The notes beneath the pieces are model-generated. The model saw only the letters and a list, made by a program, of their open reading frames with translations, was not told the origin of the DNA and ran no database searches. The position numbers and the translations under genes were made by a program. This document shows positions 1-64,000 of a DNA stretch of 64,000 bases, one piece after another; the stretch's first letter is position 1; the number at the start of each line of letters is the position of its first letter. Origin of the DNA: Cliona cf. orientalis (lineage: Eukaryota > Porifera > Demospongiae > Clionaida > Clionaidae); assembly GCA_963930775.1 (NCBI GenBank), contig OZ005694.1:8070045-8134044 (forward strand). The letters are read 5' to 3'.

Positions 1-1311
1 GAGTCTCAAAATCTGTCCCTTAAGCACCTCCTTGAGGAGGAAGCTATTGGAATGGCCTTCCCAGTTGATTCAAGGTATTTTGACCAGTTCCCATTGATAT
101 ACAACACTAACGTCGACTGGAGTGATGATGTAGCTGGCAGGCAATTTCCTCGCCCTGAATGCCAGGCTAAACTGCATGAGATCGTGTACACCAAGTATGG
201 TGAGAAACACTTGGATGTTAAAACATTTCCTCATTTGCACCCATGGGGGTTTGGTGGGTGGCATTATAATTGTGACATGTCATTCAGTGCCCATATAAGG
301 ATGCGTTTATATGATGTACGTGGCTGGTTTGCAAGTGATTTTTTGTATCCTTTTTTCAAATTTGATTATATGACAAAGAGTCGCTTACGTGCATACGCTA
401 GCAAACGATGTGTGCAAGTGTCCAATTTAACTGAGCCTCTGAATGCCTCTAAGGTCAAAGTTAATGATCCATATGCAAGGTATGGAACTGAAGTTCCACG
501 TTCCATTCCAGGCTCAGCTCAGTACTGGAGATCATTTGGGCTAGATCTGATAGCTATGGTGGAACAAAGGGGTTTACCCGACTTTTTCCTCACTCTGAGT
601 GCTCACGATGGGTGGCCCCAAGTCCAAGCTACGCTCCGTAATGGATGGGGAGCTGTAGCATCAGACAGTGAAGTGCAAGACTTAGCTGTGAATGTGAGCA
701 ATCGGCAACCAGTTGGATGGCATCCAGAGGTGTCAGTACTTGCTGCTGAAAAGCGATTTAAGTGGTTCATGAATTTGCTGAAAAGTGATGATGGACCCCT
801 GGGAAAAGTTGATGAATTAGTGGTGAAAAAAGAATACCAAAAACGAGGGGCCGTCCACTGGCACATGCTTGTGTGGGTGAAGCCTGGCACAGCACCTCCC
901 CATGCAGTGATGGCAGAAGTCCCCAGAGGACGACACACCTCTGACAAGGTTGCCGCTTATGTAAGAAAGCTGGTTGAAACAATGATGTTGCATAAAGTAT
1001 GTAACCCAAACCGTTGTTTGAAGGGTAGTTATGGTAAACCACTGACAAAGTGCAAATATGGCTTCCCATACTCAACTCCCCAGCCTTGCACGGAACTTGA
1101 TGAAGACCACATTAGGTATCTGGACATGCGAAGGCTCAGAGAAGATGCTATTGTAGTCCAATATAACCCTGAGATTGCCATATTGTGGGGAGCCCATCAT
1201 AATGTTCAGCATGTCAGCAAGCATGGATTTGAACAATACCTGGCTAAGTACATGAGCCAAGCTCAAAAATCGAGTTACCAGAAGACTGTTCTGAGCCTCA
1301 AAAGTACTTAA
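1..1311 (+). CDS. Helitron Rep N-terminal part (HUH endonuclease), partial and frameshifted
   Basis: The frame is open from base 1, so the ATG at 52 is probably internal and the true start lies upstream of the window. The protein is the Helitron-like N-terminal/Rep region that nicks and religates DNA during rolling-circle transposition. The HUH motif HWHMLVW lies near residue 268 (counting from 52). The paired-tyrosine motif YLAKY lies near residues 396-400, the two Tyr expected in Helitrons. A cysteine-containing stretch (CNPNRCLKGSYGKPLTKCKYGFP) precedes the tyrosines. The frame ends at a TAA at 1309-1311. The conserved continuation is instead found in frame 3 from about 1290, so this end is a frameshift and not a natural terminus. 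Confidence 0.85.
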   Translation, partial: ESQNLSLKHLLEEEAIGMAFPVDSRYFDQFPLIYNTNVDWSDDVAGRQFPRPECQAKLHEIVYTKYGEKHLDVKTFPHLHPWGFGGWHYNCDMSFSAHIRMRLYDVRGWFASDFLYPFFKFDYMTKSRLRAYASKRCVQVSNLTEPLNASKVKVNDPYARYGTEVPRSIPGSAQYWRSFGLDLIAMVEQRGLPDFFLTLSAHDGWPQVQATLRNGWGAVASDSEVQDLAVNVSNRQPVGWHPEVSVLAAEKRFKWFMNLLKSDDGPLGKVDELVVKKEYQKRGAVHWHMLVWVKPGTAPPHAVMAEVPRGRHTSDKVAAYVRKLVETMMLHKVCNPNRCLKGSYGKPLTKCKYGFPYSTPQPCTELDEDHIRYLDMRRLREDAIVVQYNPEIAILWGAHHNVQHVSKHGFEQYLAKYMSQAQKSSYQKTVLSLKST

Positions 1312-4300
1312 GAACTCGAGTGATTGGTGCTATTGAAGCATTAGAGATCTTGATGGGGTATGAACAGCACCAAGCTAGCCGAATTGTTGTCTATCTCCCC
1401 ACTGAACTTAATCCCGGTCGTAGGACCCTCAAGCCAAAGAGAGACCTAGAGAACTTGTCTGATGATTCTGAAAGTGTGTACTGTGAGACCAGGCTAGAAA
1501 AGTATTTGCAAAGGCCATCAGAACTTTCAACCCTCACGTATCCCGACTTTTTTAGATGGTGGGATATAGCCAGCTCTGCACAGCAGCAGAAAGCTGCCGA
1601 TGCCGCTGCTGAAGGGGGTACATACTGTGTCACACGTCAAGGTTCTGATGACTTCGCAGCCTACATGGATGCTTCAGTCACTTTAAGGAATGCACAGAAC
1701 TCTTTGTCACAGCTCCTCCATGATAGCACATACAGCCCTGAAACTAGAGAGGATGTTGTGGCTCTGGTGATGTACCTGAGGTATAATGAGGTCCCCAATG
1801 TAGTGGTTGATGCAGTGGTTAAACATTACGAGGGGGAGGGCATTGATGTTGGCAACACTAATGTACACATGCCACTGTCACAAGACCACTGTGTGAGACT
1901 TGAGCATGCACTATCTATGATAAATTTTTGTGATCAAGAGCTGGTCACAGGGTTATCCTCCTACCACTGGGTAATGAACATTAAACCAAGTGAGAGCCTC
2001 ATCTCTGTACTGACCAGGTATCCCCCTGGTAGCATGTTGCCTGACAAGAATGATAGATACTGGGTGAGGCGATCAAAGATGGTAATGACTAGGCACAGAT
2101 TTTTGTCATGCATTGGTGATGACCAGGAAAATTACTATCAGCAAAAATTTTTATTAAGTGTGCCTATTACAGATCAGTCTGAAGCAGTTCAAAATCCCCC
2201 CAGCTCCTGGATTGAGCACTGTGTGAGGTTGAACATGTGCGATACACACCTAGACGCCATAGCATGCATGCAGTCTGGAGTGTCACATGGTTTTAGTGTT
2301 GAGGCTCTGAGATCCTTGGCTCAGCTATACGTTGAAAACGGATTCCTCACTCATGATGAGGCAGACACTTTTCTTTCAGACATACCTGTCCCTGGAGAGA
2401 GAGATGAACCTCAGTCCACTGTGGCTGACTACATGTTGGATGACAGTCACGGTCAGTTTGATGGTTTAACCACCAAGGCACCCAGTAATGATCTTAGTTC
2501 AATTGTCAGCACGTTCACAGACTCTCAAGCAAGAGCATACAAGTGGATCGAAAACCAGCTGGCAGCTGGTAAACAGGTCAGAGCTGCCATAGTTGGACCT
2601 GCTGGTACTGGAAAATCCTATCTTCTTCGTGGCCTAATTGAACTTTTGAAATGTAAACAACTGGTAGTAGTGAAGCTCGCTCCAAGTGGTGTTGCCGCCC
2701 ACCTCATTGGAGGCACGACACTTCATCATTTCTTTGCACTAGACATTGAGTGCAACTCGAGTCTAGAAAACGGCACTGTACAAGTAGCAAAGCTTCGCAA
2801 GACAGATGTGCTTGTCATTGACGAGTTCTCTATGTTGGACTTCTTCCTCTTCCGGATAGTGGAGGGGCTTTGTAGAAAATTTGCAAAGAAGCACAGCTCA
2901 CGCCACCCCTTTGGTGGCAGACATGTGATCCTCTTGGGTGACCCAGCACAGTTGCCTGCCATTGGCCACAGAGACATCTTTGGAACCAAGTTATGGCGCA
3001 CCTTTTCTATTCTGATCCTGAGAGAGGTCAAACGTGCCACTGATCCCATTCTGAGTAGTGTTTTGTTGAAAGTGAGAATGGGAATCTGTGACAAGGAAGT
3101 AATTCAGGTCCTCAAAAGTCGTGTACAGCCACGTAATATTAATGACATTGAACTTGATAGGACTGTGGTCATTTGTTCTACATGTGCTGAGTGTGACGAT
3201 ATCAATGAGGAATGTCTTGAAAGATTAAATGGAAACCCAGTTAGTTATGAAGCTATAGACACTGATCACAATGGTCTCCCACTGAGAGAAGCCGACAACA
3301 GGCGCCTACAACGCTGTAGAGGGAAACTTCCTGACTGTCTCACTATTAAAGTAGGGGCAAGAGTAATCCTCCGTAGGAACCTCAATATTGGCTCAGGTTG
3401 GGTGAATGGTACACTGGCTATAGTGGTGTCAATACACTCTAATTGTATTGTTGTGCAGAAGCTAACTAACTCTGCACACAGGTATCCTGTGCCCAGGTTC
3501 AAACAGAAGATAGAGATACAGGGTGCCTCATACAGTATCATAAGACAGCAATTTCCACTTCAGCTGGCATATGGAGTGACTGTACACAGGATCCAAGGGT
3601 GCACAATACAAAAGGCAATAGTGTGTCTCGGTAGCACATTTTTTGAGTCTGGTCAAGCTTATGTCGCTCTTAGCCGGGTTAGAAAGCTTGAAGATCTAGT
3701 ACTCTGGGACTTTTGTACTACAGCTATCAATTTGTTACAGTTTTACAAGCAATTACTGGATTGGTGCGACTATGTGGATGAAATTAACCCAAATCCACCA
3801 AAGGAAGTTGTAGCTTACCCAGAGAGATCTGATGATGTTAGTAATGAGCCACTTCCTGACTCCACCACCAGTACAGAGGAGAATAATACCCAGAGCATTG
3901 CCTTTAGTGAGGATTCTAAAAAGTCTATTTCTGCACAACCACCAAGAAAACAGTCAGCTGGTAAAAAGACACCTTTGAGCAGCCAACCACTTCCTCCACC
4001 TGCACCTGACCCGCTGAGTCCTAAATTAGATCAGACCACTTCCACACAAGTACACAAACCAGGCAGCCCATCAGTACAAATTTCTGACTCTAACAATATT
4101 ATGTACATGTATGTGGTTTTGGACAGAGTTTGTTCCACCATGCTGAATAATTTATCTCCACATAGTAGGCAGTTAGAATATGTAGTTTCATATTTTGAGG
4201 CCCGTTCAGCTGTACTGGATCAGGTGGTACAATACTTGAATTCACTTCCTGTTCCATATGCCAACACTTTACCCAACCTGCATGTGGACAGATATGTACA

Positions 4301-4919
4301 GCGTGAATCACATCCAGTTTTCCTTCAAAGCTTTAAGCCAATTGCAACTACTGGTGATGGCAACTGTATGTACCATGCTTTGTCACTGGCTATTTGTGGT
4401 ACAGAAGACCTTTCAGTTGTCATTAGGCTCCTTACTACGTATGCACTTATCAAGTACAAGCCTGCCATGATGGATGTACTCGCTAACATATATTTCACTG
4501 GAGACAATCACCAACACATTCAAATGTTCACCAACACTGTACACAAGGCAGTTCATCTTGGTGTATGGGGAACAGACCTACACTTGTTTCCACTCAGTCT
4601 GCTGCTAAACAGACCCATATTCACGTACACTACTTTCTATAGAACTGTGGACTCCGTGAGAATCTTAGAGCTATCTGACACACTAGATGCACACCATTTA
4701 GCTCAAAGGTTCTCATCACGAGATCGAGGCACCACAGGACACTTTGTGTTTTGCAGTGATGTACTTAGGGTGACCCTTTCCTCTGGAAGCATTGCCTCAC
4801 TTCCATTTCCACCACTTTCTATATTTAATATTTTGAACCAGCACTGGGTAGCATTGTTGATGCTGTCACCTTCTGTAGCTGCCCATGTCCCTATACCAAC
4901 CACTAGAATAATAGCCTGA
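1290..4919 (+). CDS. Helitron PIF1-like helicase with C-terminal OTU domain
   Basis: This is the continuation of the Rep frame, shifted by one base. It starts with SEPQKYLRTRVIGA, a conserved block that directly follows the catalytic tyrosines in intact Helitrons. Counting from the GTG at 1320 (1199 codons): Walker A GPAGTGKS is near residue 426, Walker B VLVIDEFSMLD near 496-506, then GDPAQLPAI, the TVHRIQGCT helicase motif and the VALSRV motif, all typical of SF1B PIF1 helicases. After a Pro/Ser-rich linker, an OTU-like cysteine protease domain begins near residue 1008, with GDGNCMYHA holding the Asp and Cys and a candidate His in NQHWVALL near 1172. No ATG needs to be proposed, because the protein is expected to be one polyprotein-like Rep-Hel-OTU when unbroken. 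Confidence 0.9.
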   Translation, partial: SEPQKYLRTRVIGAIEALEILMGYEQHQASRIVVYLPTELNPGRRTLKPKRDLENLSDDSESVYCETRLEKYLQRPSELSTLTYPDFFRWWDIASSAQQQKAADAAAEGGTYCVTRQGSDDFAAYMDASVTLRNAQNSLSQLLHDSTYSPETREDVVALVMYLRYNEVPNVVVDAVVKHYEGEGIDVGNTNVHMPLSQDHCVRLEHALSMINFCDQELVTGLSSYHWVMNIKPSESLISVLTRYPPGSMLPDKNDRYWVRRSKMVMTRHRFLSCIGDDQENYYQQKFLLSVPITDQSEAVQNPPSSWIEHCVRLNMCDTHLDAIACMQSGVSHGFSVEALRSLAQLYVENGFLTHDEADTFLSDIPVPGERDEPQSTVADYMLDDSHGQFDGLTTKAPSNDLSSIVSTFTDSQARAYKWIENQLAAGKQVRAAIVGPAGTGKSYLLRGLIELLKCKQLVVVKLAPSGVAAHLIGGTTLHHFFALDIECNSSLENGTVQVAKLRKTDVLVIDEFSMLDFFLFRIVEGLCRKFAKKHSSRHPFGGRHVILLGDPAQLPAIGHRDIFGTKLWRTFSILILREVKRATDPILSSVLLKVRMGICDKEVIQVLKSRVQPRNINDIELDRTVVICSTCAECDDINEECLERLNGNPVSYEAIDTDHNGLPLREADNRRLQRCRGKLPDCLTIKVGARVILRRNLNIGSGWVNGTLAIVVSIHSNCIVVQKLTNSAHRYPVPRFKQKIEIQGASYSIIRQQFPLQLAYGVTVHRIQGCTIQKAIVCLGSTFFESGQAYVALSRVRKLEDLVLWDFCTTAINLLQFYKQLLDWCDYVDEINPNPPKEVVAYPERSDDVSNEPLPDSTTSTEENNTQSIAFSEDSKKSISAQPPRKQSAGKKTPLSSQPLPPPAPDPLSPKLDQTTSTQVHKPGSPSVQISDSNNIMYMYVVLDRVCSTMLNNLSPHSRQLEYVVSYFEARSAVLDQVVQYLNSLPVPYANTLPNLHVDRYVQRESHPVFLQSFKPIATTGDGNCMYHALSLAICGTEDLSVVIRLLTTYALIKYKPAMMDVLANIYFTGDNHQHIQMFTNTVHKAVHLGVWGTDLHLFPLSLLLNRPIFTYTTFYRTVDSVRILELSDTLDAHHLAQRFSSRDRGTTGHFVFCSDVLRVTLSSGSIASLPFPPLSIFNILNQHWVALLMLSPSVAAHVPIPTTRIIA

Positions 4920-6265
4920 ACTGTATTGACATAATATTATTGTGTGTGCACTCCTGCATGTATACCCACACAGCACATATGCACATACTAATACACTATG
5001 TATTAGTCATTGGTACTACACATGCACACACATAATAATTATGCATATGTGTACTCATAAGGATTCGAGGTCAATTATATAATGCACACACAATGTCATA
5101 TATACACCATGCAGTGATCAGTGATCAATTTTGAGACCTCTTGAATGCACACATGTACAATTTCATACATACGTACACATGTACATACTCACAGATCACT
5201 CATCAAACATGCAGGTATAATAATAATTATAGTAATAAAAATTAATTATAACATAATACACTGGAAGCACACAATTATAATATACTGACTATTGTTTAGG
5301 CACACATACACACACATACACTTAGCTAGTTGGGCCCCCGTGCATCTCAACGTCCACGTCGTGGGGCCTGGGAACATGTTGGACTTAAGCCTGTACAAAA
5401 GGGATGGCAGTATCTCAGGTCAGTGTTCTCCCCAGCACACCTAAGGCATCTTGGCCCAACAAGCCTTCAGTTCAGAATTCCCTTTGATGTGGGGATAGTG
5501 CTAATCCGATAGTGCTAATCCATAAGCTTTGATTTGGCCACAGTCTCCACCCAGCTATATGCCCTACTGTAATGCCTTAAATTTTTTCCTGGAGAGAACA
5601 CTGCAGATATGTACAGTACTAAGCCAATATGTTGCTAATGGAGGTGTAAAGTGATAGGAAAATCAGGGAAGTTTACTATAATAATTATAATATAGTCATT
5701 TACGTACACTTAGTAATTATTAATTTTTGATAGAATTAGGGTACTAAGAAGAAGCCAGTAAGCCTAAATACCCAAAACTAATTTTGATGTTTAAAACATT
5801 GTTTCTTGACTGTATTCTCATCCTATAATATATGTAGCATGGCATCACAAGACAACTGGCAGCTTCTTTTTCTCAGAAAAGTGCATTCTTCAAAGATTGT
5901 TTGTCTATACAAGAATGATGACCAGCTTGTTAAAATTATTGTGATGACTTTGTTTCATAGTTCACTTTTTGCAAACTTGTGTGTGTGTTTACTTTCCATG
6001 ATTGTACATGATATTGTATTATACGTTTATTAAAATTTCTTTCCTGATCGACGCTAGCGCTATATTTAATAATTATAAATAACATTGCGTATTAATTTAA
6101 TTTAATTTCCGGTCACCTTGGCCATTCGAAATTTCTGATTGACTTTCCTTGGCGTTCTTTTGCTGACTCCCAACGGCAGTGCAGTGTAAGCTAATCGACT
6201 CAATCTAGCTTGCATAATTTTCTATAGTCCATTATTTAACTTCTAAGTACCTCCAGTCCTTTCAA
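4920..6265. other. Gene-free AT-rich spacer
   Basis: The stretch is rich in TA/CA dinucleotides and short TAATAATTA runs. There are short open frames at 5330-5512 and 5806-6033, but neither has a recognisable domain or a convincing splice pattern. It probably includes the unrecognised 3' end of the Helitron and the promoter of the gene at 6266. Confidence 0.5.
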
Positions 6266-6877
6266 ATGGCAGCTAATAGACCCCCTTTTATGTTGTTATC
6301 GTTTGATGTGCACGTTGCCATTGTAAAGTTGCTAAACCTAAGAGATGCACTAGCGTATGCCCAAATCACTCCTGTAACAAGGGAGGCTGTACAGTACGTT
6401 TTTTCTCACCGTGTACAGCTCGATTTTGGCTCAGTACTGGGGCCCAATGGTCAAATCTTGTTGCCTGATGACACCATCATGGAGGTCCTGCATGCTCACG
6501 TGAGAGCAGAAGCTATCACTGACTTCTCGGTGCAATCCACCTTTACAGCTTTCACCCCTTTAGAGCAATACATGCAATCTCACTGGATCCCCATGCATGA
6601 CAGTAGTGGGTTCCCCACAGGAGTTGGGCATGGTGTTCTTTGTAACATCCGATACCCCACCCACACCTACTGTGGTGGAGCCACTCCCCAGCAAGGGCAG
6701 CAGTTGCTTGCAATATGGAATCAGTTTCATGATGATTATGGGGTATTTTGTATCGCTGCAGCTAATTTTAATTCCATTTCTCCTCTTAACAATGCCCCAG
6801 GAAATTGGTCTACTCGAGATTTTGAGTCTTCCATGGCCAACGACATCAGTAGTTCTGACAGTGAGGACCCAGAGTGA
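6266..6877 (+). CDS. Orphan F-box-like protein, copy 1
   Basis: This is a single-exon 203-residue protein that I do not recognise as a named family. Residues about 8-45 (LLSFDVHVAIVKLLNLRDAL and following) have the leucine spacing and position of an F-box, which would link it to SCF ubiquitin ligases; this is only a resemblance. The middle is rich in aromatic residues and Gly (CGGATPQQG, NNAPGNWST). The tail is acidic and serine-rich (SSSDSEDPE). A paralogue about 70% identical by eye over the first ~100 residues lies in inverted orientation at 15707-16369. Conservation of frame and of the LDFGSVLGP and NNAPGNWST blocks between the copies argues strongly that the gene is real. It lies 1.35 kb downstream of the Helitron, so carriage by a mobile element is possible but not shown. 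Confidence 0.75.
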   Translation: MAANRPPFMLLSFDVHVAIVKLLNLRDALAYAQITPVTREAVQYVFSHRVQLDFGSVLGPNGQILLPDDTIMEVLHAHVRAEAITDFSVQSTFTAFTPLEQYMQSHWIPMHDSSGFPTGVGHGVLCNIRYPTHTYCGGATPQQGQQLLAIWNQFHDDYGVFCIAAANFNSISPLNNAPGNWSTRDFESSMANDISSSDSEDPE

Positions 6878-6943
6878 TCATCATACACACAGACCTACCT
6901 ACATGCATACTTGCTTGTTCATTTCAAAGGCATAGCTCACACT

Positions 6944-6986
6944 ACACACACACACACACACATACACACACATGCACACACACACC
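6944..6986. repeat. (CA)n microsatellite
   Basis: The run of CA dinucleotides has a few interruptions and lies just 3' of the orphan F-box-like gene. Confidence 0.9.
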
Positions 6987-7959
6987 TACTCTTGCTATAA
7001 GTTAGGTCATGTGAGCACTTCAGTCAAGCAAGTTAAATTAAATTGTTTGTTATAATATTATTATTCAGTCTATTGCAATATCAATAATAATTATTGTGTA
7101 CAAACAAGAAAGTATTGCTCACTTCTGGAAATAATTGAAAATAAGATACCATGAAAGTGGTGAACTTGGTACAGGATGGTCAATGGTACTAGTATTAACA
7201 AGTGTTCATTATAGTATTAATTATGCATGCACGCACGTTGGAAACTCTAATAATAATTATTATATTATTAATGATGTATACTGTATCCCTCCTGTTGACA
7301 TTCCGATGATCTCTGTAGGGTAACTATATACTTCAATGGAAACCATGAACAACATGTTCGAGCATTCACTGATACTGTACTATATATGCACATGCAAGGC
7401 AAAATTAATGTGGACTATGAAGAAGTTAGGCATATATAACCACAATGCATTATTATAATATTTATACAGCATGATAGTAGTAATAATAATTATCATTGCA
7501 TCACTTCTATTGTACTGTAGTAAACATAACTTCTGAGTCTATAGTTCTTCCTCAGATTATTATACATGATGTCATCATAATAATTATTGCATTATTACAG
7601 TAGTATGGTGCTTCTTTGATTGAATATTATTCATTAGTACCAATCTGAATCTACATCAATAATATTATTATAATAAATATTATGGATATCGTGCTAAAAA
7701 TATTATTAACATGCACATTATTAAATTTTGTTGACACTATGATTGTGCTATTACACGTAGTGTCCCGGGTGCTCAACATACTCGCAATTTTGACCAATAT
7801 AATATGGGCACTTACAAATTGCATACATTTGTGCGGGTATACATGGGGGCTTACTTAGAAGCACTTGCCCACCTATGTGTGCATGGTCATATAATAATAC
7901 AAGGTATAGCTCATAATAATATTATAGGAAATGTTACAACACTTAATAACATACCATGT

Positions 7960-8140
7960 AGCCGGAAATATTGGTCGGAATTAAATTTGGTGGTTGAGCC
8001 CAAAATTACTATTGCAACAATATTGGCGGATTTAAATTTGGCAGTTCGGTACAGGATCACCATACATACCGGAAATTTTGGCAAATTTAATCAGTTGTAA
8101 TATAGACTACCAAACCGCCAAATTTTCCAGCTATACGGTA
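7960..8140. repeat. MITE-like cluster ending in GCTATACGGTA
   Basis: The right end reads CCAGCTATACGGTA and matches the terminus of the 620-bp MITE at 17994-18613. A partner TACCGGAAATTTTGGC lies at 8067, facing inward. Additional GGAAATATTGG / AAATTTGG blocks lie upstream. This is probably one or more decayed, deleted members of the same family; the boundaries are approximate. Confidence 0.45.
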
Positions 8141-8723
8141 CACAATGCAACCAGCTACACGACCTTAATTGGGGTACATAAGATGCATCGTCAAATACAT
8201 CCCAACTACGGTCATTCAACTAGTTTGTTAGCCTCTCATCATTGGCCTACCCTATGATGACCTATATACATGCACCTCTCTGGTAGCCAGTAATTAAATT
8301 TAATTTGCCTAAAAAAAACATTGGTTGCTAGGTGATGGCCATGGCATGGCAGCCAGTACCCACAAATATTCCAAGATACATACTATAGTCACAGATAATT
8401 TTAGCCACACACAATGATAGTAACAATTGTATAAGAGCAATAGAGGTTCTGAAAGAGTTTCAATACTTTTTTAAGGCTCATATGACCTCTAGCTAGCACA
8501 GGGTTAGCAGCCTTACTATGTGATACAAGAAAATGTGAGTTGGCAAACTGAGAACAGGTTCAAAACATGAGCCATTGAGCAGATGGTGAAGGGGGTATAA
8601 TTATGCAATAAAATTAATGTCTCCACAAATATCCAATACCTTGTCTTGTAAGCGCCACAATCAGATCATCAAATTAAATTCATATAATATTGTAACCTGG
8701 CAAACCCCATTATCAGACGGTTA

Positions 8724-8872
8724 TGAGAAAGGATCCATTCCAAAGCACACTGGTCCACCATAAGAAAGGATCCCTTCCAAAGCACACTGCGTGGTCCACT
8801 GAGAAAGGATCCATTCCAAAGCACACTGATTTTTACTGAGAAAGTATCTATTCCAAAGCACACTGGTCCACA
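8724..8872. repeat. 37-38 bp minisatellite, four units
   Basis: Four units begin at about 8724, 8762, 8800 and 8837. Each starts GAGAAAGGAT (or a close variant) and contains TTCCAAAGCACACTG. The array is flanked by short inverted sequences, GGTTATGAG on the left (8719-8727) and CTCATAACC on the right (8891-8899), so it may lie inside a small inverted-repeat element. Confidence 0.8.
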
Positions 8873-9188
8873 TACCACGATCCAATGATTCTCATAACCA
8901 TCAGTGATAGATGCCTTTGTAACAAAAGTAGCAAGTGATCTATGTTGCCCAACTATAGATATGACACTACGCTAGTGTATTCATGGTCTTGCGCATGCGC
9001 ATGCTCAAACCTCGCCTAGTCCGCGCATGCCATGCGCCGGCCGCACAGCATGGCCGCACGCGTACAGTGCACATATAGGAATTCAGCTTGCCGATAAAAA
9101 TGTCAATAAAACATACTCAGATTCAGTGTTTGCTACATTTGTATTCCATTTGCAAAGGTAATTCTCTATCAACCTCTCAAAGTTTCAA

Positions 9189-9668
9189 AGTAAGTTCATT
9201 ATTATGTTTATATCAACCAGCATGGTGAAGGACCCTTCAACTTGCCGCATAATAATAGCTACAATGTCGTGTATCATTATTATTAAAATTTGCAGTGGCT
9301 GATCGTGAGGCGCAGGCTACCGCAAGTGGATCGGCCCCAGGTAAGCTATGATCTACGCGTTTAAGTTAAGTAGATAGACTCAGTATTATAAAGGTATCAA
9401 GCTCATCATACATTGTATATAATATGCTTGCCTTATTATTAATTGTATTGGCCTATCTGCAGCTGCCGCATCACAATCACAGGCCACTGCCGTCGCTGCA
9501 ACCGAAAACAGTGCGGCGGAGTCAGACACCGACCCTTACAACGATTGGCAACTGTCGGAGGAGCAATGGGCTGATGCACCAGAATTCCAAGATGAAAACG
9601 ACGATAGGGAATCTGTGGAGGCCAGTGAGGCCGAGGCCAGTCAGGCCGAGGCTAGTACCACTGAGTAG
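9189..9668 (+). CDS. Small acidic protein, start codon split by an intron (candidate)
   Basis: The model has three exons. A mostly untranslated exon ends in A at 9189 before a consensus GTAAGT donor. Exon 2 is 9296-9340 and exon 3 is 9463-9668 (TAG stop). Joining the first A to TG at 9296 creates ATG, then MADREAQ..., giving an 83-residue protein. Phases agree at both junctions, with good donors (GTAAGT, GTAAGC) and acceptors (TTTGCAG, CTGCAG). The product is Ala/Ser/Glu-rich and acidic, with a repeated EASEAEASQAEAS C-terminus and a central DPYNDWQLSEEQW stretch. I do not recognise it. Composition and location resemble the next gene at 10093, suggesting two related lineage-specific genes. 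Existence depends on the splice model; there is no long ATG open frame. Confidence 0.5.
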
Positions 9669-10092
9669 GGCTAGCCTGGCAGCGAGTGTGTGCACTCAAT
9701 TGGGTGAACTGGATCATGGACACCACATTTAAACTCTGATGGTTTATCTATTCATCTAACCTATCCGGTTGCTTTGAATTGATCATGATTATTATGATGT
9801 ATGATGTTGATCGATTGTCTATTAATACATCTTCTGCTAATCAATATTATTTGGCTGTGGATTTATGGGCTAACTGCATGCATGCGCGAACGCTGTTGAC
9901 CAATGAAATCTACACTAAGTATCATAGTATATGCATTAAAGACATTCACTTCCGGGTTTCATATCTAGCTATTACTTCCAGTTGAATACAGCTTAGTCAC
10001 CAAGTGACACGCAGATCCTTCGATCGCGAGCTTCGATCATCACGAATTGAAACTTCCATCTAATTTTGCCGGAATTCATCTAGCTATATATT
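9669..10092. other. Spacer between the two acidic-protein genes
   Basis: This AT-rich spacer has no supported exon. It should contain the 3' end of the first gene and the promoter of the second. Confidence 0.4.
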
Positions 10093-11042
10093 ATGGACTC
10101 CACTACGAGTGAACTCGACGGTCGCGCCGAATCAGATGAGCAAAATTTGACGGAATATTCGGAAAGCGAGTCTGAAAGAGGTAGATTTCATAATATTAGC
10201 TATATATATCTAATACGGTGAAACTATAATATTATAGAAAGTGCATGTTGTAAGTTTCCGGTCCATTGGCATGTGCGTTCTACTTTAAATAGTATAGCTA
10301 GCTATCACCCGCTAATAATTTCTTAGCTGCAGAGGTCATGGAATACGACACGTCGGACAGGTACATTGACGAGGATGCACTGTTGGATGATCCAGCTGCT
10401 ACAAACAACCCTGAAGTCGAGGAACCTGGAAGACTGCAGGATGAAGATTTGGCTCCTGCTGGTGGGTATTAGCTATTAAATTTTAATAGTATTGTAGGCC
10501 AGCAGCTGATGAGTCACAAAAGCATTGCATACACGACTTTATACAGTGAATTACTGCTACGCATACACATTATATTTGTAGCAGAGAACACAGAGCCTGC
10601 AGTAAATAATAGCATGGAAGCTTCTGAATCAGAGTCAATGTCAACATCTTCCAGTCTACCGCCATCTTCTGGTGCCCCAGGTTCATTGCCGTCTACATCT
10701 GCTGGAGGGTCAGCCCCAAATCGTCGACAGAGCTTAGGTTCTGGGCGAGTGCTGCTGCCTCTGCCACCAACATTACCACCAGGTCCTAGAGTTACCTTTC
10801 CCCGTGGTGGGCTATCACTAAACCTCACTAATAGTGGGCGCGGAAGAGGATACAGCAGCCATGGCAGAGGAGCACCATACAGCAGTCATGGAAGAGCACA
10901 TGTGCACAGCAGTCACGTGCACACTCATGGACAAGTGTATTATGGATATGGACATCGTGGACATCGACATCGTGGCCGTGGCCGTGGCCGTGGCAGAGTC
11001 AGGCCTTACCCTCGTTCATCACCAGTGGTAAGTTTTACATGA
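10093..11042 (+). CDS. Acidic N-terminus / GAR-like C-terminus protein (spliced, unrecognised)
   Basis: The exons are 10093-10180, 10327 (or 10333)-10461 and 10582-11042, all with matching phase, giving about 225-227 residues. The N-terminal 100 residues are acidic (SESESE, DEDALLDD, MEASESES). A Pro/Ser-rich centre follows (PLPPTLPPGPR). The C-terminus is Gly/Arg/His/Tyr-rich, with SSHGR repeats and a (GR)n tract, like GAR/RGG tails of RNA-binding or nucleolar proteins; no folded RNA-binding domain is visible. Exon 2 has tandem acceptors 6 bp apart (TTCTTAG and CTGCAG) that would add or drop two residues in frame. A consensus donor GTGGTAAGT at 11027/11028 lies just before the stop at 11040, so a further exon may exist. 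The function is unknown. Confidence 0.65.
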
Positions 11043-11580
11043 GAGAGAGAGAGTTTCACAAAAGCATGAAATGTCTACCTCTCAAAAAATTAGAGTATAT
11101 AGCACATACTCTCCCATGACATTAAGGTATCACAGTAGAAAGTATCCATATTCATAACAATAAATGTTGGGGAAACCCCTATGTAGAAGTTTTGACAACT
11201 TCCTAATTTAATAATAATATTAATTTATATACATTGGTCCAAGGAGGGCCACAGACTAGACTTTGAGTATAGACTCACCAGCCAACTGAGTGATATCTTA
11301 AAGCACACTCTTTGAGCAAAGGCCTGAGTTGATGGATTTTCTTGTAGCTACAATCAATGGGTCTAGATCTATGGTGATAAGTCTTCTCAGTTAAGTTCCC
11401 CTGGTCCAGTGTTCAGAGACACACATTATCTAGTTATAGCTCATTAGTCATGTGGAACTGTACAGAGACATGTACCAAGCAGTTAGCTGGCCTCAAACTT
11501 GGAATGTAACTTCTAATAATAATAATAATATTTCAATTATGATTAATATCAAACCATGACCATGATTAATGTGTTGGAGC

Positions 11581-12013
11581 TAAGGCCATAGTAATAAAAT
11601 TACCGGTTTCTCAGACCCGCCCGCTCCCTCTTTTTGACTTTCAGCTCACTTTTTTATTTTTAGGTCAAAGGTCAAGCTGATTACGTGATCGCACCTTTGA
11701 CCTCGTGTGTGAGTGCAAGAAGTAGCTAATAATTGCTAGCTGCTAGTCCAGTTGTTAGCTAGCTACGATGTTTGTACCGGTGACAGACTAAAAGGAGTGT
11801 CCATAACGTTCCAGAGAAAGTAATTTTGATTGATATTCACAGTGTGGTAAGGCTATGATAGGATCATGAACCTTTTCAAAGTTTGTGCACAGTGCAGTTG
11901 ATGAAATTCATTGATCCTTTGGCACAAAAAAATAAAAAAAATTGTCGCCCTCCCGCATGCTGTGAAAGCTTCTATGTGTCTGAGAAACCAGTTATTTTAT
12001 TACCATGGCCTAA
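11581..12013. mobile_element. MITE with about 36-bp terminal inverted repeats
   Basis: The left end TAAGGCCATAGTAATAAAAT... runs into GGTTTCTCAGAC. It pairs with the right end GTCTGAGAAACC...ATTTTATTACCATGGCCTA, about 36 bp with four or five mismatches. An internal short palindrome, GGTCAAAGGTC...CCTTTGACC, lies at about 11664-11702. There is no transposase frame, so this is a non-autonomous element of about 430 bp. Confidence 0.7.
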
Positions 12014-13109
12014 TTATAAGTATCTTGAAACAACACTAAGTCTTCTATTTTACTATCCCCTGCTTACCATAACATTTGAGGTTGAAGAAATGATCCATTT
12101 TGTGATATGATGTACTGTTCAAATGATAGCTACATTAATTTTTTTTATTTAGAGCACACTGCACTTGAGTTGTGAGGCGTGGCCAACTTTTTACAGTGCT
12201 GCAGACACATGCAGCAATGCTGCAGCTATAGATAATATATAATTGATTTTGTGCCAGCTACAATTACTGATTTAGTTGTATAGGATACTAATTATTGATA
12301 ACCTGTATCCTATATCAGAGAATTCTCAGTGTGTTGTAGCTAACTAAGCTTAGCTAGCCTGTACTATATAGCTAGCTACGCATAACATAATTAGCTATAT
12401 TATGTAGCTGTACTAGATACTAGGCTAGAGTAGTAGATGTCAGTATACACCTTAACCTGAGAAACTAGCTGATAATGATCTGGTCAGTGTCCAGTAAAAA
12501 GGCAGTGGTCCTCTAAGGCATAATTTAGTTATAGTATAAGTCACACAGAGGCTGTCAGTTTATATAGTGACAGAGGTGCCATGGCATTCCCCTAATTTCT
12601 CCAGACTAGTATACATGACATTGTACAATTATTTACTTGCACTGGCAGGTCCTAATTATGAAGGTCCATGTCACCATTTGGACATAAAAATTAATTATCA
12701 TTCATGCAGGTGATCCATGTCCACAGGTGTGATTCTGTGGTGCTTCCTAAGCAGTGAGACAATTCCAGAATGTACAGAGTTTGGACCGTGCTATACTACT
12801 ATATAGCTACTAAATTTTGATAACTGACTGTGAAATCTGAACTTGAAAGTTATGATCCTACACTTATTAGGTTAGTTATTCCTACATGAAATGTCCTGTT
12901 AACTTGCTAGCTAATTTGAAACTGTACACATGTACACTTTAGTGCATTTGATTTCAGATCTGCATACCTTTGAATTAGTATTACAGTAATAAAATTTTAA
13001 TGGATGGCTACTTAAAATTTAATGGACAGCTGCAGGTAGAGGGTCTGTTGGGGTTACTAACTTAGTTGCTCAGGGGTGGGCTACTTGTTATCAGTCAGGT
13101 GTGTGTCAC

Positions 13110-13152
13110 TGTAGGTGTAGGTGTAGGTGTAGGTGTGTGTGTGTGTGTGTGC
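13110..13152. repeat. (GTGTAG)n / (GT)n microsatellite
   Basis: GTAGGT hexamers grade into a pure GT run. Confidence 0.85.
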
Positions 13153-15592
13153 AACTTGGTTGTCTAGAGGAGTGTCTATAGATGGTTGTATCCCTTGCTG
13201 CTAGTAATTACTGCTTGTAAAACTACTGTAGCACTGCCTTTTGTGGTGTACTACAGTCTTGGTTTATGTATGGGAGGGACTTGGGCTATTGGCTTTTCAT
13301 GTTGTGGTCAAAGAATTTTAAGCTTCTATTAGTGCATGCTTCATGGGGGAGCCCAGCTGGTAAAACTTGTCTGGTATGCAGGTGATTGTATTAAGGTAAT
13401 AGCTAATTCATTTCCTAATTGAATGGGTGCAAGTTTGTCAGTGTGAGTGTTCCTGTATCCAAATAGACCTGAGACATAATGAATTCAATCCTCACTAATT
13501 TCCTTTATTGTTTGCGTTGCCATGGTAGGTATAGCCTTAATTTTTCCACTTAAGATTCTTCAAAAGTGCATGAGGAGACCCAAGCTTTAAAGGTAAGAGC
13601 CAATAGCCATCTGAAGGAAATCCTGATGGTTCAGGAAATCCTGATGGTTCAGCATCATGGCTACAGGGGGAGAGATAGGGCTGAAGCTCCCCCACTGACT
13701 TTGAAAAAATGGCTGAGCTGGCCCCTTAAACCATTGCATGTCAGAAGGTCTCAGCGTGCACTCTCAAATTTACTGGCACCTATAAGCCCCCCCTAGCAAT
13801 GTCATTTATATGAGCATATTTGGGTTATGCAAGCTTGAATGTCCTCTGTACAGAACTGGGTTGACCCAATGAGTAAATATTATTAGTTTTATCTATAATG
13901 ATTGCTATTATAGATTCAGGTGTCTGTTTTTAACCCTCGGCACATGCACGAGGATTACTGTAGTTGGTTTGTGTGTCTGTCTGTTACCACACTAGCTGCT
14001 ACATACCTCATTTGCGAGTCCAATTTGCAGTGTTGTAAGGTTCCTTATGGCGTTCCAAACGCATAATTTGTGTGGATTTCTCCGAAAACACATTGTTCAC
14101 CAGTTTTGGTGTCATTTGCCGATTTTAAGCTTCTTGACTTTGCTCGAGCTAGCGATAGCATGGCTTAACGTATAAATACGTTGCGCGCTATATACAGTAT
14201 GTCTATTAACCCTCAGCGCATGCACAGTTGCATCAATCCCACCACTCAGTCCACCGGCGAGCTTTTGACAATCGTGGAATGACAGTGTCAACTCTAAGGC
14301 TTAGCTGCCTGTATTCTTGCAGTACCCTTGGACTCTCTAGCTTGTATGCATGCATGCATGGCATTACAGTGCTTGAATCCCTGTCTCGCCCTAGTCTCGC
14401 AGAGCCAGACCCTTACACGGGGGGAGAGGGTCTGGTGACTTGCTATACAGCCCTTTAGCTACCTATACCTTTCCACATGCTACTGTTGAAGCATATAGCT
14501 AATGCCATGCAACGCGCCAAGAGTTTTGTGCTCGAGAGAACTCTACTTGGTGAGCTGCAAGAGATCGAGAACTAGCTAGCTAATGAATACTGTAACTGTT
14601 TGCAGCTGAGTGTAGAGACTCATGGCTAAACAGCTGCTAGAGCACGCTCACCAAGGCAGTATGTACATGCTAGGCTGCTGCATATTTTACTGGTGTATAA
14701 CTATATACATTCTTATGAAGAGAAGTTACAAAAGGTTATTACTCTGTGTATAGTGTTCTGTTGTACATTACATAGATTCTCTATAGTCTTGCACATCAGA
14801 TTCTCCTAGTCTATATCACTTGCTGATGATTTTTGTTATTATAATGATTATGATGATATTATTTTCATAAAAATTAATTATTGCACAATAATCTATTATT
14901 ATAGCAATAATAGTAAAAAATTAAATTATTGCATCTGGTGTATAATAAACTTTATTTGAATATTGGCTCACTGTAAATCACTAAGACTTAGTGTGTTGCA
15001 TATTAATAATTATTTTGCATGAGGTGCTTTTTTGTATGTACTAGAGTGTGTGAGAATCAGAGGACAAAACTTACTGTTGATTGTTGTGTATAAAGTACAT
15101 AATATAGAAATAGCAAGTTGATGACAACATCTACTTAGTAAGCCTAAGTCCTTACTAGACCGTGTATACATATTCAGTTACATGTAGATACTAGTAAACT
15201 TGATGACCCAGTACCAAAGCAAGATCACAATACAGAGCAACCCCTTACCATAATTATAAGCTTTTATTATCCACATCCCTATTATATACCTAAAAGTAAT
15301 GTATGCACTGTTAGAACTTTATACATGCATGCAGCTACTGGGAATCTGGTCAAGTTATTGTGAAAGAGCCATAATAATATTATTCTTATGAATTAATGTG
15401 AGAATTAGTCTGACATTCTATAATAATTTTATAATAACAATTATTATCAGCTTCTGCTTGGAAATCACACAAAAAAATTGATTATGGTTGCATGTGCATG
15501 ACATTGTGTACACAATATTCTGATAATGTAAGTGTACACATCATATTATTACTAGCATAATATTGTATGAGCATGTGTACATATTATGCAAT

Positions 15593-15623
<31 letters not shown>
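15593..15623. repeat. (TG)n microsatellite
   Basis: A nearly perfect TG run of about 30 bp lies 3' of the minus-strand orphan gene. The paralogous gene at 6266 also has a CA/TG tract shortly after its 3' end. Confidence 0.9.
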
Positions 15624-15628
<5 letters not shown>

Positions 15629-15706
15629 TATGTGTGCATCTGTGCTGTGTGTGTATATGAGTGCATGTAAATCATGATATGAAACAGATATAACCAAAGG
15701 ACTAAG

Positions 15707-16369
15707 CTAGTTATCCTTATCAAAGTCAACATCATCCATTGCAGAAGAGGGCCTGGACACTTCGGACACATCATCCTCATCTCCTGGCAGGGGTTGTGTT
15801 GACCAGTTCCCTGGAGCATTGTTAATAGGACAAATGGGACTATAATTAGAATAATCAGCAACAAATACCCCATAGTCATCATCATAATCATACCAAATTT
15901 CATACAAAAGCTCGTCACCCTGTTCAGGTGTGGCACCACCGAAATGGGTGTAGGTAGGGTACCTAAGGTTACATAAGAAGCCCCAGGTGTTTCTTTCAGG
16001 ATCATCATGTTCCATGGGGATCCAATGGGTTCTCATGTACTCCCTTAAGGCTGTGAATGCGGTAAAGGATGGTTGGACGGAAAAGTCTGTAATGGTTTCT
16101 ACCCTTACATGAGCATACAACACCTGAATAAGATTGGTATCAGACAACATTATCTGACCATCCGGCCCAAGGACAGAGCCAAAATCAAGCTGTTTACGAT
16201 GGGCAAACACATATTGTACAGCGGCATTTGCCTCAGGTGTTATCTGGGCATATATTAAAGCTTCCTTCAAGTTAAGGAGCTTTACAATGTATACATGTAC
16301 ATCAAAAGGTAGAAGGGTAAAACCGGCTTTCCTAACGGCCTCAGCCATTTTAGAGGAAGACACAGTCAA
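15707..16369 (-). CDS. Orphan F-box-like protein, copy 2
   Basis: This single-exon 220-residue protein is a paralogue of the gene at 6266-6877 and lies on the opposite strand. An alternative start is the second Met (MAEAVRK...), which aligns better with the start of copy 1 (MAANRP). Residues about 19-55 (LLPFDVHVYIVKLLNLKEAL and following) fit the leucine pattern of an F-box. Shared blocks are LDFGSVLGP, TDFSVQ, HWIPM, FGGATPEQG/CGGATPQQG and NNAPGNWST. The C-terminal tail is again acidic (DEDDVSE..., DDVDFDKDN). Flanking sequences outside the coding frames do not match between the copies, so the duplication is old and the coding sequence has been kept. No function can be assigned beyond a possible role as a substrate adaptor for ubiquitin ligase. 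Confidence 0.78.
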   Translation of the reverse strand: MTVSSSKMAEAVRKAGFTLLPFDVHVYIVKLLNLKEALIYAQITPEANAAVQYVFAHRKQLDFGSVLGPDGQIMLSDTNLIQVLYAHVRVETITDFSVQPSFTAFTALREYMRTHWIPMEHDDPERNTWGFLCNLRYPTYTHFGGATPEQGDELLYEIWYDYDDDYGVFVADYSNYSPICPINNAPGNWSTQPLPGDEDDVSEVSRPSSAMDDVDFDKDN

Positions 16370-19300
16370 TAGAACACACAGCTTGGTTAAAAATATTTAA
16401 CTTGAATAGGTATGTGTAACGTCACCTGTCAATATTCAGAAATCAAGCTTTCAAGAGCAAGAGCTAGCGAACTGAGAAAGTACAGCAGCACCAGTGCAGC
16501 ACGGACTCAGAAGTTGTTTAGCACGTGCATCATCTCAAAATTATTATTGTGCACGTGCAGAGCACCTATGCATGCTATACGGATAAGACCATCATTACCA
16601 ACTACAACCTTGGAACTATTGCTCCTGTTATTGATATGAAGTCTCAAGCTGGCTGGCCTATTATGTAGTCATGGAGATATCAGCCAATTTCCAAATCTAT
16701 CAGGATTGCCCTAAAAATAAAAATGTGTAGCAAAATTAAGCTGCATGCGGAAGTCGGTATACTAGCGGTTTATGCAAATAATTAGCCACGCCCACTAAAT
16801 CAAAGAGAAACTGGGCGTTTACCATCCTAAGCAAGCACAGGAATAATAATGCAGGCCAAAATCAGCATCATGGGAACTTTGAGGGACTCGGGATGTAGTC
16901 GAAGTTGTTCATTACATCCCCAGTATAAATTTACTTTTTTGCGGTTATTAGGTAATTATGTTGTAATTATGATGTAACCTATGTCGTCATAGCGCTAAAA
17001 TTCAGAGCCTTTACAGAACACTTCTGAGACCTGAAAATCCACAGAATCATATATTAACTTACACACATATCCAGCGAATACATTAAAAGCTGAGTGCTAC
17101 TTTCTCCGACAAGTAATACCAGCCGAACTTCACGCGTTCTCTTGGCTGACGTAATCCTGTGGATAAATAAAGCTAGCCTTGCGCTATTTATAGCACGCGT
17201 CATGCCACGACCGATCTGAAGTTCGGAAGCTGTACTGTGCTGTCGAGTTCATCTCCTTTGATTGAAGCATCGAAACTCGAAGTCGAAAGTTGATCTTAGA
17301 CTCCATCTCTGCGATTGAGGCCCCAGCATCGATGTGTGTATTGACGACCTTTACCACATGCACCATTAGAACTATGCAGCCACTGGGGATGTGGTCAAGG
17401 GTTCATAATATTAGAAAAGTTGATCAATAAAACCAATCAACATGATAATAAAAATAATAAGAGTGAAACCAACGATAAAAAATGATAAAAATTAATGACA
17501 ACAGAACACAATCAAACTTAGATGATGAGTAGTAATTATTATGAATACAGAATTTCGACAATACATTAATTTTAGTACTTGAGGCTTACACCAATTAGTA
17601 CATAAGTCACAATATCATCTTCTAGAACCGTGGGTCATCACGATATTGTAGAACCTGTATATACAACAAAAAATAATGCATATTATTATATCATGCTTTA
17701 GCGTAGCCTTGAGCTTGTACCAGGGACATCCCATGTTATTCAACATTGCATGTTGAAAAACACGCCAGGATGGGCAGAGGACGACACTATTGTAGTTACT
17801 AAATGTAAGACAGGGAGGGGATATACTAAATCATAATAATAATCTATAGTCGGGATAAGAGTGCTTATCATAGAAGGTATAAGGGCATCAGTGGGTTGAT
17901 GACATGTTCAGACGCCCAAGGGGTTTATGTAGTGGCCGGCTATCTGGGCTGGGTGTATAGCACACAGCCAGATACAGTGTTCACTTTTGATCCTACCGTA
18001 TAGCTCCAAATTTTCATGGCACAATATTTTCGTGAATTTCGTGATTTGAGTTCTGATCACGAAAATTTCCTTCGCGAAAATTTAGTATCGTTGTGAGTGT
18101 GGCTACGTTCTGTGTGCACCTGTGCATTGCAAGCGCGATTGTGCGTACGTGTACGCATGCGATACTAGTCGGCTAATGAACGCCTGAACTGTGAATCGCT
18201 GCTAACGATGTACAGACTCTGTACGCTTACTTTCAGAAAATGAGCAAAAGATACCTACCAAATCTGCAAGGATCTTTGTCCAAACAACATCCTTCATCTT
18301 GTATCGAATCTGCCAACAACCACATTGAAGAAATGGCCAAACAGACAAGGTGCTAAAGGCAGAAAGAGAGGCCAGTATAAGTCTTGTCTAGTTTTTTCTC
18401 TTCACGTCCACACTAGCATGCTAGCCTAACGCTGAGCCACGTGCAATTGTGGGCAGAGCGACAAGGTAAATTGTCTGCACCGATGCCGTGGCGCGGTGGT
18501 AATCATGAAAAAATCTGGCGATCACGAAATTTTTATCACGAAAAATTTCAATCATGGGATTTTCAGCAATTTCACAAAAATTCTGAACCACAAAAATTTG
18601 GAGCTATACGGTATTTATTTCGTTACCCAAGTTTGTGTGGTATTAATTCGAAAGTGATGACTTCTATTTGAGAGCGGTGTTTATTAATACCAGTAGCTGC
18701 CATGCAGAGAGGCAATCCATAGAGAAATGGTCAATTGACACCACTGATTCGGACCCCTTTGCCGATGTAGAAGGCTACAGCTTGTTCTAGAAGACTGCTA
18801 AGTATTTAGTTACTTAGAATGAGTCGTGAGTCATGTTTAAATGCTAATGTATTTCTCAAATAGTAGGTGTGGTACGGCTACTATTCAAGAGCGGCAGCTA
18901 TTAATTTTCGTTCAATACTTCTGGACTCGGATGCGGCGACTAATTGAGAGAGGCGTCTGTTCGAGTGAATACGGTAGTTAGAGAACCAACGAGTGCTACC
19001 AAACCTTAAATTAATATAGCCACTATCAGAAACTCCAGCATATTAATTTTAGTGTCATGGGTCATGGTTCATGGTTGGCAAGCAGCTATAATAATATATT
19101 TAATAGCTATATCAAGGGCTTAAAAGGTGTCTAATGTGTTTTGTCAGTAATAAATCAATGATGCCCTTGTGTCCTTGATATGCATGTAGCTAGGGGATCA
19201 GAATATCTTATAGGTGTGTGGCTATATACTCTATTAAATATTCTTTGGCTTGTACGTAACTAGCTATCTTAAATTGCTTACCAGAAGGCTGGTGCAATCC

Positions 19301-20067
19301 TTTGATTAACCAGTGAGCTGAGTCAGAAGAGATGGAGTAAACATCAGTATGGCTGTGCCAGCATGGTGCCAGCTGCAGGGACACAAATTTTAGATATCAC
19401 TTGATCTGCAATTTGAAAAGTAGGCATGCCAAACTTACTTCCAGAAGTCATTATTAGGTTGTCATGAGCACCATCCTTTTGGTCCTTTCTTTCGAGATTA
19501 GCTATGCATGCTTGAACTTGGTTTTTTGAATTTTTATCACATGTATGTCATGTGACCATAGTAATATCAGATATTTTTCTGATAGTCTGGGTTTAATTAT
19601 ATAAGCTTAAAATCTGACATTATTCATATACATCTGAAAATCATGAATTTATTCAGATACTTTACATAGCCTTGGAATTTTGTACAAAAAGATTAACACA
19701 CCTTTCAAACACAATCTGTAGATTACAATACTATTTGTAGACGTTGGAAAACTATCGCACATTTATTTCGATGTTTTACAATACTTTAGAATTGTATATG
19801 AAAAATTTCCAATATATTAACAACACATCAAAAATTACTATACTTTTTATAGACTACTTAGAAAAAGATTTCCAAAATTTATCACATGTACTCCAAGTGA
19901 TAATATATTATTCCAACACTGTGAAATAATTTCCCACAGTTACACACCAAAAAATTGGGCTCTGGCCCCAATTTCCAAGACTATTCCAGCTCTAAGAACT
20001 CAGCACATATGATTTTCTCATACTTTCATTACACTTTTCATAGAATTGGCTTCCAGTAGTGATTTCA
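16370..20067. other. Gene-free interval with one MITE
   Basis: Apart from the 620-bp MITE at 17994-18613 I see no supported exon on either strand. The open frames at 16412-16639, 17184-17366 and 19744-19929 are short and featureless. I searched the minus strand here by eye for a TGF-beta cystine-knot domain, which would complete the gene to the right, and did not find one. Confidence 0.45.
17994..18613. mobile_element. TA-flanked MITE with 21-bp perfect TIRs
   Basis: The left end TACCGTATAGCTCCAAATTT is the exact reverse complement of the right end AAATTTGGAGCTATACGGTA (21 bp perfect in total). The outermost TA on each side fits a TA target duplication, as made by Tc1/mariner-like transposases. 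Inside, near both ends, are further AT-rich inverted motifs (CACGAAAATTTCC, CACGAAAAATTTC). There is no transposase frame. Confidence 0.8.
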
Positions 20068-20389
20068 GATCCTAGATGCATCAACCATGTACCAGCTCAA
20101 TGTCACCGAATACTCTGGAGATGCCACCGATGGTCTAATAAACCACATTGAGAGTCATCAAGGGAGAAAGTTCACCACTAAAGACAGGGACAATGATTTG
20201 TGGAGCAATAATAATTGTGCCATACGATTCCATGGAGCATGGTGGTACCACTCATGCCACAGGGCCAATCTGAATGGTCAGTATCTCTTTGGTTCACACA
20301 GCTCATATGCTGATGGAGTAGAGTGGGTGACTTGGAAAGGATTCTACTATTCTCTGAGGTTCACAGAGATGAAGCTACGCAAGAAATGA
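20068..20389 (+). pseudogene. FReD fragment copied from the 37-kb gene
   Basis: The frame encodes the last ~105 residues of a fibrinogen-related domain (from FQILDAST to MKLRKK, TGA at 20387-20389). It is nearly identical to the final exon of the gene at 35522-37768, including the calcium-site segment KDRDNDLWSNNNC and the WWYHSCHRANLNG core. An in-frame TGA lies immediately upstream of the homologous start, and no N-terminal exon, signal peptide or promoter precedes it. It is therefore a 5'-truncated, non-functional copy. Similarity continues past the stop codon into the 3' flank up to about 21436. Confidence 0.9.
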
Positions 20390-20407
20390 AGCTTGAACCG
20401 GTGGTTT

Positions 20408-20609
20408 CTGAATTTTGAGTACTTTCGAATTCTGCCTTAGCTGTGTTATTAATAGTATAATATTATAAGTGCTGAGTAGTTAATGAGAAAATTATGTTCT
20501 AATATAATCTGAATTTTGAGTACTTTCGAATTCTGCCTTAGCTGTGTTATTAATAGTATAATATTATAAGTGCTGAGTAGTTAATGAGAAAATTATGTTC
20601 TAATATAAT
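20408..20609. repeat. 101-bp perfect tandem duplication
   Basis: The unit starting CTGAATTTTGAGTACTTTCG occurs twice in direct succession (20408-20508 and 20509-20609). The source locus at 37787 has it once, so the doubling happened after the block was copied. Confidence 0.9.
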
Positions 20610-20637
20610 ATTATTATTAAGATTCTGATTCTGTAGT

Positions 20638-20696
20638 AGCCTTGTCTCCGGGTCCTTTACATTGAAACGCTAAGAAAGGGCCTGGAGACAAGGCCA
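20638..20696. repeat. Miniature hairpin element GCCTTGTCTCC...GGAGACAAGGC
   Basis: Inverted arms GCCTTGTCTCCGGGTCCTTT and AAAGGGCCTGGAGACAAGGC are separated by about 18 bp. Relatives of the same size lie at 37911-37982 and in an intron at 37077-37150. Confidence 0.7.
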
Positions 20697-21423
20697 TAGC
20701 TAGTACTAAGCCTTTAGTCCGTCACATTCAAAGCTGCATTCCTTAAATAGAGTGATTATGACCAGCTGAAGACATACTGCACTTTAACACTTTGTGTGTA
20801 CATGTTATGACATGCTTGTTGTGCATAGCTAAAATTATTACAGATTGTTCAATAAAATGTTTGAGAGTCTATCTGGTGATTATAATGACATAATGCCATT
20901 TTGGAAGACACAATAACAAACACACGTGCAGTTGCACAAACAAGAACATCAATAGCTTCTCACTTAGTTACATGAATCTCTCACTTTGACTAAATTTAAT
21001 AAATTATTGATACCTTAGCTACTTTAAAAGTGATTTGTCTATATTCCACTGCATCACTTCCTGTTTGCTTTGCGATATGCCAGGCTAGCATAATATTATG
21101 TGGCCACCCTCGCATACTATGTACAGTATCAACTCCTAGTACATAGTAATTAAATTTTATATAACTGCACACGGAAATGGGTGTATACCAGCTGGTGGGT
21201 GAATTTCGTAGTTTATGATCATGTTTACCTCATTGGCCATAGACAAATCTGTGCATATCCTTGATCCCACTTGTGCATTAATAACCAACCAGTGCTTGTC
21301 AACAACTCGCAATAAGGATAAGTGCAATCTTTCAATTTCATACAACAAACACTTTATACTGCATGAACCCATGAATTCACTCCTTGTTTATATGAATGGT
21401 TGATTGTTCATAATAATATTATA

Positions 21424-24400
21424 TTACTCAATGCCCAGGACAGTATCGTACGAGTGCACCACTAGCAGTGGTTCTGTATCTTCATCATTATTTTCGTTAT
21501 AGAAATGGATTTGATCGCAGCCGAGGGGCCCTTCGGTCGTCTTGTAATTGGAAAAAAACTGAACTTGAAACTCTGCGTACCTTGCACCTGGAGTCAAAGA
21601 AGGAAAAAAAAAGAGTAATCAATAACATAGTTGATACTCCATAATAATATATAATAATATTTATTTATTTATTTATTTATAATGAAATCTAGCATGTATT
21701 ACATACCTTCTTGAACCCAGGGGAGTATTTTTCCAGCCACTTTAAAGACATATATGCGTTGGGGGTTGTCCTCTGCAGTGATTTCATTACTCTGTATCTC
21801 TGATGAAGAAGAATCAGAGCTGTTTAGTGAATGGATGGTGACATAAACGTTCGAGTTTGAGAGGGTTTTGTCGGACAGAACCAAGCTGAAGCGAAGTTCT
21901 GCGTCCACAATATACTCATTGCTGTTGATTGACGACAGACTGAAGTTAAAGACACCACACTGTGTATTATCTGCAGGGAGGGAGGGAGGGAGGGGAAAAG
22001 ATCTGTGAATAAAGCACATTCTGTACATTGAGCTGAACCACTAATTACCTAATCATTGGCTAACTATACCCAGCACAGTGGCACCCTGTAAGATCTGTAA
22101 TAACCATAATAGTATTATGTAAATCCCAACCAGTACTTGCTAAATTTGTGTGCTCTTGGAGTTACTTTCTTGTGTGATAGTGCAAATTTAGAGCCAAGTT
22201 AATGGGAATACCTTGGCAATTTGTCACTATACATCAATCGATTTGTCAGATATTGTGTTCTAAGTGCTTAGTTGTCTAAAATATCACGTGATTTATGTAC
22301 GCATGGTAATCTGATTACTATTTCTTAAGAGGGCCACTCAAAAAAGATGAAATTTTTCCACGATTTGCTATAATTTCCAATGATCGCTTTTAATACTTCA
22401 GGTACATACATGGTCCTGATTTGACTCGGCTATTTAGTGTCAGATCGCTATTTCTTCTCCTGAGAGTACACAGATTCCAGAATAGAAATTCATATCATAG
22501 AACAAGAATTTCGTTCAGGTTTAACTTCTTTCAATATATTAGTGCAACAAAAGAGGAAGACTTTGGAGTTGCAAAAGCTTACAAACAATTGATCAGGCTC
22601 ACAAAGGGAGAATTGCCTGCTATGGTTGCTCAAGGAGGATATGAGAAGGCAATCGCTGTCAACAAACCCGTCTTTGGTCACATCGTTTATTCACAAGTTA
22701 TCCTTCTTTTTTGCTAGGCTCGTGCTAAGTAACTTCCATTATTGATGACCTGTGTCGCATCATGAACAGTCTAAGAGATTTAGAATCGGATCATTAGCCC
22801 AGGTCAAAATTGCGTGCATCGAATGACTCTCTCTCTCTCTCTCTCAAGTTATTTATAACTAGCTAGGTAAAAACAGGACTATTTTTACCACCAAGATTGT
22901 GTTTTGTAGTGGGTGCAAGCATGTGTACCAGCACTTAGCATTGCAAATAATAAGACTAGACTAGACTTCTGTCTCACTGGATGCAATGCTGTATACGTAT
23001 ATGTGATGCCGGGTTGGTATGCATGCATATAAGGTTGCCATTAAAAAGGAACTGAGTTTCAAGTTGATATCCATGGAGACAGCACTTCATGCCATACAAG
23101 GCTAGGCAGTATAATAACATTACATGGGGAGTTTTGGTATGTTGTGGTACGACATTTCACTTGTGGTCGATCACATGTACGTGCATGCTGTTTTGTATGC
23201 ACACATGATAAGATGAGATTAGCTCTACGATGCTAACTGGGTTACACATGTAGGCATAAGAGGGTGCTAATGAAGGTAGGTAGGTGACCGTCGCGTAAAC
23301 AACATCAACTGTTGAGACTGTGTGACTGCGCTAATGCGATCAACAGCTACTAACTGCATAAGTGTGGTCGAAATATTGGTATACAAGTGCATAGGCACAA
23401 AAATATGCAAGCTCCATTTAGTCTAGCATAATATTCTGGATGTTATTCTAGAGAGCCCACGTTTGCAAGTGTGTGCTTAGTTCAGTTTCATAAACAAGTG
23501 GGGGCTCTAAGTATAATAAATGCTATGCTGTCTAAACTGCTAAGGAATAGCGTATGATAACAGAGGTCACATTATGCTGTCTCCATCCCATAGTTGCAAG
23601 TCTGGCAAGGCACACAGACAGTTGAACAGTGAACTCTCTTTGAGAGTTCACAAAGTCAATTTTACTCAATTACGATGGCCGTTCTTAATTGATTGGAATT
23701 CTATTTTGGTCGACTGCCAACTTCTCAATATTTGATGTGACAATAACCGCGAGCTTGTTGCCTAGTAAGCATCAACACATAGAATCTGAAGTGATCTTCA
23801 CTTGTTTTCTCCTGAGAGCTAAAGCTATTATTATGTTAACAAATTTATTAGTGATAGTCTAAGCACCAATTTTTGAAGTAACAACGTAAACATGAACTGC
23901 TTACTCTTGGGTAAGCAAGGGGGTGAGACTGAATAGAGACAACAATAGCTCTTTAGAGATAATGCTGCCTGTGCTCAGATAATGTAACTAGTGAGAGTAT
24001 TCATGTCTCTGCCTGAACTGATAGTGTCTCAGCTGTTCAGTGACATCAAGAATGCACAAGCACTCCCATCCATATCCATACCACAGCATCTCCAGTGAAG
24101 CATGAAAATAATTTAGCCATAGATTTAGCTAGCCACAAGAAAGATCAAAGCAGAGCAGCCCACACATCTCTAATTACCTATGCATGCTGCAACAACTCTA
24201 AAACTAGTCTTGCATGCTATAGCTACTTTAAAAAATCTTGAAAATTGGCCATGGTTTGCACTATTAAGTGACACTTGTAGAATTTGTATACATGTATATA
24301 TCACTTGAAAGGGTACAGCTACTTTTTATAACAGTGAAAGAATCCCCAAGTTGCACACTTGAAAAAAAAATACTTAATAACCGATTATACGCGAGATGCG

Positions 24401-27400
24401 CCTTAAGGCGCATGTGCGTGCATGTCATTAAGCACGAGAGACGCCTTAAGGCGCAAGCGCCATTATTGCATGCTGTGCTATAGCCACGCCCATCATTCCA
24501 TAGTAGATTAGTTTGGGCTTGGCATCCTGTCTGAGGTTAGTACAGGAAATACCTTACTCCAGTGTGGCTTCGAGGTCACTTGTTGACCTTCAGAAAGGAA
24601 GTACTAACGAGATTACTTATCAAGATGGCCACAATCACCTAAGGGTTGAAGTAGCCTTGTTTTCTGCCACAGTAGGTGCAGTACAGACATATCGCTAAGC
24701 ATATAGTTAGACTAGGTCTATGTCTACTATGGAATTCCAAAGTGGACAAAATTGGATGATACACAAAATAATGGTCAATTAATTGTTCGTCGGCTTTCAG
24801 TGTACATTGTATAGCCTAGCGAGCTGGCTCGACAGGGTTGTTGTTTGGAGGGTGTACCCGACCTGAGGCGTGGCTTGTTGTGCACTAATGGTGGAGGCCT
24901 TACCGGTGCTATGCCGGGATTGGAGGTTTACAGTGTACTTGCAGTTAAGCATTTGTGGGTTGAGTATGGCCAGGCCTCCGAGTTTATTAATCTGCATCTT
25001 TTTCCTTGAGATACTGGTGATGGGGATGCGCTATTATCCCCATCCCCCTCCTCAGGTGGGTACTGGTCACAACTGATTCAGCGTCCGGATCAGTTGGACA
25101 GTGGTAGCAAGCCAAGGCTAGAGGTGTGAGGGTGGGGGCTTTGGTTTGAACTGGTAGCTTTGCTGTTGTCAAGGTTTTGACTAAGACTGAGCAGTGTTGT
25201 TGCGGCAGCCGCTTTTAAGAGTCGCTGTTTGGCGCCCTTCGATATGCGCATGCGCGTAACCCCGGCGCCCGCGCTTAGCTGATCACACCCTCCTTCAGTT
25301 AACTCGAGTTAAACTATACGTTGAACCCCCATTTAACTGTTCGTCGGCTTTCCGTGTACATTGTATAGCCTAGCGAGCTGGCTCGACAGGGTTGTTGTTT
25401 GGAGGGTGTACCCGACCTGAGGTGTGGCTTGTTGTGCACTAATGGTGGAGGCCTTACCGGTGCTATGCCGGGATTGGAGGTTTACAGTGTATTTGCAGCT
25501 AAGCATTTGTGGGTTGAGTATGGCCAGGCCTCCGAGTTTATTAATCTGCATCTTTTTTCCTTGGAGATACTGGTGATGGGGATGCGCTATTATCCCCATC
25601 CCCCTCCACTGGAAGGAGAGCCTCTGAGCGAAGAGGTGATCCTTTCCCTCCAAGGAAATAATTCAGGAAGGTAAGGAAGGATGGTGTGAGTCCACGCCAC
25701 ACCGTTTATCGTGTTGTGGGGTGCAGTTGTGTATGGTTGCTAATCTACTCGTGGGACAGCACTGAGAAGGAAGTACTAGCTCACTAGATGGCAGGGTAAT
25801 TAAGGTACCAACAATTAGAGTGTTGCCGTTGGATTGTTCAGTTTGCTGCATTTGTACTGTCCTTTGTGGCAATAGCAGCTGCCGCCCTGACTCTATCTGA
25901 AGTCAGGCTTAGCTAGTCTGGTGCCTAAGACGGTGATAGGTGGTGCTTTGCCCGAAATTCACTTGCTGCGAGGGGGAGTCACCAAAGGAACATTAGTGTC
26001 TGTACCATATTCTCTGTATTGGGGATATCCTGCTGTCAGTAACTACGTTGCCAGAGGGGGTTAAGTGGCTGAGGAGCTTTCACCCGCTCTTGTTGGTGGA
26101 CCAGATCCACAAGTCCATATGACATGAGGCGCTATAGTATGGGTGTATCTCGTTGCATGCATGTCTGCCGGTGACTCAGAGTATTGAGATGGGATCTGGG
26201 TTGATCAGCGATAGCCAAACTGGGGTACCCTTATAACTAGTGGGTGACTTGTTCAATACGAGTTGCACCACTGGGTAGATGCAGGTTCAGGGATCAGGGT
26301 GACCATTCTTTGCTAATGTGATGGCCAAGAGTATTTGTCTCGGTAGAGAAGCCAGAGGTAGTATGCATGTTCTTCATAGCATGCTTTTATGTCTTCCTGT
26401 CTGTCGAGCACCAATTCATGCAAGCTTGGAGGGACAGTCTGCTTAACTAGCTACAGGCTGTATAGGCCACCTCTCCGTTATTGTGCCTAGGGCGTTTGTG
26501 TCACATTATTGCTTAGGGCTGTGTTGAACGCCTTCAACTAGGTGAATTGATCCGCTAAATTTTGATCTCTTACTTAACTCTGCTCTGTGTACTAATTATT
26601 ACGTCCCTTGCTATAGTTACTGAATTTGTAATGATTTTAGCACTGGTCCGAGCTGGGTTGACAAACATGATTGCACGACTACATAGAGGGGATGGTCAAT
26701 AAGGGTGCGCTACTATAATATATAGGTATTGTGCCCAATGGTGGATATGCATGAAGCTAGCTGTGTCTTGGAGAGTAGTAGTATGGCCATGGGTGTCATT
26801 AATGCCAACTTAGACTTGAAGCTAGGTATAGACTGCCTTTATAGTCTGCGCGTGCATGCTCAGTAAATGACATCATTGTCATGAATATCAGTTAATGTGA
26901 CAAATTTTGTGGCATAGCCTATCACAAGAAACTGCTCAGAATCCTAGAGATGCCATTGACTCCTATTTCCGATGGGATGCCAAGCCTGCATGAGAGGCAA
27001 GAAGCCGAATTATTGCTGAGTTTGATAGCAGCTTGGATGCTTATGCAGGATCCCTTTGCCATTGAGGAGGTAGGTAGTAATGGGTGACACACTGGCCGTG
27101 CCAGAGTTATTATAGTATTGGCTATTAATGCCACTAAACTTTGTTGATACCTGGACTACCATAATCCATCACTTAGCGATATGCAAGGCACACATGAAGC
27201 ACTCTTGTAGTGTAGGTACACTGAGCAGCACTGCATGTCCCATATGATTAATATTACTGCAAGCTGCTCACAAGGATCCCTGTACGTCATTCTTGCATGC
27301 CATATGAACTTATACTTACAATTAGCTATGTTATGGCCTCGTTATAATGCATTATTCAGGCATGGTTTTCAAATTAAATTTAATTGTGATTGCTGATTGT

Positions 27401-30400
27401 GTAACCACAACTGTGACCACCAATTGCAGACGCAATGACAGAATAGGTATTAGTATCTGCACAGCATAACATTAATTCCAGTACCGCTCAATACTAACTT
27501 AAGGTCATCAGGTATGGCAGCATGCAGAATACGGTGTAAGTTAATACCAGCAGCAAAGCATCTACTCGAAGTGTGTAAGTCGGACATCTGCTACGGACGA
27601 TCGGTAGCGCTTAGTGCATGCACGTGGCGGGGACTTAGTTCCAGGAGTGCATGCTTGCATGCATGAGCCGTTCGTGTCTGAATCTGCTGTGTGGCGGAGG
27701 GTAGAGGGTTGGGTTGACCCTGTCGTTGACATTGCTGTGTTTATGGGGTATGAGGTGTAAGCCAAGCCTCTTGCTCTCTGGGCTTTGCATCTATTAGATT
27801 GTCCCCGACATGCTAGCTGATGCTTCGCCTCCTGTAGAATTTGGGAGATGCTGCAAAGTCAAGTGTCTGGCTATAGTCCATTACGAGCCTGCATTGCTCT
27901 AGTTTGTAGGAGGCATCTAGGGATAGTACTGGGTATGCATGAGTACTGGGGAAAATGCTAAACCTCAATAAACCAGGTAGTGACTCTTCGCGAATTGGTG
28001 TGCAGGTTGTTCAAGCCTCTAACGTGCAGCGGAATTGTTAGCTTTATGGACGTCGTCTTAATTGCAGCGAACATGATTAGTACGACACGTTGCAACTACC
28101 GAGTGCCTATGTCCGACCCACCGACATGTACAGTGAGATATTATGTACTCTTATTAATGATGCCAGAGAGCTGACAGAATGCGTTGTGTATGATAAATTG
28201 TACACAAAAGCAGCTAGCTTAATAGCAATAAATGCCATGGCTCCCTGCTGTCTTAGGTCCTCTGGGTGTCTGGATTACTAGCTGATATGTATGCTTTCAG
28301 CTAGCTACTTTGCTAATGATAGCAACTTGATATGTTGATTCTCATGAGGTGTCTAATTTGATGCCAAATTTCAGATCCCTATCATAGTATGTGAATACAA
28401 GCGATGGATCCTCTACATACATAGCAGGGGTGTCGCCCATTGTATCCTAATATTATTAGGAATTTGAGCAAGAGAATTTTCAATTAGCATAGCTATGCAA
28501 ATGAGAAGTGTCAGCTAGGATTTTCAGCTGTCTATGAATGGGCAATACCTTTGCCATTTCTTGGCTGAAGATGTTATCAGTGCTGACATGACACCATTTG
28601 CTGGATTCGCATTGCAACTGGGAGAGAGAGAATCAGGCCGTTTTTCTGATCTGCACTGACGGTCATGCCCCATAAGGTAGCCAGATGGCCATTATGCCGA
28701 GCATACATTATCTCCCGGAGAATACACTCTGGCCTACAAATATCAACTGGAGGTGCATAGATATTTTATGGCTGAGGATCATGTGTGGCTTTTGCTGGCT
28801 ATATCCTCAGTGACGACTTCATCAGTGGCTCACGTTTAGCACTTAGGAGAGCATGTGCGCTTGCCCCGGGCCCTGCCATTATATTATGACGAAGGTATTG
28901 CCACAATATTATGCTTACCATGGGTTAGCCCACGCCATCGAGACGTGTGAGGCCAAGATCTAGCCAGTATCGCACCAAGCATGATTGGCTGGCTGCAAAC
29001 TAGGGCTGAACCTAGTTTTAGCAAAAGTCCTATAGTGGGAGTGCTGACCTTTCGGATTTGGGGGAGGGAATAATCCTCCCCTGCATGGTGACACCATATG
29101 GAAGTTGGTGGCAAGTAATCACAGGGGGGGGTGGGAGGCTAATAATAGGCTGAGCATAGTTTGAGCACCAGTCTTAGCTATAATGGCCTTCTCAGATGTG
29201 GGGGAGGGAATAATCCTCCACCGGTCACGCCATGCATGGTGGACAGCAATCAAAGGGGTGGGAAGCTAATAATAAGCTGAGCATAGTTTGAGCACGGGTC
29301 CTAGAATATGACTGTAAACCTTTCCGGATGTGGGGGAGGGAATAATCCTCCCCCGGTCACACCACACGTGGTGGACAGTAGTCAAAGGGGGTGGGAGGCC
29401 AATAATAGGCTGAGCATAGTTTGAGCGCAAGTCCTAGAATACGACTGCAAACCTTTCCGGATGTGGGGGAGAGGATAACCCTCTCCCGGTCACACCATAC
29501 ATGGTGGACAGTAATCCAAGAGGGGTGGGGCCCATAACCATTGGGGGGGGGGGGGGGGGGGGGGTAGGGGCTAATAATTATGCGTATTGGCATTCGTGGA
29601 ACGCCTTGAAGATGCAACCAAGCTGACACCAGTCAAGGTGTATGCTGGCCACATATTGTTAAGTGGGTATACTAAGGCTGCAATGCCCTATTATTAAATA
29701 ACAGCTCATCCATTCATTATCTTTCTTCTCTTGATTCTCTCAGGAGAATTAGGGAACAGTGCATGCCTGTACAGCGATATGCTGAGGGCTTTGTGTTGAA
29801 GCATAAGCCAGACTTGATTTTGATTCCCCCTTCAAATAGAGCAGCAGCACCACCAGTGAAGCTCACCACCAGCTGCTAGAATGCTACTGGCACAGGGTGG
29901 TGAGGCAGCAGTCCTGATAGGGGGATTTATCAGCTACAGTGTATGTATACAGCAAAGTAGGCATGGGGCTGCTAGCATTTGGCCTGCGCCCTAGCCTCGT
30001 ACCCAGGCCCTTTGATCGAGGGGGAGGAGCCTGCGCCCCTATAGCCAGCTGGCCTGCTGGTTGGATACTTTGGTGCCAAACTACTTGGTACCTGCGCACT
30101 CTGTGCGTGCGTGCTCAAACACGAGCGCAAGCACGAGCTGTGCACAAGCGCAATGTACAAGTATGTACACGGTGCACGCGCGCTATGGAAGCTTTTTTGC
30201 AGCTGCTATTGCCACACATGAACTTTAATACTGCAATTGGCATCACATACATTACAATCTTATTAGTTGCACAACACATATTATTAACCTAAGCTTATTC
30301 AAGAACTAGCTGCCTCAAATCGTCTGTCCTGGGCCTGCCCCCTTGGAGTGACCACTCCTCTTGCTGCGAGGGTCGGGCTTAGTATTTTCGCATAGCAACA

Positions 30401-32825
30401 GCACAATTATTATAGTTCTCGTGTCAAACACTGAACTGCCAGCACCATTACTTTTGGTATTCGCTTACCAGTATTGGAGGAGGCGGCGGATAGTACGTAG
30501 ACGCCGTAGACGAAGAGCTTTTTGAAGTTGCTGGGAACTTCATATTGGGTAGGGTAGCTGGCTTGGCTGGTAGACGTAGCTGAGGTGTTGAGGGCCAAGG
30601 AAGTCTCTTCAGGCTGTATACGAGCGGATATTTAAAGCAGAATTATTTGACTTTCGTTCAGCTTTGGTTTGAACTGGCAGCTTTGCTGCTGTCAAGGCTT
30701 TGACTAAGACTGAGCAGTGTTGTTGCGGCAGCCGCTTTTAAGAGTCGCTGTTTGGCGCCCTTCGATATGCGCATGCGCGTAACCCCGGCGCTCGCGCTTA
30801 GCTGATCACACCCTCCTTCAGTTAACTCGGGTTAAACTATACGTTGAACCCCCATACAGACTTACACATAAAACAATTGTCAACCTTGTCTAGAAGAATT
30901 GTCAAGCTCGTCCAAAATAATTGTCAAACAGCTAGCTACACACAAAATATTGTGCACACTTTGCCTAAAACATTTGTCAGTCCTTGTACGAACTACTGTC
31001 AAAGACACACATTTGTTATGATCAAAACCACACAAGTTTATCATGCGCAAACATTATGCTCAACCCACGCACCAATTAAGGATGGAATCCAAGATACGCA
31101 ATTACGTCATTACGCGCTGCGGGTGTGATCTAAATAAAGCACATCCTGCAGAGAGCGAGACTCAGTCGAGCTGTCGCACGAAGAAGTGAGGCTAAATGAC
31201 GTGCTATTGGGATGGACGTGGAGTGTGAGTGTCTCTCTTCTTAACAGGTAGCTGTAATGTCAGAGTTCGGCGCAAAATCAGTCACGGAGCCAGTGTATCT
31301 TTGCGAGATTGTAAGACTAGATGTGTGTTGGTGTATCTCGATATCCAGGTAGTTTTCCAAGCAGCTTGATCCCCGCCTAATGTCTGCAAAAGACTATGCA
31401 TATATATCTTCGCGTATAAGTCGAATTTAGAGACTTATTAATTGGGGGAGTCTGGATATATTAAAATTAAAAGCAAGCTACACTATAGTCTAGCGAAGCC
31501 ACGCTGACTGATTTTGTGCCAAACTCTGACATTACGGCTAGCTACCTGTTAAGAAGAAAGACACGTCCATCCCAATAGCACGTAATTATAGCCTTACTTC
31601 TTCGTGCGACAGCTCGACTGAGTCTCGCTCTCTGCAGGATGTGCTTTATTTAGATCACACCCAAAGCACGTAATGACGTAATTGCGTATCTTGGATTCCA
31701 TATCCGATTCCATCCTTAATTGGTGCGTGGGTTGAGCATAACGTTTGCGCATGACAAACTTGTGTGGTTTTGACCATAGCAAATGTGTGTCTTTGACAGT
31801 AGTTTGTACAAGGACTGACAAATGTTTTAGGCAAAGTGTGCACAATATTTTGTGTGTAGCTGTTTTTGGACAAGCTTGACAATTCTTCTAGACTAGTTTG
31901 ACAATTGTTTTATGTGTAAGTCTGTTTGACAATTATTTTGTGTATCATCCAATTTTGTCCGCTTTGGAATTCCATAGTCTACCTTACTGTGTAGATAAAG
32001 TGAGATGAAGAGTTCTACTAACCACGGATGGTCTTGAGACGGCGACGGTTTGGAGGTAAGTAAGCTTTTAAGCTTTTATATTCAGAAATAGCGTACTATA
32101 TGTACATACGAAGCTAAAGTAACTAACTACGAAGGTTGTACAATGACTCCTTCGTGTGAGTAAAGCGTCCATAGCTATGATGACCATTCTAGGACGCTGT
32201 ACAAAGACTAATAGCTAGTACACTATTTTTACATAAATTAATTTAGCGGTTACGGGTAATGACGTCATCTACATTCCGCGTATAATTGGTTAACTTTGGC
32301 TTGACCATGCATCTCTAGCTAGCATTGCAAGCACATTGACTCACCATTATTGATCGTCTGTAGTGAGCGAACGGTGTTGGCCTGCGTGCCCTGTGGCTGC
32401 CGGGATCCGGTCACGTTGTTCTGATCTGTCATGTCCTTGTAGAGCTCCAGAATGTACTTGGACACGTTATGGTTGTCTACCTGGGCATGCTGGGCGCTGC
32501 GTCGCACATAATTCACGTTGCGAACGTATCGCCTCTGGTGATGAAGTTTCTTGGCTTTATTCCACAGTTGTCTTGCTCTCTCGTGTTCAGGGGAAAGTGG
32601 GCCCGGAGCAGCTGCTTCATTTTCGATTTCTCTTTTGTTTTCTGTTGATTTTGGCGCCAAAGCATTGTTTGATGATGACGATGACAGCTGCAGTAGCGTG
32701 TCGGCAATCGTTTCGCTCGTGAGGGGTCTTGCAAAGATGGGCACAGCCAGTAGGCAAGCAATCAGGAGAGAAAGTTTGATGTTGCTGAGAAGTCTTTGAA
32801 GGGGCGTTCTTTGTTGATGAGTCAT
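21424..32825 (-). CDS. TGF-beta superfamily propeptide gene, apparently lacking the ligand domain
   Basis: There are three minus-strand exons: 32825-32345, 21970-21707 and 21587-21424 (TAA). All junctions match in phase, giving 302 residues. The N-terminus has a signal-anchor/signal peptide (LSLLIACLLAVPIFA). The rest is a TGF-beta propeptide: YILELYKDMTD and ANTVRS near residues 128-155, then FNFSLSSI..NEYIVDAELRF, then PLLVVHSYD near 285-295, the block that normally precedes the furin site and cystine-knot ligand. No furin site or seven-cysteine domain follows. The frame ends at the breakpoint of the copied FReD block (20068-21436), so the gene has probably lost its ligand. It could still be transcribed as a secreted propeptide, or it could be a young pseudogene. 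Intron 1 is 10.4 kb and full of nested elements; intron 2 is 119 bp. Confidence 0.8.
21660..21680. repeat. (TTTA)n microsatellite
   Basis: TTTA repeats lie in intron 2 of the TGF-beta propeptide gene. Confidence 0.9.
21971..24726. other. TGF-beta gene intron 1, left part
   Basis: This is intronic sequence in the present model. It contains a (CT)n run at about 22828-22847, a plus-strand open frame at 22421-22717 with no recognisable domain, and two GCCTTAAGGCGC palindromes near 24398 and 24449. Nothing else is supported. Confidence 0.5.
24396..24462. repeat. Paired GCGCCTTAAGGCGC palindromes
   Basis: A 14-bp perfect palindrome GCGCCTTAAGGCGC near 24398 is followed about 50 bp later by a second copy, GCCTTAAGGCGC. 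Both sit in an otherwise AT-rich intron. Confidence 0.7.
24784..25331. mobile_element. 548-bp repeat, probable internally deleted derivative
   Basis: The repeat starts TGTTCGTCGGCTTTC and ends GTTGAACCCCCA. Its first ~272 bp match 25338-25610 and its last ~197 bp match 30658-30854, with only scattered differences. This is the pattern expected of a non-autonomous, internally deleted copy next to its longer relative. The class of element is not clear: there are no obvious terminal inverted repeats, although the TG...CA ends would also suit an LTR. Confidence 0.65.
29055..29580. repeat. About 130-bp tandem repeat, four units
   Basis: Each unit has GGGGGAGGGAATAATCCTCC, itself a short hairpin, followed by CGGTCAC-CC, GGTGGACAG-A-TCAA, then AATAATAGGCTGAGCATAG. 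Units start at about 29055, 29196, 29328 and 29460. A 22-base G run at 29543-29564 ends the array. Confidence 0.85.
29543..29564. repeat. Poly-G run
   Basis: Twenty-two consecutive G residues. The exact length may be an assembly or sequencing artefact. Confidence 0.8.
31978..32344. other. TGF-beta gene intron 1, right part
   Basis: Ordinary AT-rich intronic sequence between the foldback element and the exon 1 donor (GTGAGTC, minus strand, at 32344). I see nothing else in it. Confidence 0.5.
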
Positions 32826-33008
32826 CCTACTCTTTGCACCGAAAAGTGGCTAAACAAAATCTTTCTTGGAAGGTCAGACTGTTCGTTGAACGTAGATTGA
32901 TGATTACAATGATCAGCGTTGCAGGGCTTGCGCTTTGCAGCAAATACTTCCTTGTCTTATTCTCGACTCTGAGCCTGAGTCTATTGGCATCTCATGCTCG
33001 CTTGCTGG

Positions 33009-33017
33009 TTTTTATAA
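33009..33017 (-). promoter_or_regulatory. TATA-box candidate of TGF-beta propeptide gene
   Basis: TTATAAAAA on the minus strand lies about 185 bp upstream of the ATG, in a GC-richer stretch. It is a candidate by position and sequence only. Confidence 0.35.
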
Positions 33018-33174
33018 CGCTGGCCGCAGCGGGCAGTAATTAACACAACGCGAAGCTTGAGGGGGAAATTCCAAAGCAGAGGGTACCACTTTGATATGGT
33101 ACTAAACTTATTGATGTTACTACCAATGGGCGTTTTAACTGGATAATTCCACATAGTTCAGTGTAGATATCTAC

Positions 33175-33209
33175 ACTGCAATTTGCAATTTGCAATTTGC
33201 AATTTGCCA
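33175..33209. repeat. (TTTGCAA)n microsatellite
   Basis: Seven-base repeats are present in the promoter of the decayed FReD copy and absent from the promoter of the intact one. Confidence 0.85.
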
Positions 33210-33286
33210 TTATCTTCACTGATTCAGAACTTTGTGGAATGTTGAACAGGTGTCTCTTAAACCAGAGGGTGCTCCCAGTGGATGGC

Positions 33287-33294
33287 CATAAAAG
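33287..33294 (+). promoter_or_regulatory. Mutated TATA box of FReD copy 1
   Basis: CATAAAAG stands at the position of TATAAAAG in the intact copy (35431), in an otherwise matching context (GATGGC.ATAAAAG.GCATAGC). Confidence 0.5.
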
Positions 33295-33383
33295 CGCATA
33301 GCTTGTAAACACTATCAAGATCTACAAGAGACAAGAAATATCTGTGGCTGATCTAGTCCATCCGCTTGAACTAGCTACTGAAA

Positions 33384-34226
33384 ATGAGAAGAATCATTGG
33401 CATCTTATTTGTCCTCTGCTGCTACTCCGGGGAATTTGCAAATGCCAGCTGTTTTGGATCCTTGCAAAGTTAATATCTACTATGATTGTTAGTTATAATT
33501 TATTCAATCTTGACTTTTCTTTTAGAGTACTACACTGATTGCAACGAAGCATACATGCAAGGAGAAACATGCAGTGGTGTCTACACCATAAAACCCGATA
33601 ATTATCCACCTTTTGACGTAAGACAATCCTGCAGTACTCTAGAGCTGGCTATATCTGGCTTAATCATTGAATTTTAGGTCTACTGTGATATGGACAGTGA
33701 TGATGGTGGGTGGACCGTATTTCAGAGAAGAATGGATGGGAGCGAGGACTTCTACCGTGGTTGGAAGGACTACAACAAAGGATTTGGTGATCTCAATGGC
33801 GAATTCTGGCTTGGCCTGAACAAGATCTACCGGCTCACAAGAAATAGTGATATCAATACAATACTGAGAGTAGACTTGGAAGGGTTTGATGGAGTCAAAC
33901 TGTTTGCCAAATATGATCAATTTAAAGTTCTGGACTATTCAAATCAGTATCAGCTTGTAGTGGCAGGTTACTCGGGTGACGCCGGCGATAGTCTTTCGTA
34001 CCATAGCCATCATAATTAATTTTCTCTACTAGAGATCATCTTGGCGTCCATCAGTGTGCTACGGCGTATAAAGGAGCTTGGTAGTATAATCATTGCCATT
34101 TTTCAAATCTCAATGGCTTATATCATCCTGGTCCACATACTTCATTTGCTGATGGAGTGAATTGGCACACAGCCAGGGGATATCATTATTCCTTTATGTT
34201 TAGTGAGATGAAACTTCGTCTTAATG
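33384..34226 (+). pseudogene. FReD copy 1, decayed tandem duplicate
   Basis: The exons 33384-33468 (signal peptide), 33526-33617 and 33678-34226 match those of the intact gene at 35522 almost base for base up to the second half of the FReD. There a small insertion after CATCATAAT creates a TAA at 34017-34019 and shifts the frame. A deletion and a TGG-to-TAG change then destroy the conserved WWY...C segment. No sushi exons or second FReD follow, so the duplication covered only the first three exons and the promoter. The TATA box is also altered. It could at most make a truncated secreted protein of about 170 residues. Confidence 0.85.
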
Positions 34227-35430
34227 GTAAATCGCTTCAAAAGTACTGATAATATAGGTTTACAAACTGAACTCTTATTATTTCCTGTATTAATTATTAA
34301 TATTTCCTGTACTAGGATTACGTAATATCTAGGCTTTTCACGTGATTGAACACGTTTTTTTTTTGTGCTAGTTCTAACCAATTCTGAGTTCAGTTGAGTA
34401 CAAGTGTAGGCTAGGAATTTTGCAATGTGTATCAGTATCAGTTTGAATTGATTATTTGAGAGTTGGAATAAAGTTATTAAATGGTCCTTCGAGCCGGATG
34501 AGACTACTGCTGAGATATTTCAACCATAGATTATATATAGCATCAGTGTGCGCTGATAGCAGCACCTTGACAAGAAGGAGCATTATTATCATGAAAGCAA
34601 CGTAAGTACACACATCACCGTTGGTTGCTAGCTTCAAAATTCATGAAGCAGTATTGCTCCTAGCTAGCTACAACCATAAATAATGGATATAATGGTCAAA
34701 CAAAGCGGTAGCATCAGAAAGAGGCGGGCGGTGGACGGGAAACTATGTTCTCATTTGGAGTGGCCTTATCTATGACGCTACATTCAGTGAGCTATCCAGC
34801 GCATGTTTTTCCGTGAGTGTACTCCTAGCTAGAGCTGAGATATTTTTGATTTACTGGAGGCCCTTGGAGGTTGGACATCGCTACTATATAATATTATTGC
34901 TGCAGAGGACAAAGAGGTAAAAATCGTTTCCCGCGCACTGAGTCCGGACTCAAACTTTTGAGCATGCGCGTTCGTGTGCAAAGTTGTACGCATGCGCATT
35001 CAGCTGGCAGTAAGACTTACATGGCCCATGGTTACATGTATCAACAATAATTATATGAAATAAAATGATCATAAATCATTTTTCTGATATTTCTCACAAC
35101 ACAAATTTACTTAAGTTCATACTAAAATGTATAACATTATAGCAGGAGCCAACCTAAGACAGCGCCGAAACTAATGGTAAAGGGTCGTAGACACTGCTCG
35201 TATGTGGACTATCAACGCATGCGCAATGAGGTCAGAGTCATAAGAGACAGTCTGTCTGGCACTTTATGGGGGGATTTTCTAGTAACAGAGGGTACCACTT
35301 GATATGGTACTAAACTTATTGATGGTCTACTACCAATGGGGTCTTCAGTTGGGTTGCCATTATCTACACTGAACTTTATGGAATGTTGAACAGGTGTCTC
35401 TTAAACCAGAGGGTGCTCCCAGTGGATGGC
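34227..35430. other. Spacer between tandem FReD copies
   Basis: There is no supported exon. GC-rich CATGCGC-containing sequence is at about 34970-35000 and 35215-35225. The promoter-proximal part from about 35285 duplicates 33070-33320. Nothing corresponding to the sushi exons of the intact gene is present after copy 1. Confidence 0.5.
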
Positions 35431-35438
35431 TATAAAAG
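35431..35438 (+). promoter_or_regulatory. TATA box of the FReD-sushi gene
   Basis: TATAAAAG lies 91 bp upstream of the ATG, a suitable distance for a short 5' UTR. The corresponding site in the decayed copy is CATAAAAG. Confidence 0.6.
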
Positions 35439-35521
35439 TGCATAGCTTGTAAACACTTTCAAGATCTACAAGAGACAAGAAATATCTGGCTGATCTAGTC
35501 CATCCGCTTGCACTGCTGAAA

Positions 35522-37768
35522 ATGAGAAGAATCACTGGTATCTTATTTGTCCTCTGCTGCTACTCCTGGGAGTTTGCAAATGCCAGCTGTTTTGGATCCT
35601 TGCAAAGTTAATATCTACCATGATTGTTAGTTATAATTTATTCAATCTTGACTTTTCTTTTAGAGTACTACACTGATTGCAATGAAGCATACATGCAAGG
35701 AGAAACATGCAGTGGTGTCTACACTATAAAACCCGATAATTATCCACCATTTGATGTAAGACAATCCTGTACTCTATAGCTGGCTATATCTGGTTTAATT
35801 ATTGAATTTTAGGTCTACTGTGATATGGACAGTGATGATGGTGGGTGGACCGTGTTTCAGAGAAGAATGGATGGGAGCGAGGACTTCTACCGTGGTTGGA
35901 AGGACTACAACAAAGGATTTGGTGATCTTAATGGCGAATTCTGGCTCGGCCTGAACAAGATCTACCGGCTGACAAGAAACAGCGATATCAATACAATACT
36001 AAGAGTAGACTTGGAAGGTTTCGATGGAGTCAAACTGTTTGCCAAATATGATCAATTTAAGGTTCTGGACTATTCAAATCAGTATCAGCTTGTAGTGGCA
36101 GGTTACTCGGGTGATGCTGGCGATAGTCTTTCATACCATGGCCATCATAATTTCTCCACTAAGGATCATCTTGACGTCCATAGCTGTGCTAGGTCGTATA
36201 AAGGAGGCTGGTGGTATGGTAATTGCCATGTATCAAACCTCAATGGCTTATATCATCCTGGTCCACATACTTCATATGCTGATGGAGTGAATTGGAGAGC
36301 AGCCAGGGGATATCGTTATTCCTTTATGTTTAGTGAGATGAAACTTCGTCTTAATGGTGAATTGTTTTCTAAAGTACTTATAATATAGCTAGGTCTAATT
36401 CCTTACTTTGTTGCACTTAAAACAGCTACTGATTGTGGCTCTCCACAAGAATTTCCTGGTGCTGATGTTCAATATACAACCACGACATACCGGTCTGTGG
36501 CTACCTACAAGTGCAGGACTGGCTATGAGTCAGGCAGTCAGACCCCATCTTTGACGCAAGAGTGCCAAGGTAATGGGACGTGGACAGGGATGACTCCAAT
36601 ATGCAATCGTAAGCGAACTATATAACAGGTGACTTATATATATAGCTAGCTATAGCTGCACTATTACTGTTCTTTTATAGCTGTTGACTGTGGAGAATTG
36701 CCTCAGATTCCTAATGGTCAAGTAATTGTCAGGTCTACTAAATTTGGATCCATTGCTACATACAAGTGTGACCGTGGGTATGAGTTCACTTCTGGAGAAG
36801 AATCCAGCTATAAACATACTTGCCAGTCTGATAAGACTTGGTCTGGTACCACCCCTATATGCCAATGTGAGCTCTGATAATAATTATGACTATGCCAAAA
36901 TTAATGTAAAATCATGGTTAGCTGTTAGAAGTGACTGATCTTGTTATTATTTTGTTTCAGTAAAGCAGTATTCTGACTGCCAAGATGCTTTCAGTGAAGG
37001 TGAAACTACCAGCGGCATCTACACAATTTATCCAGACTATCAATCACCTTTTGATGTAAGCTGTATAGCTACACTGGCCTTGTTCCCAGACTCCTCCCAG
37101 CTTTAATATGGAAATACTGCATGTCATGGGCGGAGCCTGGAGGCAAGGCTACACATGTGCAGCAGTCCTGTGTCATTATGATATCATGATGATGTAATGT
37201 GTTGCAGGTCTATTGTGACATGGACACTGATGGTGGTGGATGGATCGTCTTTCAACGGAGGGAAGATGGAAGCGAAGATTTTTATCGAGGCTGGAATGAC
37301 TACGAGATTGGATTTGGAAATCTCAGTGGTGAATTTTGGTTAGGCCTAAGTAAACTTCACAGACTTACTCGCAACACTCCAATGTTAAGGATCGATCTGG
37401 CCGACTTTGAAGGCAATTCTAGATTTGCCAAGTATGCCACATTTCAGGTGCTAGATGCATCAACCATGTACCAGCTCAATGTCACTGGATATTCTGGAGA
37501 TGCCACAGATGGTCTAATAAACCACATCGAGAGTCATCAAGGGAGAAAGTTCACCACTAAAGACAGGGACAATGATTTGTGGAGCAATAATAATTGTGCC
37601 ATACGATATCATGGAGCATGGTGGTATCACTCATGCCACAGGGCCAATCTGAATGGACAGTATCTCTCTGGTTCACACAGCTCATATGCTGATGGAGTAG
37701 AGTGGGTGACTTGGAAAGGATTCTACTATTCTCTGAGGTTCACAGAGATGAAGCTATGCAAGAAATGA
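35522..37768 (+). CDS. Secreted FReD-sushi-sushi-FReD protein
   Basis: The seven exons are 35522-35606, 35664-35755, 35813-36356, 36426-36608, 36681-36866, 36961-37055 and 37208-37768. All junction phases agree, giving 581 residues. Order: signal peptide (MRRITGILFVLCCY...); fibrinogen-related domain 1 (about 32-240; DGGWTVFQRR, GEFWLGL, WWYGNCHVSNLNG); sushi/CCP 1 (about 241-301) and CCP 2 (about 302-363), each with four Cys and GY/TW..T.PIC motifs; then FReD 2 (about 368-581). FReD 2 keeps the calcium-site pattern KDRDNDLWSNNNC, whereas FReD 1 has the shortened KDHLDVHSC and has probably lost calcium binding. FReDs bind carbohydrate or acetyl groups in ficolin-like lectins, and sushi modules mediate protein contacts in complement-like proteins. 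A role in extracellular recognition is therefore likely, but it is inferred. Confidence 0.9.
37077..37150. repeat. Miniature hairpin element in intron 6
   Basis: GGCCTTGTTCCCAGACTCCTCCC pairs imperfectly with GGGCGGAGCCTGGAGGCAAGGC. It belongs to the same family as the hairpins at 20638 and 37911. Confidence 0.6.
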
Positions 37769-37910
37769 AGCTTAAACCGGTGGTTTCTGAATTTTGAGTA
37801 CTTTCGAATTCTGCCTTAGCTGTGTTATTAATAGTATATTATAAGTGCTGAGTAGTTAATGATATTCTTTCTATATTAATTAATATAATATTAAGATTCT
37901 GATTCTGTAG

Positions 37911-37982
37911 TAGCCTTGTCCCTGGGTCCTGACATTTCCAATTTTACATTGAAATGCTAAGAAAGGGCCTGGAGACAAGGCC
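37911..37982. repeat. Miniature hairpin element
   Basis: Arms GCCTTGTCCCTGGGTCCT and AGGGCCTGGAGACAAGGC flank about 35 bp. It is the source copy of the hairpin at 20638-20696. Confidence 0.7.
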
Positions 37983-38153
37983 ATAGCTAGTACTAAGCCT
38001 TTAGTCTGTCACATTCAAAGCTGCATTCCTTAAATGGAGTGATTATGACCAGCTGAAGACATGTACATGCACACTGCACTTTAACACTTTGGGTGTACAT
38101 GTTATGACATGCTTAAACTTGTTGTGCATTGCTAAAATTATTATAGATTGTTC

Positions 38154-38159
38154 AATAAA
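38154..38159 (+). promoter_or_regulatory. Polyadenylation signal candidate
   Basis: AATAAA lies 386 bp after the FReD gene stop, in a context (TTGTTCAATAAAATGTTTGAG) also kept in the copied block. Confidence 0.4.
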
Positions 38160-39323
38160 ATGTTTGAGAGTCTATCTGGTGCTTATAATGACATAATGCC
38201 ATTTCGGAAGACGCAATAACAAACACACGTGCAGTTGCACAAACAAGAACATCAATAGCTTCTCACTTAGTTACATGAATCTCTCACTTTGACTAAATAA
38301 ATTGATACCTTATAGCTAAAGTGATTTGTCTACATTCCACTGCATCACTTCCTGTTTGCTTTGCAATATGCCATGCTAGCATATTATGTGGCCACCCTCG
38401 CATACGTGTACAGCATCAACTCCTAGTACATAATAATCAAATTTTGATAACTGCACACGGAAATGGGTGTATACTAGCTGGTGGGTGAGTTTTGAAGTTT
38501 AATTCCATTATGATCATGTTTACCTCATTGGCCATAGACAAACCTGTGCATATATTTGATCCCACCGTGCATTAATAACCAACCAGTGCTTGTCAACAAC
38601 TCGCAATAATAATAGTATAAGGATAAGTGCAATCTTTCAATTTCACAACGGACACTTACTGCATGCGTGAACCCATGCATTCACTCCTTGTTTATATTAT
38701 TATGAAAATTACTCAATGCGCAGTTAGATGTTTGCAATGCTCCCATAGACCAGATTCGGACTTCTGATTATTGATTTCATTCATGGACTGCTCACCAGAC
38801 CATACACATTAGCTGTACCTGCAGTATAGGACTTCATAAACTCATGCAGTACGTATACTATAATGTTATGATCATGAATAGAGCTTTGATTCATGGATGT
38901 ACGTATAAACAAATGCCTCAGTACACAACCTGAGTGTGTTATGACTGATGAAACCACATTTTAAGCAGCCATACGGAGTGCATTGCCAGTTGCTATCACG
39001 TTGGACTTTGCTTATAATGAACAATGGTTTATAAAGTTGGAAGGTAGATCGAAAGGACTCCAGTAACTTGAGTCAAGTGGAAAACACAAGCCAACTCTAT
39101 CAGGAGATATTTGAACTCAACATTAATGAATTGAATAAGAGGTGATGTTCTAAGCTTAAGAAAAAGAATTTTGTATCATCTCTCTCCATGCATGCATACA
39201 CACAGATCAAGCGACTTGATACCAATTACTACCAAGCTAGTTTCTAGATGCTAAGTTTCTGTACGTATGAAGCTATTATTATAAAGCCTGAACCCTTACG
39301 ATTGGCATAGATATTGGCTTTAA

Positions 39324-42300
39324 ATGATGAAATCAATGTGGCTGCTATTCATCTTCTGCTCCTTCCACATCTCCAGCGGTGATGTATATCACATCATACC
39401 TTCACAGAATGATCAGTGCATTGGAACAGTTTGTCAAAATACAACACTCTCCGCATTTGCTAGAGCTGCTACTTCCTCAGCCTTTCTACAACCTGAGACT
39501 ACCTTGATTCTACATCCTGGAATCCACCACCTGGACAAGGATCTTTTCATTTCAAGAATATCCAGTTTTCACATGTATTCGCACTCTTCTGAATCATCGA
39601 ACAGAGCGAAAGTGAACTGTACAAATTCTGCAAAGCTTGTGTTCTTTTACAATGATCTTATTAATATCAGTGGTGTGGATTTCGATGGATGTTCCAAAAA
39701 CATAGTCAGATTAGTAAAGCAGTTTATTCTCTTGGACTCCAATTTCAGTGGTCAAACAGGCATCTCTGGCACTGCGCTGGAGATTACTCGAAGTTGTGCA
39801 AATATGACAGGAAGTGGATTCTACTCCAACCATGGCAGTAAAATGGAACATCGTTCAATCAAGTGCCAAAGCAGCATGGACTACAAGTGGAGACGTAGTC
39901 ATACAGAGCAAGTTCATTCACCCACGGCAGGAGGAGCGATCTTTTCAAGAAGAAGCCAGGTCTACATATCGCAATGCAAGTTTGAGCGAAATAGAGCACA
40001 TGTGGGTGGAGCTATATTCTGTCAATACCACAGCCATATCATGATCAGTGATAGCACTTTTGTGGGGAATCATGCCACGTCCTTGAATAAGTACGAAAAT
40101 GGAATGTGCCTAGGGGGTGGTGGTGTGATGCATATAGAAAGTGATTCTACCGTGACCATACAAAAGTGTGTTTTCCAACGAAATACAGCTCATTATTTTG
40201 GAGGCGCTATTGATACCCTTCATGCCCACAATGCAGCATTAACTATTGATGACAGCACCTTTACTGACAATAGTGCAAAGTATGGCGGAGTTTTGAATGT
40301 ATTTGGAACATACAGCACTCGGATAAATATCACCAATAGTGAATTCGAAGATAATAATGCTGAAATACATGGTGGAGCTATAGCTCTGCTCTCAAATAGC
40401 TACTTTTGGTCCGCCTACGCAATCAAAATGAACATTGTTGACAGTAAGTTCACTGGGAACAAGGCGCAGGACCAAGGAGGAGTTGTGGCTGTATCGAATA
40501 CCGAAAATTCAATTGTATCCATCACAAAGAGCGAATTTGTCAACAACAGTGCCCAAAATGACGGAGGGGTTATGTCTGCCAGAGAGAATGATAAGATAAA
40601 TATCACTATACGCGAGAGTACACTTAATTACAACAAAGCAAACAAGGGTGGAGCACTACTGTTCTATCATAAACATCAGTACATTAATCTGTTTGTTTAT
40701 GAAAACAAATTTCAAGGGAATGTCGCTCTATCCAAAGGAGGAACCTTTTACATCGAAGGACAAAACCTAAGAATGAAGGTTGACGAAAGTTCCTTTAGTG
40801 ATTGCAGAACTGAAAGCGGAGGAGCAATGTTCCTGCGTAGTGGAGAAACTATTATCGATAACAGCAATTTTACCAGCTGCAGTGCTTCTAGTGATGGAGG
40901 TGGTGTATATTCAATTGAAGGTGTCGTACACATATTGAGGTCTACATTCGATTCCAACCATGCTGGCAAAAACGGTGGAAGTATATGTTCTGAGGGTGGG
41001 GAGATTCTTATAAATCATACTTCATTTGTAGATAACTTGGCTACAAATGGCGGAACATTGCATTCTCAGCATACACGTACAGTAATCAATGAAAGTAAAT
41101 TTAGGGGTAGCAGAGCGTATACTAGTGGAGGAACTATGTATTTGGACAGAGGAGAGACTAGCATTATGGGTACTGCAGTGTGTGATAGTATTGGCAAAAG
41201 TGGAGGAGTGATATGTTCCCATCAGAGCGACCTATTCATATCTAAAAGTGAAATTTTCAACAATCGGGCCAAAAGTGAAGGTGGAGTATTCAAGATCGAA
41301 CAGGGTACTGTGACACTCGAGCAAACCTCATTCGTGAAAAATAGAGCACACCTCGGAGCAGTCATGTGGGCAGATCACGCCACTGTTGTCTCTAATACAG
41401 TAAACATCACCGACAATCATGCAAATTCCAGTGTAGTGTACCACATGGAGAGCACGAGTAACTGGTCAAGCGTGGCATTCACGTCTAATACTGGATCTTT
41501 GTGTGCCGTTGAAAGTATTGTGACTCTAAAGGACATTGTTATGACTGACATGCTTCCAACTAATCGGTGCAGGCGAAGTAACCTTTTGGAAGAAGGAGGA
41601 GCGATAACCACATTCCAGGGCATGATAACATTTTATGGACTTAGTACACTCACGAGAAACAGTGCTTCAACAGGTGGAGCAATAAATGCAATCGAGGCCA
41701 AGCTATACATCCACGGTAATGTTACGGTCGTCAATAATACAGCAATGGGGAATGGAGGTGGGGTGTATCTTCGCCAGAGTGTACTTACCTGTCAGAGGAA
41801 CAGCACACTCATGCTGATGGGAAACAAAGCAGTGAAGAAAGGTGGCGGAATCCATGCAGTTGGCTCATCGATAAAAATCAACGGAACACTAGTCGAACGA
41901 AACTACGCATCGCTTCAATTCATTGGCAATGATGCCGAAAATGGCGGTGGCCTGAACCTTGAAATGGATGCTAAGCTGTACATATTAAAGTCAAAGCCAT
42001 ACACAGAAAAATACAAGATTGTTACATTCACAGCAAACTCAGCAGACCATGGTGGGGCTGTCTACGTATCTGACGATGGCATGTGTACTCGAGTCGCCAG
42101 AAGGGAGTGTTTCTTTCAATCGCTGGCGTTGTATAATGCATTGCCCAGTGATTCTGTACACCAGAGCGTACACTTCTCAAACAACACTGCTCTAAGTGGG
42201 CGGAATTTGTATGGAGGCCTACTCGATAGATGTATCATCAACCCACTAGCTCAAACAGATGTTATGGTTCCTCTTAATAGTGACAAAGACACAATTTTAT

Positions 42301-44318
42301 CAAATGATTCTGACTCTACCACCATGAAGGGATCCGACTATCTTCACATGATGAGCAATATCAAAAATTCCGATATTAGTTCTCCCCCTATTCGAGTATG
42401 CTTCTGCAGGGATGGCCAACCTGACTGTAGCTACCAGCCGGATCCAATACTAATCAGAAAAGGCCACCTCAACAATGTCACTCTGAGTCTTGCGGTGCTA
42501 GACCAGATTAATCATCCTCTAGTGAAGGCTAAAATCTACAGCCGCCTTAGCTCTGGGAGAGATCTCTGTCAGCATCATATTCACAGCACTGACGGCATCT
42601 GTAACCTACTAAACTTTGCTGCATTTTCCAACAATGAAATGGAAGAGCTCATCTTATTTATAGATGGCCCGTGCAGGGACGCACAAGACTGTCAGTGTAA
42701 GGTAAAGCTTGAAGTCGTTTGTCCTCACTGTCCGGTAGGTTTTAAACTTAAGGATGGAGAGGAAGGATGTCAATGTGACTGCGATTCCAAACTTAAATCC
42801 TTCATATCGGAATGCTCGCTGCCAACACAGACCATAATGAGAAAGAAAAACTGCTGGATCACAAATATCACAACTGTTGAAAATACTAACTCCAGTGATT
42901 ACCAATATCTAATCTATCCACATTGTCCCCTTGACTACTGCCATCCGGCTAGCGCAGGAGTGGCAATAAATCTAAATATTCCAAATGGATCTGACGCACA
43001 GTGTACTAATGGCCGTTGTGGACTTATGTGTGGAGAATGCCAACCTGGTCTTAGCCTATCTCTTGGCAGCTCACGCTGTATTCCCTGTTCCTCTCGCTGG
43101 CCTGCAAACCTTGCTGCCATAGTCGTAGCTGCCTTCATAGCCGGGATACTTTTGGTGGTATTGATTTTGGTGCTAAACTTGACTGTTGCTGTTGGATCCT
43201 TGAATGGAATCATCTTCTACGCTAACGTTGTGGCTGCTAATAGCAATGCATTTTTCCCATTTTCCAGGCCTAACTTTGCCACTGCCTTCATATCGTGGTT
43301 TAATCTGGAGATAGGATTCGATATTTGCTTCTTCGATGGACTGAACAGTTTCTGGAAAACACTATTACAGCTGGTCTTTCCTACATACATCTTCTTGCTT
43401 GTCATCATTGTCATTATTTTCAGCGAAATGTCGACGAAATTTTCCAAATTGATCGCAAAGAGGAATCCAGTGGCAACTCTCGCCACCCTTGTGCTAATAT
43501 CCTATGCAAAATTCCTTCATACCATCATTGCATCACTTTCATTTGCTGTTTTGCACTATCCTGATGGATCCAGGAGAGTGGTTTGGCTGCCAAATGCTTC
43601 AGTCAATTATCTCCAGGGAAAGCACATTGCTCTATTCATTGTTGCCGTTCTGATTCTTATAGTAGCACTTTTGTATACACTTCTTCTGTTTTCTTGGCAA
43701 TGGCTTCTTCACCACAAACACAGAAAGCTATTCAAGTGGATGAGATACCAAAAACTATGCCATTTCATTGAACCTTACCATGCTCCATACACAGTTAGGC
43801 ACAGATACTGGACTGGACTGCTGTTATTTATCCGAGTATTTCTCTACATCATTTCAGCCATCAATATATCTGGAGACCCTCGAGTAAGCCTGGTTACCAT
43901 AATATCAGTGGTCACCACTCTACAGCTAATTAAAGGGACGTTTGCCAAAAACTTATACAAAGCAATAGCCGTCGACATCGTAGAAACTATTATGTTCTTC
44001 AATCTTGTGATCTTTTCCACTGCAACCCTGTACACGTTTGATACAACTGAGAATCAGATAGCCATCGCTTACACCTCCGTGCTTATAACTGTCGTTATTT
44101 TCTTGGCTATCCTTGCTTTTCATATTTACAAGTACGCAGGTCTTCATCTGCTTTGTCGAAAGTCCCAATCCTTTAGAGTAGCATCCTCTAAGATTAGTGT
44201 CTACTATAAGAGAAGAAGCAGGCATGGTGACTCGATTAGAAGTCAGTTTGCTGAAGATACTTTCCCTCGATTAAACCCAACTCGTAGTGTGCTAGAGATT
44301 CCTCCACCTGAAGATTAA
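39324..44318 (+). CDS. Giant Pmp-like beta-helix multi-pass membrane protein, gene A
   Basis: This is one uninterrupted 1664-codon frame. A signal peptide (MMKSMWLLFIFCSFHISSG) leads into an N-terminal region with CIGTVC. From about residue 190 to 930 there are many imperfect ~25-35 residue repeats with GGAI/GGVM and F..N.A motifs (SKFTGNKAQDQGGV, SEFVNNSAQNDGGV), the pattern of chlamydial Pmp proteins and other right-handed beta-helices. A Cys-rich stalk follows (CFCRDGQPDC, CPHCPVGF, LMCGECQPGLSLSLGSSRCIPC, up to about 1255). Then come about 8-9 hydrophobic helices (about 1260-1600) and a basic cytoplasmic tail. N-glycosylation sequons are frequent, fitting a surface location. The repeats suggest an adhesin or receptor ectodomain; the membrane part has no family I can name, and TRP-like or GPCR-like folds are possibilities only. 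Gene B (46315) is a tandem paralogue. Confidence 0.88.
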   Translation: MMKSMWLLFIFCSFHISSGDVYHIIPSQNDQCIGTVCQNTTLSAFARAATSSAFLQPETTLILHPGIHHLDKDLFISRISSFHMYSHSSESSNRAKVNCTNSAKLVFFYNDLINISGVDFDGCSKNIVRLVKQFILLDSNFSGQTGISGTALEITRSCANMTGSGFYSNHGSKMEHRSIKCQSSMDYKWRRSHTEQVHSPTAGGAIFSRRSQVYISQCKFERNRAHVGGAIFCQYHSHIMISDSTFVGNHATSLNKYENGMCLGGGGVMHIESDSTVTIQKCVFQRNTAHYFGGAIDTLHAHNAALTIDDSTFTDNSAKYGGVLNVFGTYSTRINITNSEFEDNNAEIHGGAIALLSNSYFWSAYAIKMNIVDSKFTGNKAQDQGGVVAVSNTENSIVSITKSEFVNNSAQNDGGVMSARENDKINITIRESTLNYNKANKGGALLFYHKHQYINLFVYENKFQGNVALSKGGTFYIEGQNLRMKVDESSFSDCRTESGGAMFLRSGETIIDNSNFTSCSASSDGGGVYSIEGVVHILRSTFDSNHAGKNGGSICSEGGEILINHTSFVDNLATNGGTLHSQHTRTVINESKFRGSRAYTSGGTMYLDRGETSIMGTAVCDSIGKSGGVICSHQSDLFISKSEIFNNRAKSEGGVFKIEQGTVTLEQTSFVKNRAHLGAVMWADHATVVSNTVNITDNHANSSVVYHMESTSNWSSVAFTSNTGSLCAVESIVTLKDIVMTDMLPTNRCRRSNLLEEGGAITTFQGMITFYGLSTLTRNSASTGGAINAIEAKLYIHGNVTVVNNTAMGNGGGVYLRQSVLTCQRNSTLMLMGNKAVKKGGGIHAVGSSIKINGTLVERNYASLQFIGNDAENGGGLNLEMDAKLYILKSKPYTEKYKIVTFTANSADHGGAVYVSDDGMCTRVARRECFFQSLALYNALPSDSVHQSVHFSNNTALSGRNLYGGLLDRCIINPLAQTDVMVPLNSDKDTILSNDSDSTTMKGSDYLHMMSNIKNSDISSPPIRVCFCRDGQPDCSYQPDPILIRKGHLNNVTLSLAVLDQINHPLVKAKIYSRLSSGRDLCQHHIHSTDGICNLLNFAAFSNNEMEELILFIDGPCRDAQDCQCKVKLEVVCPHCPVGFKLKDGEEGCQCDCDSKLKSFISECSLPTQTIMRKKNCWITNITTVENTNSSDYQYLIYPHCPLDYCHPASAGVAINLNIPNGSDAQCTNGRCGLMCGECQPGLSLSLGSSRCIPCSSRWPANLAAIVVAAFIAGILLVVLILVLNLTVAVGSLNGIIFYANVVAANSNAFFPFSRPNFATAFISWFNLEIGFDICFFDGLNSFWKTLLQLVFPTYIFLLVIIVIIFSEMSTKFSKLIAKRNPVATLATLVLISYAKFLHTIIASLSFAVLHYPDGSRRVVWLPNASVNYLQGKHIALFIVAVLILIVALLYTLLLFSWQWLLHHKHRKLFKWMRYQKLCHFIEPYHAPYTVRHRYWTGLLLFIRVFLYIISAINISGDPRVSLVTIISVVTTLQLIKGTFAKNLYKAIAVDIVETIMFFNLVIFSTATLYTFDTTENQIAIAYTSVLITVVIFLAILAFHIYKYAGLHLLCRKSQSFRVASSKISVYYKRRSRHGDSIRSQFAEDTFPRLNPTRSVLEIPPPED

Positions 44319-46314
44319 GTCACCTTCATTTGTTTGTATCATACTATCAGGTTCATTATCGTTGCAAATATTTACTGTAAGTTCTGTATATTATTTCCAT
44401 GTCATTGTAGTTCTACTTATTACTATAAGCACATAACGATATCAATTAAATTTAATGTAATTCACATCATAACAATAGTACTATTATAATTTTTATGTCA
44501 CTCTCATAGATACATACTTTGCACTAGTGCTTTTTCTGCACTATTTTATGTGTCTCTTGCATACTTATGCATAAAATTATCATAAAGAAAAAATTATGGA
44601 GTATATTATATTGACTATCATGTCCGCGAAATTGGCAAAATTTTCTCCTGGTGAAAATTCTATGTATAAAATTTATGGTATAAATAATACAATGTAGCCA
44701 CAGTGACTATGTAGATTATCACAATAGAAGAATGAATAATGTGTGGCTAAATGAATTTCAACAACAGAATAGGTTGGATAATCAAGTTTCGCTCTACTAA
44801 GACTTGCTTTTCAAATTTATTATTAATTTATTTATGAAGAGGACACATCAACTTTTATACCGGACGTGCACTTGTATTCAATGATGTTATGTACACAGAG
44901 ACACGCTTCTTTGTTTATTCTCTAGCGGATAGATCAGGGGTAGCTATGCCTCAGAAGGGAGGACCACCCACCCTCCCCGGCCCCTGAATGGTATGACAGA
45001 GCAGCTGCTGAGTTGAGAATTAATGCATGATCCGTAAGTCTTCTGTTGCAAATTTTGTGCAGCAAGCCTGCCAAACCTCCTGCTGAGAAAACAGGATGTC
45101 ATGCGTTTGTTCGTGAATCCGCATTTTCGGATGTTGGAGGCAAGTCATACACAGTGAGGGGCAAAAGTGATAATTATTGGTATTAACTCTTGATTCATGG
45201 ATATATTAGGACACAACATCTGCATGGCATTGTGCTTTCATCAGCCTCCAGAAATACTGTCTGACGCTGTTTACATCCCATGCACTTTCCCTAGGTGTGG
45301 TGAGGTGGGCGTAGATCGTCATCATGTGTTTCTAATTCGGTTCTCCACCTTTGATAGTTATTTTAATTAGGATTTCCTACACGTTGGAGGGGGGAAGAGA
45401 GTAAATTGGTGGTGCTTTAAATCTAATACATAGCATAAGCTTAGATTGTGACTGGCATTCAATCCGGCAGCTGCGAATGAAGAGCTGGAGCTATAGCTGA
45501 TTAATCAAATGTATGAGACTCAGTGTGCATCAGCTTTGGAGCAAAAGATTCTTGAATACCATGATCATGTGGTCTTTGCACTATCAGTTTTTTGGCTTCT
45601 TTTTATGATGAAATTGTGTACATACTCTAGTTTGCTTTGGTTACCTTGGATACGGGGAAAATTGGTTGGAAATAATCTCATTTAGTGAGTCATACATCTT
45701 TTATTTATATTGAAAAGGTGGGGACTTACCCAATTATCCTTTGAGCTAGCCACACTCTAGCCATAGTAAATTCTAAAGACAGCTGGTCTAGAGGCCCTTG
45801 CACCATAAGTGGACTTGCTATTGTAATCGTGACCAGAAGTTTTATGGCGTGACTGTGAAAGCCGATATTATGCTTGTGGTTGGCCACTTAAATTGGACTG
45901 TTGGGCTTTCAATAGAATAAACATCCTCCCAAAGGAGACCTTTATATGATCGCCAGCAATAAAATAACAATTATAATGTTATGAAATAAGGACAGTATAA
46001 TGAGAATATGGATAATATTAATACTTCCTTGGATACAGAAGAACAGAGGCATACCAGTGGGTGGTGTGACATAATATTGAGTGACCATTACTGAAAGCAT
46101 ATAAAGGCTGCGTCCAATAGCAGTTTGATTGGTGAGTCTTCTTGATGCTATAGAAATTAAGGTAAGGTGCATAAACTAGGCCAGCATCATAATTGTGCAA
46201 GCAGTTATTAATATATGTTTGTAATCAATGAGGATGATTTAAAAGGCTCAAATAATTGAATTTTAACTCATACCTGCAGGATTGACCACCAATAGAGCTT
46301 CCCTTTATGCCAAC
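44319..46314. other. Spacer between the two giant membrane-protein genes
   Basis: The spacer is AT-rich. One piece at about 45060-45185 (after TGTGCAG) reads openly for about 40 codons and may be a decayed exon, but it has no recognised domain. A CTGCAG acceptor-like site at 46274-46279 precedes gene B, so an upstream untranslated exon of gene B is possible. Confidence 0.4.
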
Positions 46315-49300
46315 ATGATGGTGATCCTATTCACTGCAATTTTTGTTCTGTTCCTGGCAAACTTTGGGAGTCCTTCATCAGAGGAGCAGTATTTCATCAC
46401 CCCGTCACTAAGTGACCCGTGTCCTACAGACAGCTGTCTCACGTTTGATCAATTTGCGACTAATTCGACAGATTACCTCAGAAGCAACACCACATTGCTC
46501 TTTCTGGAAGGAACTCACAAGCTTGAGTCGGGATTTATGATCAAAAAGATCAATGTGTTCTCGATGCGGTCTTCAGACTCCAGCAATATATCGATAATTT
46601 GCAATGGTAGTAACTCGAGTGTGCGAATGCGATTCGTAAGAATGGGTACTCTTCACATCAAAGGTCTCACTTTTATCGGCTGCTCGGGAAATAAAATCAG
46701 AGGTGTCCAGCAATTCGTACTTGAAGATTCAAATTTCATCGGTGATTCTGAACAGGATAATGTAACTGCATCAGGAACACCATTAGAGCTAGTTGAAACT
46801 TCTGCCACCTTCATAGGGACCAATTTTAGCTTCAACAGTGGTAACAAACTACGATCTGCACCATGTACTAAGCACTACTATGACTTTCAGACTCAAGTCT
46901 TTTACTGGGGCTTGGATGCTAAGCCAAAAGTTGGAGGAGCTATCCTCACAACACGTAGCAATCTAACCATAGTGAATAGCACATTTGAAGGAAACAGTGC
47001 TCAAACGGGAGGTGCCATCTATGCAGAGCAACAGAGCAACATTACGATCATCAATAGTCATTTCAAGGAGAATCGTGTGCGTGGGTCAATATACGACTGC
47101 CATTACGAGGGAGGTGGTGTGCTATACATTGATAGCAATGGAATGAGTACTGTCACAATTGAGAGCAGTAGCTTTGAACACAATAGTGGTTCTTGGCTGG
47201 GTGGAGTCATTGCTCTATCTAGCAATGCATTTGTAAGCATATCCAATAGTAATTTTGTGAGTAACAGGGCCCGAAAGAGAGGGGGAGTGATCGATCTATC
47301 CTACTCCAAAAACGTCCATGTGTTGATCTTTGGTAGCAGATTTCTCAACAATAGCGCAAGATATGGGGCCACCGTTAATGCAGTAGGCTCTAAAGCAGTA
47401 CTCGTAGACATGAGTAACAGCACTTTTAACAACAACTCTGCAATCCAAGAAGCTGGGGTTTTGGATATATCACACGCTGACAACATCATGGTTACAATTG
47501 CTGAGAGCAAATTCATTGGCAACCGTGTGAAGAAAGACAGAGCTGGTGTCGTGGATGTGACATATTCCAGAAATGCATCCGTAAGTATTTATGGCAGTGA
47601 ACTCATTGGGAATAAAGCTGAAGGAGGTGGTGGAGTAATGGATGTATCATACACTCGAGGCATGACTATTAGTATTGACAATAGCAAATTTGAGTATAAT
47701 ATTGCCAAACGATACGATGGTGGAGCAGTTAATTTCTGGGACTCAAGCAACTTGACTATCATTGTCAAAGCCAGCAACTTCAGCAAGAATACAGCAAAAA
47801 GTGGTGGTGGAGCAATTGGACTTGGTTTCGTTACTAACGCATCTTTGACCATCGATGAGAGCAACTTCATTGAAAATAACGCAAGAGAAGCTGGAGCTTT
47901 ATACTGTGTCTGTACAAGACTAGTATGCAAGATAGCTATTGCTAGAAGTGTATTCCAAAACAACAGTGCATCCTCTGGCGGTGGAGTTTTGAGGACAAAA
48001 AACTCGGTGGTGAAAGTGGTTACAAGTTTGTTTGAGAACAACAGAGCTGGGACATACGGAGGAGCTATCATGGGTACAGATAGAGGAGAGATTACAATGA
48101 GAGACAGCCAATTCTACAATAATAGAGCTGCCTATGGAGGGACAGTCTGTGCACAGCGATCAATCATCAAGGCTTTTGCTATGGTGTCAAAGAGAAATTT
48201 AGCTGAAATTGATGGAGGAGTTTTTCATGTCTATCAATCCAATGCAGAGATAATTGGAGGTAATTTTAGTCACAACGAAGCTGAATACAACGGAGGAATA
48301 ATGTCTGCTACTAGAGCCATGGTTATGATCAGCAATGCTACAATGGATCATAATTCAGCTGGTAGTGATGGAGGAATCATAAGATCACAATCGAGTGAGG
48401 TGAAACTTTACAGCAGTAGTGTATCGAACAACCATGCTGGAAGTAGTGGAGGAGTGTTCTCCAATGAACATTGCAATCTAACTATAAGCAAAACATCATT
48501 TACAACAAATAGAGCTAATACAGGAGGCATTTTGCAAGCTGAACTAGGAACATCAATGCTCAATGATTCATCATTCTCAAATAATACAGCCCACACTGGA
48601 GCAGTTATGCATATCGTTCAATCCACAGTCCACAGCCATGCTTCAAACATAACAAAGAATTCTGGTCTCATCAGCATAGCGTATCTCTCGGATAGTACAG
48701 CAGTCTTCTCTAGACTTGATTTTTTGAATAACGTAGGAACATTGCTTGCATTTGGAAGCAGTCTAACAATTGCAGATGATAGCAATTTAATGAGCAATAG
48801 ACACCCAACTCAATGGACAAATGTACGAGAATTTTTCGAAGGAGGTACTATTACCGTGTTTCAGAGTGATCTAATTTTTAACGGAAGCTGTGAGGTGAGG
48901 AAAAATGAGGCTGAAGATGGTGGAGCCGTTAAAGCTATTGAGAGCAAAATTTATGTGCACGGCAAAGTAAGAATAGAAAACAACGTCGCTTCAAAAACAG
49001 GAGGAGGAGTGTATCTCCATTTCAGTGAACTAACATCATTCAAAAGCAGTGAACTAAACCTCATCGGTAATAGTGCATCAAATAAAGGTGGTGGAGTCTA
49101 TGCTATTGGCTCATCCATCAGAGTAAAAGAATCAAGCAATAAACGGAAATCAACTCTTCATTTTGTTGCAAATAGAGCAGAGAAGGGTGGTGGACTCTAC
49201 ATCAGGAGAAATTCCAAGCTCTACATTATCAAATCAAGACCAGATTTTGCCGCCCATAACAAAATAATTACATTCACCAGAAATTCAGCCGATTTTGGAG

Positions 49301-51570
49301 GAGCCATTTATGCCTCTGACGACGGCATGTGCAGCCTCTTTGTGAACTCATCAAGAGACGAATGCTTCTTTCAGACATTAGCAATGTATAGTGCAACAAC
49401 ACACACATCATCCGACTCCCAGTGCCATAATATATTCTTCTTTAATAACACTGCTGAGATTTCAGGCCACAGTCTGTTCGGAGGATTACTGGACAGTTGC
49501 AAAGTAAATCTATTTGCTGAATCCATTATTAAGAAAGATCTCGTAAATTCCTGGACCAGTGATGCTTCAGTGATGAGGGGACATAACTACTTCAGGAAAA
49601 TTAGCAACATTCGAGACTCCGACATTAGTTCACATCCTGTTAGAGTGTGCTTTTGTAAGGATGGAAATCCAGACTGTACCTACCAACCAGATCCTCTCCA
49701 CATCAGAAAAGGAGAAGAAAAGAAGCTAGTACTAAGTGTTGCCATTGTTGATCAGATTGAGCGTCCAATAAGAAATGCGACTCTATACTCTCACCTTGGC
49801 TCAGGAAACGATGTCTGTCAGAATCACATTCAGAAGGTGAATGGAAACTGTAGCAAAGTGAATTTTGCCATATTCTCAAACAACGATACTGAAGAATTAG
49901 TTTTGTCCATTGGTAGAGGTCCATGCAGACGGTCAGATGAATCAAAGGCAAGAGTGACGCTTGAATTCTCCTGTCTGCAGTGCCCAATTGGCTTCGAATT
50001 AGATGCTAACAGAGGGGGGTGCCATTGTATCTGCGACCCTCAGCTTTCATCATTCTTCACAAATTGCTCTGGGAAAGTTCTCATTAGGGAGAGGAATGTC
50101 TGGATTACAACTCTTAACACGAGCAGTGCTGAAAATACTAGTACCCAATACTTGATCCATCCCTTTTGCCCTCTCAATTACTGTCACCCTCCAAGTGCTC
50201 GAGTACAGTTGAACTTAAACTCACCAAGCGGAGTAGATGCCCAATGCGCTGACAGTCGCTCGGGTTTACTCTGTGGAACATGTCGACCTGGCCTTAGTCT
50301 CTCTCTAGGTAGTTCACGCTGCCTAACCTGCTCTAGCCACTGGCTTGCTCTTCTCCTAGTCATTCTCATAGTTGCCTTTTTGGCTGGTATTCTTCTTATA
50401 GTCTCTCTTCTAGTGCTCAATTTGACAGTGGCCGTTGGGACACTAAATGGAATAATCTTCTATGCTAACATAGTGGCGGCAAATGCCAGCATTTTTCTAC
50501 CGTCTTCGTGTCCCAACTTCATCACTGTGTTCGTGTCATGGCTCAATCTAGAGATAGGATTTGACACCTGCTTCTTTGAAGGAATGGACTCCTTTTGGAA
50601 GACTCTTATACAGTTGGTTTTCCCCACGTATGTCATCCTTCTCGTTGTCGTGGTAATTGTTATCTCTGAAACCTCCTCAAGATTTGCCAAGCTGATCGGG
50701 AAGCGAAACCCAGTGGCAACTCTGGCCACACTCATCCTTCTCTGCTACGCTAAGCTGCTACACACCATCATCGCTTCACTCTCCTTTACAGTCCTCCACT
50801 ATCCTGACGGCTCTCGGCAAACAGTGTGGCTTCCAGATGCCACTGTGCCATACCTCAGTGGAAAGCACATTGCCCTCTTTGGAATAGCAGTGCTCATTCT
50901 GATGGTGGGAGTTGCCTTTACTGCTCTACTTCTGTCTTGGCAGTGGATTCTTCGACTTCAGAACGTAAAAGGGTTTAAGTGGATGAATCACCAGAAACTA
51001 TTCCATTTCATAGAGCCTTACCATGCTCCGTACACCTTTAAGTATCGCTACTGGACTGGCTTGCTGCTGCTGGTACGCGTCGTTCTATACTTAGTGTCAG
51101 CTGTCAACGTTGAAGGAGATCCTAGAGTCAATCTGGTAGCAAATATCTTTGTCATTGGCAGTCTGCTGCTCATAAAGGGAGTGGTGCAGAAGTGGATCTA
51201 CAAGAAGTGGCCGCTTGACGTTCTTGAAACGATCATGTACTTCAATATACTAGCCTTGTCAGCCTTCACCTGGTACACTTTGGACTCTGATAGAAGCCAA
51301 CCAGCTGTTGCTTGTACATCTGTCATGATTACATTCTTTCTGCTTATGGCCGTCATCTTCTTTCACGTATACAAGTACACTCCCCTTGGCTCCGCCATAA
51401 AACACAGCCAGGCCTTCGAGTGGATGCTAGCTAGCTTTCGGATGAAAAAACCACAAGTTTCTTCAAAAGGTGAAGAAGAGCCAACTAAACCGACTTATTC
51501 AATCGTTGATTTGCACCATCCACACGTAATTATAAGACAAGTCTCAGTGGATGAAGAGGTAACATACTAA
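46315..51570 (+). CDS. Giant Pmp-like beta-helix multi-pass membrane protein, gene B
   Basis: The frame is open from 46282, but the first ATG (46315) begins directly with a signal peptide (MMVILFTAIFVLFLANFG), so I place the start there (1751 residues). Layout is as in gene A: a CPTDSC N-terminal module, Pmp-like repeats from about residue 200 to 1010 (STFEGNSAQTGGAI, SRFLNNSARYGATV), a Cys-rich stalk (CFCKDGNPDC, CPIGFELD, LLCGTCRPGLSLSLGSSRCLTC), then about 8-9 membrane helices from about 1341 to 1700. The membrane domain is the best-conserved part between the two genes (VAVG.LNGIIFYAN, KRNPVATLATL, FIEPYHAPYT), which suggests a shared conserved function there and a diversifying ectodomain. 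The tail ends ...DEEVTY. Having no introns across 5 kb is unusual beside the multi-exon neighbours. Confidence 0.88.
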   Translation: MMVILFTAIFVLFLANFGSPSSEEQYFITPSLSDPCPTDSCLTFDQFATNSTDYLRSNTTLLFLEGTHKLESGFMIKKINVFSMRSSDSSNISIICNGSNSSVRMRFVRMGTLHIKGLTFIGCSGNKIRGVQQFVLEDSNFIGDSEQDNVTASGTPLELVETSATFIGTNFSFNSGNKLRSAPCTKHYYDFQTQVFYWGLDAKPKVGGAILTTRSNLTIVNSTFEGNSAQTGGAIYAEQQSNITIINSHFKENRVRGSIYDCHYEGGGVLYIDSNGMSTVTIESSSFEHNSGSWLGGVIALSSNAFVSISNSNFVSNRARKRGGVIDLSYSKNVHVLIFGSRFLNNSARYGATVNAVGSKAVLVDMSNSTFNNNSAIQEAGVLDISHADNIMVTIAESKFIGNRVKKDRAGVVDVTYSRNASVSIYGSELIGNKAEGGGGVMDVSYTRGMTISIDNSKFEYNIAKRYDGGAVNFWDSSNLTIIVKASNFSKNTAKSGGGAIGLGFVTNASLTIDESNFIENNAREAGALYCVCTRLVCKIAIARSVFQNNSASSGGGVLRTKNSVVKVVTSLFENNRAGTYGGAIMGTDRGEITMRDSQFYNNRAAYGGTVCAQRSIIKAFAMVSKRNLAEIDGGVFHVYQSNAEIIGGNFSHNEAEYNGGIMSATRAMVMISNATMDHNSAGSDGGIIRSQSSEVKLYSSSVSNNHAGSSGGVFSNEHCNLTISKTSFTTNRANTGGILQAELGTSMLNDSSFSNNTAHTGAVMHIVQSTVHSHASNITKNSGLISIAYLSDSTAVFSRLDFLNNVGTLLAFGSSLTIADDSNLMSNRHPTQWTNVREFFEGGTITVFQSDLIFNGSCEVRKNEAEDGGAVKAIESKIYVHGKVRIENNVASKTGGGVYLHFSELTSFKSSELNLIGNSASNKGGGVYAIGSSIRVKESSNKRKSTLHFVANRAEKGGGLYIRRNSKLYIIKSRPDFAAHNKIITFTRNSADFGGAIYASDDGMCSLFVNSSRDECFFQTLAMYSATTHTSSDSQCHNIFFFNNTAEISGHSLFGGLLDSCKVNLFAESIIKKDLVNSWTSDASVMRGHNYFRKISNIRDSDISSHPVRVCFCKDGNPDCTYQPDPLHIRKGEEKKLVLSVAIVDQIERPIRNATLYSHLGSGNDVCQNHIQKVNGNCSKVNFAIFSNNDTEELVLSIGRGPCRRSDESKARVTLEFSCLQCPIGFELDANRGGCHCICDPQLSSFFTNCSGKVLIRERNVWITTLNTSSAENTSTQYLIHPFCPLNYCHPPSARVQLNLNSPSGVDAQCADSRSGLLCGTCRPGLSLSLGSSRCLTCSSHWLALLLVILIVAFLAGILLIVSLLVLNLTVAVGTLNGIIFYANIVAANASIFLPSSCPNFITVFVSWLNLEIGFDTCFFEGMDSFWKTLIQLVFPTYVILLVVVVIVISETSSRFAKLIGKRNPVATLATLILLCYAKLLHTIIASLSFTVLHYPDGSRQTVWLPDATVPYLSGKHIALFGIAVLILMVGVAFTALLLSWQWILRLQNVKGFKWMNHQKLFHFIEPYHAPYTFKYRYWTGLLLLVRVVLYLVSAVNVEGDPRVNLVANIFVIGSLLLIKGVVQKWIYKKWPLDVLETIMYFNILALSAFTWYTLDSDRSQPAVACTSVMITFFLLMAVIFFHVYKYTPLGSAIKHSQAFEWMLASFRMKKPQVSSKGEEEPTKPTYSIVDLHHPHVIIRQVSVDEEVTY

Positions 51571-51856
51571 TTACTGAATCAACTCCAACACTATTAATCG
51601 CTGTCTTATTTTTAAGAAAAATATAGCTATACATCCCATATCATGCACACCATGATCATGACAATCATTCATTACCTTTTTTAATGTTACCCCTAATTTT
51701 TTTGTATGTATCTATGACATTAGAGCAGCCTAACTGTATTATGATGAAAATGAGCAGCAAAAAGAGTAGAACAAATTTTGATGATACAAAATTTTTATGA
51801 GTATAAAAATTTAATGATACATGTCAAAAGAATATTATTGTGAGTGATAATTATCA

Positions 51857-54211
51857 TCAGACTTCAGTTCTGTCCTGAGGGTTGTACTTTTCCTCAGCAC
51901 ATGGAGTTATGCAGTCACTAAAAATAGCTATGAGTGAGACTACAAATCCAATGAAGGACAGGGACATCAGTCCAACAAGGTACGTCCAAAACTGGTCCAG
52001 ATCTTCACAGCTGTCGATGAGGCTGTCCACTGGACGAAATGTCTCACGGAATCCATTGGTGTATAGTGGAGAATCAGGGCTAAATATACATGTTGAGTTG
52101 TCGCCACCTACAAGTGAGAGAGTAGAGAGAGAGAGAGAGAGAGAGGAGAAGAGAAGGATGAATGAATAGCCACCAACTACTGTTCTCAAATGTATGGTAA
52201 AGGGTCATTACACACAAAACTACACTGATAAGGTATTTCTTCTCCCTACTACACTATTTCCTACACTTCAGCAGTAGACTTACTCATTCTCTGAACTTCA
52301 AGGAACTGATCGTACTGTGGCAGCTGCACCGCTGTGCCATAGAGTCCAGTGATCCCAGCCGCCAGGAAACAGGCACAGATGGAGAAGGCATTCAACAAAA
52401 CATGGAAGAAGATCTGCAGCAATTGGGAAATGATCATACTATATATATAAGGCCTGATAAGAGTTGCTAAATTATGTCCATAGCAATCATACACATAATG
52501 TCATTGAAAAACCATCACTATAAACTTATGTAAAAGTATCACTCAAAATTTAGAAATATAGAAGTTAGGAGTATTCAAAATTTTACACAATCGTATTTAG
52601 TGAGATAGCTAGCTCATCACGGTTGGCATAATAATATGACATAACTGTGTAATTTTTGAGATCAATATCAGAATCAGGACATTAATTTTTGAGTAATAAC
52701 ATTATTTAATAATGTTTAGTCTCGTAAGTCTATGGCTTGCCGTGTGATAGACAACACTAGGCCAACTCCCTCCAAACACTAACTCCATTATCATACCATT
52801 TGCCAATGTTTATGTGTACTGTTCTCCAATCTATATGGAGCACAAGCCCAAATTATACATCCGTGGCATGAGGAGAGCATGTGGCGAAATATATAACTAT
52901 TTGAAACAGCTAGCTATTGTGAATAAGGTCATCAAGGCACAAATAATGCACTGCATATGAAAGATGCATTCTACTGAAAGGCTCTATAGAGTATAGTCAG
53001 TTCTGTCACACGATAGCTATACTATGAGTCTAGAACATTGGAATACCAACACTTCAATGTTATTTTAGCTAAAGCATTGTCATTAATTTTCTATCATCAA
53101 GATCAACTGGGTAAAGGCTGCTCTTATTATTGTGAGATTATACTGCAAACAATGTATGTATGTACCGCAAGCACCATTAGCCACAGAATGCGTGGAACAA
53201 TGTTCAGCTTTACCACTAATCGATCGGCCTTAGGGCACGATGATCATGCATTGCTTAGCAACTAAAACAACAGTCAGAATGCCTATATATACAGCTGGCT
53301 GGCTAAGCTCCAACGTGAATGCATCAGATTGAAGTTGTGCAACAGTCATGATCATAGCGCTATACATACCTTTGATAGCTTAGTTACGGACATCTGATAT
53401 GAGGAATGTGCATGAAAAAATCGACAAAAAATGTATGGAGCTTCATATGTATCAGTCGTCACACTGTCGAGTGCATGTGGTTGTCAGTGATATGGATACA
53501 TGATATGATCATGATAATATCTATATGATATCCCTCTCTAGCGTTGCTTACACGATTACAGGACCTATACATAATAATATATATAGCTGTTATCATGACA
53601 TTGTATAAATTGTCAGCAGTATACAAGTATTGATTAACTGGTCAAGAGGTATCTATTTCAGCTATTAATAGCACTTCTTCTGAATAAAAAAATCACTAAG
53701 CAAGCATCTGGCACGGCTGACCCTCATCACGTACACTTTTAGTATATTATTCACATGACATTGCACACTGCATTCACAAGCTAGTCTGCATGTGGGGATA
53801 TTGAAATAAATATTGCGCTGTTGATATAGCTCAACACTAGATGTCTGTCTAACTATATACTATTACAAGCAGGATAAGGGAACTTTGTGGCTTTAGTGGT
53901 TCAACATTAAGAGCCAGAGAAGGGCTTCTGATTGGGTAATGCAGAAGGTGGAGGCCCCTAAGGCTGCTAATAATGTTATTGTGAGCCAGGCTGTCAATAA
54001 ATAGGCTCTAATTATCAGGCTTCCAGGACAGTGTTTATTTACTACAATCTTTGTAATGTGGGACACACCTATAGGAAGAGAGAAGCTTCTCCTGGTAGTG
54101 CACAGATTCAGCATTTTCCCTCTCCCTCCCTCCCTCCCTCCCTCCCCCCTCCCTCTCTCTCTCCCTCCCTCCCTCTCTCTCTCTCTCTCTCTCACTCTCT
54201 CTCTCTCTCTC

Positions 54212-54282
<71 letters not shown>

Positions 54283-57200
54283 AACACACTACTAGACACT
54301 AATGTACACAAATGCTACTCATATTAAATGGGTCAGAATTTAGGGTATTTCTTAGTCAAAGACAAACATATCATGATCATACATTGAAGCATAATACTGG
54401 GGCATCCTTGAATGATCACCACTACAAATGGGAACATAATGAGAAGTACAAATGTGCAGTGTCCTTGAACGTGAGACCAGGCTGGTCGCCTCAACACAAT
54501 GGAATGCACAGCTGTTGAGATTACTGTAAGCTACAGTAGTACACAATTATTATACTGAATGCTATTGATGTTTTGTAATTTGCCGGGATTGGGCAATAGG
54601 TGCAAATCACATCAGGAGTTGTCACCTAGCAGTCTGCTAGTCTGTTAATTTAAGAATATCACTTTCCAACCAGGCTCATACACATAATATTATTATAATA
54701 TTATTGTATTGTCAGAGTCATATCTCTCACATATACACACATAATAATTATACACATATTAAGACGAACTGATTGATCCTGAAGCATACCAAATCTTGCA
54801 TGTAGCCATTTTCAAAGACTATACTACTGACTAGTGCTGATCTCAAAAGCTAGTCACAATGGAAAAAAAAAAAAAAACGCTACAAAATTAAAGAGGGCTA
54901 CTCAATCCTGGGACTAGCGACCACTGCACGTGAATAGCAAAATTAATATCCAATTTAACTTACTATGCATGCATGCCATTACATTACATAGACATACTAT
55001 AATAATACACGCACACTCGAATATTTTGATGCACATGCAGTATGGTCAGCAATAGTAACTACAAAAACGCTGGTACAAATAGCCGGATAATTGCTTCAAG
55101 TGGGTGTGCATAAACATCCCTTGTTTAAGTGAAACAGTAGCAGCTGTGATCAATAAAATCACAAAAGATCTATACGTATTCACATGCACCCTAAGAAATG
55201 CATCATGACGTGTTCTAACGTCAAATTGTTTTGTAAATCTGTGTTGCCTGCCTCATGGGCTCTCAACGGTGCTACAGTTATCAGAAGCAAAGAATACAGA
55301 TATGATATCTATTCTAGAAGCTATTCTAGGCAGCTTTTGCTGTCACGAAACTATTTGGCTAGTTTATGACATAACTAGGTTTGAATTTTTGGAGGGGGGG
55401 GGCTGCCCCTACAGTTTCACTGCTTATAAAATTCATTATCAATTATATTTATGCTGGCGCCTCACCCAGCAAACTAATATAATAATATAATTATTACTGT
55501 GACCACATAATATATATGGGGATAATGGTAATCCTGTTTACTGGAATCCACTTCCTAATGGAAGGACCAGAGTATGCAAAGTCTTCCCCGATTCACAAAA
55601 ACACCACCCACGTTGTACAACACCTCAGAGCCCGCCCTGCCGCTGATCACGTAATTATAACTATAATGATAACTTATACATACGCGGACCTGTAGCCTAC
55701 AAAACATTCCCCTCTCTCCACACAATATGCATGCGTGCTCTCATACTACCAGGAAAGGTAAATAAACTCAAAAAGAGAAACTACTGTGTATGCTCATCCA
55801 GTTGTTACACAGCGTTTATGTATTATTATTTAGGAGGGTGGGGGTAGGGGTGTGGGAAGGGCGGGGAAGGGGACTGAGAGATAAGGTAGCGATATCATAC
55901 ACCAAGTGTCACAGTCACAACGATAAACTATTATAGTGACCAGTACTTTGTATAGTATGGATATACATGTAGTTATGGCAAATCAGAGCAGCCAATCAGT
56001 TACAGTATGTCATTATACCAGCCATGCATGCATGTAGGCCTGCCCATTCTGTGTATATACCGATATATTTATATACAGCCCTGAATTTAGAGGGGGGGTA
56101 AGGGTGTTTAATCAAGTATATGATGCATAAAAGGAAATTTCCTCCGGTTAAATTTACGGCGTGTAGAAAAAAAAAAGCATCAGGGGCTAGTCAATTTTTT
56201 TAGAGTCTTAGAGAGTTAGTAGTATGTAACTGTTAAGTACTCACCACACAGGCTTGTCGGGTGGGTCTCACCAGTAGCCCGGCAACGCCAGCCATCAGCA
56301 GCTGTCAAAGGAGACAAAATAATGGAAACATGTCATTCACAAATCGGACGCAGTATTCCTAAACATCGTCTCATGCATGTCTCATGCACACCACACCCTC
56401 TCTCTCCCTCTCAAGGAGGAACGAGGAAAAAAAAAAAGAATTGATGGTGCATGGATCACTTTCCTGGTCATATTGCAGGGAAATCTGGGCCAAAGTATAT
56501 CGAGGTTGGGGGGTCGTTCTTGTATACACCAAAATTGGGAGAATATTATCATTCATATTCTGTCAGCATTGGTGTATACAAAAATGAAAGGTATTTTATA
56601 CTTGCTAAATCTGAGCCTTATTCTAGAATATTATAGATATCCCTAAGTCTGGCCTTGATTAATAAGGGTTTTTGAGAGCGATCTAACTATTGACAAAACC
56701 ACTGTCCCCACAAGACCATTGGGGACTTTCCTCCAAAAGAAGATGATATTCATTTTTAGACTGGGAAAGTGGCCCAGTCCTCATAAACCACAAATGAACA
56801 TACAAGCCAAAGTTGCATCAACCAGTTCTTTATTAGAGATGGAGGTAGGGGTGCATGTGTAGTCTGGGCTTGTTACAGTACTAGATGTTCCCATAAACCT
56901 TAACTATAAATAAACAAAATATCAAACCCTCAGGTTCAGGTCTGTTTTACAACAATTGGGTGCTAAACCAGAAAGTTCAAATCTCAGCCTCCAAATAAGT
57001 AGTTGACTATTGCAGATATAGGAGGTAGGCTAGGTTGAGCTCAAAAGGGCAGCCTTAATGGGGGTTAAGGTAGGATCTAGGATCGTAGTTATTAGGAGCA
57101 TCCTCCAACTCTTTAACTACCAGTGTGAGGCCTGGGTGAAATAGGAACCTATGTAGCTTGAAAAAATAATTGTGGTTTTAGGAATCATGTCAACATGTGA

Positions 57201-58403
57201 ACCAAAAACCAAAACAGAGTGAGGGTGCTAGCTCCTGAGAAGTGATCATGTTGGTGGAAGCTGGACATGATGTTGCCACCCATGCACTCTTATTAGCACC
57301 CAAGAGGTTGGCTTCAGCAGACTGTAAACACGGCCAGGTTAGGCAGGGAGAGCACTTTCTGGTGCAGTGACGCCTGGGGCTCTGATGGCACACACATACA
57401 CTCATGCACACACAAGTTCAAGTATAACATCCTCTGTTATGCACGTACTCGCTAATAAGCTCAATGCACACATGCTATACACACTAGTTCACACATACAA
57501 CAACTGCAAGCGTTCGTAGTAATTTACATTTTGCAGATTTACACGTATAATTGAGATAATTGTGCTCCCCTGAGGGATAGGAAACTATGCTGAATGCTTC
57601 CTACCAGCCATAGTTCTTGTAATGACATAATCTATTAATTAAAACAAGCCTCAGGCAGCCACTATAATAATATTATATTTGTAGCGGAAATATCGATATT
57701 CATAACTGTCAAACATTCATAAGCCACCCGTGGCCTAGCACTGGCAGGCAAATAGCTATCTACCTTCACTAGATAGTCCTATATATATGCACCTAGTTTT
57801 ACTATAACATTGGTTTAGGCTGACAATGAAAATTTATCATGCAATTACAATCAGCCCTTGTAGTATTATTAATAATAAGAGTCTCCTGCCACAAAGTCAC
57901 TCCAGAAACTATATAAGCACTTTATGGTGTTGTACTTAATCAGCCATTAGAGTGAGAGGGTCTTACCACAAACCCACAGAAACTGTTTTGAATCCATAGC
58001 TCTTAAGGTAAACCTAGTAATTACATCAACTCTTATAGCTACCACAGATGCATGGTAAATTTGCTATTACTTACTAATATTAGCCTCACACCCCAGAGCC
58101 TGGCACGAGGCTATACCAATGTGGCTGGCATCCTTCGCATTATTATAATTTTCATGGTTCAACACTAACAGCAAAAATTGGCATCGAAATTCCCAATCTA
58201 ACTTTAAGGTAGTATGATATTGTATAATAAGAGGATCTTACCACAAATCCACACCAGAATGGTTCCAGAGCAACTCCGAGCGTTGTCCACACGAGAAGAA
58301 GGAACGACAGAACGATGATTGGTAGAGAGAGAATCACTTGGAGCAGTCCGACGATGCTCAGGAAGGAGAGACAGTACATGCGATCAGACAATCTCAGACA
58401 CAT
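51857..58403 (-). CDS. Four-helix membrane protein, CD20/ENTREP-like
   Basis: The exons are 58403-58242, 56301-56245, 52413-52284 and 52107-51857 (TGA). Every junction is in phase, giving 199 residues. Four hydrophobic segments are seen: about 10-37 (CLSFLSIVGLLQVILSL...), 43-65 (across the exon 1/2 junction, PFWCGFVLLMAGVAGLLV), 78-98 (LLNAFSICACFLAAGITGLY) and 158-182. A loop of about 55 residues with two Cys and an NST sequon lies between helices 3 and 4. The W.G....GV.GLLV+ pattern in helix 2, a basic short loop with Cys (RPTRQACV) and this topology resemble MS4A/CD20-like and ENTREP (FAM189) tetraspans. The match is by pattern only. Introns are long (3.8 and 1.9 kb). Frequent Cys next to the membrane could be palmitoylation sites. 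Confidence 0.7.
52414..56244. other. Intron of the tetraspan gene
   Basis: This intron has no supported exon. It holds the large CT/CA microsatellite at 54116-54286 and AT-rich sequence. Open frames at 53893-54327 are artefacts of that repeat. Confidence 0.55.
54116..54286. repeat. Compound (CCCT/CT)n-(CA)n microsatellite
   Basis: About 95 bp of pure-pyrimidine CCCT and CT repeats (54116-54211) are followed directly by about 70 bp of CA repeats (54214-54286). The polypyrimidine half could form triplex DNA and the CA half Z-DNA. Confidence 0.95.
56302..58241. other. Intron 1 of the tetraspan gene, with a possible duplicate micro-exon
   Basis: The intron is mostly featureless. On the minus strand, 57999-57967 is a 33-bp open piece between an AG and a GTAAGA donor. 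It encodes LWIQNSFCGFV in phase 0, ending like exon 1 (...PFWCGFV then GTAAGA). Confidence 0.4.
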
Positions 58404-60016
58404 AGTTCTTGAAGTCCACCAGAAAGATAGCGATACAATACAATGGTAGTACAGTGGTGGTTTCAAGTATCACAGCTAGCTGTAGTTACGATATTGGATT
58501 GGACTTGATATTGTTGATGAAGGTAGTATACCTTGGCCTGATCAGCGATCCAATAGCTATATGATATTGGGGTCAGGTATACACTATATTTAATACGCTT
58601 CTTGGCAACTGTCAGCTTGTACACTGTGTGAAGAAGTATAGCTTTTGTGTATGTTATTTGACTGAGTCACTTAAACGGTTTTCAGGGAAACTGGTCTGCT
58701 TTGGTTGTTATGTAGGACAAACTTGTGGTTGATTGCTGGTGGGCTTTCCTCTTTAATGTGGTCTTTTTGATGAACAGGACAAACAATCCACTCCTTGAAG
58801 ACTAATTGCAGCTCTGACTCGATCTATACAATTTGTCTGTATCTCTCAAGAGTGTTTTTCAGGGACTTTATGAGTTCTTTGACAGCTGATAAAAACAATT
58901 GTTGTTGTTATCCTGTGAACAATGAATTTCATTCAGTCAGGCAGTCCATAATCCAGCATAAAATTCACATGCACTATTAATTGCATGAAAGCTGCCCCCT
59001 CTCCCATTGCTATGGATATAGATAGTTTAATAGATCTAGAAAATCTACAATAGCCAGTCCAGTAGAACCACAACTCAGTACTGGAACAGTGCATACAACA
59101 AGTTCCGAGAGAAACACAGTCTCACACAGATCAATAAACAATGAGGCTTGGCCCAACAACAAAAATTTTATGATCACGACTACATATATACTCACCTAGC
59201 TCGACGTTACAATATCGTAGCTCTATAGGCCTCAACAGAAAAGGACCTCTTGAGTCTAGTCTTGCTTTTGTTAGATCGATCGCAACTTGGAGCGGGTTTA
59301 TACACGTGAACGTGAATGGAATTGTGGCGAAATTTGAGGCGATGAATATCGTTATTCCGCAACTCTGCGCGCGCGAAGAGGGGGGCGTTATACAGGATTT
59401 CCGGCCGGAAGAATGGTTTAGTACAAACACGCTAACTATTGTGACGACCTCTTACCAGTGCCCTGCATGCCACTTGGGTCACTGTGTGCTGCATGTACAC
59501 TGGTCTATGACAAGCCTGAAAACTTGAATTTTCGATCATATCCCCTAAAAACACATTTTACACCAATTCACAACTTCGGGAGTTAATTGATGTTAAGTGA
59601 TGTATTCATAATATTATTATTGCTGTGCCATCCATCAGTAGAACAACATAATAAGTTATAAACTACACACTACTGAGGTTACCCTACAGCTGTCGTTTAA
59701 TTAACTACTGTCTATTGCTGACTAAGCATAGTATAACTACCGGTACCCTAATTGGCAGTTAGACTATATACAACTTGTTGGTCTATGCTAGATAAACTCT
59801 AGGCGGTGCCTTTGATGCACCCACGCACTGTAGTATATACAATGTCATACATTTCCCCCACTACATAACCTTCTCAACTTGAAATTGATCAAGATTTAGT
59901 ATTAATGAACTATACATGATGATAATAATATTATTATTATTCTGGTACAAAAGTGCCAAAAAAAAGGAAAAAAAAAATGTAGGCAACAAAATTAATAAGG
60001 CAATAATGAATTTCTG
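58404..60016. other. Upstream region of the tetraspan gene
   Basis: There is no supported coding exon. On the minus strand a good donor (CTAG|GTGAGT) ends at 59196, and CpG-rich sequence lies at about 59360-59415. This could be an untranslated first exon and promoter of the tetraspan gene, joining an acceptor (CTTCAAG) 4 bp before its ATG. The part near 59600-60016 is the 3' flank of the PDZ scaffold gene. Confidence 0.35.
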
Positions 60017-63000
60017 CTAAACGTGAGTCTGCATGCTTCCCATACTGATGCTGAAAGGGCCTCTGGAATAGCTGGGTGTGGTCACACAAGACATGTGACC
60101 GTCATGTGACCTCGGTGTGGCAGGAGGGAAGCACGCATCAGAGTCCAAATTATCAGCCGACATACTGAACACGGGTCTGTGGGGCGCCGGCGGAGCACTG
60201 TGACCAGTCGTAAAAGTGGGCGTGGTCGGTGGCTGCATGCCGTGGGGCAAACTGGCACCCTTGTACGAGAATCGGGTTCCTCCATTACTATCTGGTCGCT
60301 TAGGACTTGTCAAATTACCAGAAGGACTCGTTCCGAAACTAGTCTGACTGACAGTACGAGGTCTGAGACCGCCTTGTCTCTGGGAGTATAGCGTCATGTT
60401 CCTACGCGGGTAGAGGTCTCGGGGACGCGAGTGAAAGCTCGATCGGTTAATTCCATGATTCATGACACCAGCTGATCCCGCTGACGCAGTTCTGAGTCGA
60501 TTTGACGAAAGTGACGCGGGTGGGGGATTAGCGTTAGCAGCAGTAGCGGCAGCAAGCTCTCCTCTAGAAGTGCGGAGGTGATGAGATGACAGTGACGATG
60601 TTCGTGGGGTGTGGCTCTCGCACGACGCACCACCTCCTGGCTGCTGCTGCTGTTGCCCTTCCTCTCGCTCTCGAGCTCGGTGATACTCCTCGCCTTCACG
60701 CTCCGTCAAACTCGTCTGTCCAGTTTTCATGTCCGGAGAGAGCACGTTGGATGCTACGCTGGGCATGGAGTGCGTCAGAGAGTGGTAACCTGCACTCGTC
60801 TCGGAAACCGTAGACCCAGGAGTGCCCGGAGCTTGAAAATTACTGTGCTGTTGCTGTTGGTGCTGAGGCTGTTGTTGAGATATCTCCCCAGATGATCTCT
60901 GTTGCTGAACGAGGCTACATCGGTTCGAGGAGGAGCTTTTAGAGTTCGGTCGACTTTTATTGGTTGAAGATGATGATGTTGACGATGAAGAGGAGCGGAG
61001 GTGAGCAGAGGAGGTGGAGGAGGTTGGATCTTTGTTGGCGCTAGATCCTGACGACCGTTGAATTGTGAGGGAGAGACCGTCCTTACAGGACTTAATGATC
61101 TGCTTAAAGTGCGATTGCTTCATGTTTACAGCACTCTTTCCCATCACCTGGGGTGGAGAGAGAGAGGGAGAGAGAGAGAGAAAGTGAGAGTGAGTGAAAG
61201 ACAGAGATCTTTGTGATGTTTGTGCTGCTACAGAATGCACACAATAATTGTCGCATAACAAAGGACCAATTGCAAGAGCATACTCAGTATGACCCCTACC
61301 TGAGTGATCTCATCCCCCAGAGCCAGCAGGTCTGCCGCTGTGCTGCCCTCCTCCACACTGCTGACAAAGAGCCGAGTCTCAGACGAGAATCCAAACATCT
61401 TCTTACCAGGAATCTTCACCTCCTGCAAACACAGACAGTGAGCGAGGAAGAAATAAAAAAAAACAGCATTAAAGAGCTAGGATTAACGATAAGTTATGCG
61501 TAGATTACATAGCCCCAAATCTGATATTAGAAGTAATCATTACACATTTCCAACCAAAAGCATGCAAAAATATGGGAGCAAACTATGTCAATATTTCATG
61601 ACAGCACTGACTGCATTGTCAAAGGCAAAGATGCTGATGACAATGACATATTCATGGACATGAGACTCGGTCCAATAAAAGCATGAGAAGAACAGGGGCA
61701 AACTTGAGCAAGTATGTATCGTCCCTTCGAGAAAAACAAGGAACAGACCATCAAAAAACAGATTTTGCACTCAGGATACAAAATGTCTCAGAATTTGGAC
61801 ATAAACCTCATGTGCTAAACACATGTATATTTCAGCTTGTTACACAGACAGGAGTGACTTACTTGTGGGAGGGGCTTCACATGGGATGTAATTCTACCAA
61901 TCTCCAAGATGATGGAGAGCTGGTCACATGACCTCAGTGACTCTGTGGCTTCCCTTCGAGCGATGCTGGTGAAATCTCGGCTATTGACTGATAAAATTCG
62001 ATCACCAAACCTATATTATTTGGATATTATAAGTATTCATCATGGCTCTCTCTCTCTCTCTCTCTCACTTCATCAATATCATGGATCAATTCTCGTTTAC
62101 CTCAATTTTCCATAAGCAGGTGATATCTCAGAGATCCCCGTGACGACAATTGAGGGGTCATCGCGATAAAATTCTGATCCCTTCCCCCCTTCAATGCTGA
62201 ACCCCCATGGCTGGGTGGCTGTGTTGCGTTCAAGCTTCACAGTGAGATTATCACAAATCTATCAATGTTGACAAAAACACAAAAAGTAGAGCATTTTAAT
62301 ATCGTTGAATCACCGACAGTACATATGACATTGTCAGTGTTATGATAAATTTGAAAAGATTAGAAGATTTACATTATATATATGTACCTTTTGCAACTAG
62401 GCCCATACCTATCTTACTCACAAAATTAGGGGTGATAGGGTAGCTATATACTTGTACTTTGATGTGTACAAATCTTGTATACCAATTACAAGTATTACAA
62501 GTGAAATAGGCATCTGAGTTTGAAATACCATTCTGAGTTGAAATACCTATCTGACTTTGTGTATGTATACTATTAGCCTGTGATAGTGAGGTTGTACCGT
62601 AAAGTCTGGTTAATAAGCGCATGCGCTTATCACTCTCGGTGGTAAGGAAACATGCGCCTATTAGACGATGTGCGCTTAATAGAGAGTGAAATTTTGGCCC
62701 CGCCCACTGACAGCACGTTCGAGCGCTCGATCACAAAGCTAGCAAGTTATGAACATAGCGATTCTTGGAATAAGCTCCGTAATAGTTCATGGGAGTATGA
62801 TCGGAAGCCATCGCTGGAAGAAAACCGTGGAAAAATAGCTGACTTCTTCGGCGAAACTCGCTTCGAAGTCAAGGTCAAGAGTCCGAACCCGTCTCAGTGG
62901 AACATCACAGTGTTGAGTATAGCCGATCTCGTGCAGCTGGTTATCCGAAAATAGGTTGGTTTAATTAGTTCTAGCCATGTAGAGCATGGAACACTCTTGA

Positions 63001-63926
63001 TCGAACGGTGAATACTTACTGTCGTCTTTATTGGGCGCATGCGCTTATTAGACAATACTTAACAACAGGAAGGAAGCATGCGCTTATTAAAAAATATGCG
63101 CTTAATAAGCATGTGCGCTTATTAACCAGACTTTACGGTATGTTGAATTTGGATAAATAGCACTCTGAAATAGGCATTTGGTTCATCAAATTGTACTCGC
63201 TATCGCTCGTACAATTTTTGAACCAAATACCTATTTTGGAGTGCTATTTTACCCAAATTCAACATACAACCTCACTATTACCTATACTAATGGGGGAGGG
63301 AGGGATATATAGTGCATATTGAAAACTATGGGAAGGCTTGGGTACAATGCTACCAGAGAGTAGTGTGTATCAATGGCAGCCATATCTACTTACCTGTCCG
63401 TTGAGAGCTGTGTTCTGTTCCTTGAGCGTCCTAGCCACAGCCTCGTAGCCGGACGTCCTCTTTGAGAGCCAGTCCAGCTCTTGCACAAGACGACCTTTGT
63501 CACGCGACATTTCCTGAAGAAGGCGGCAGTAGCAAATTAAGCAAATTGATAAATTTGTATGAGAGCTATATACATTGTATATAGGATGTAGAGATGTCTG
63601 TATACAATTAAAATACATCTAAGATTGCAATGATAATATGCGTAGAATCAAAATTTGGTGGAATGAAGTAGAACATGAGACTACAGCTTGTACTCTCCGC
63701 TCTAAGAACTGGGAATCTTGTATGAGTTAGCGTTAGAGCAAGGGGATGCTAACACATGTATATATGCTCATTTGTGTCAATGGGCTATAGTCAATTAGTT
63801 TGACAATCCCCTTCCCTTACTTACTTTTAGTGTGTTCTGCAGCCTCATGTTCTCCTGAAACGTGCTGTCTCTCTCGTCCTGTAGAGCGGTCAGCTCACAC
63901 TGAAGCTGGTTACACTCCTCCCTCAG
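60017..63926 (-). CDS. Coiled-coil, two-PDZ scaffold resembling DLG5 N-terminal half (5' partial)
   Basis: The visible exons are 63926-63825, 63513-63394, 62258-62101, 62010-61863, 61422-61300 and 61147-60017 (TAG). All six are in phase; earlier exons lie beyond the window. The first two exons are heptad-rich coiled coil (ECNQLQCELTALQDERD; GRLVQELDWLSKRTSGYEAV). Exons 3 and 4 form a PDZ domain with the carboxylate-binding loop PWGFSIEGG and LRFGDRILSVN. Exon 5 and the start of exon 6 form a second, more divergent PDZ (KMFGFSSETRLFV, GSTAADLLALGDEI). The remaining ~340 residues are low-complexity Ser/Gln/Pro-rich. Coiled coil followed by paired PDZ domains is the arrangement at the start of DLG5, but the later PDZ, SH3 and guanylate-kinase domains are absent. 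The C-terminus SMQTHV is a class I PDZ-ligand. The expected role is scaffolding at cell junctions or the cortex. Confidence 0.75.
62583..63276. repeat. Long palindrome with a MITE inserted in its left arm
   Basis: The arm TAGTGAGGTTG|TA...TGTTGAATTTGG...GTAC pairs with GTAC...CCAAATTCAACATACAACCTCACTA around a short loop (TCGCTATCGCTC) at about 63201-63212. The arms are roughly 70 bp with a few mismatches. The left arm is interrupted at its TA by the MITE at 62595-63140. It lies in an intron of the PDZ scaffold gene. Confidence 0.8.
62595..63140. mobile_element. TA-flanked MITE with about 35-bp TIRs
   Basis: The left end TACCGTAAAGTCTGGTTAAT... and right end ...ATTAACCAGACTTTACGGTA are inverted repeats of about 35 bp. 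Both continue into GCGCATGCGCTTAT-type motifs that recur internally. The outer TA is duplicated at the target, as shown by the intact opposite arm of the palindrome it landed in. It shares the TACCGTA terminus with the MITE at 17994. An open frame at 62652-62954 inside it has no transposase motifs. Confidence 0.85.
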
Positions 63927-64000
63927 CTGTAGGGATGGGAACAGGAAGTGGGCGTGGTCAATGGGAATGTACGTGTAGTATTGTATGTGGTAAAGGGTCG

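Follow-up and report, generated by a model that had tools for sequence, protein, structure and literature searches.

Two adjacent genes in the window

The window, by which we mean the whole 64,000 bp stretch of Cliona cf. orientalis DNA that was analysed, corresponds to C6:8070045-8134044 in a genome totalling 216.8 Mb. It carries two adjacent genes on the forward strand, here called A and B, and the uninterrupted frames found at 39324-44318 and 46315-51570 agree with the initial annotation, which had described two intronless genes of 1664 and 1751 codons. The open frame of gene B ends at 51570 and has its first ATG at 46315, with a TTG start upstream at 46282. The order of domains is the same in both genes, a hydrophobic start being followed by a repeat ectodomain of approximately 1000 residues, a stalk, a polytopic region and a tail, as listed below in window positions.

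39324..44318, forward strand: gene A, single-frame ORF with an ATG start, 1664 codons plus stop
39324..39377, forward strand: gene A, signal-peptide-like hydrophobic start, judged by eye from the translation
39378..42365, forward strand: gene A, ectodomain with Chlam_PMP-type repeats, from the Pfam match and motif counts
42366..43106, forward strand: gene A, cysteine-rich stalk ending CGECQPGLSLSLGSSRC..C, borders approximate
43107..44126, forward strand: gene A, polytopic membrane domain of approximately nine helices, borders approximate
44127..44315, forward strand: gene A, predicted cytoplasmic tail, common motif in PTRSVLEI (SVLE at 44286-44297)
46315..51570, forward strand: gene B, single-frame ORF, 1751 codons plus stop from the ATG at 46315
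46315..46380, forward strand: gene B, signal-peptide-like hydrophobic start, judged by eye
46381..49614, forward strand: gene B, ectodomain, modelled by AlphaFold2 as a beta-helix (mean pLDDT 73)
49615..50349, forward strand: gene B, cysteine-rich stalk, the last approximately 31 residues matching DUF7630 below cut-off
50350..51369, forward strand: gene B, polytopic membrane domain, approximately nine helices, proposed to be N-out/C-in
51370..51567, forward strand: gene B, predicted cytoplasmic tail, common motif in PTYSIVDL (SIVD at 51499-51510)

The stalk string C-G-x-C-x-P-G-L-S-L-S-L-G-S-S-R-C, which had been read from the translations earlier, is present in both genes. A signal-peptide-like start is visible by eye in 17 of the 22 translated genes of the wider family described below.

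Beside the pair, three exon-like Fibrinogen_C frames (33678-34016, 35825-36388 and 37199-37768) lie on the forward strand between 33678 and 37768. At the start of the window (1-4919, forward strand) are frames for proteins of a Helitron rolling-circle transposon, with Helitron_like_N/Rep in one frame and a PIF1 helicase and an OTU protease in another. On the reverse strand, 21699-22040 has a sub-threshold match to TGF-beta propeptide (20.9 bits against a cut-off of 25.8) and is perhaps one exon of a TGF-beta ligand, and 60017-61309 is an open frame of 430 codons with no Pfam match. A bacterial promoter scan between genes A and B was set aside as meaningless in this DNA.

Repeats and predicted fold of the ectodomain

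Both proteins match Pfam Chlam_PMP (PF02415) above the cut-off of 20.6 bits (gene A 75.5 bits, gene B 49.5 bits) and NCBIfam POMP_repeat above its cut-off of 15 (32.8 and 24 bits, respectively), and no other Pfam family was found in either at E 0.1. Motif counts exceed anything seen in 200 shuffles: GG[AVG][ILVFM] occurs 19 times in gene A and 17 times in gene B (shuffle maximum 3), and F..N occurs 18 and 26 times, respectively (shuffle maxima 10 and 14). The Pmp-like array of GGAI/F..N repeats that had been noticed by inspection is thus upheld. The two motifs are also regularly placed. F..[ND] is found 22 times in gene A and 31 times in gene B and is followed 5-12 residues later by GG in 11 and 12 cases, with an offset of 8-9 in 22/23 of these paired cases and of 10 in the remaining one, and successive GG motifs are 25-30 residues apart in 31/43 intervals over both genes. 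Both rung motifs exceed all 200 shuffles in 19/19 long ectodomains of the family, a count that omits four ORFs (two at L037, and L043 and L045) that are broken, short or without an anchor. The same 19 ectodomains each carry 20-50 N-glycosylation sequons (counts only, with no shuffle comparison), and ectodomain and stalk together span 880-1916 residues over 19 copies, the shortest being a front-truncated copy.

AlphaFold2, run on the gene B ectodomain with two sequences, returned a long beta-helix with a mean pLDDT of 73 (below 50 in 169/1078 residues, mainly at the C-terminal end), so that the beta-helix ectodomain foreseen in the initial annotation holds as a prediction. In Foldseek searches with this model, Ag43, a PL6 alginate lyase and a GH110 enzyme account for six PDB chains at E ≤ 0.001, and pertactin and PfbA follow at 5e-3. 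TM-scores normalised by query length are low, at 0.12-0.23 among the ten best matches, and the rmsd is large, so the likeness is one of fold class, not of detail. The matches to Ag43- and pertactin-type helices suggest that the modelled rod is right-handed. For gene A, a beta-helix is assumed from the 40% identity of its ectodomain to that of gene B. A PDB sequence search with gene B gave no match at E 1. A caveat is that AlphaFold2 can over-predict beta-solenoids, a bias described for perfect repeats (PMC11795689), whereas the repeats of genes A and B are imperfect and match a family.

The closest described systems share the rung and differ in what follows it. In chlamydial Pmp autotransporters each rung carries an FxxN and a GGA motif as a pair, as described in PMC10715098, and genes A and B resemble them in this pairing (FxxN with GGA[ILV]-type motifs) and in a long beta-helix, here a predicted one. 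However, no Pmp middle domain or autotransporter barrel was detected by Pfam in genes A and B at E 0.1, which fits the earlier view that the bacterial-type barrel is absent; in their place are a cysteine-rich stalk, many N-glycosylation sequons, a helical polytopic module and a tail. The attribution of Pmp repeats to bacterial autotransporters, on the other hand, proved too narrow, as the repeats are not confined to them according to PMC10715098 and PMC6701047. The Pmp-like proteins of Trichomonas vaginalis (48 members), as PMC6701047 describes them, are likewise eukaryotic and expanded, and a membrane anchor and tail of eukaryote type take the place of the barrel. By that description alone, their C-terminal transmembrane domain is often single and they carry an ATPITK motif, whereas the sponge genes have ten hydrophobic peaks, of which approximately nine would span the membrane, a conserved stalk and another tail motif.

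A stalk and membrane module found across the genome

The C-terminus of both proteins is made up of hydrophobic, helix-like segments and is better conserved than the rest. Between genes A and B the membrane part is 62% identical (362 aligned codons), the stalk 55% and the ectodomain 40%, which confirms the suggestion that the membrane domain is the more conserved part. In the stalk, 17 cysteines are invariant in 16 copies. The juxtamembrane stalk and membrane part have 70 invariant columns in 18 type-1 copies (types are defined below), and 17 of the columns of stalk and membrane part remain invariant when one protein each of types 2 and 3 (L055 and L056) is added. These include R1588 in helix 6, W1505 in an outer loop and the stalk cysteines 1320, 1323 and 1336, invariant over the three types as sampled. 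This shared conservation speaks against a set of unrelated hydrophobic segments, and neither of the two outcomes that would have overturned the initial annotation was seen. The type-1 alignment (A1) holds 18/22 rows, near-duplicate or extra copies (L033, L035, L038 and L048) having been omitted, alignment A5 holds 16/22 rows (L033, L035, L036, L037, L038 and L045 omitted) and alignment A6 holds 11 rows.

We propose that the membrane module has approximately nine helices and is N-out/C-in. Ten hydrophobic peaks were found and nine were taken as spanning, a partly fitted topology in which the peak at 1402-1420 was left out to obtain N-out/C-in. The density of K+R is 0.207 per residue in the proposed inner loops and 0.062 in the outer loops (tail excluded), a pattern that supports this orientation without proving it, because the helix set was chosen to end inside. 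Sequons in the loops are uninformative, being present in 0-2/18 rows per inter-helix loop, inner and outer alike. Of the 8-9 C-terminal helices given originally, the polytopic character therefore stands and the number is refined to approximately nine as the best fit.

The searches made with the module found no clear relative. AlphaFold2 on the stalk and membrane domain (two sequences) gave an unusable model with a pLDDT of 35. No Pfam family reaches its cut-off in 18 type-1 membrane modules, PDB profile searches with the module gave only designed helical proteins as best matches (E 0.098 and 0.055) and no credible relative, and the stalk profile found nothing in PDB at E 5. Pfam likewise detected none of the domains that mark adhesion GPCRs (7tm, GPS and GAIN), either in genes A and B at E 0.1 or in the 18 membrane modules at E 10. 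The only PDB match of the type-2 protein, RACK1 (E 0.0031, 61/570 residues), is put down to chance, RACK1 being a soluble WD40 protein. The juxtamembrane approximately 31 residues (G-LCG-C...SLSLGSS-C..C) align to positions 14-45 of the 45 in DUF7630 (PF24633), and 15/18 type-1 modules match it at E 10 (best E 0.0009). However, gene B scores 16.6 bits against the curated cut-off of 27, and unrelated families reach similar E-values (e.g. Acetone_carb_G, best 0.0064, 4/16). Two short peptide patterns per collection matched 58 stretches in a viral collection (IMG/VR) and 33 in prokaryote genomes, and tblastn showed no relative encoded in any of them; as far as such short patterns reach, nothing supports a recent acquisition of the membrane module from bacteria or viruses.

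When the genome was searched for further copies, as the initial annotation had advised, the stalk and membrane module was found at no fewer than 241 distinct places on contigs C1 to C19, in three types (84 + 76 + 81, fragments included). The description as a tandem pair therefore captures two adjacent copies that are indeed present but is too narrow. Not all of the places counted are whole genes, and the three counts are lower bounds because every scored candidate matched in each search. Type 1, for which the C-terminal 514 residues of gene B served as the query, occupies at least 84 places (84 scored among 1799 candidates), 56 of them within frames that run for 1400 codons or more without a stop and seven with stops. 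A degenerate 26-base pattern for NPVATLATL has 132 matches in the genome and none when read backwards. Types 2 and 3 came to light through weak PF06011 matches. Type 2, represented by L055, occupies at least 76 places, and at 39 of these a frame of 1000 codons or more is free of stops. It is 34% identical to gene B over 481 columns spanning the stalk and the membrane module (E 1e-59). L001 and L002 are also read as type 2 from the sequence of these two parts, and L002 has Pmp repeats at 37.8 bits. Type 3, represented by L056, occupies at least 81 places, with many fragments and intact frames mostly of approximately 580 codons, and forms dense, fragment-rich clusters at C3:3337083-3526938 and C15:5340398-5453590. 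A profile of types 1 and 2 aligns with type 3 at an hhalign probability of 97.4 (E 1.4e-11, a single-pair E-value), and no place is common to the three lists. Judged by this homology, types 1, 2 and 3 are one stalk and membrane module family of this genome, multiplied both in clusters and genome-wide. Two copies on chromosome 2 (L053 and L054) are split or interrupted and hence are not intact single frames.

Other sponges, and cnidarians too, have similar proteins that are uncharacterised. Searches of the open-access PMC literature for sponge or other animal proteins of the Pmp or pectin-lyase type gave no title or abstract opening on this family. An unnamed domain cluster in Amphimedon queenslandica, listed among putative novel domains in PMC3386278, consists of 18 segments, two of which have the pectin-lyase (beta-helix) fold, and at a guess it could belong to the same family.

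After the last helix, the tails vary in length and sequence and keep one short motif, [ST][VIL][VIL][DE], often T-[FY]-S-V-V-E, which is present in 24/30 distinct tails. In 500 shuffles the mean was 2.3 and the maximum 7, a comparison that overstates significance since the rows are related. The six tails lacking it are a single residue (L017), one that diverges abruptly from its relatives (L005) and near-variants such as T-F-S-F-I-E (L021, L024, L032 and L054). A YxxPhi endocytic motif was rejected, as its 17/30 tails compare with a shuffle mean of 14.3 and a maximum of 23.

The ectodomain is less identical than the membrane part in 54/55 pairs (means 48% and 66%), the pairs being drawn from 11 proteins that remained when 9 of 20 long proteins were dropped for want of anchor strings. 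Among 15 close pairs formed by six copies on chromosome 6, dN/dS ranges from 0.35 to 0.55 in ectodomains, whose alignments take in 50-98% of the longer protein, from 0.18 to 0.34 in stalks and from 0.26 to 0.52 in membrane parts. In 14/15 of these pairs the ectodomain value is above that of the membrane part, and none reaches 1. The ectodomain is thus less constrained, and with domain-wide values under 1 throughout these 15 pairs there is no sign of ectodomain-wide diversifying selection. The dN/dS comparison of gene A with gene B, which the initial annotation had advised, proved uninformative, as NG86 yielded no dS for any domain and YN00 a value for the membrane part only (dS 2.2, dN/dS 0.14).

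In 150-column windows, the closest partner of a copy changes along the protein. L039 and L042 on chromosome 6 are 31-69% identical to their best partner at the front of the rod and 91-94% identical in the last three windows, a mosaic that unequal crossing-over or gene conversion would give and that misalignment of repeats differing in copy number may exaggerate. L036 and L038, approximately 39 kb apart on chromosome 6, are 99-100% identical, and together with L035 they form a set that is 98-100% identical in overlapping windows. We read the near-identity of the three as recent duplication or conversion.

A candidate recognition receptor family

The reading we favour, tentatively, is that these genes encode a diversified family of sponge surface recognition or adhesion receptors that signal or gate through the approximately nine-helix module; the adhesion receptor or mechanosensor role put forward in the initial annotation likewise stays a hypothesis. 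Genes A and B would be plasma-membrane glycoproteins whose predicted beta-helix rod stands outside the cell on a stalk that is probably rich in disulphides. The rod differs from copy to copy in the sequence and number of its loops and rungs, which may bind something on other cells, matrix or microbes. The conserved module would then relay binding, by conformational change or gating, to a predicted cytoplasmic tail in which a single short motif, putatively for docking, is retained. Short or broken copies are numerous, and part of the expansion may be junk.

The strongest competitor of this receptor reading starts from sub-threshold matches to the TRP-like family PF06011, in which case the module would be a distant member of that superfamily and the rod a lever by which force or ligand gates a channel. 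A genome search with PF06011 gave six such matches and none in 14 control genomes. Four of the six fall inside type 3 (22.5, 21.8 and 20.7 bits) or type 2 (20.5 bits), where they weakly align with profile positions 322-413 and 275-421, respectively, towards the C-terminal part of the profile. The invariant R1588 and W1505 also suit an active module more than an anchor. Against this, none of the six reaches the cut-off of 28.5 bits, genes A and B themselves have no match, hmmscan matches the type-2 protein at E 1.6 and fails to match the type-3 protein even at E 10, and TRP, polycystin and ion-channel matches are absent at E 10 from the 18 type-1 modules. With no credible PDB relative of the module and no pore or selectivity motif identified, we regard a channel as rather unlikely. 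A lower probability still attaches to a plain adhesin, in which the membrane part is a mere anchor and the protein mediates cell-cell or cell-matrix adhesion without signalling of its own. Adhesins are among the nearest folds of the rod model, and expression of trichomonad Pmp-like proteins is reported in PMC6701047 to raise adhesion, yet an approximately nine-helix module conserved beyond the rod, an invariant arginine in a membrane helix and a kept tail motif exceed what an anchor needs.

The broken and truncated copies would also be expected if the family were largely non-functional, a burst of copy number by unequal crossing-over that has left most copies silent. Stops in 7/84 type-1 matches, the many broken or truncated type-3 matches, the split or interrupted L053 and L054 and the near-identity of L036 and L038 all point that way. 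However, two-thirds of the type-1 matches (56/84) lie in long stop-free frames, and dN/dS is well below 1 in every domain of 15/15 close pairs from the six chromosome 6 copies. We therefore consider a mostly silent expansion improbable, and return to the receptor reading.

The matching Cliona cf. orientalis assembly has 25,502 annotated genes according to PMC12639293. Against that number, a stalked module of approximately nine helices, acting in signalling or as a channel and present at no fewer than 241 places in a single sponge genome, many of them with recombining rods of the bacterial-adhesin-like beta-helix kind, might possibly represent an unnamed class of animal receptors and a germline-diversified repertoire that recognises microbes or self, a broader proposal about which we are doubtful. 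Genes A and B show the Pmp rung combined with a helical polytopic module in an animal, and the motif conserved in the tails offers a handle for finding the pathway. Sponges host dense microbial communities and recognise self, but their variable recognition molecules are poorly known. A family of this size (fragments included) that pairs a variable rod with a conserved module is an obvious candidate for such a recognition repertoire.
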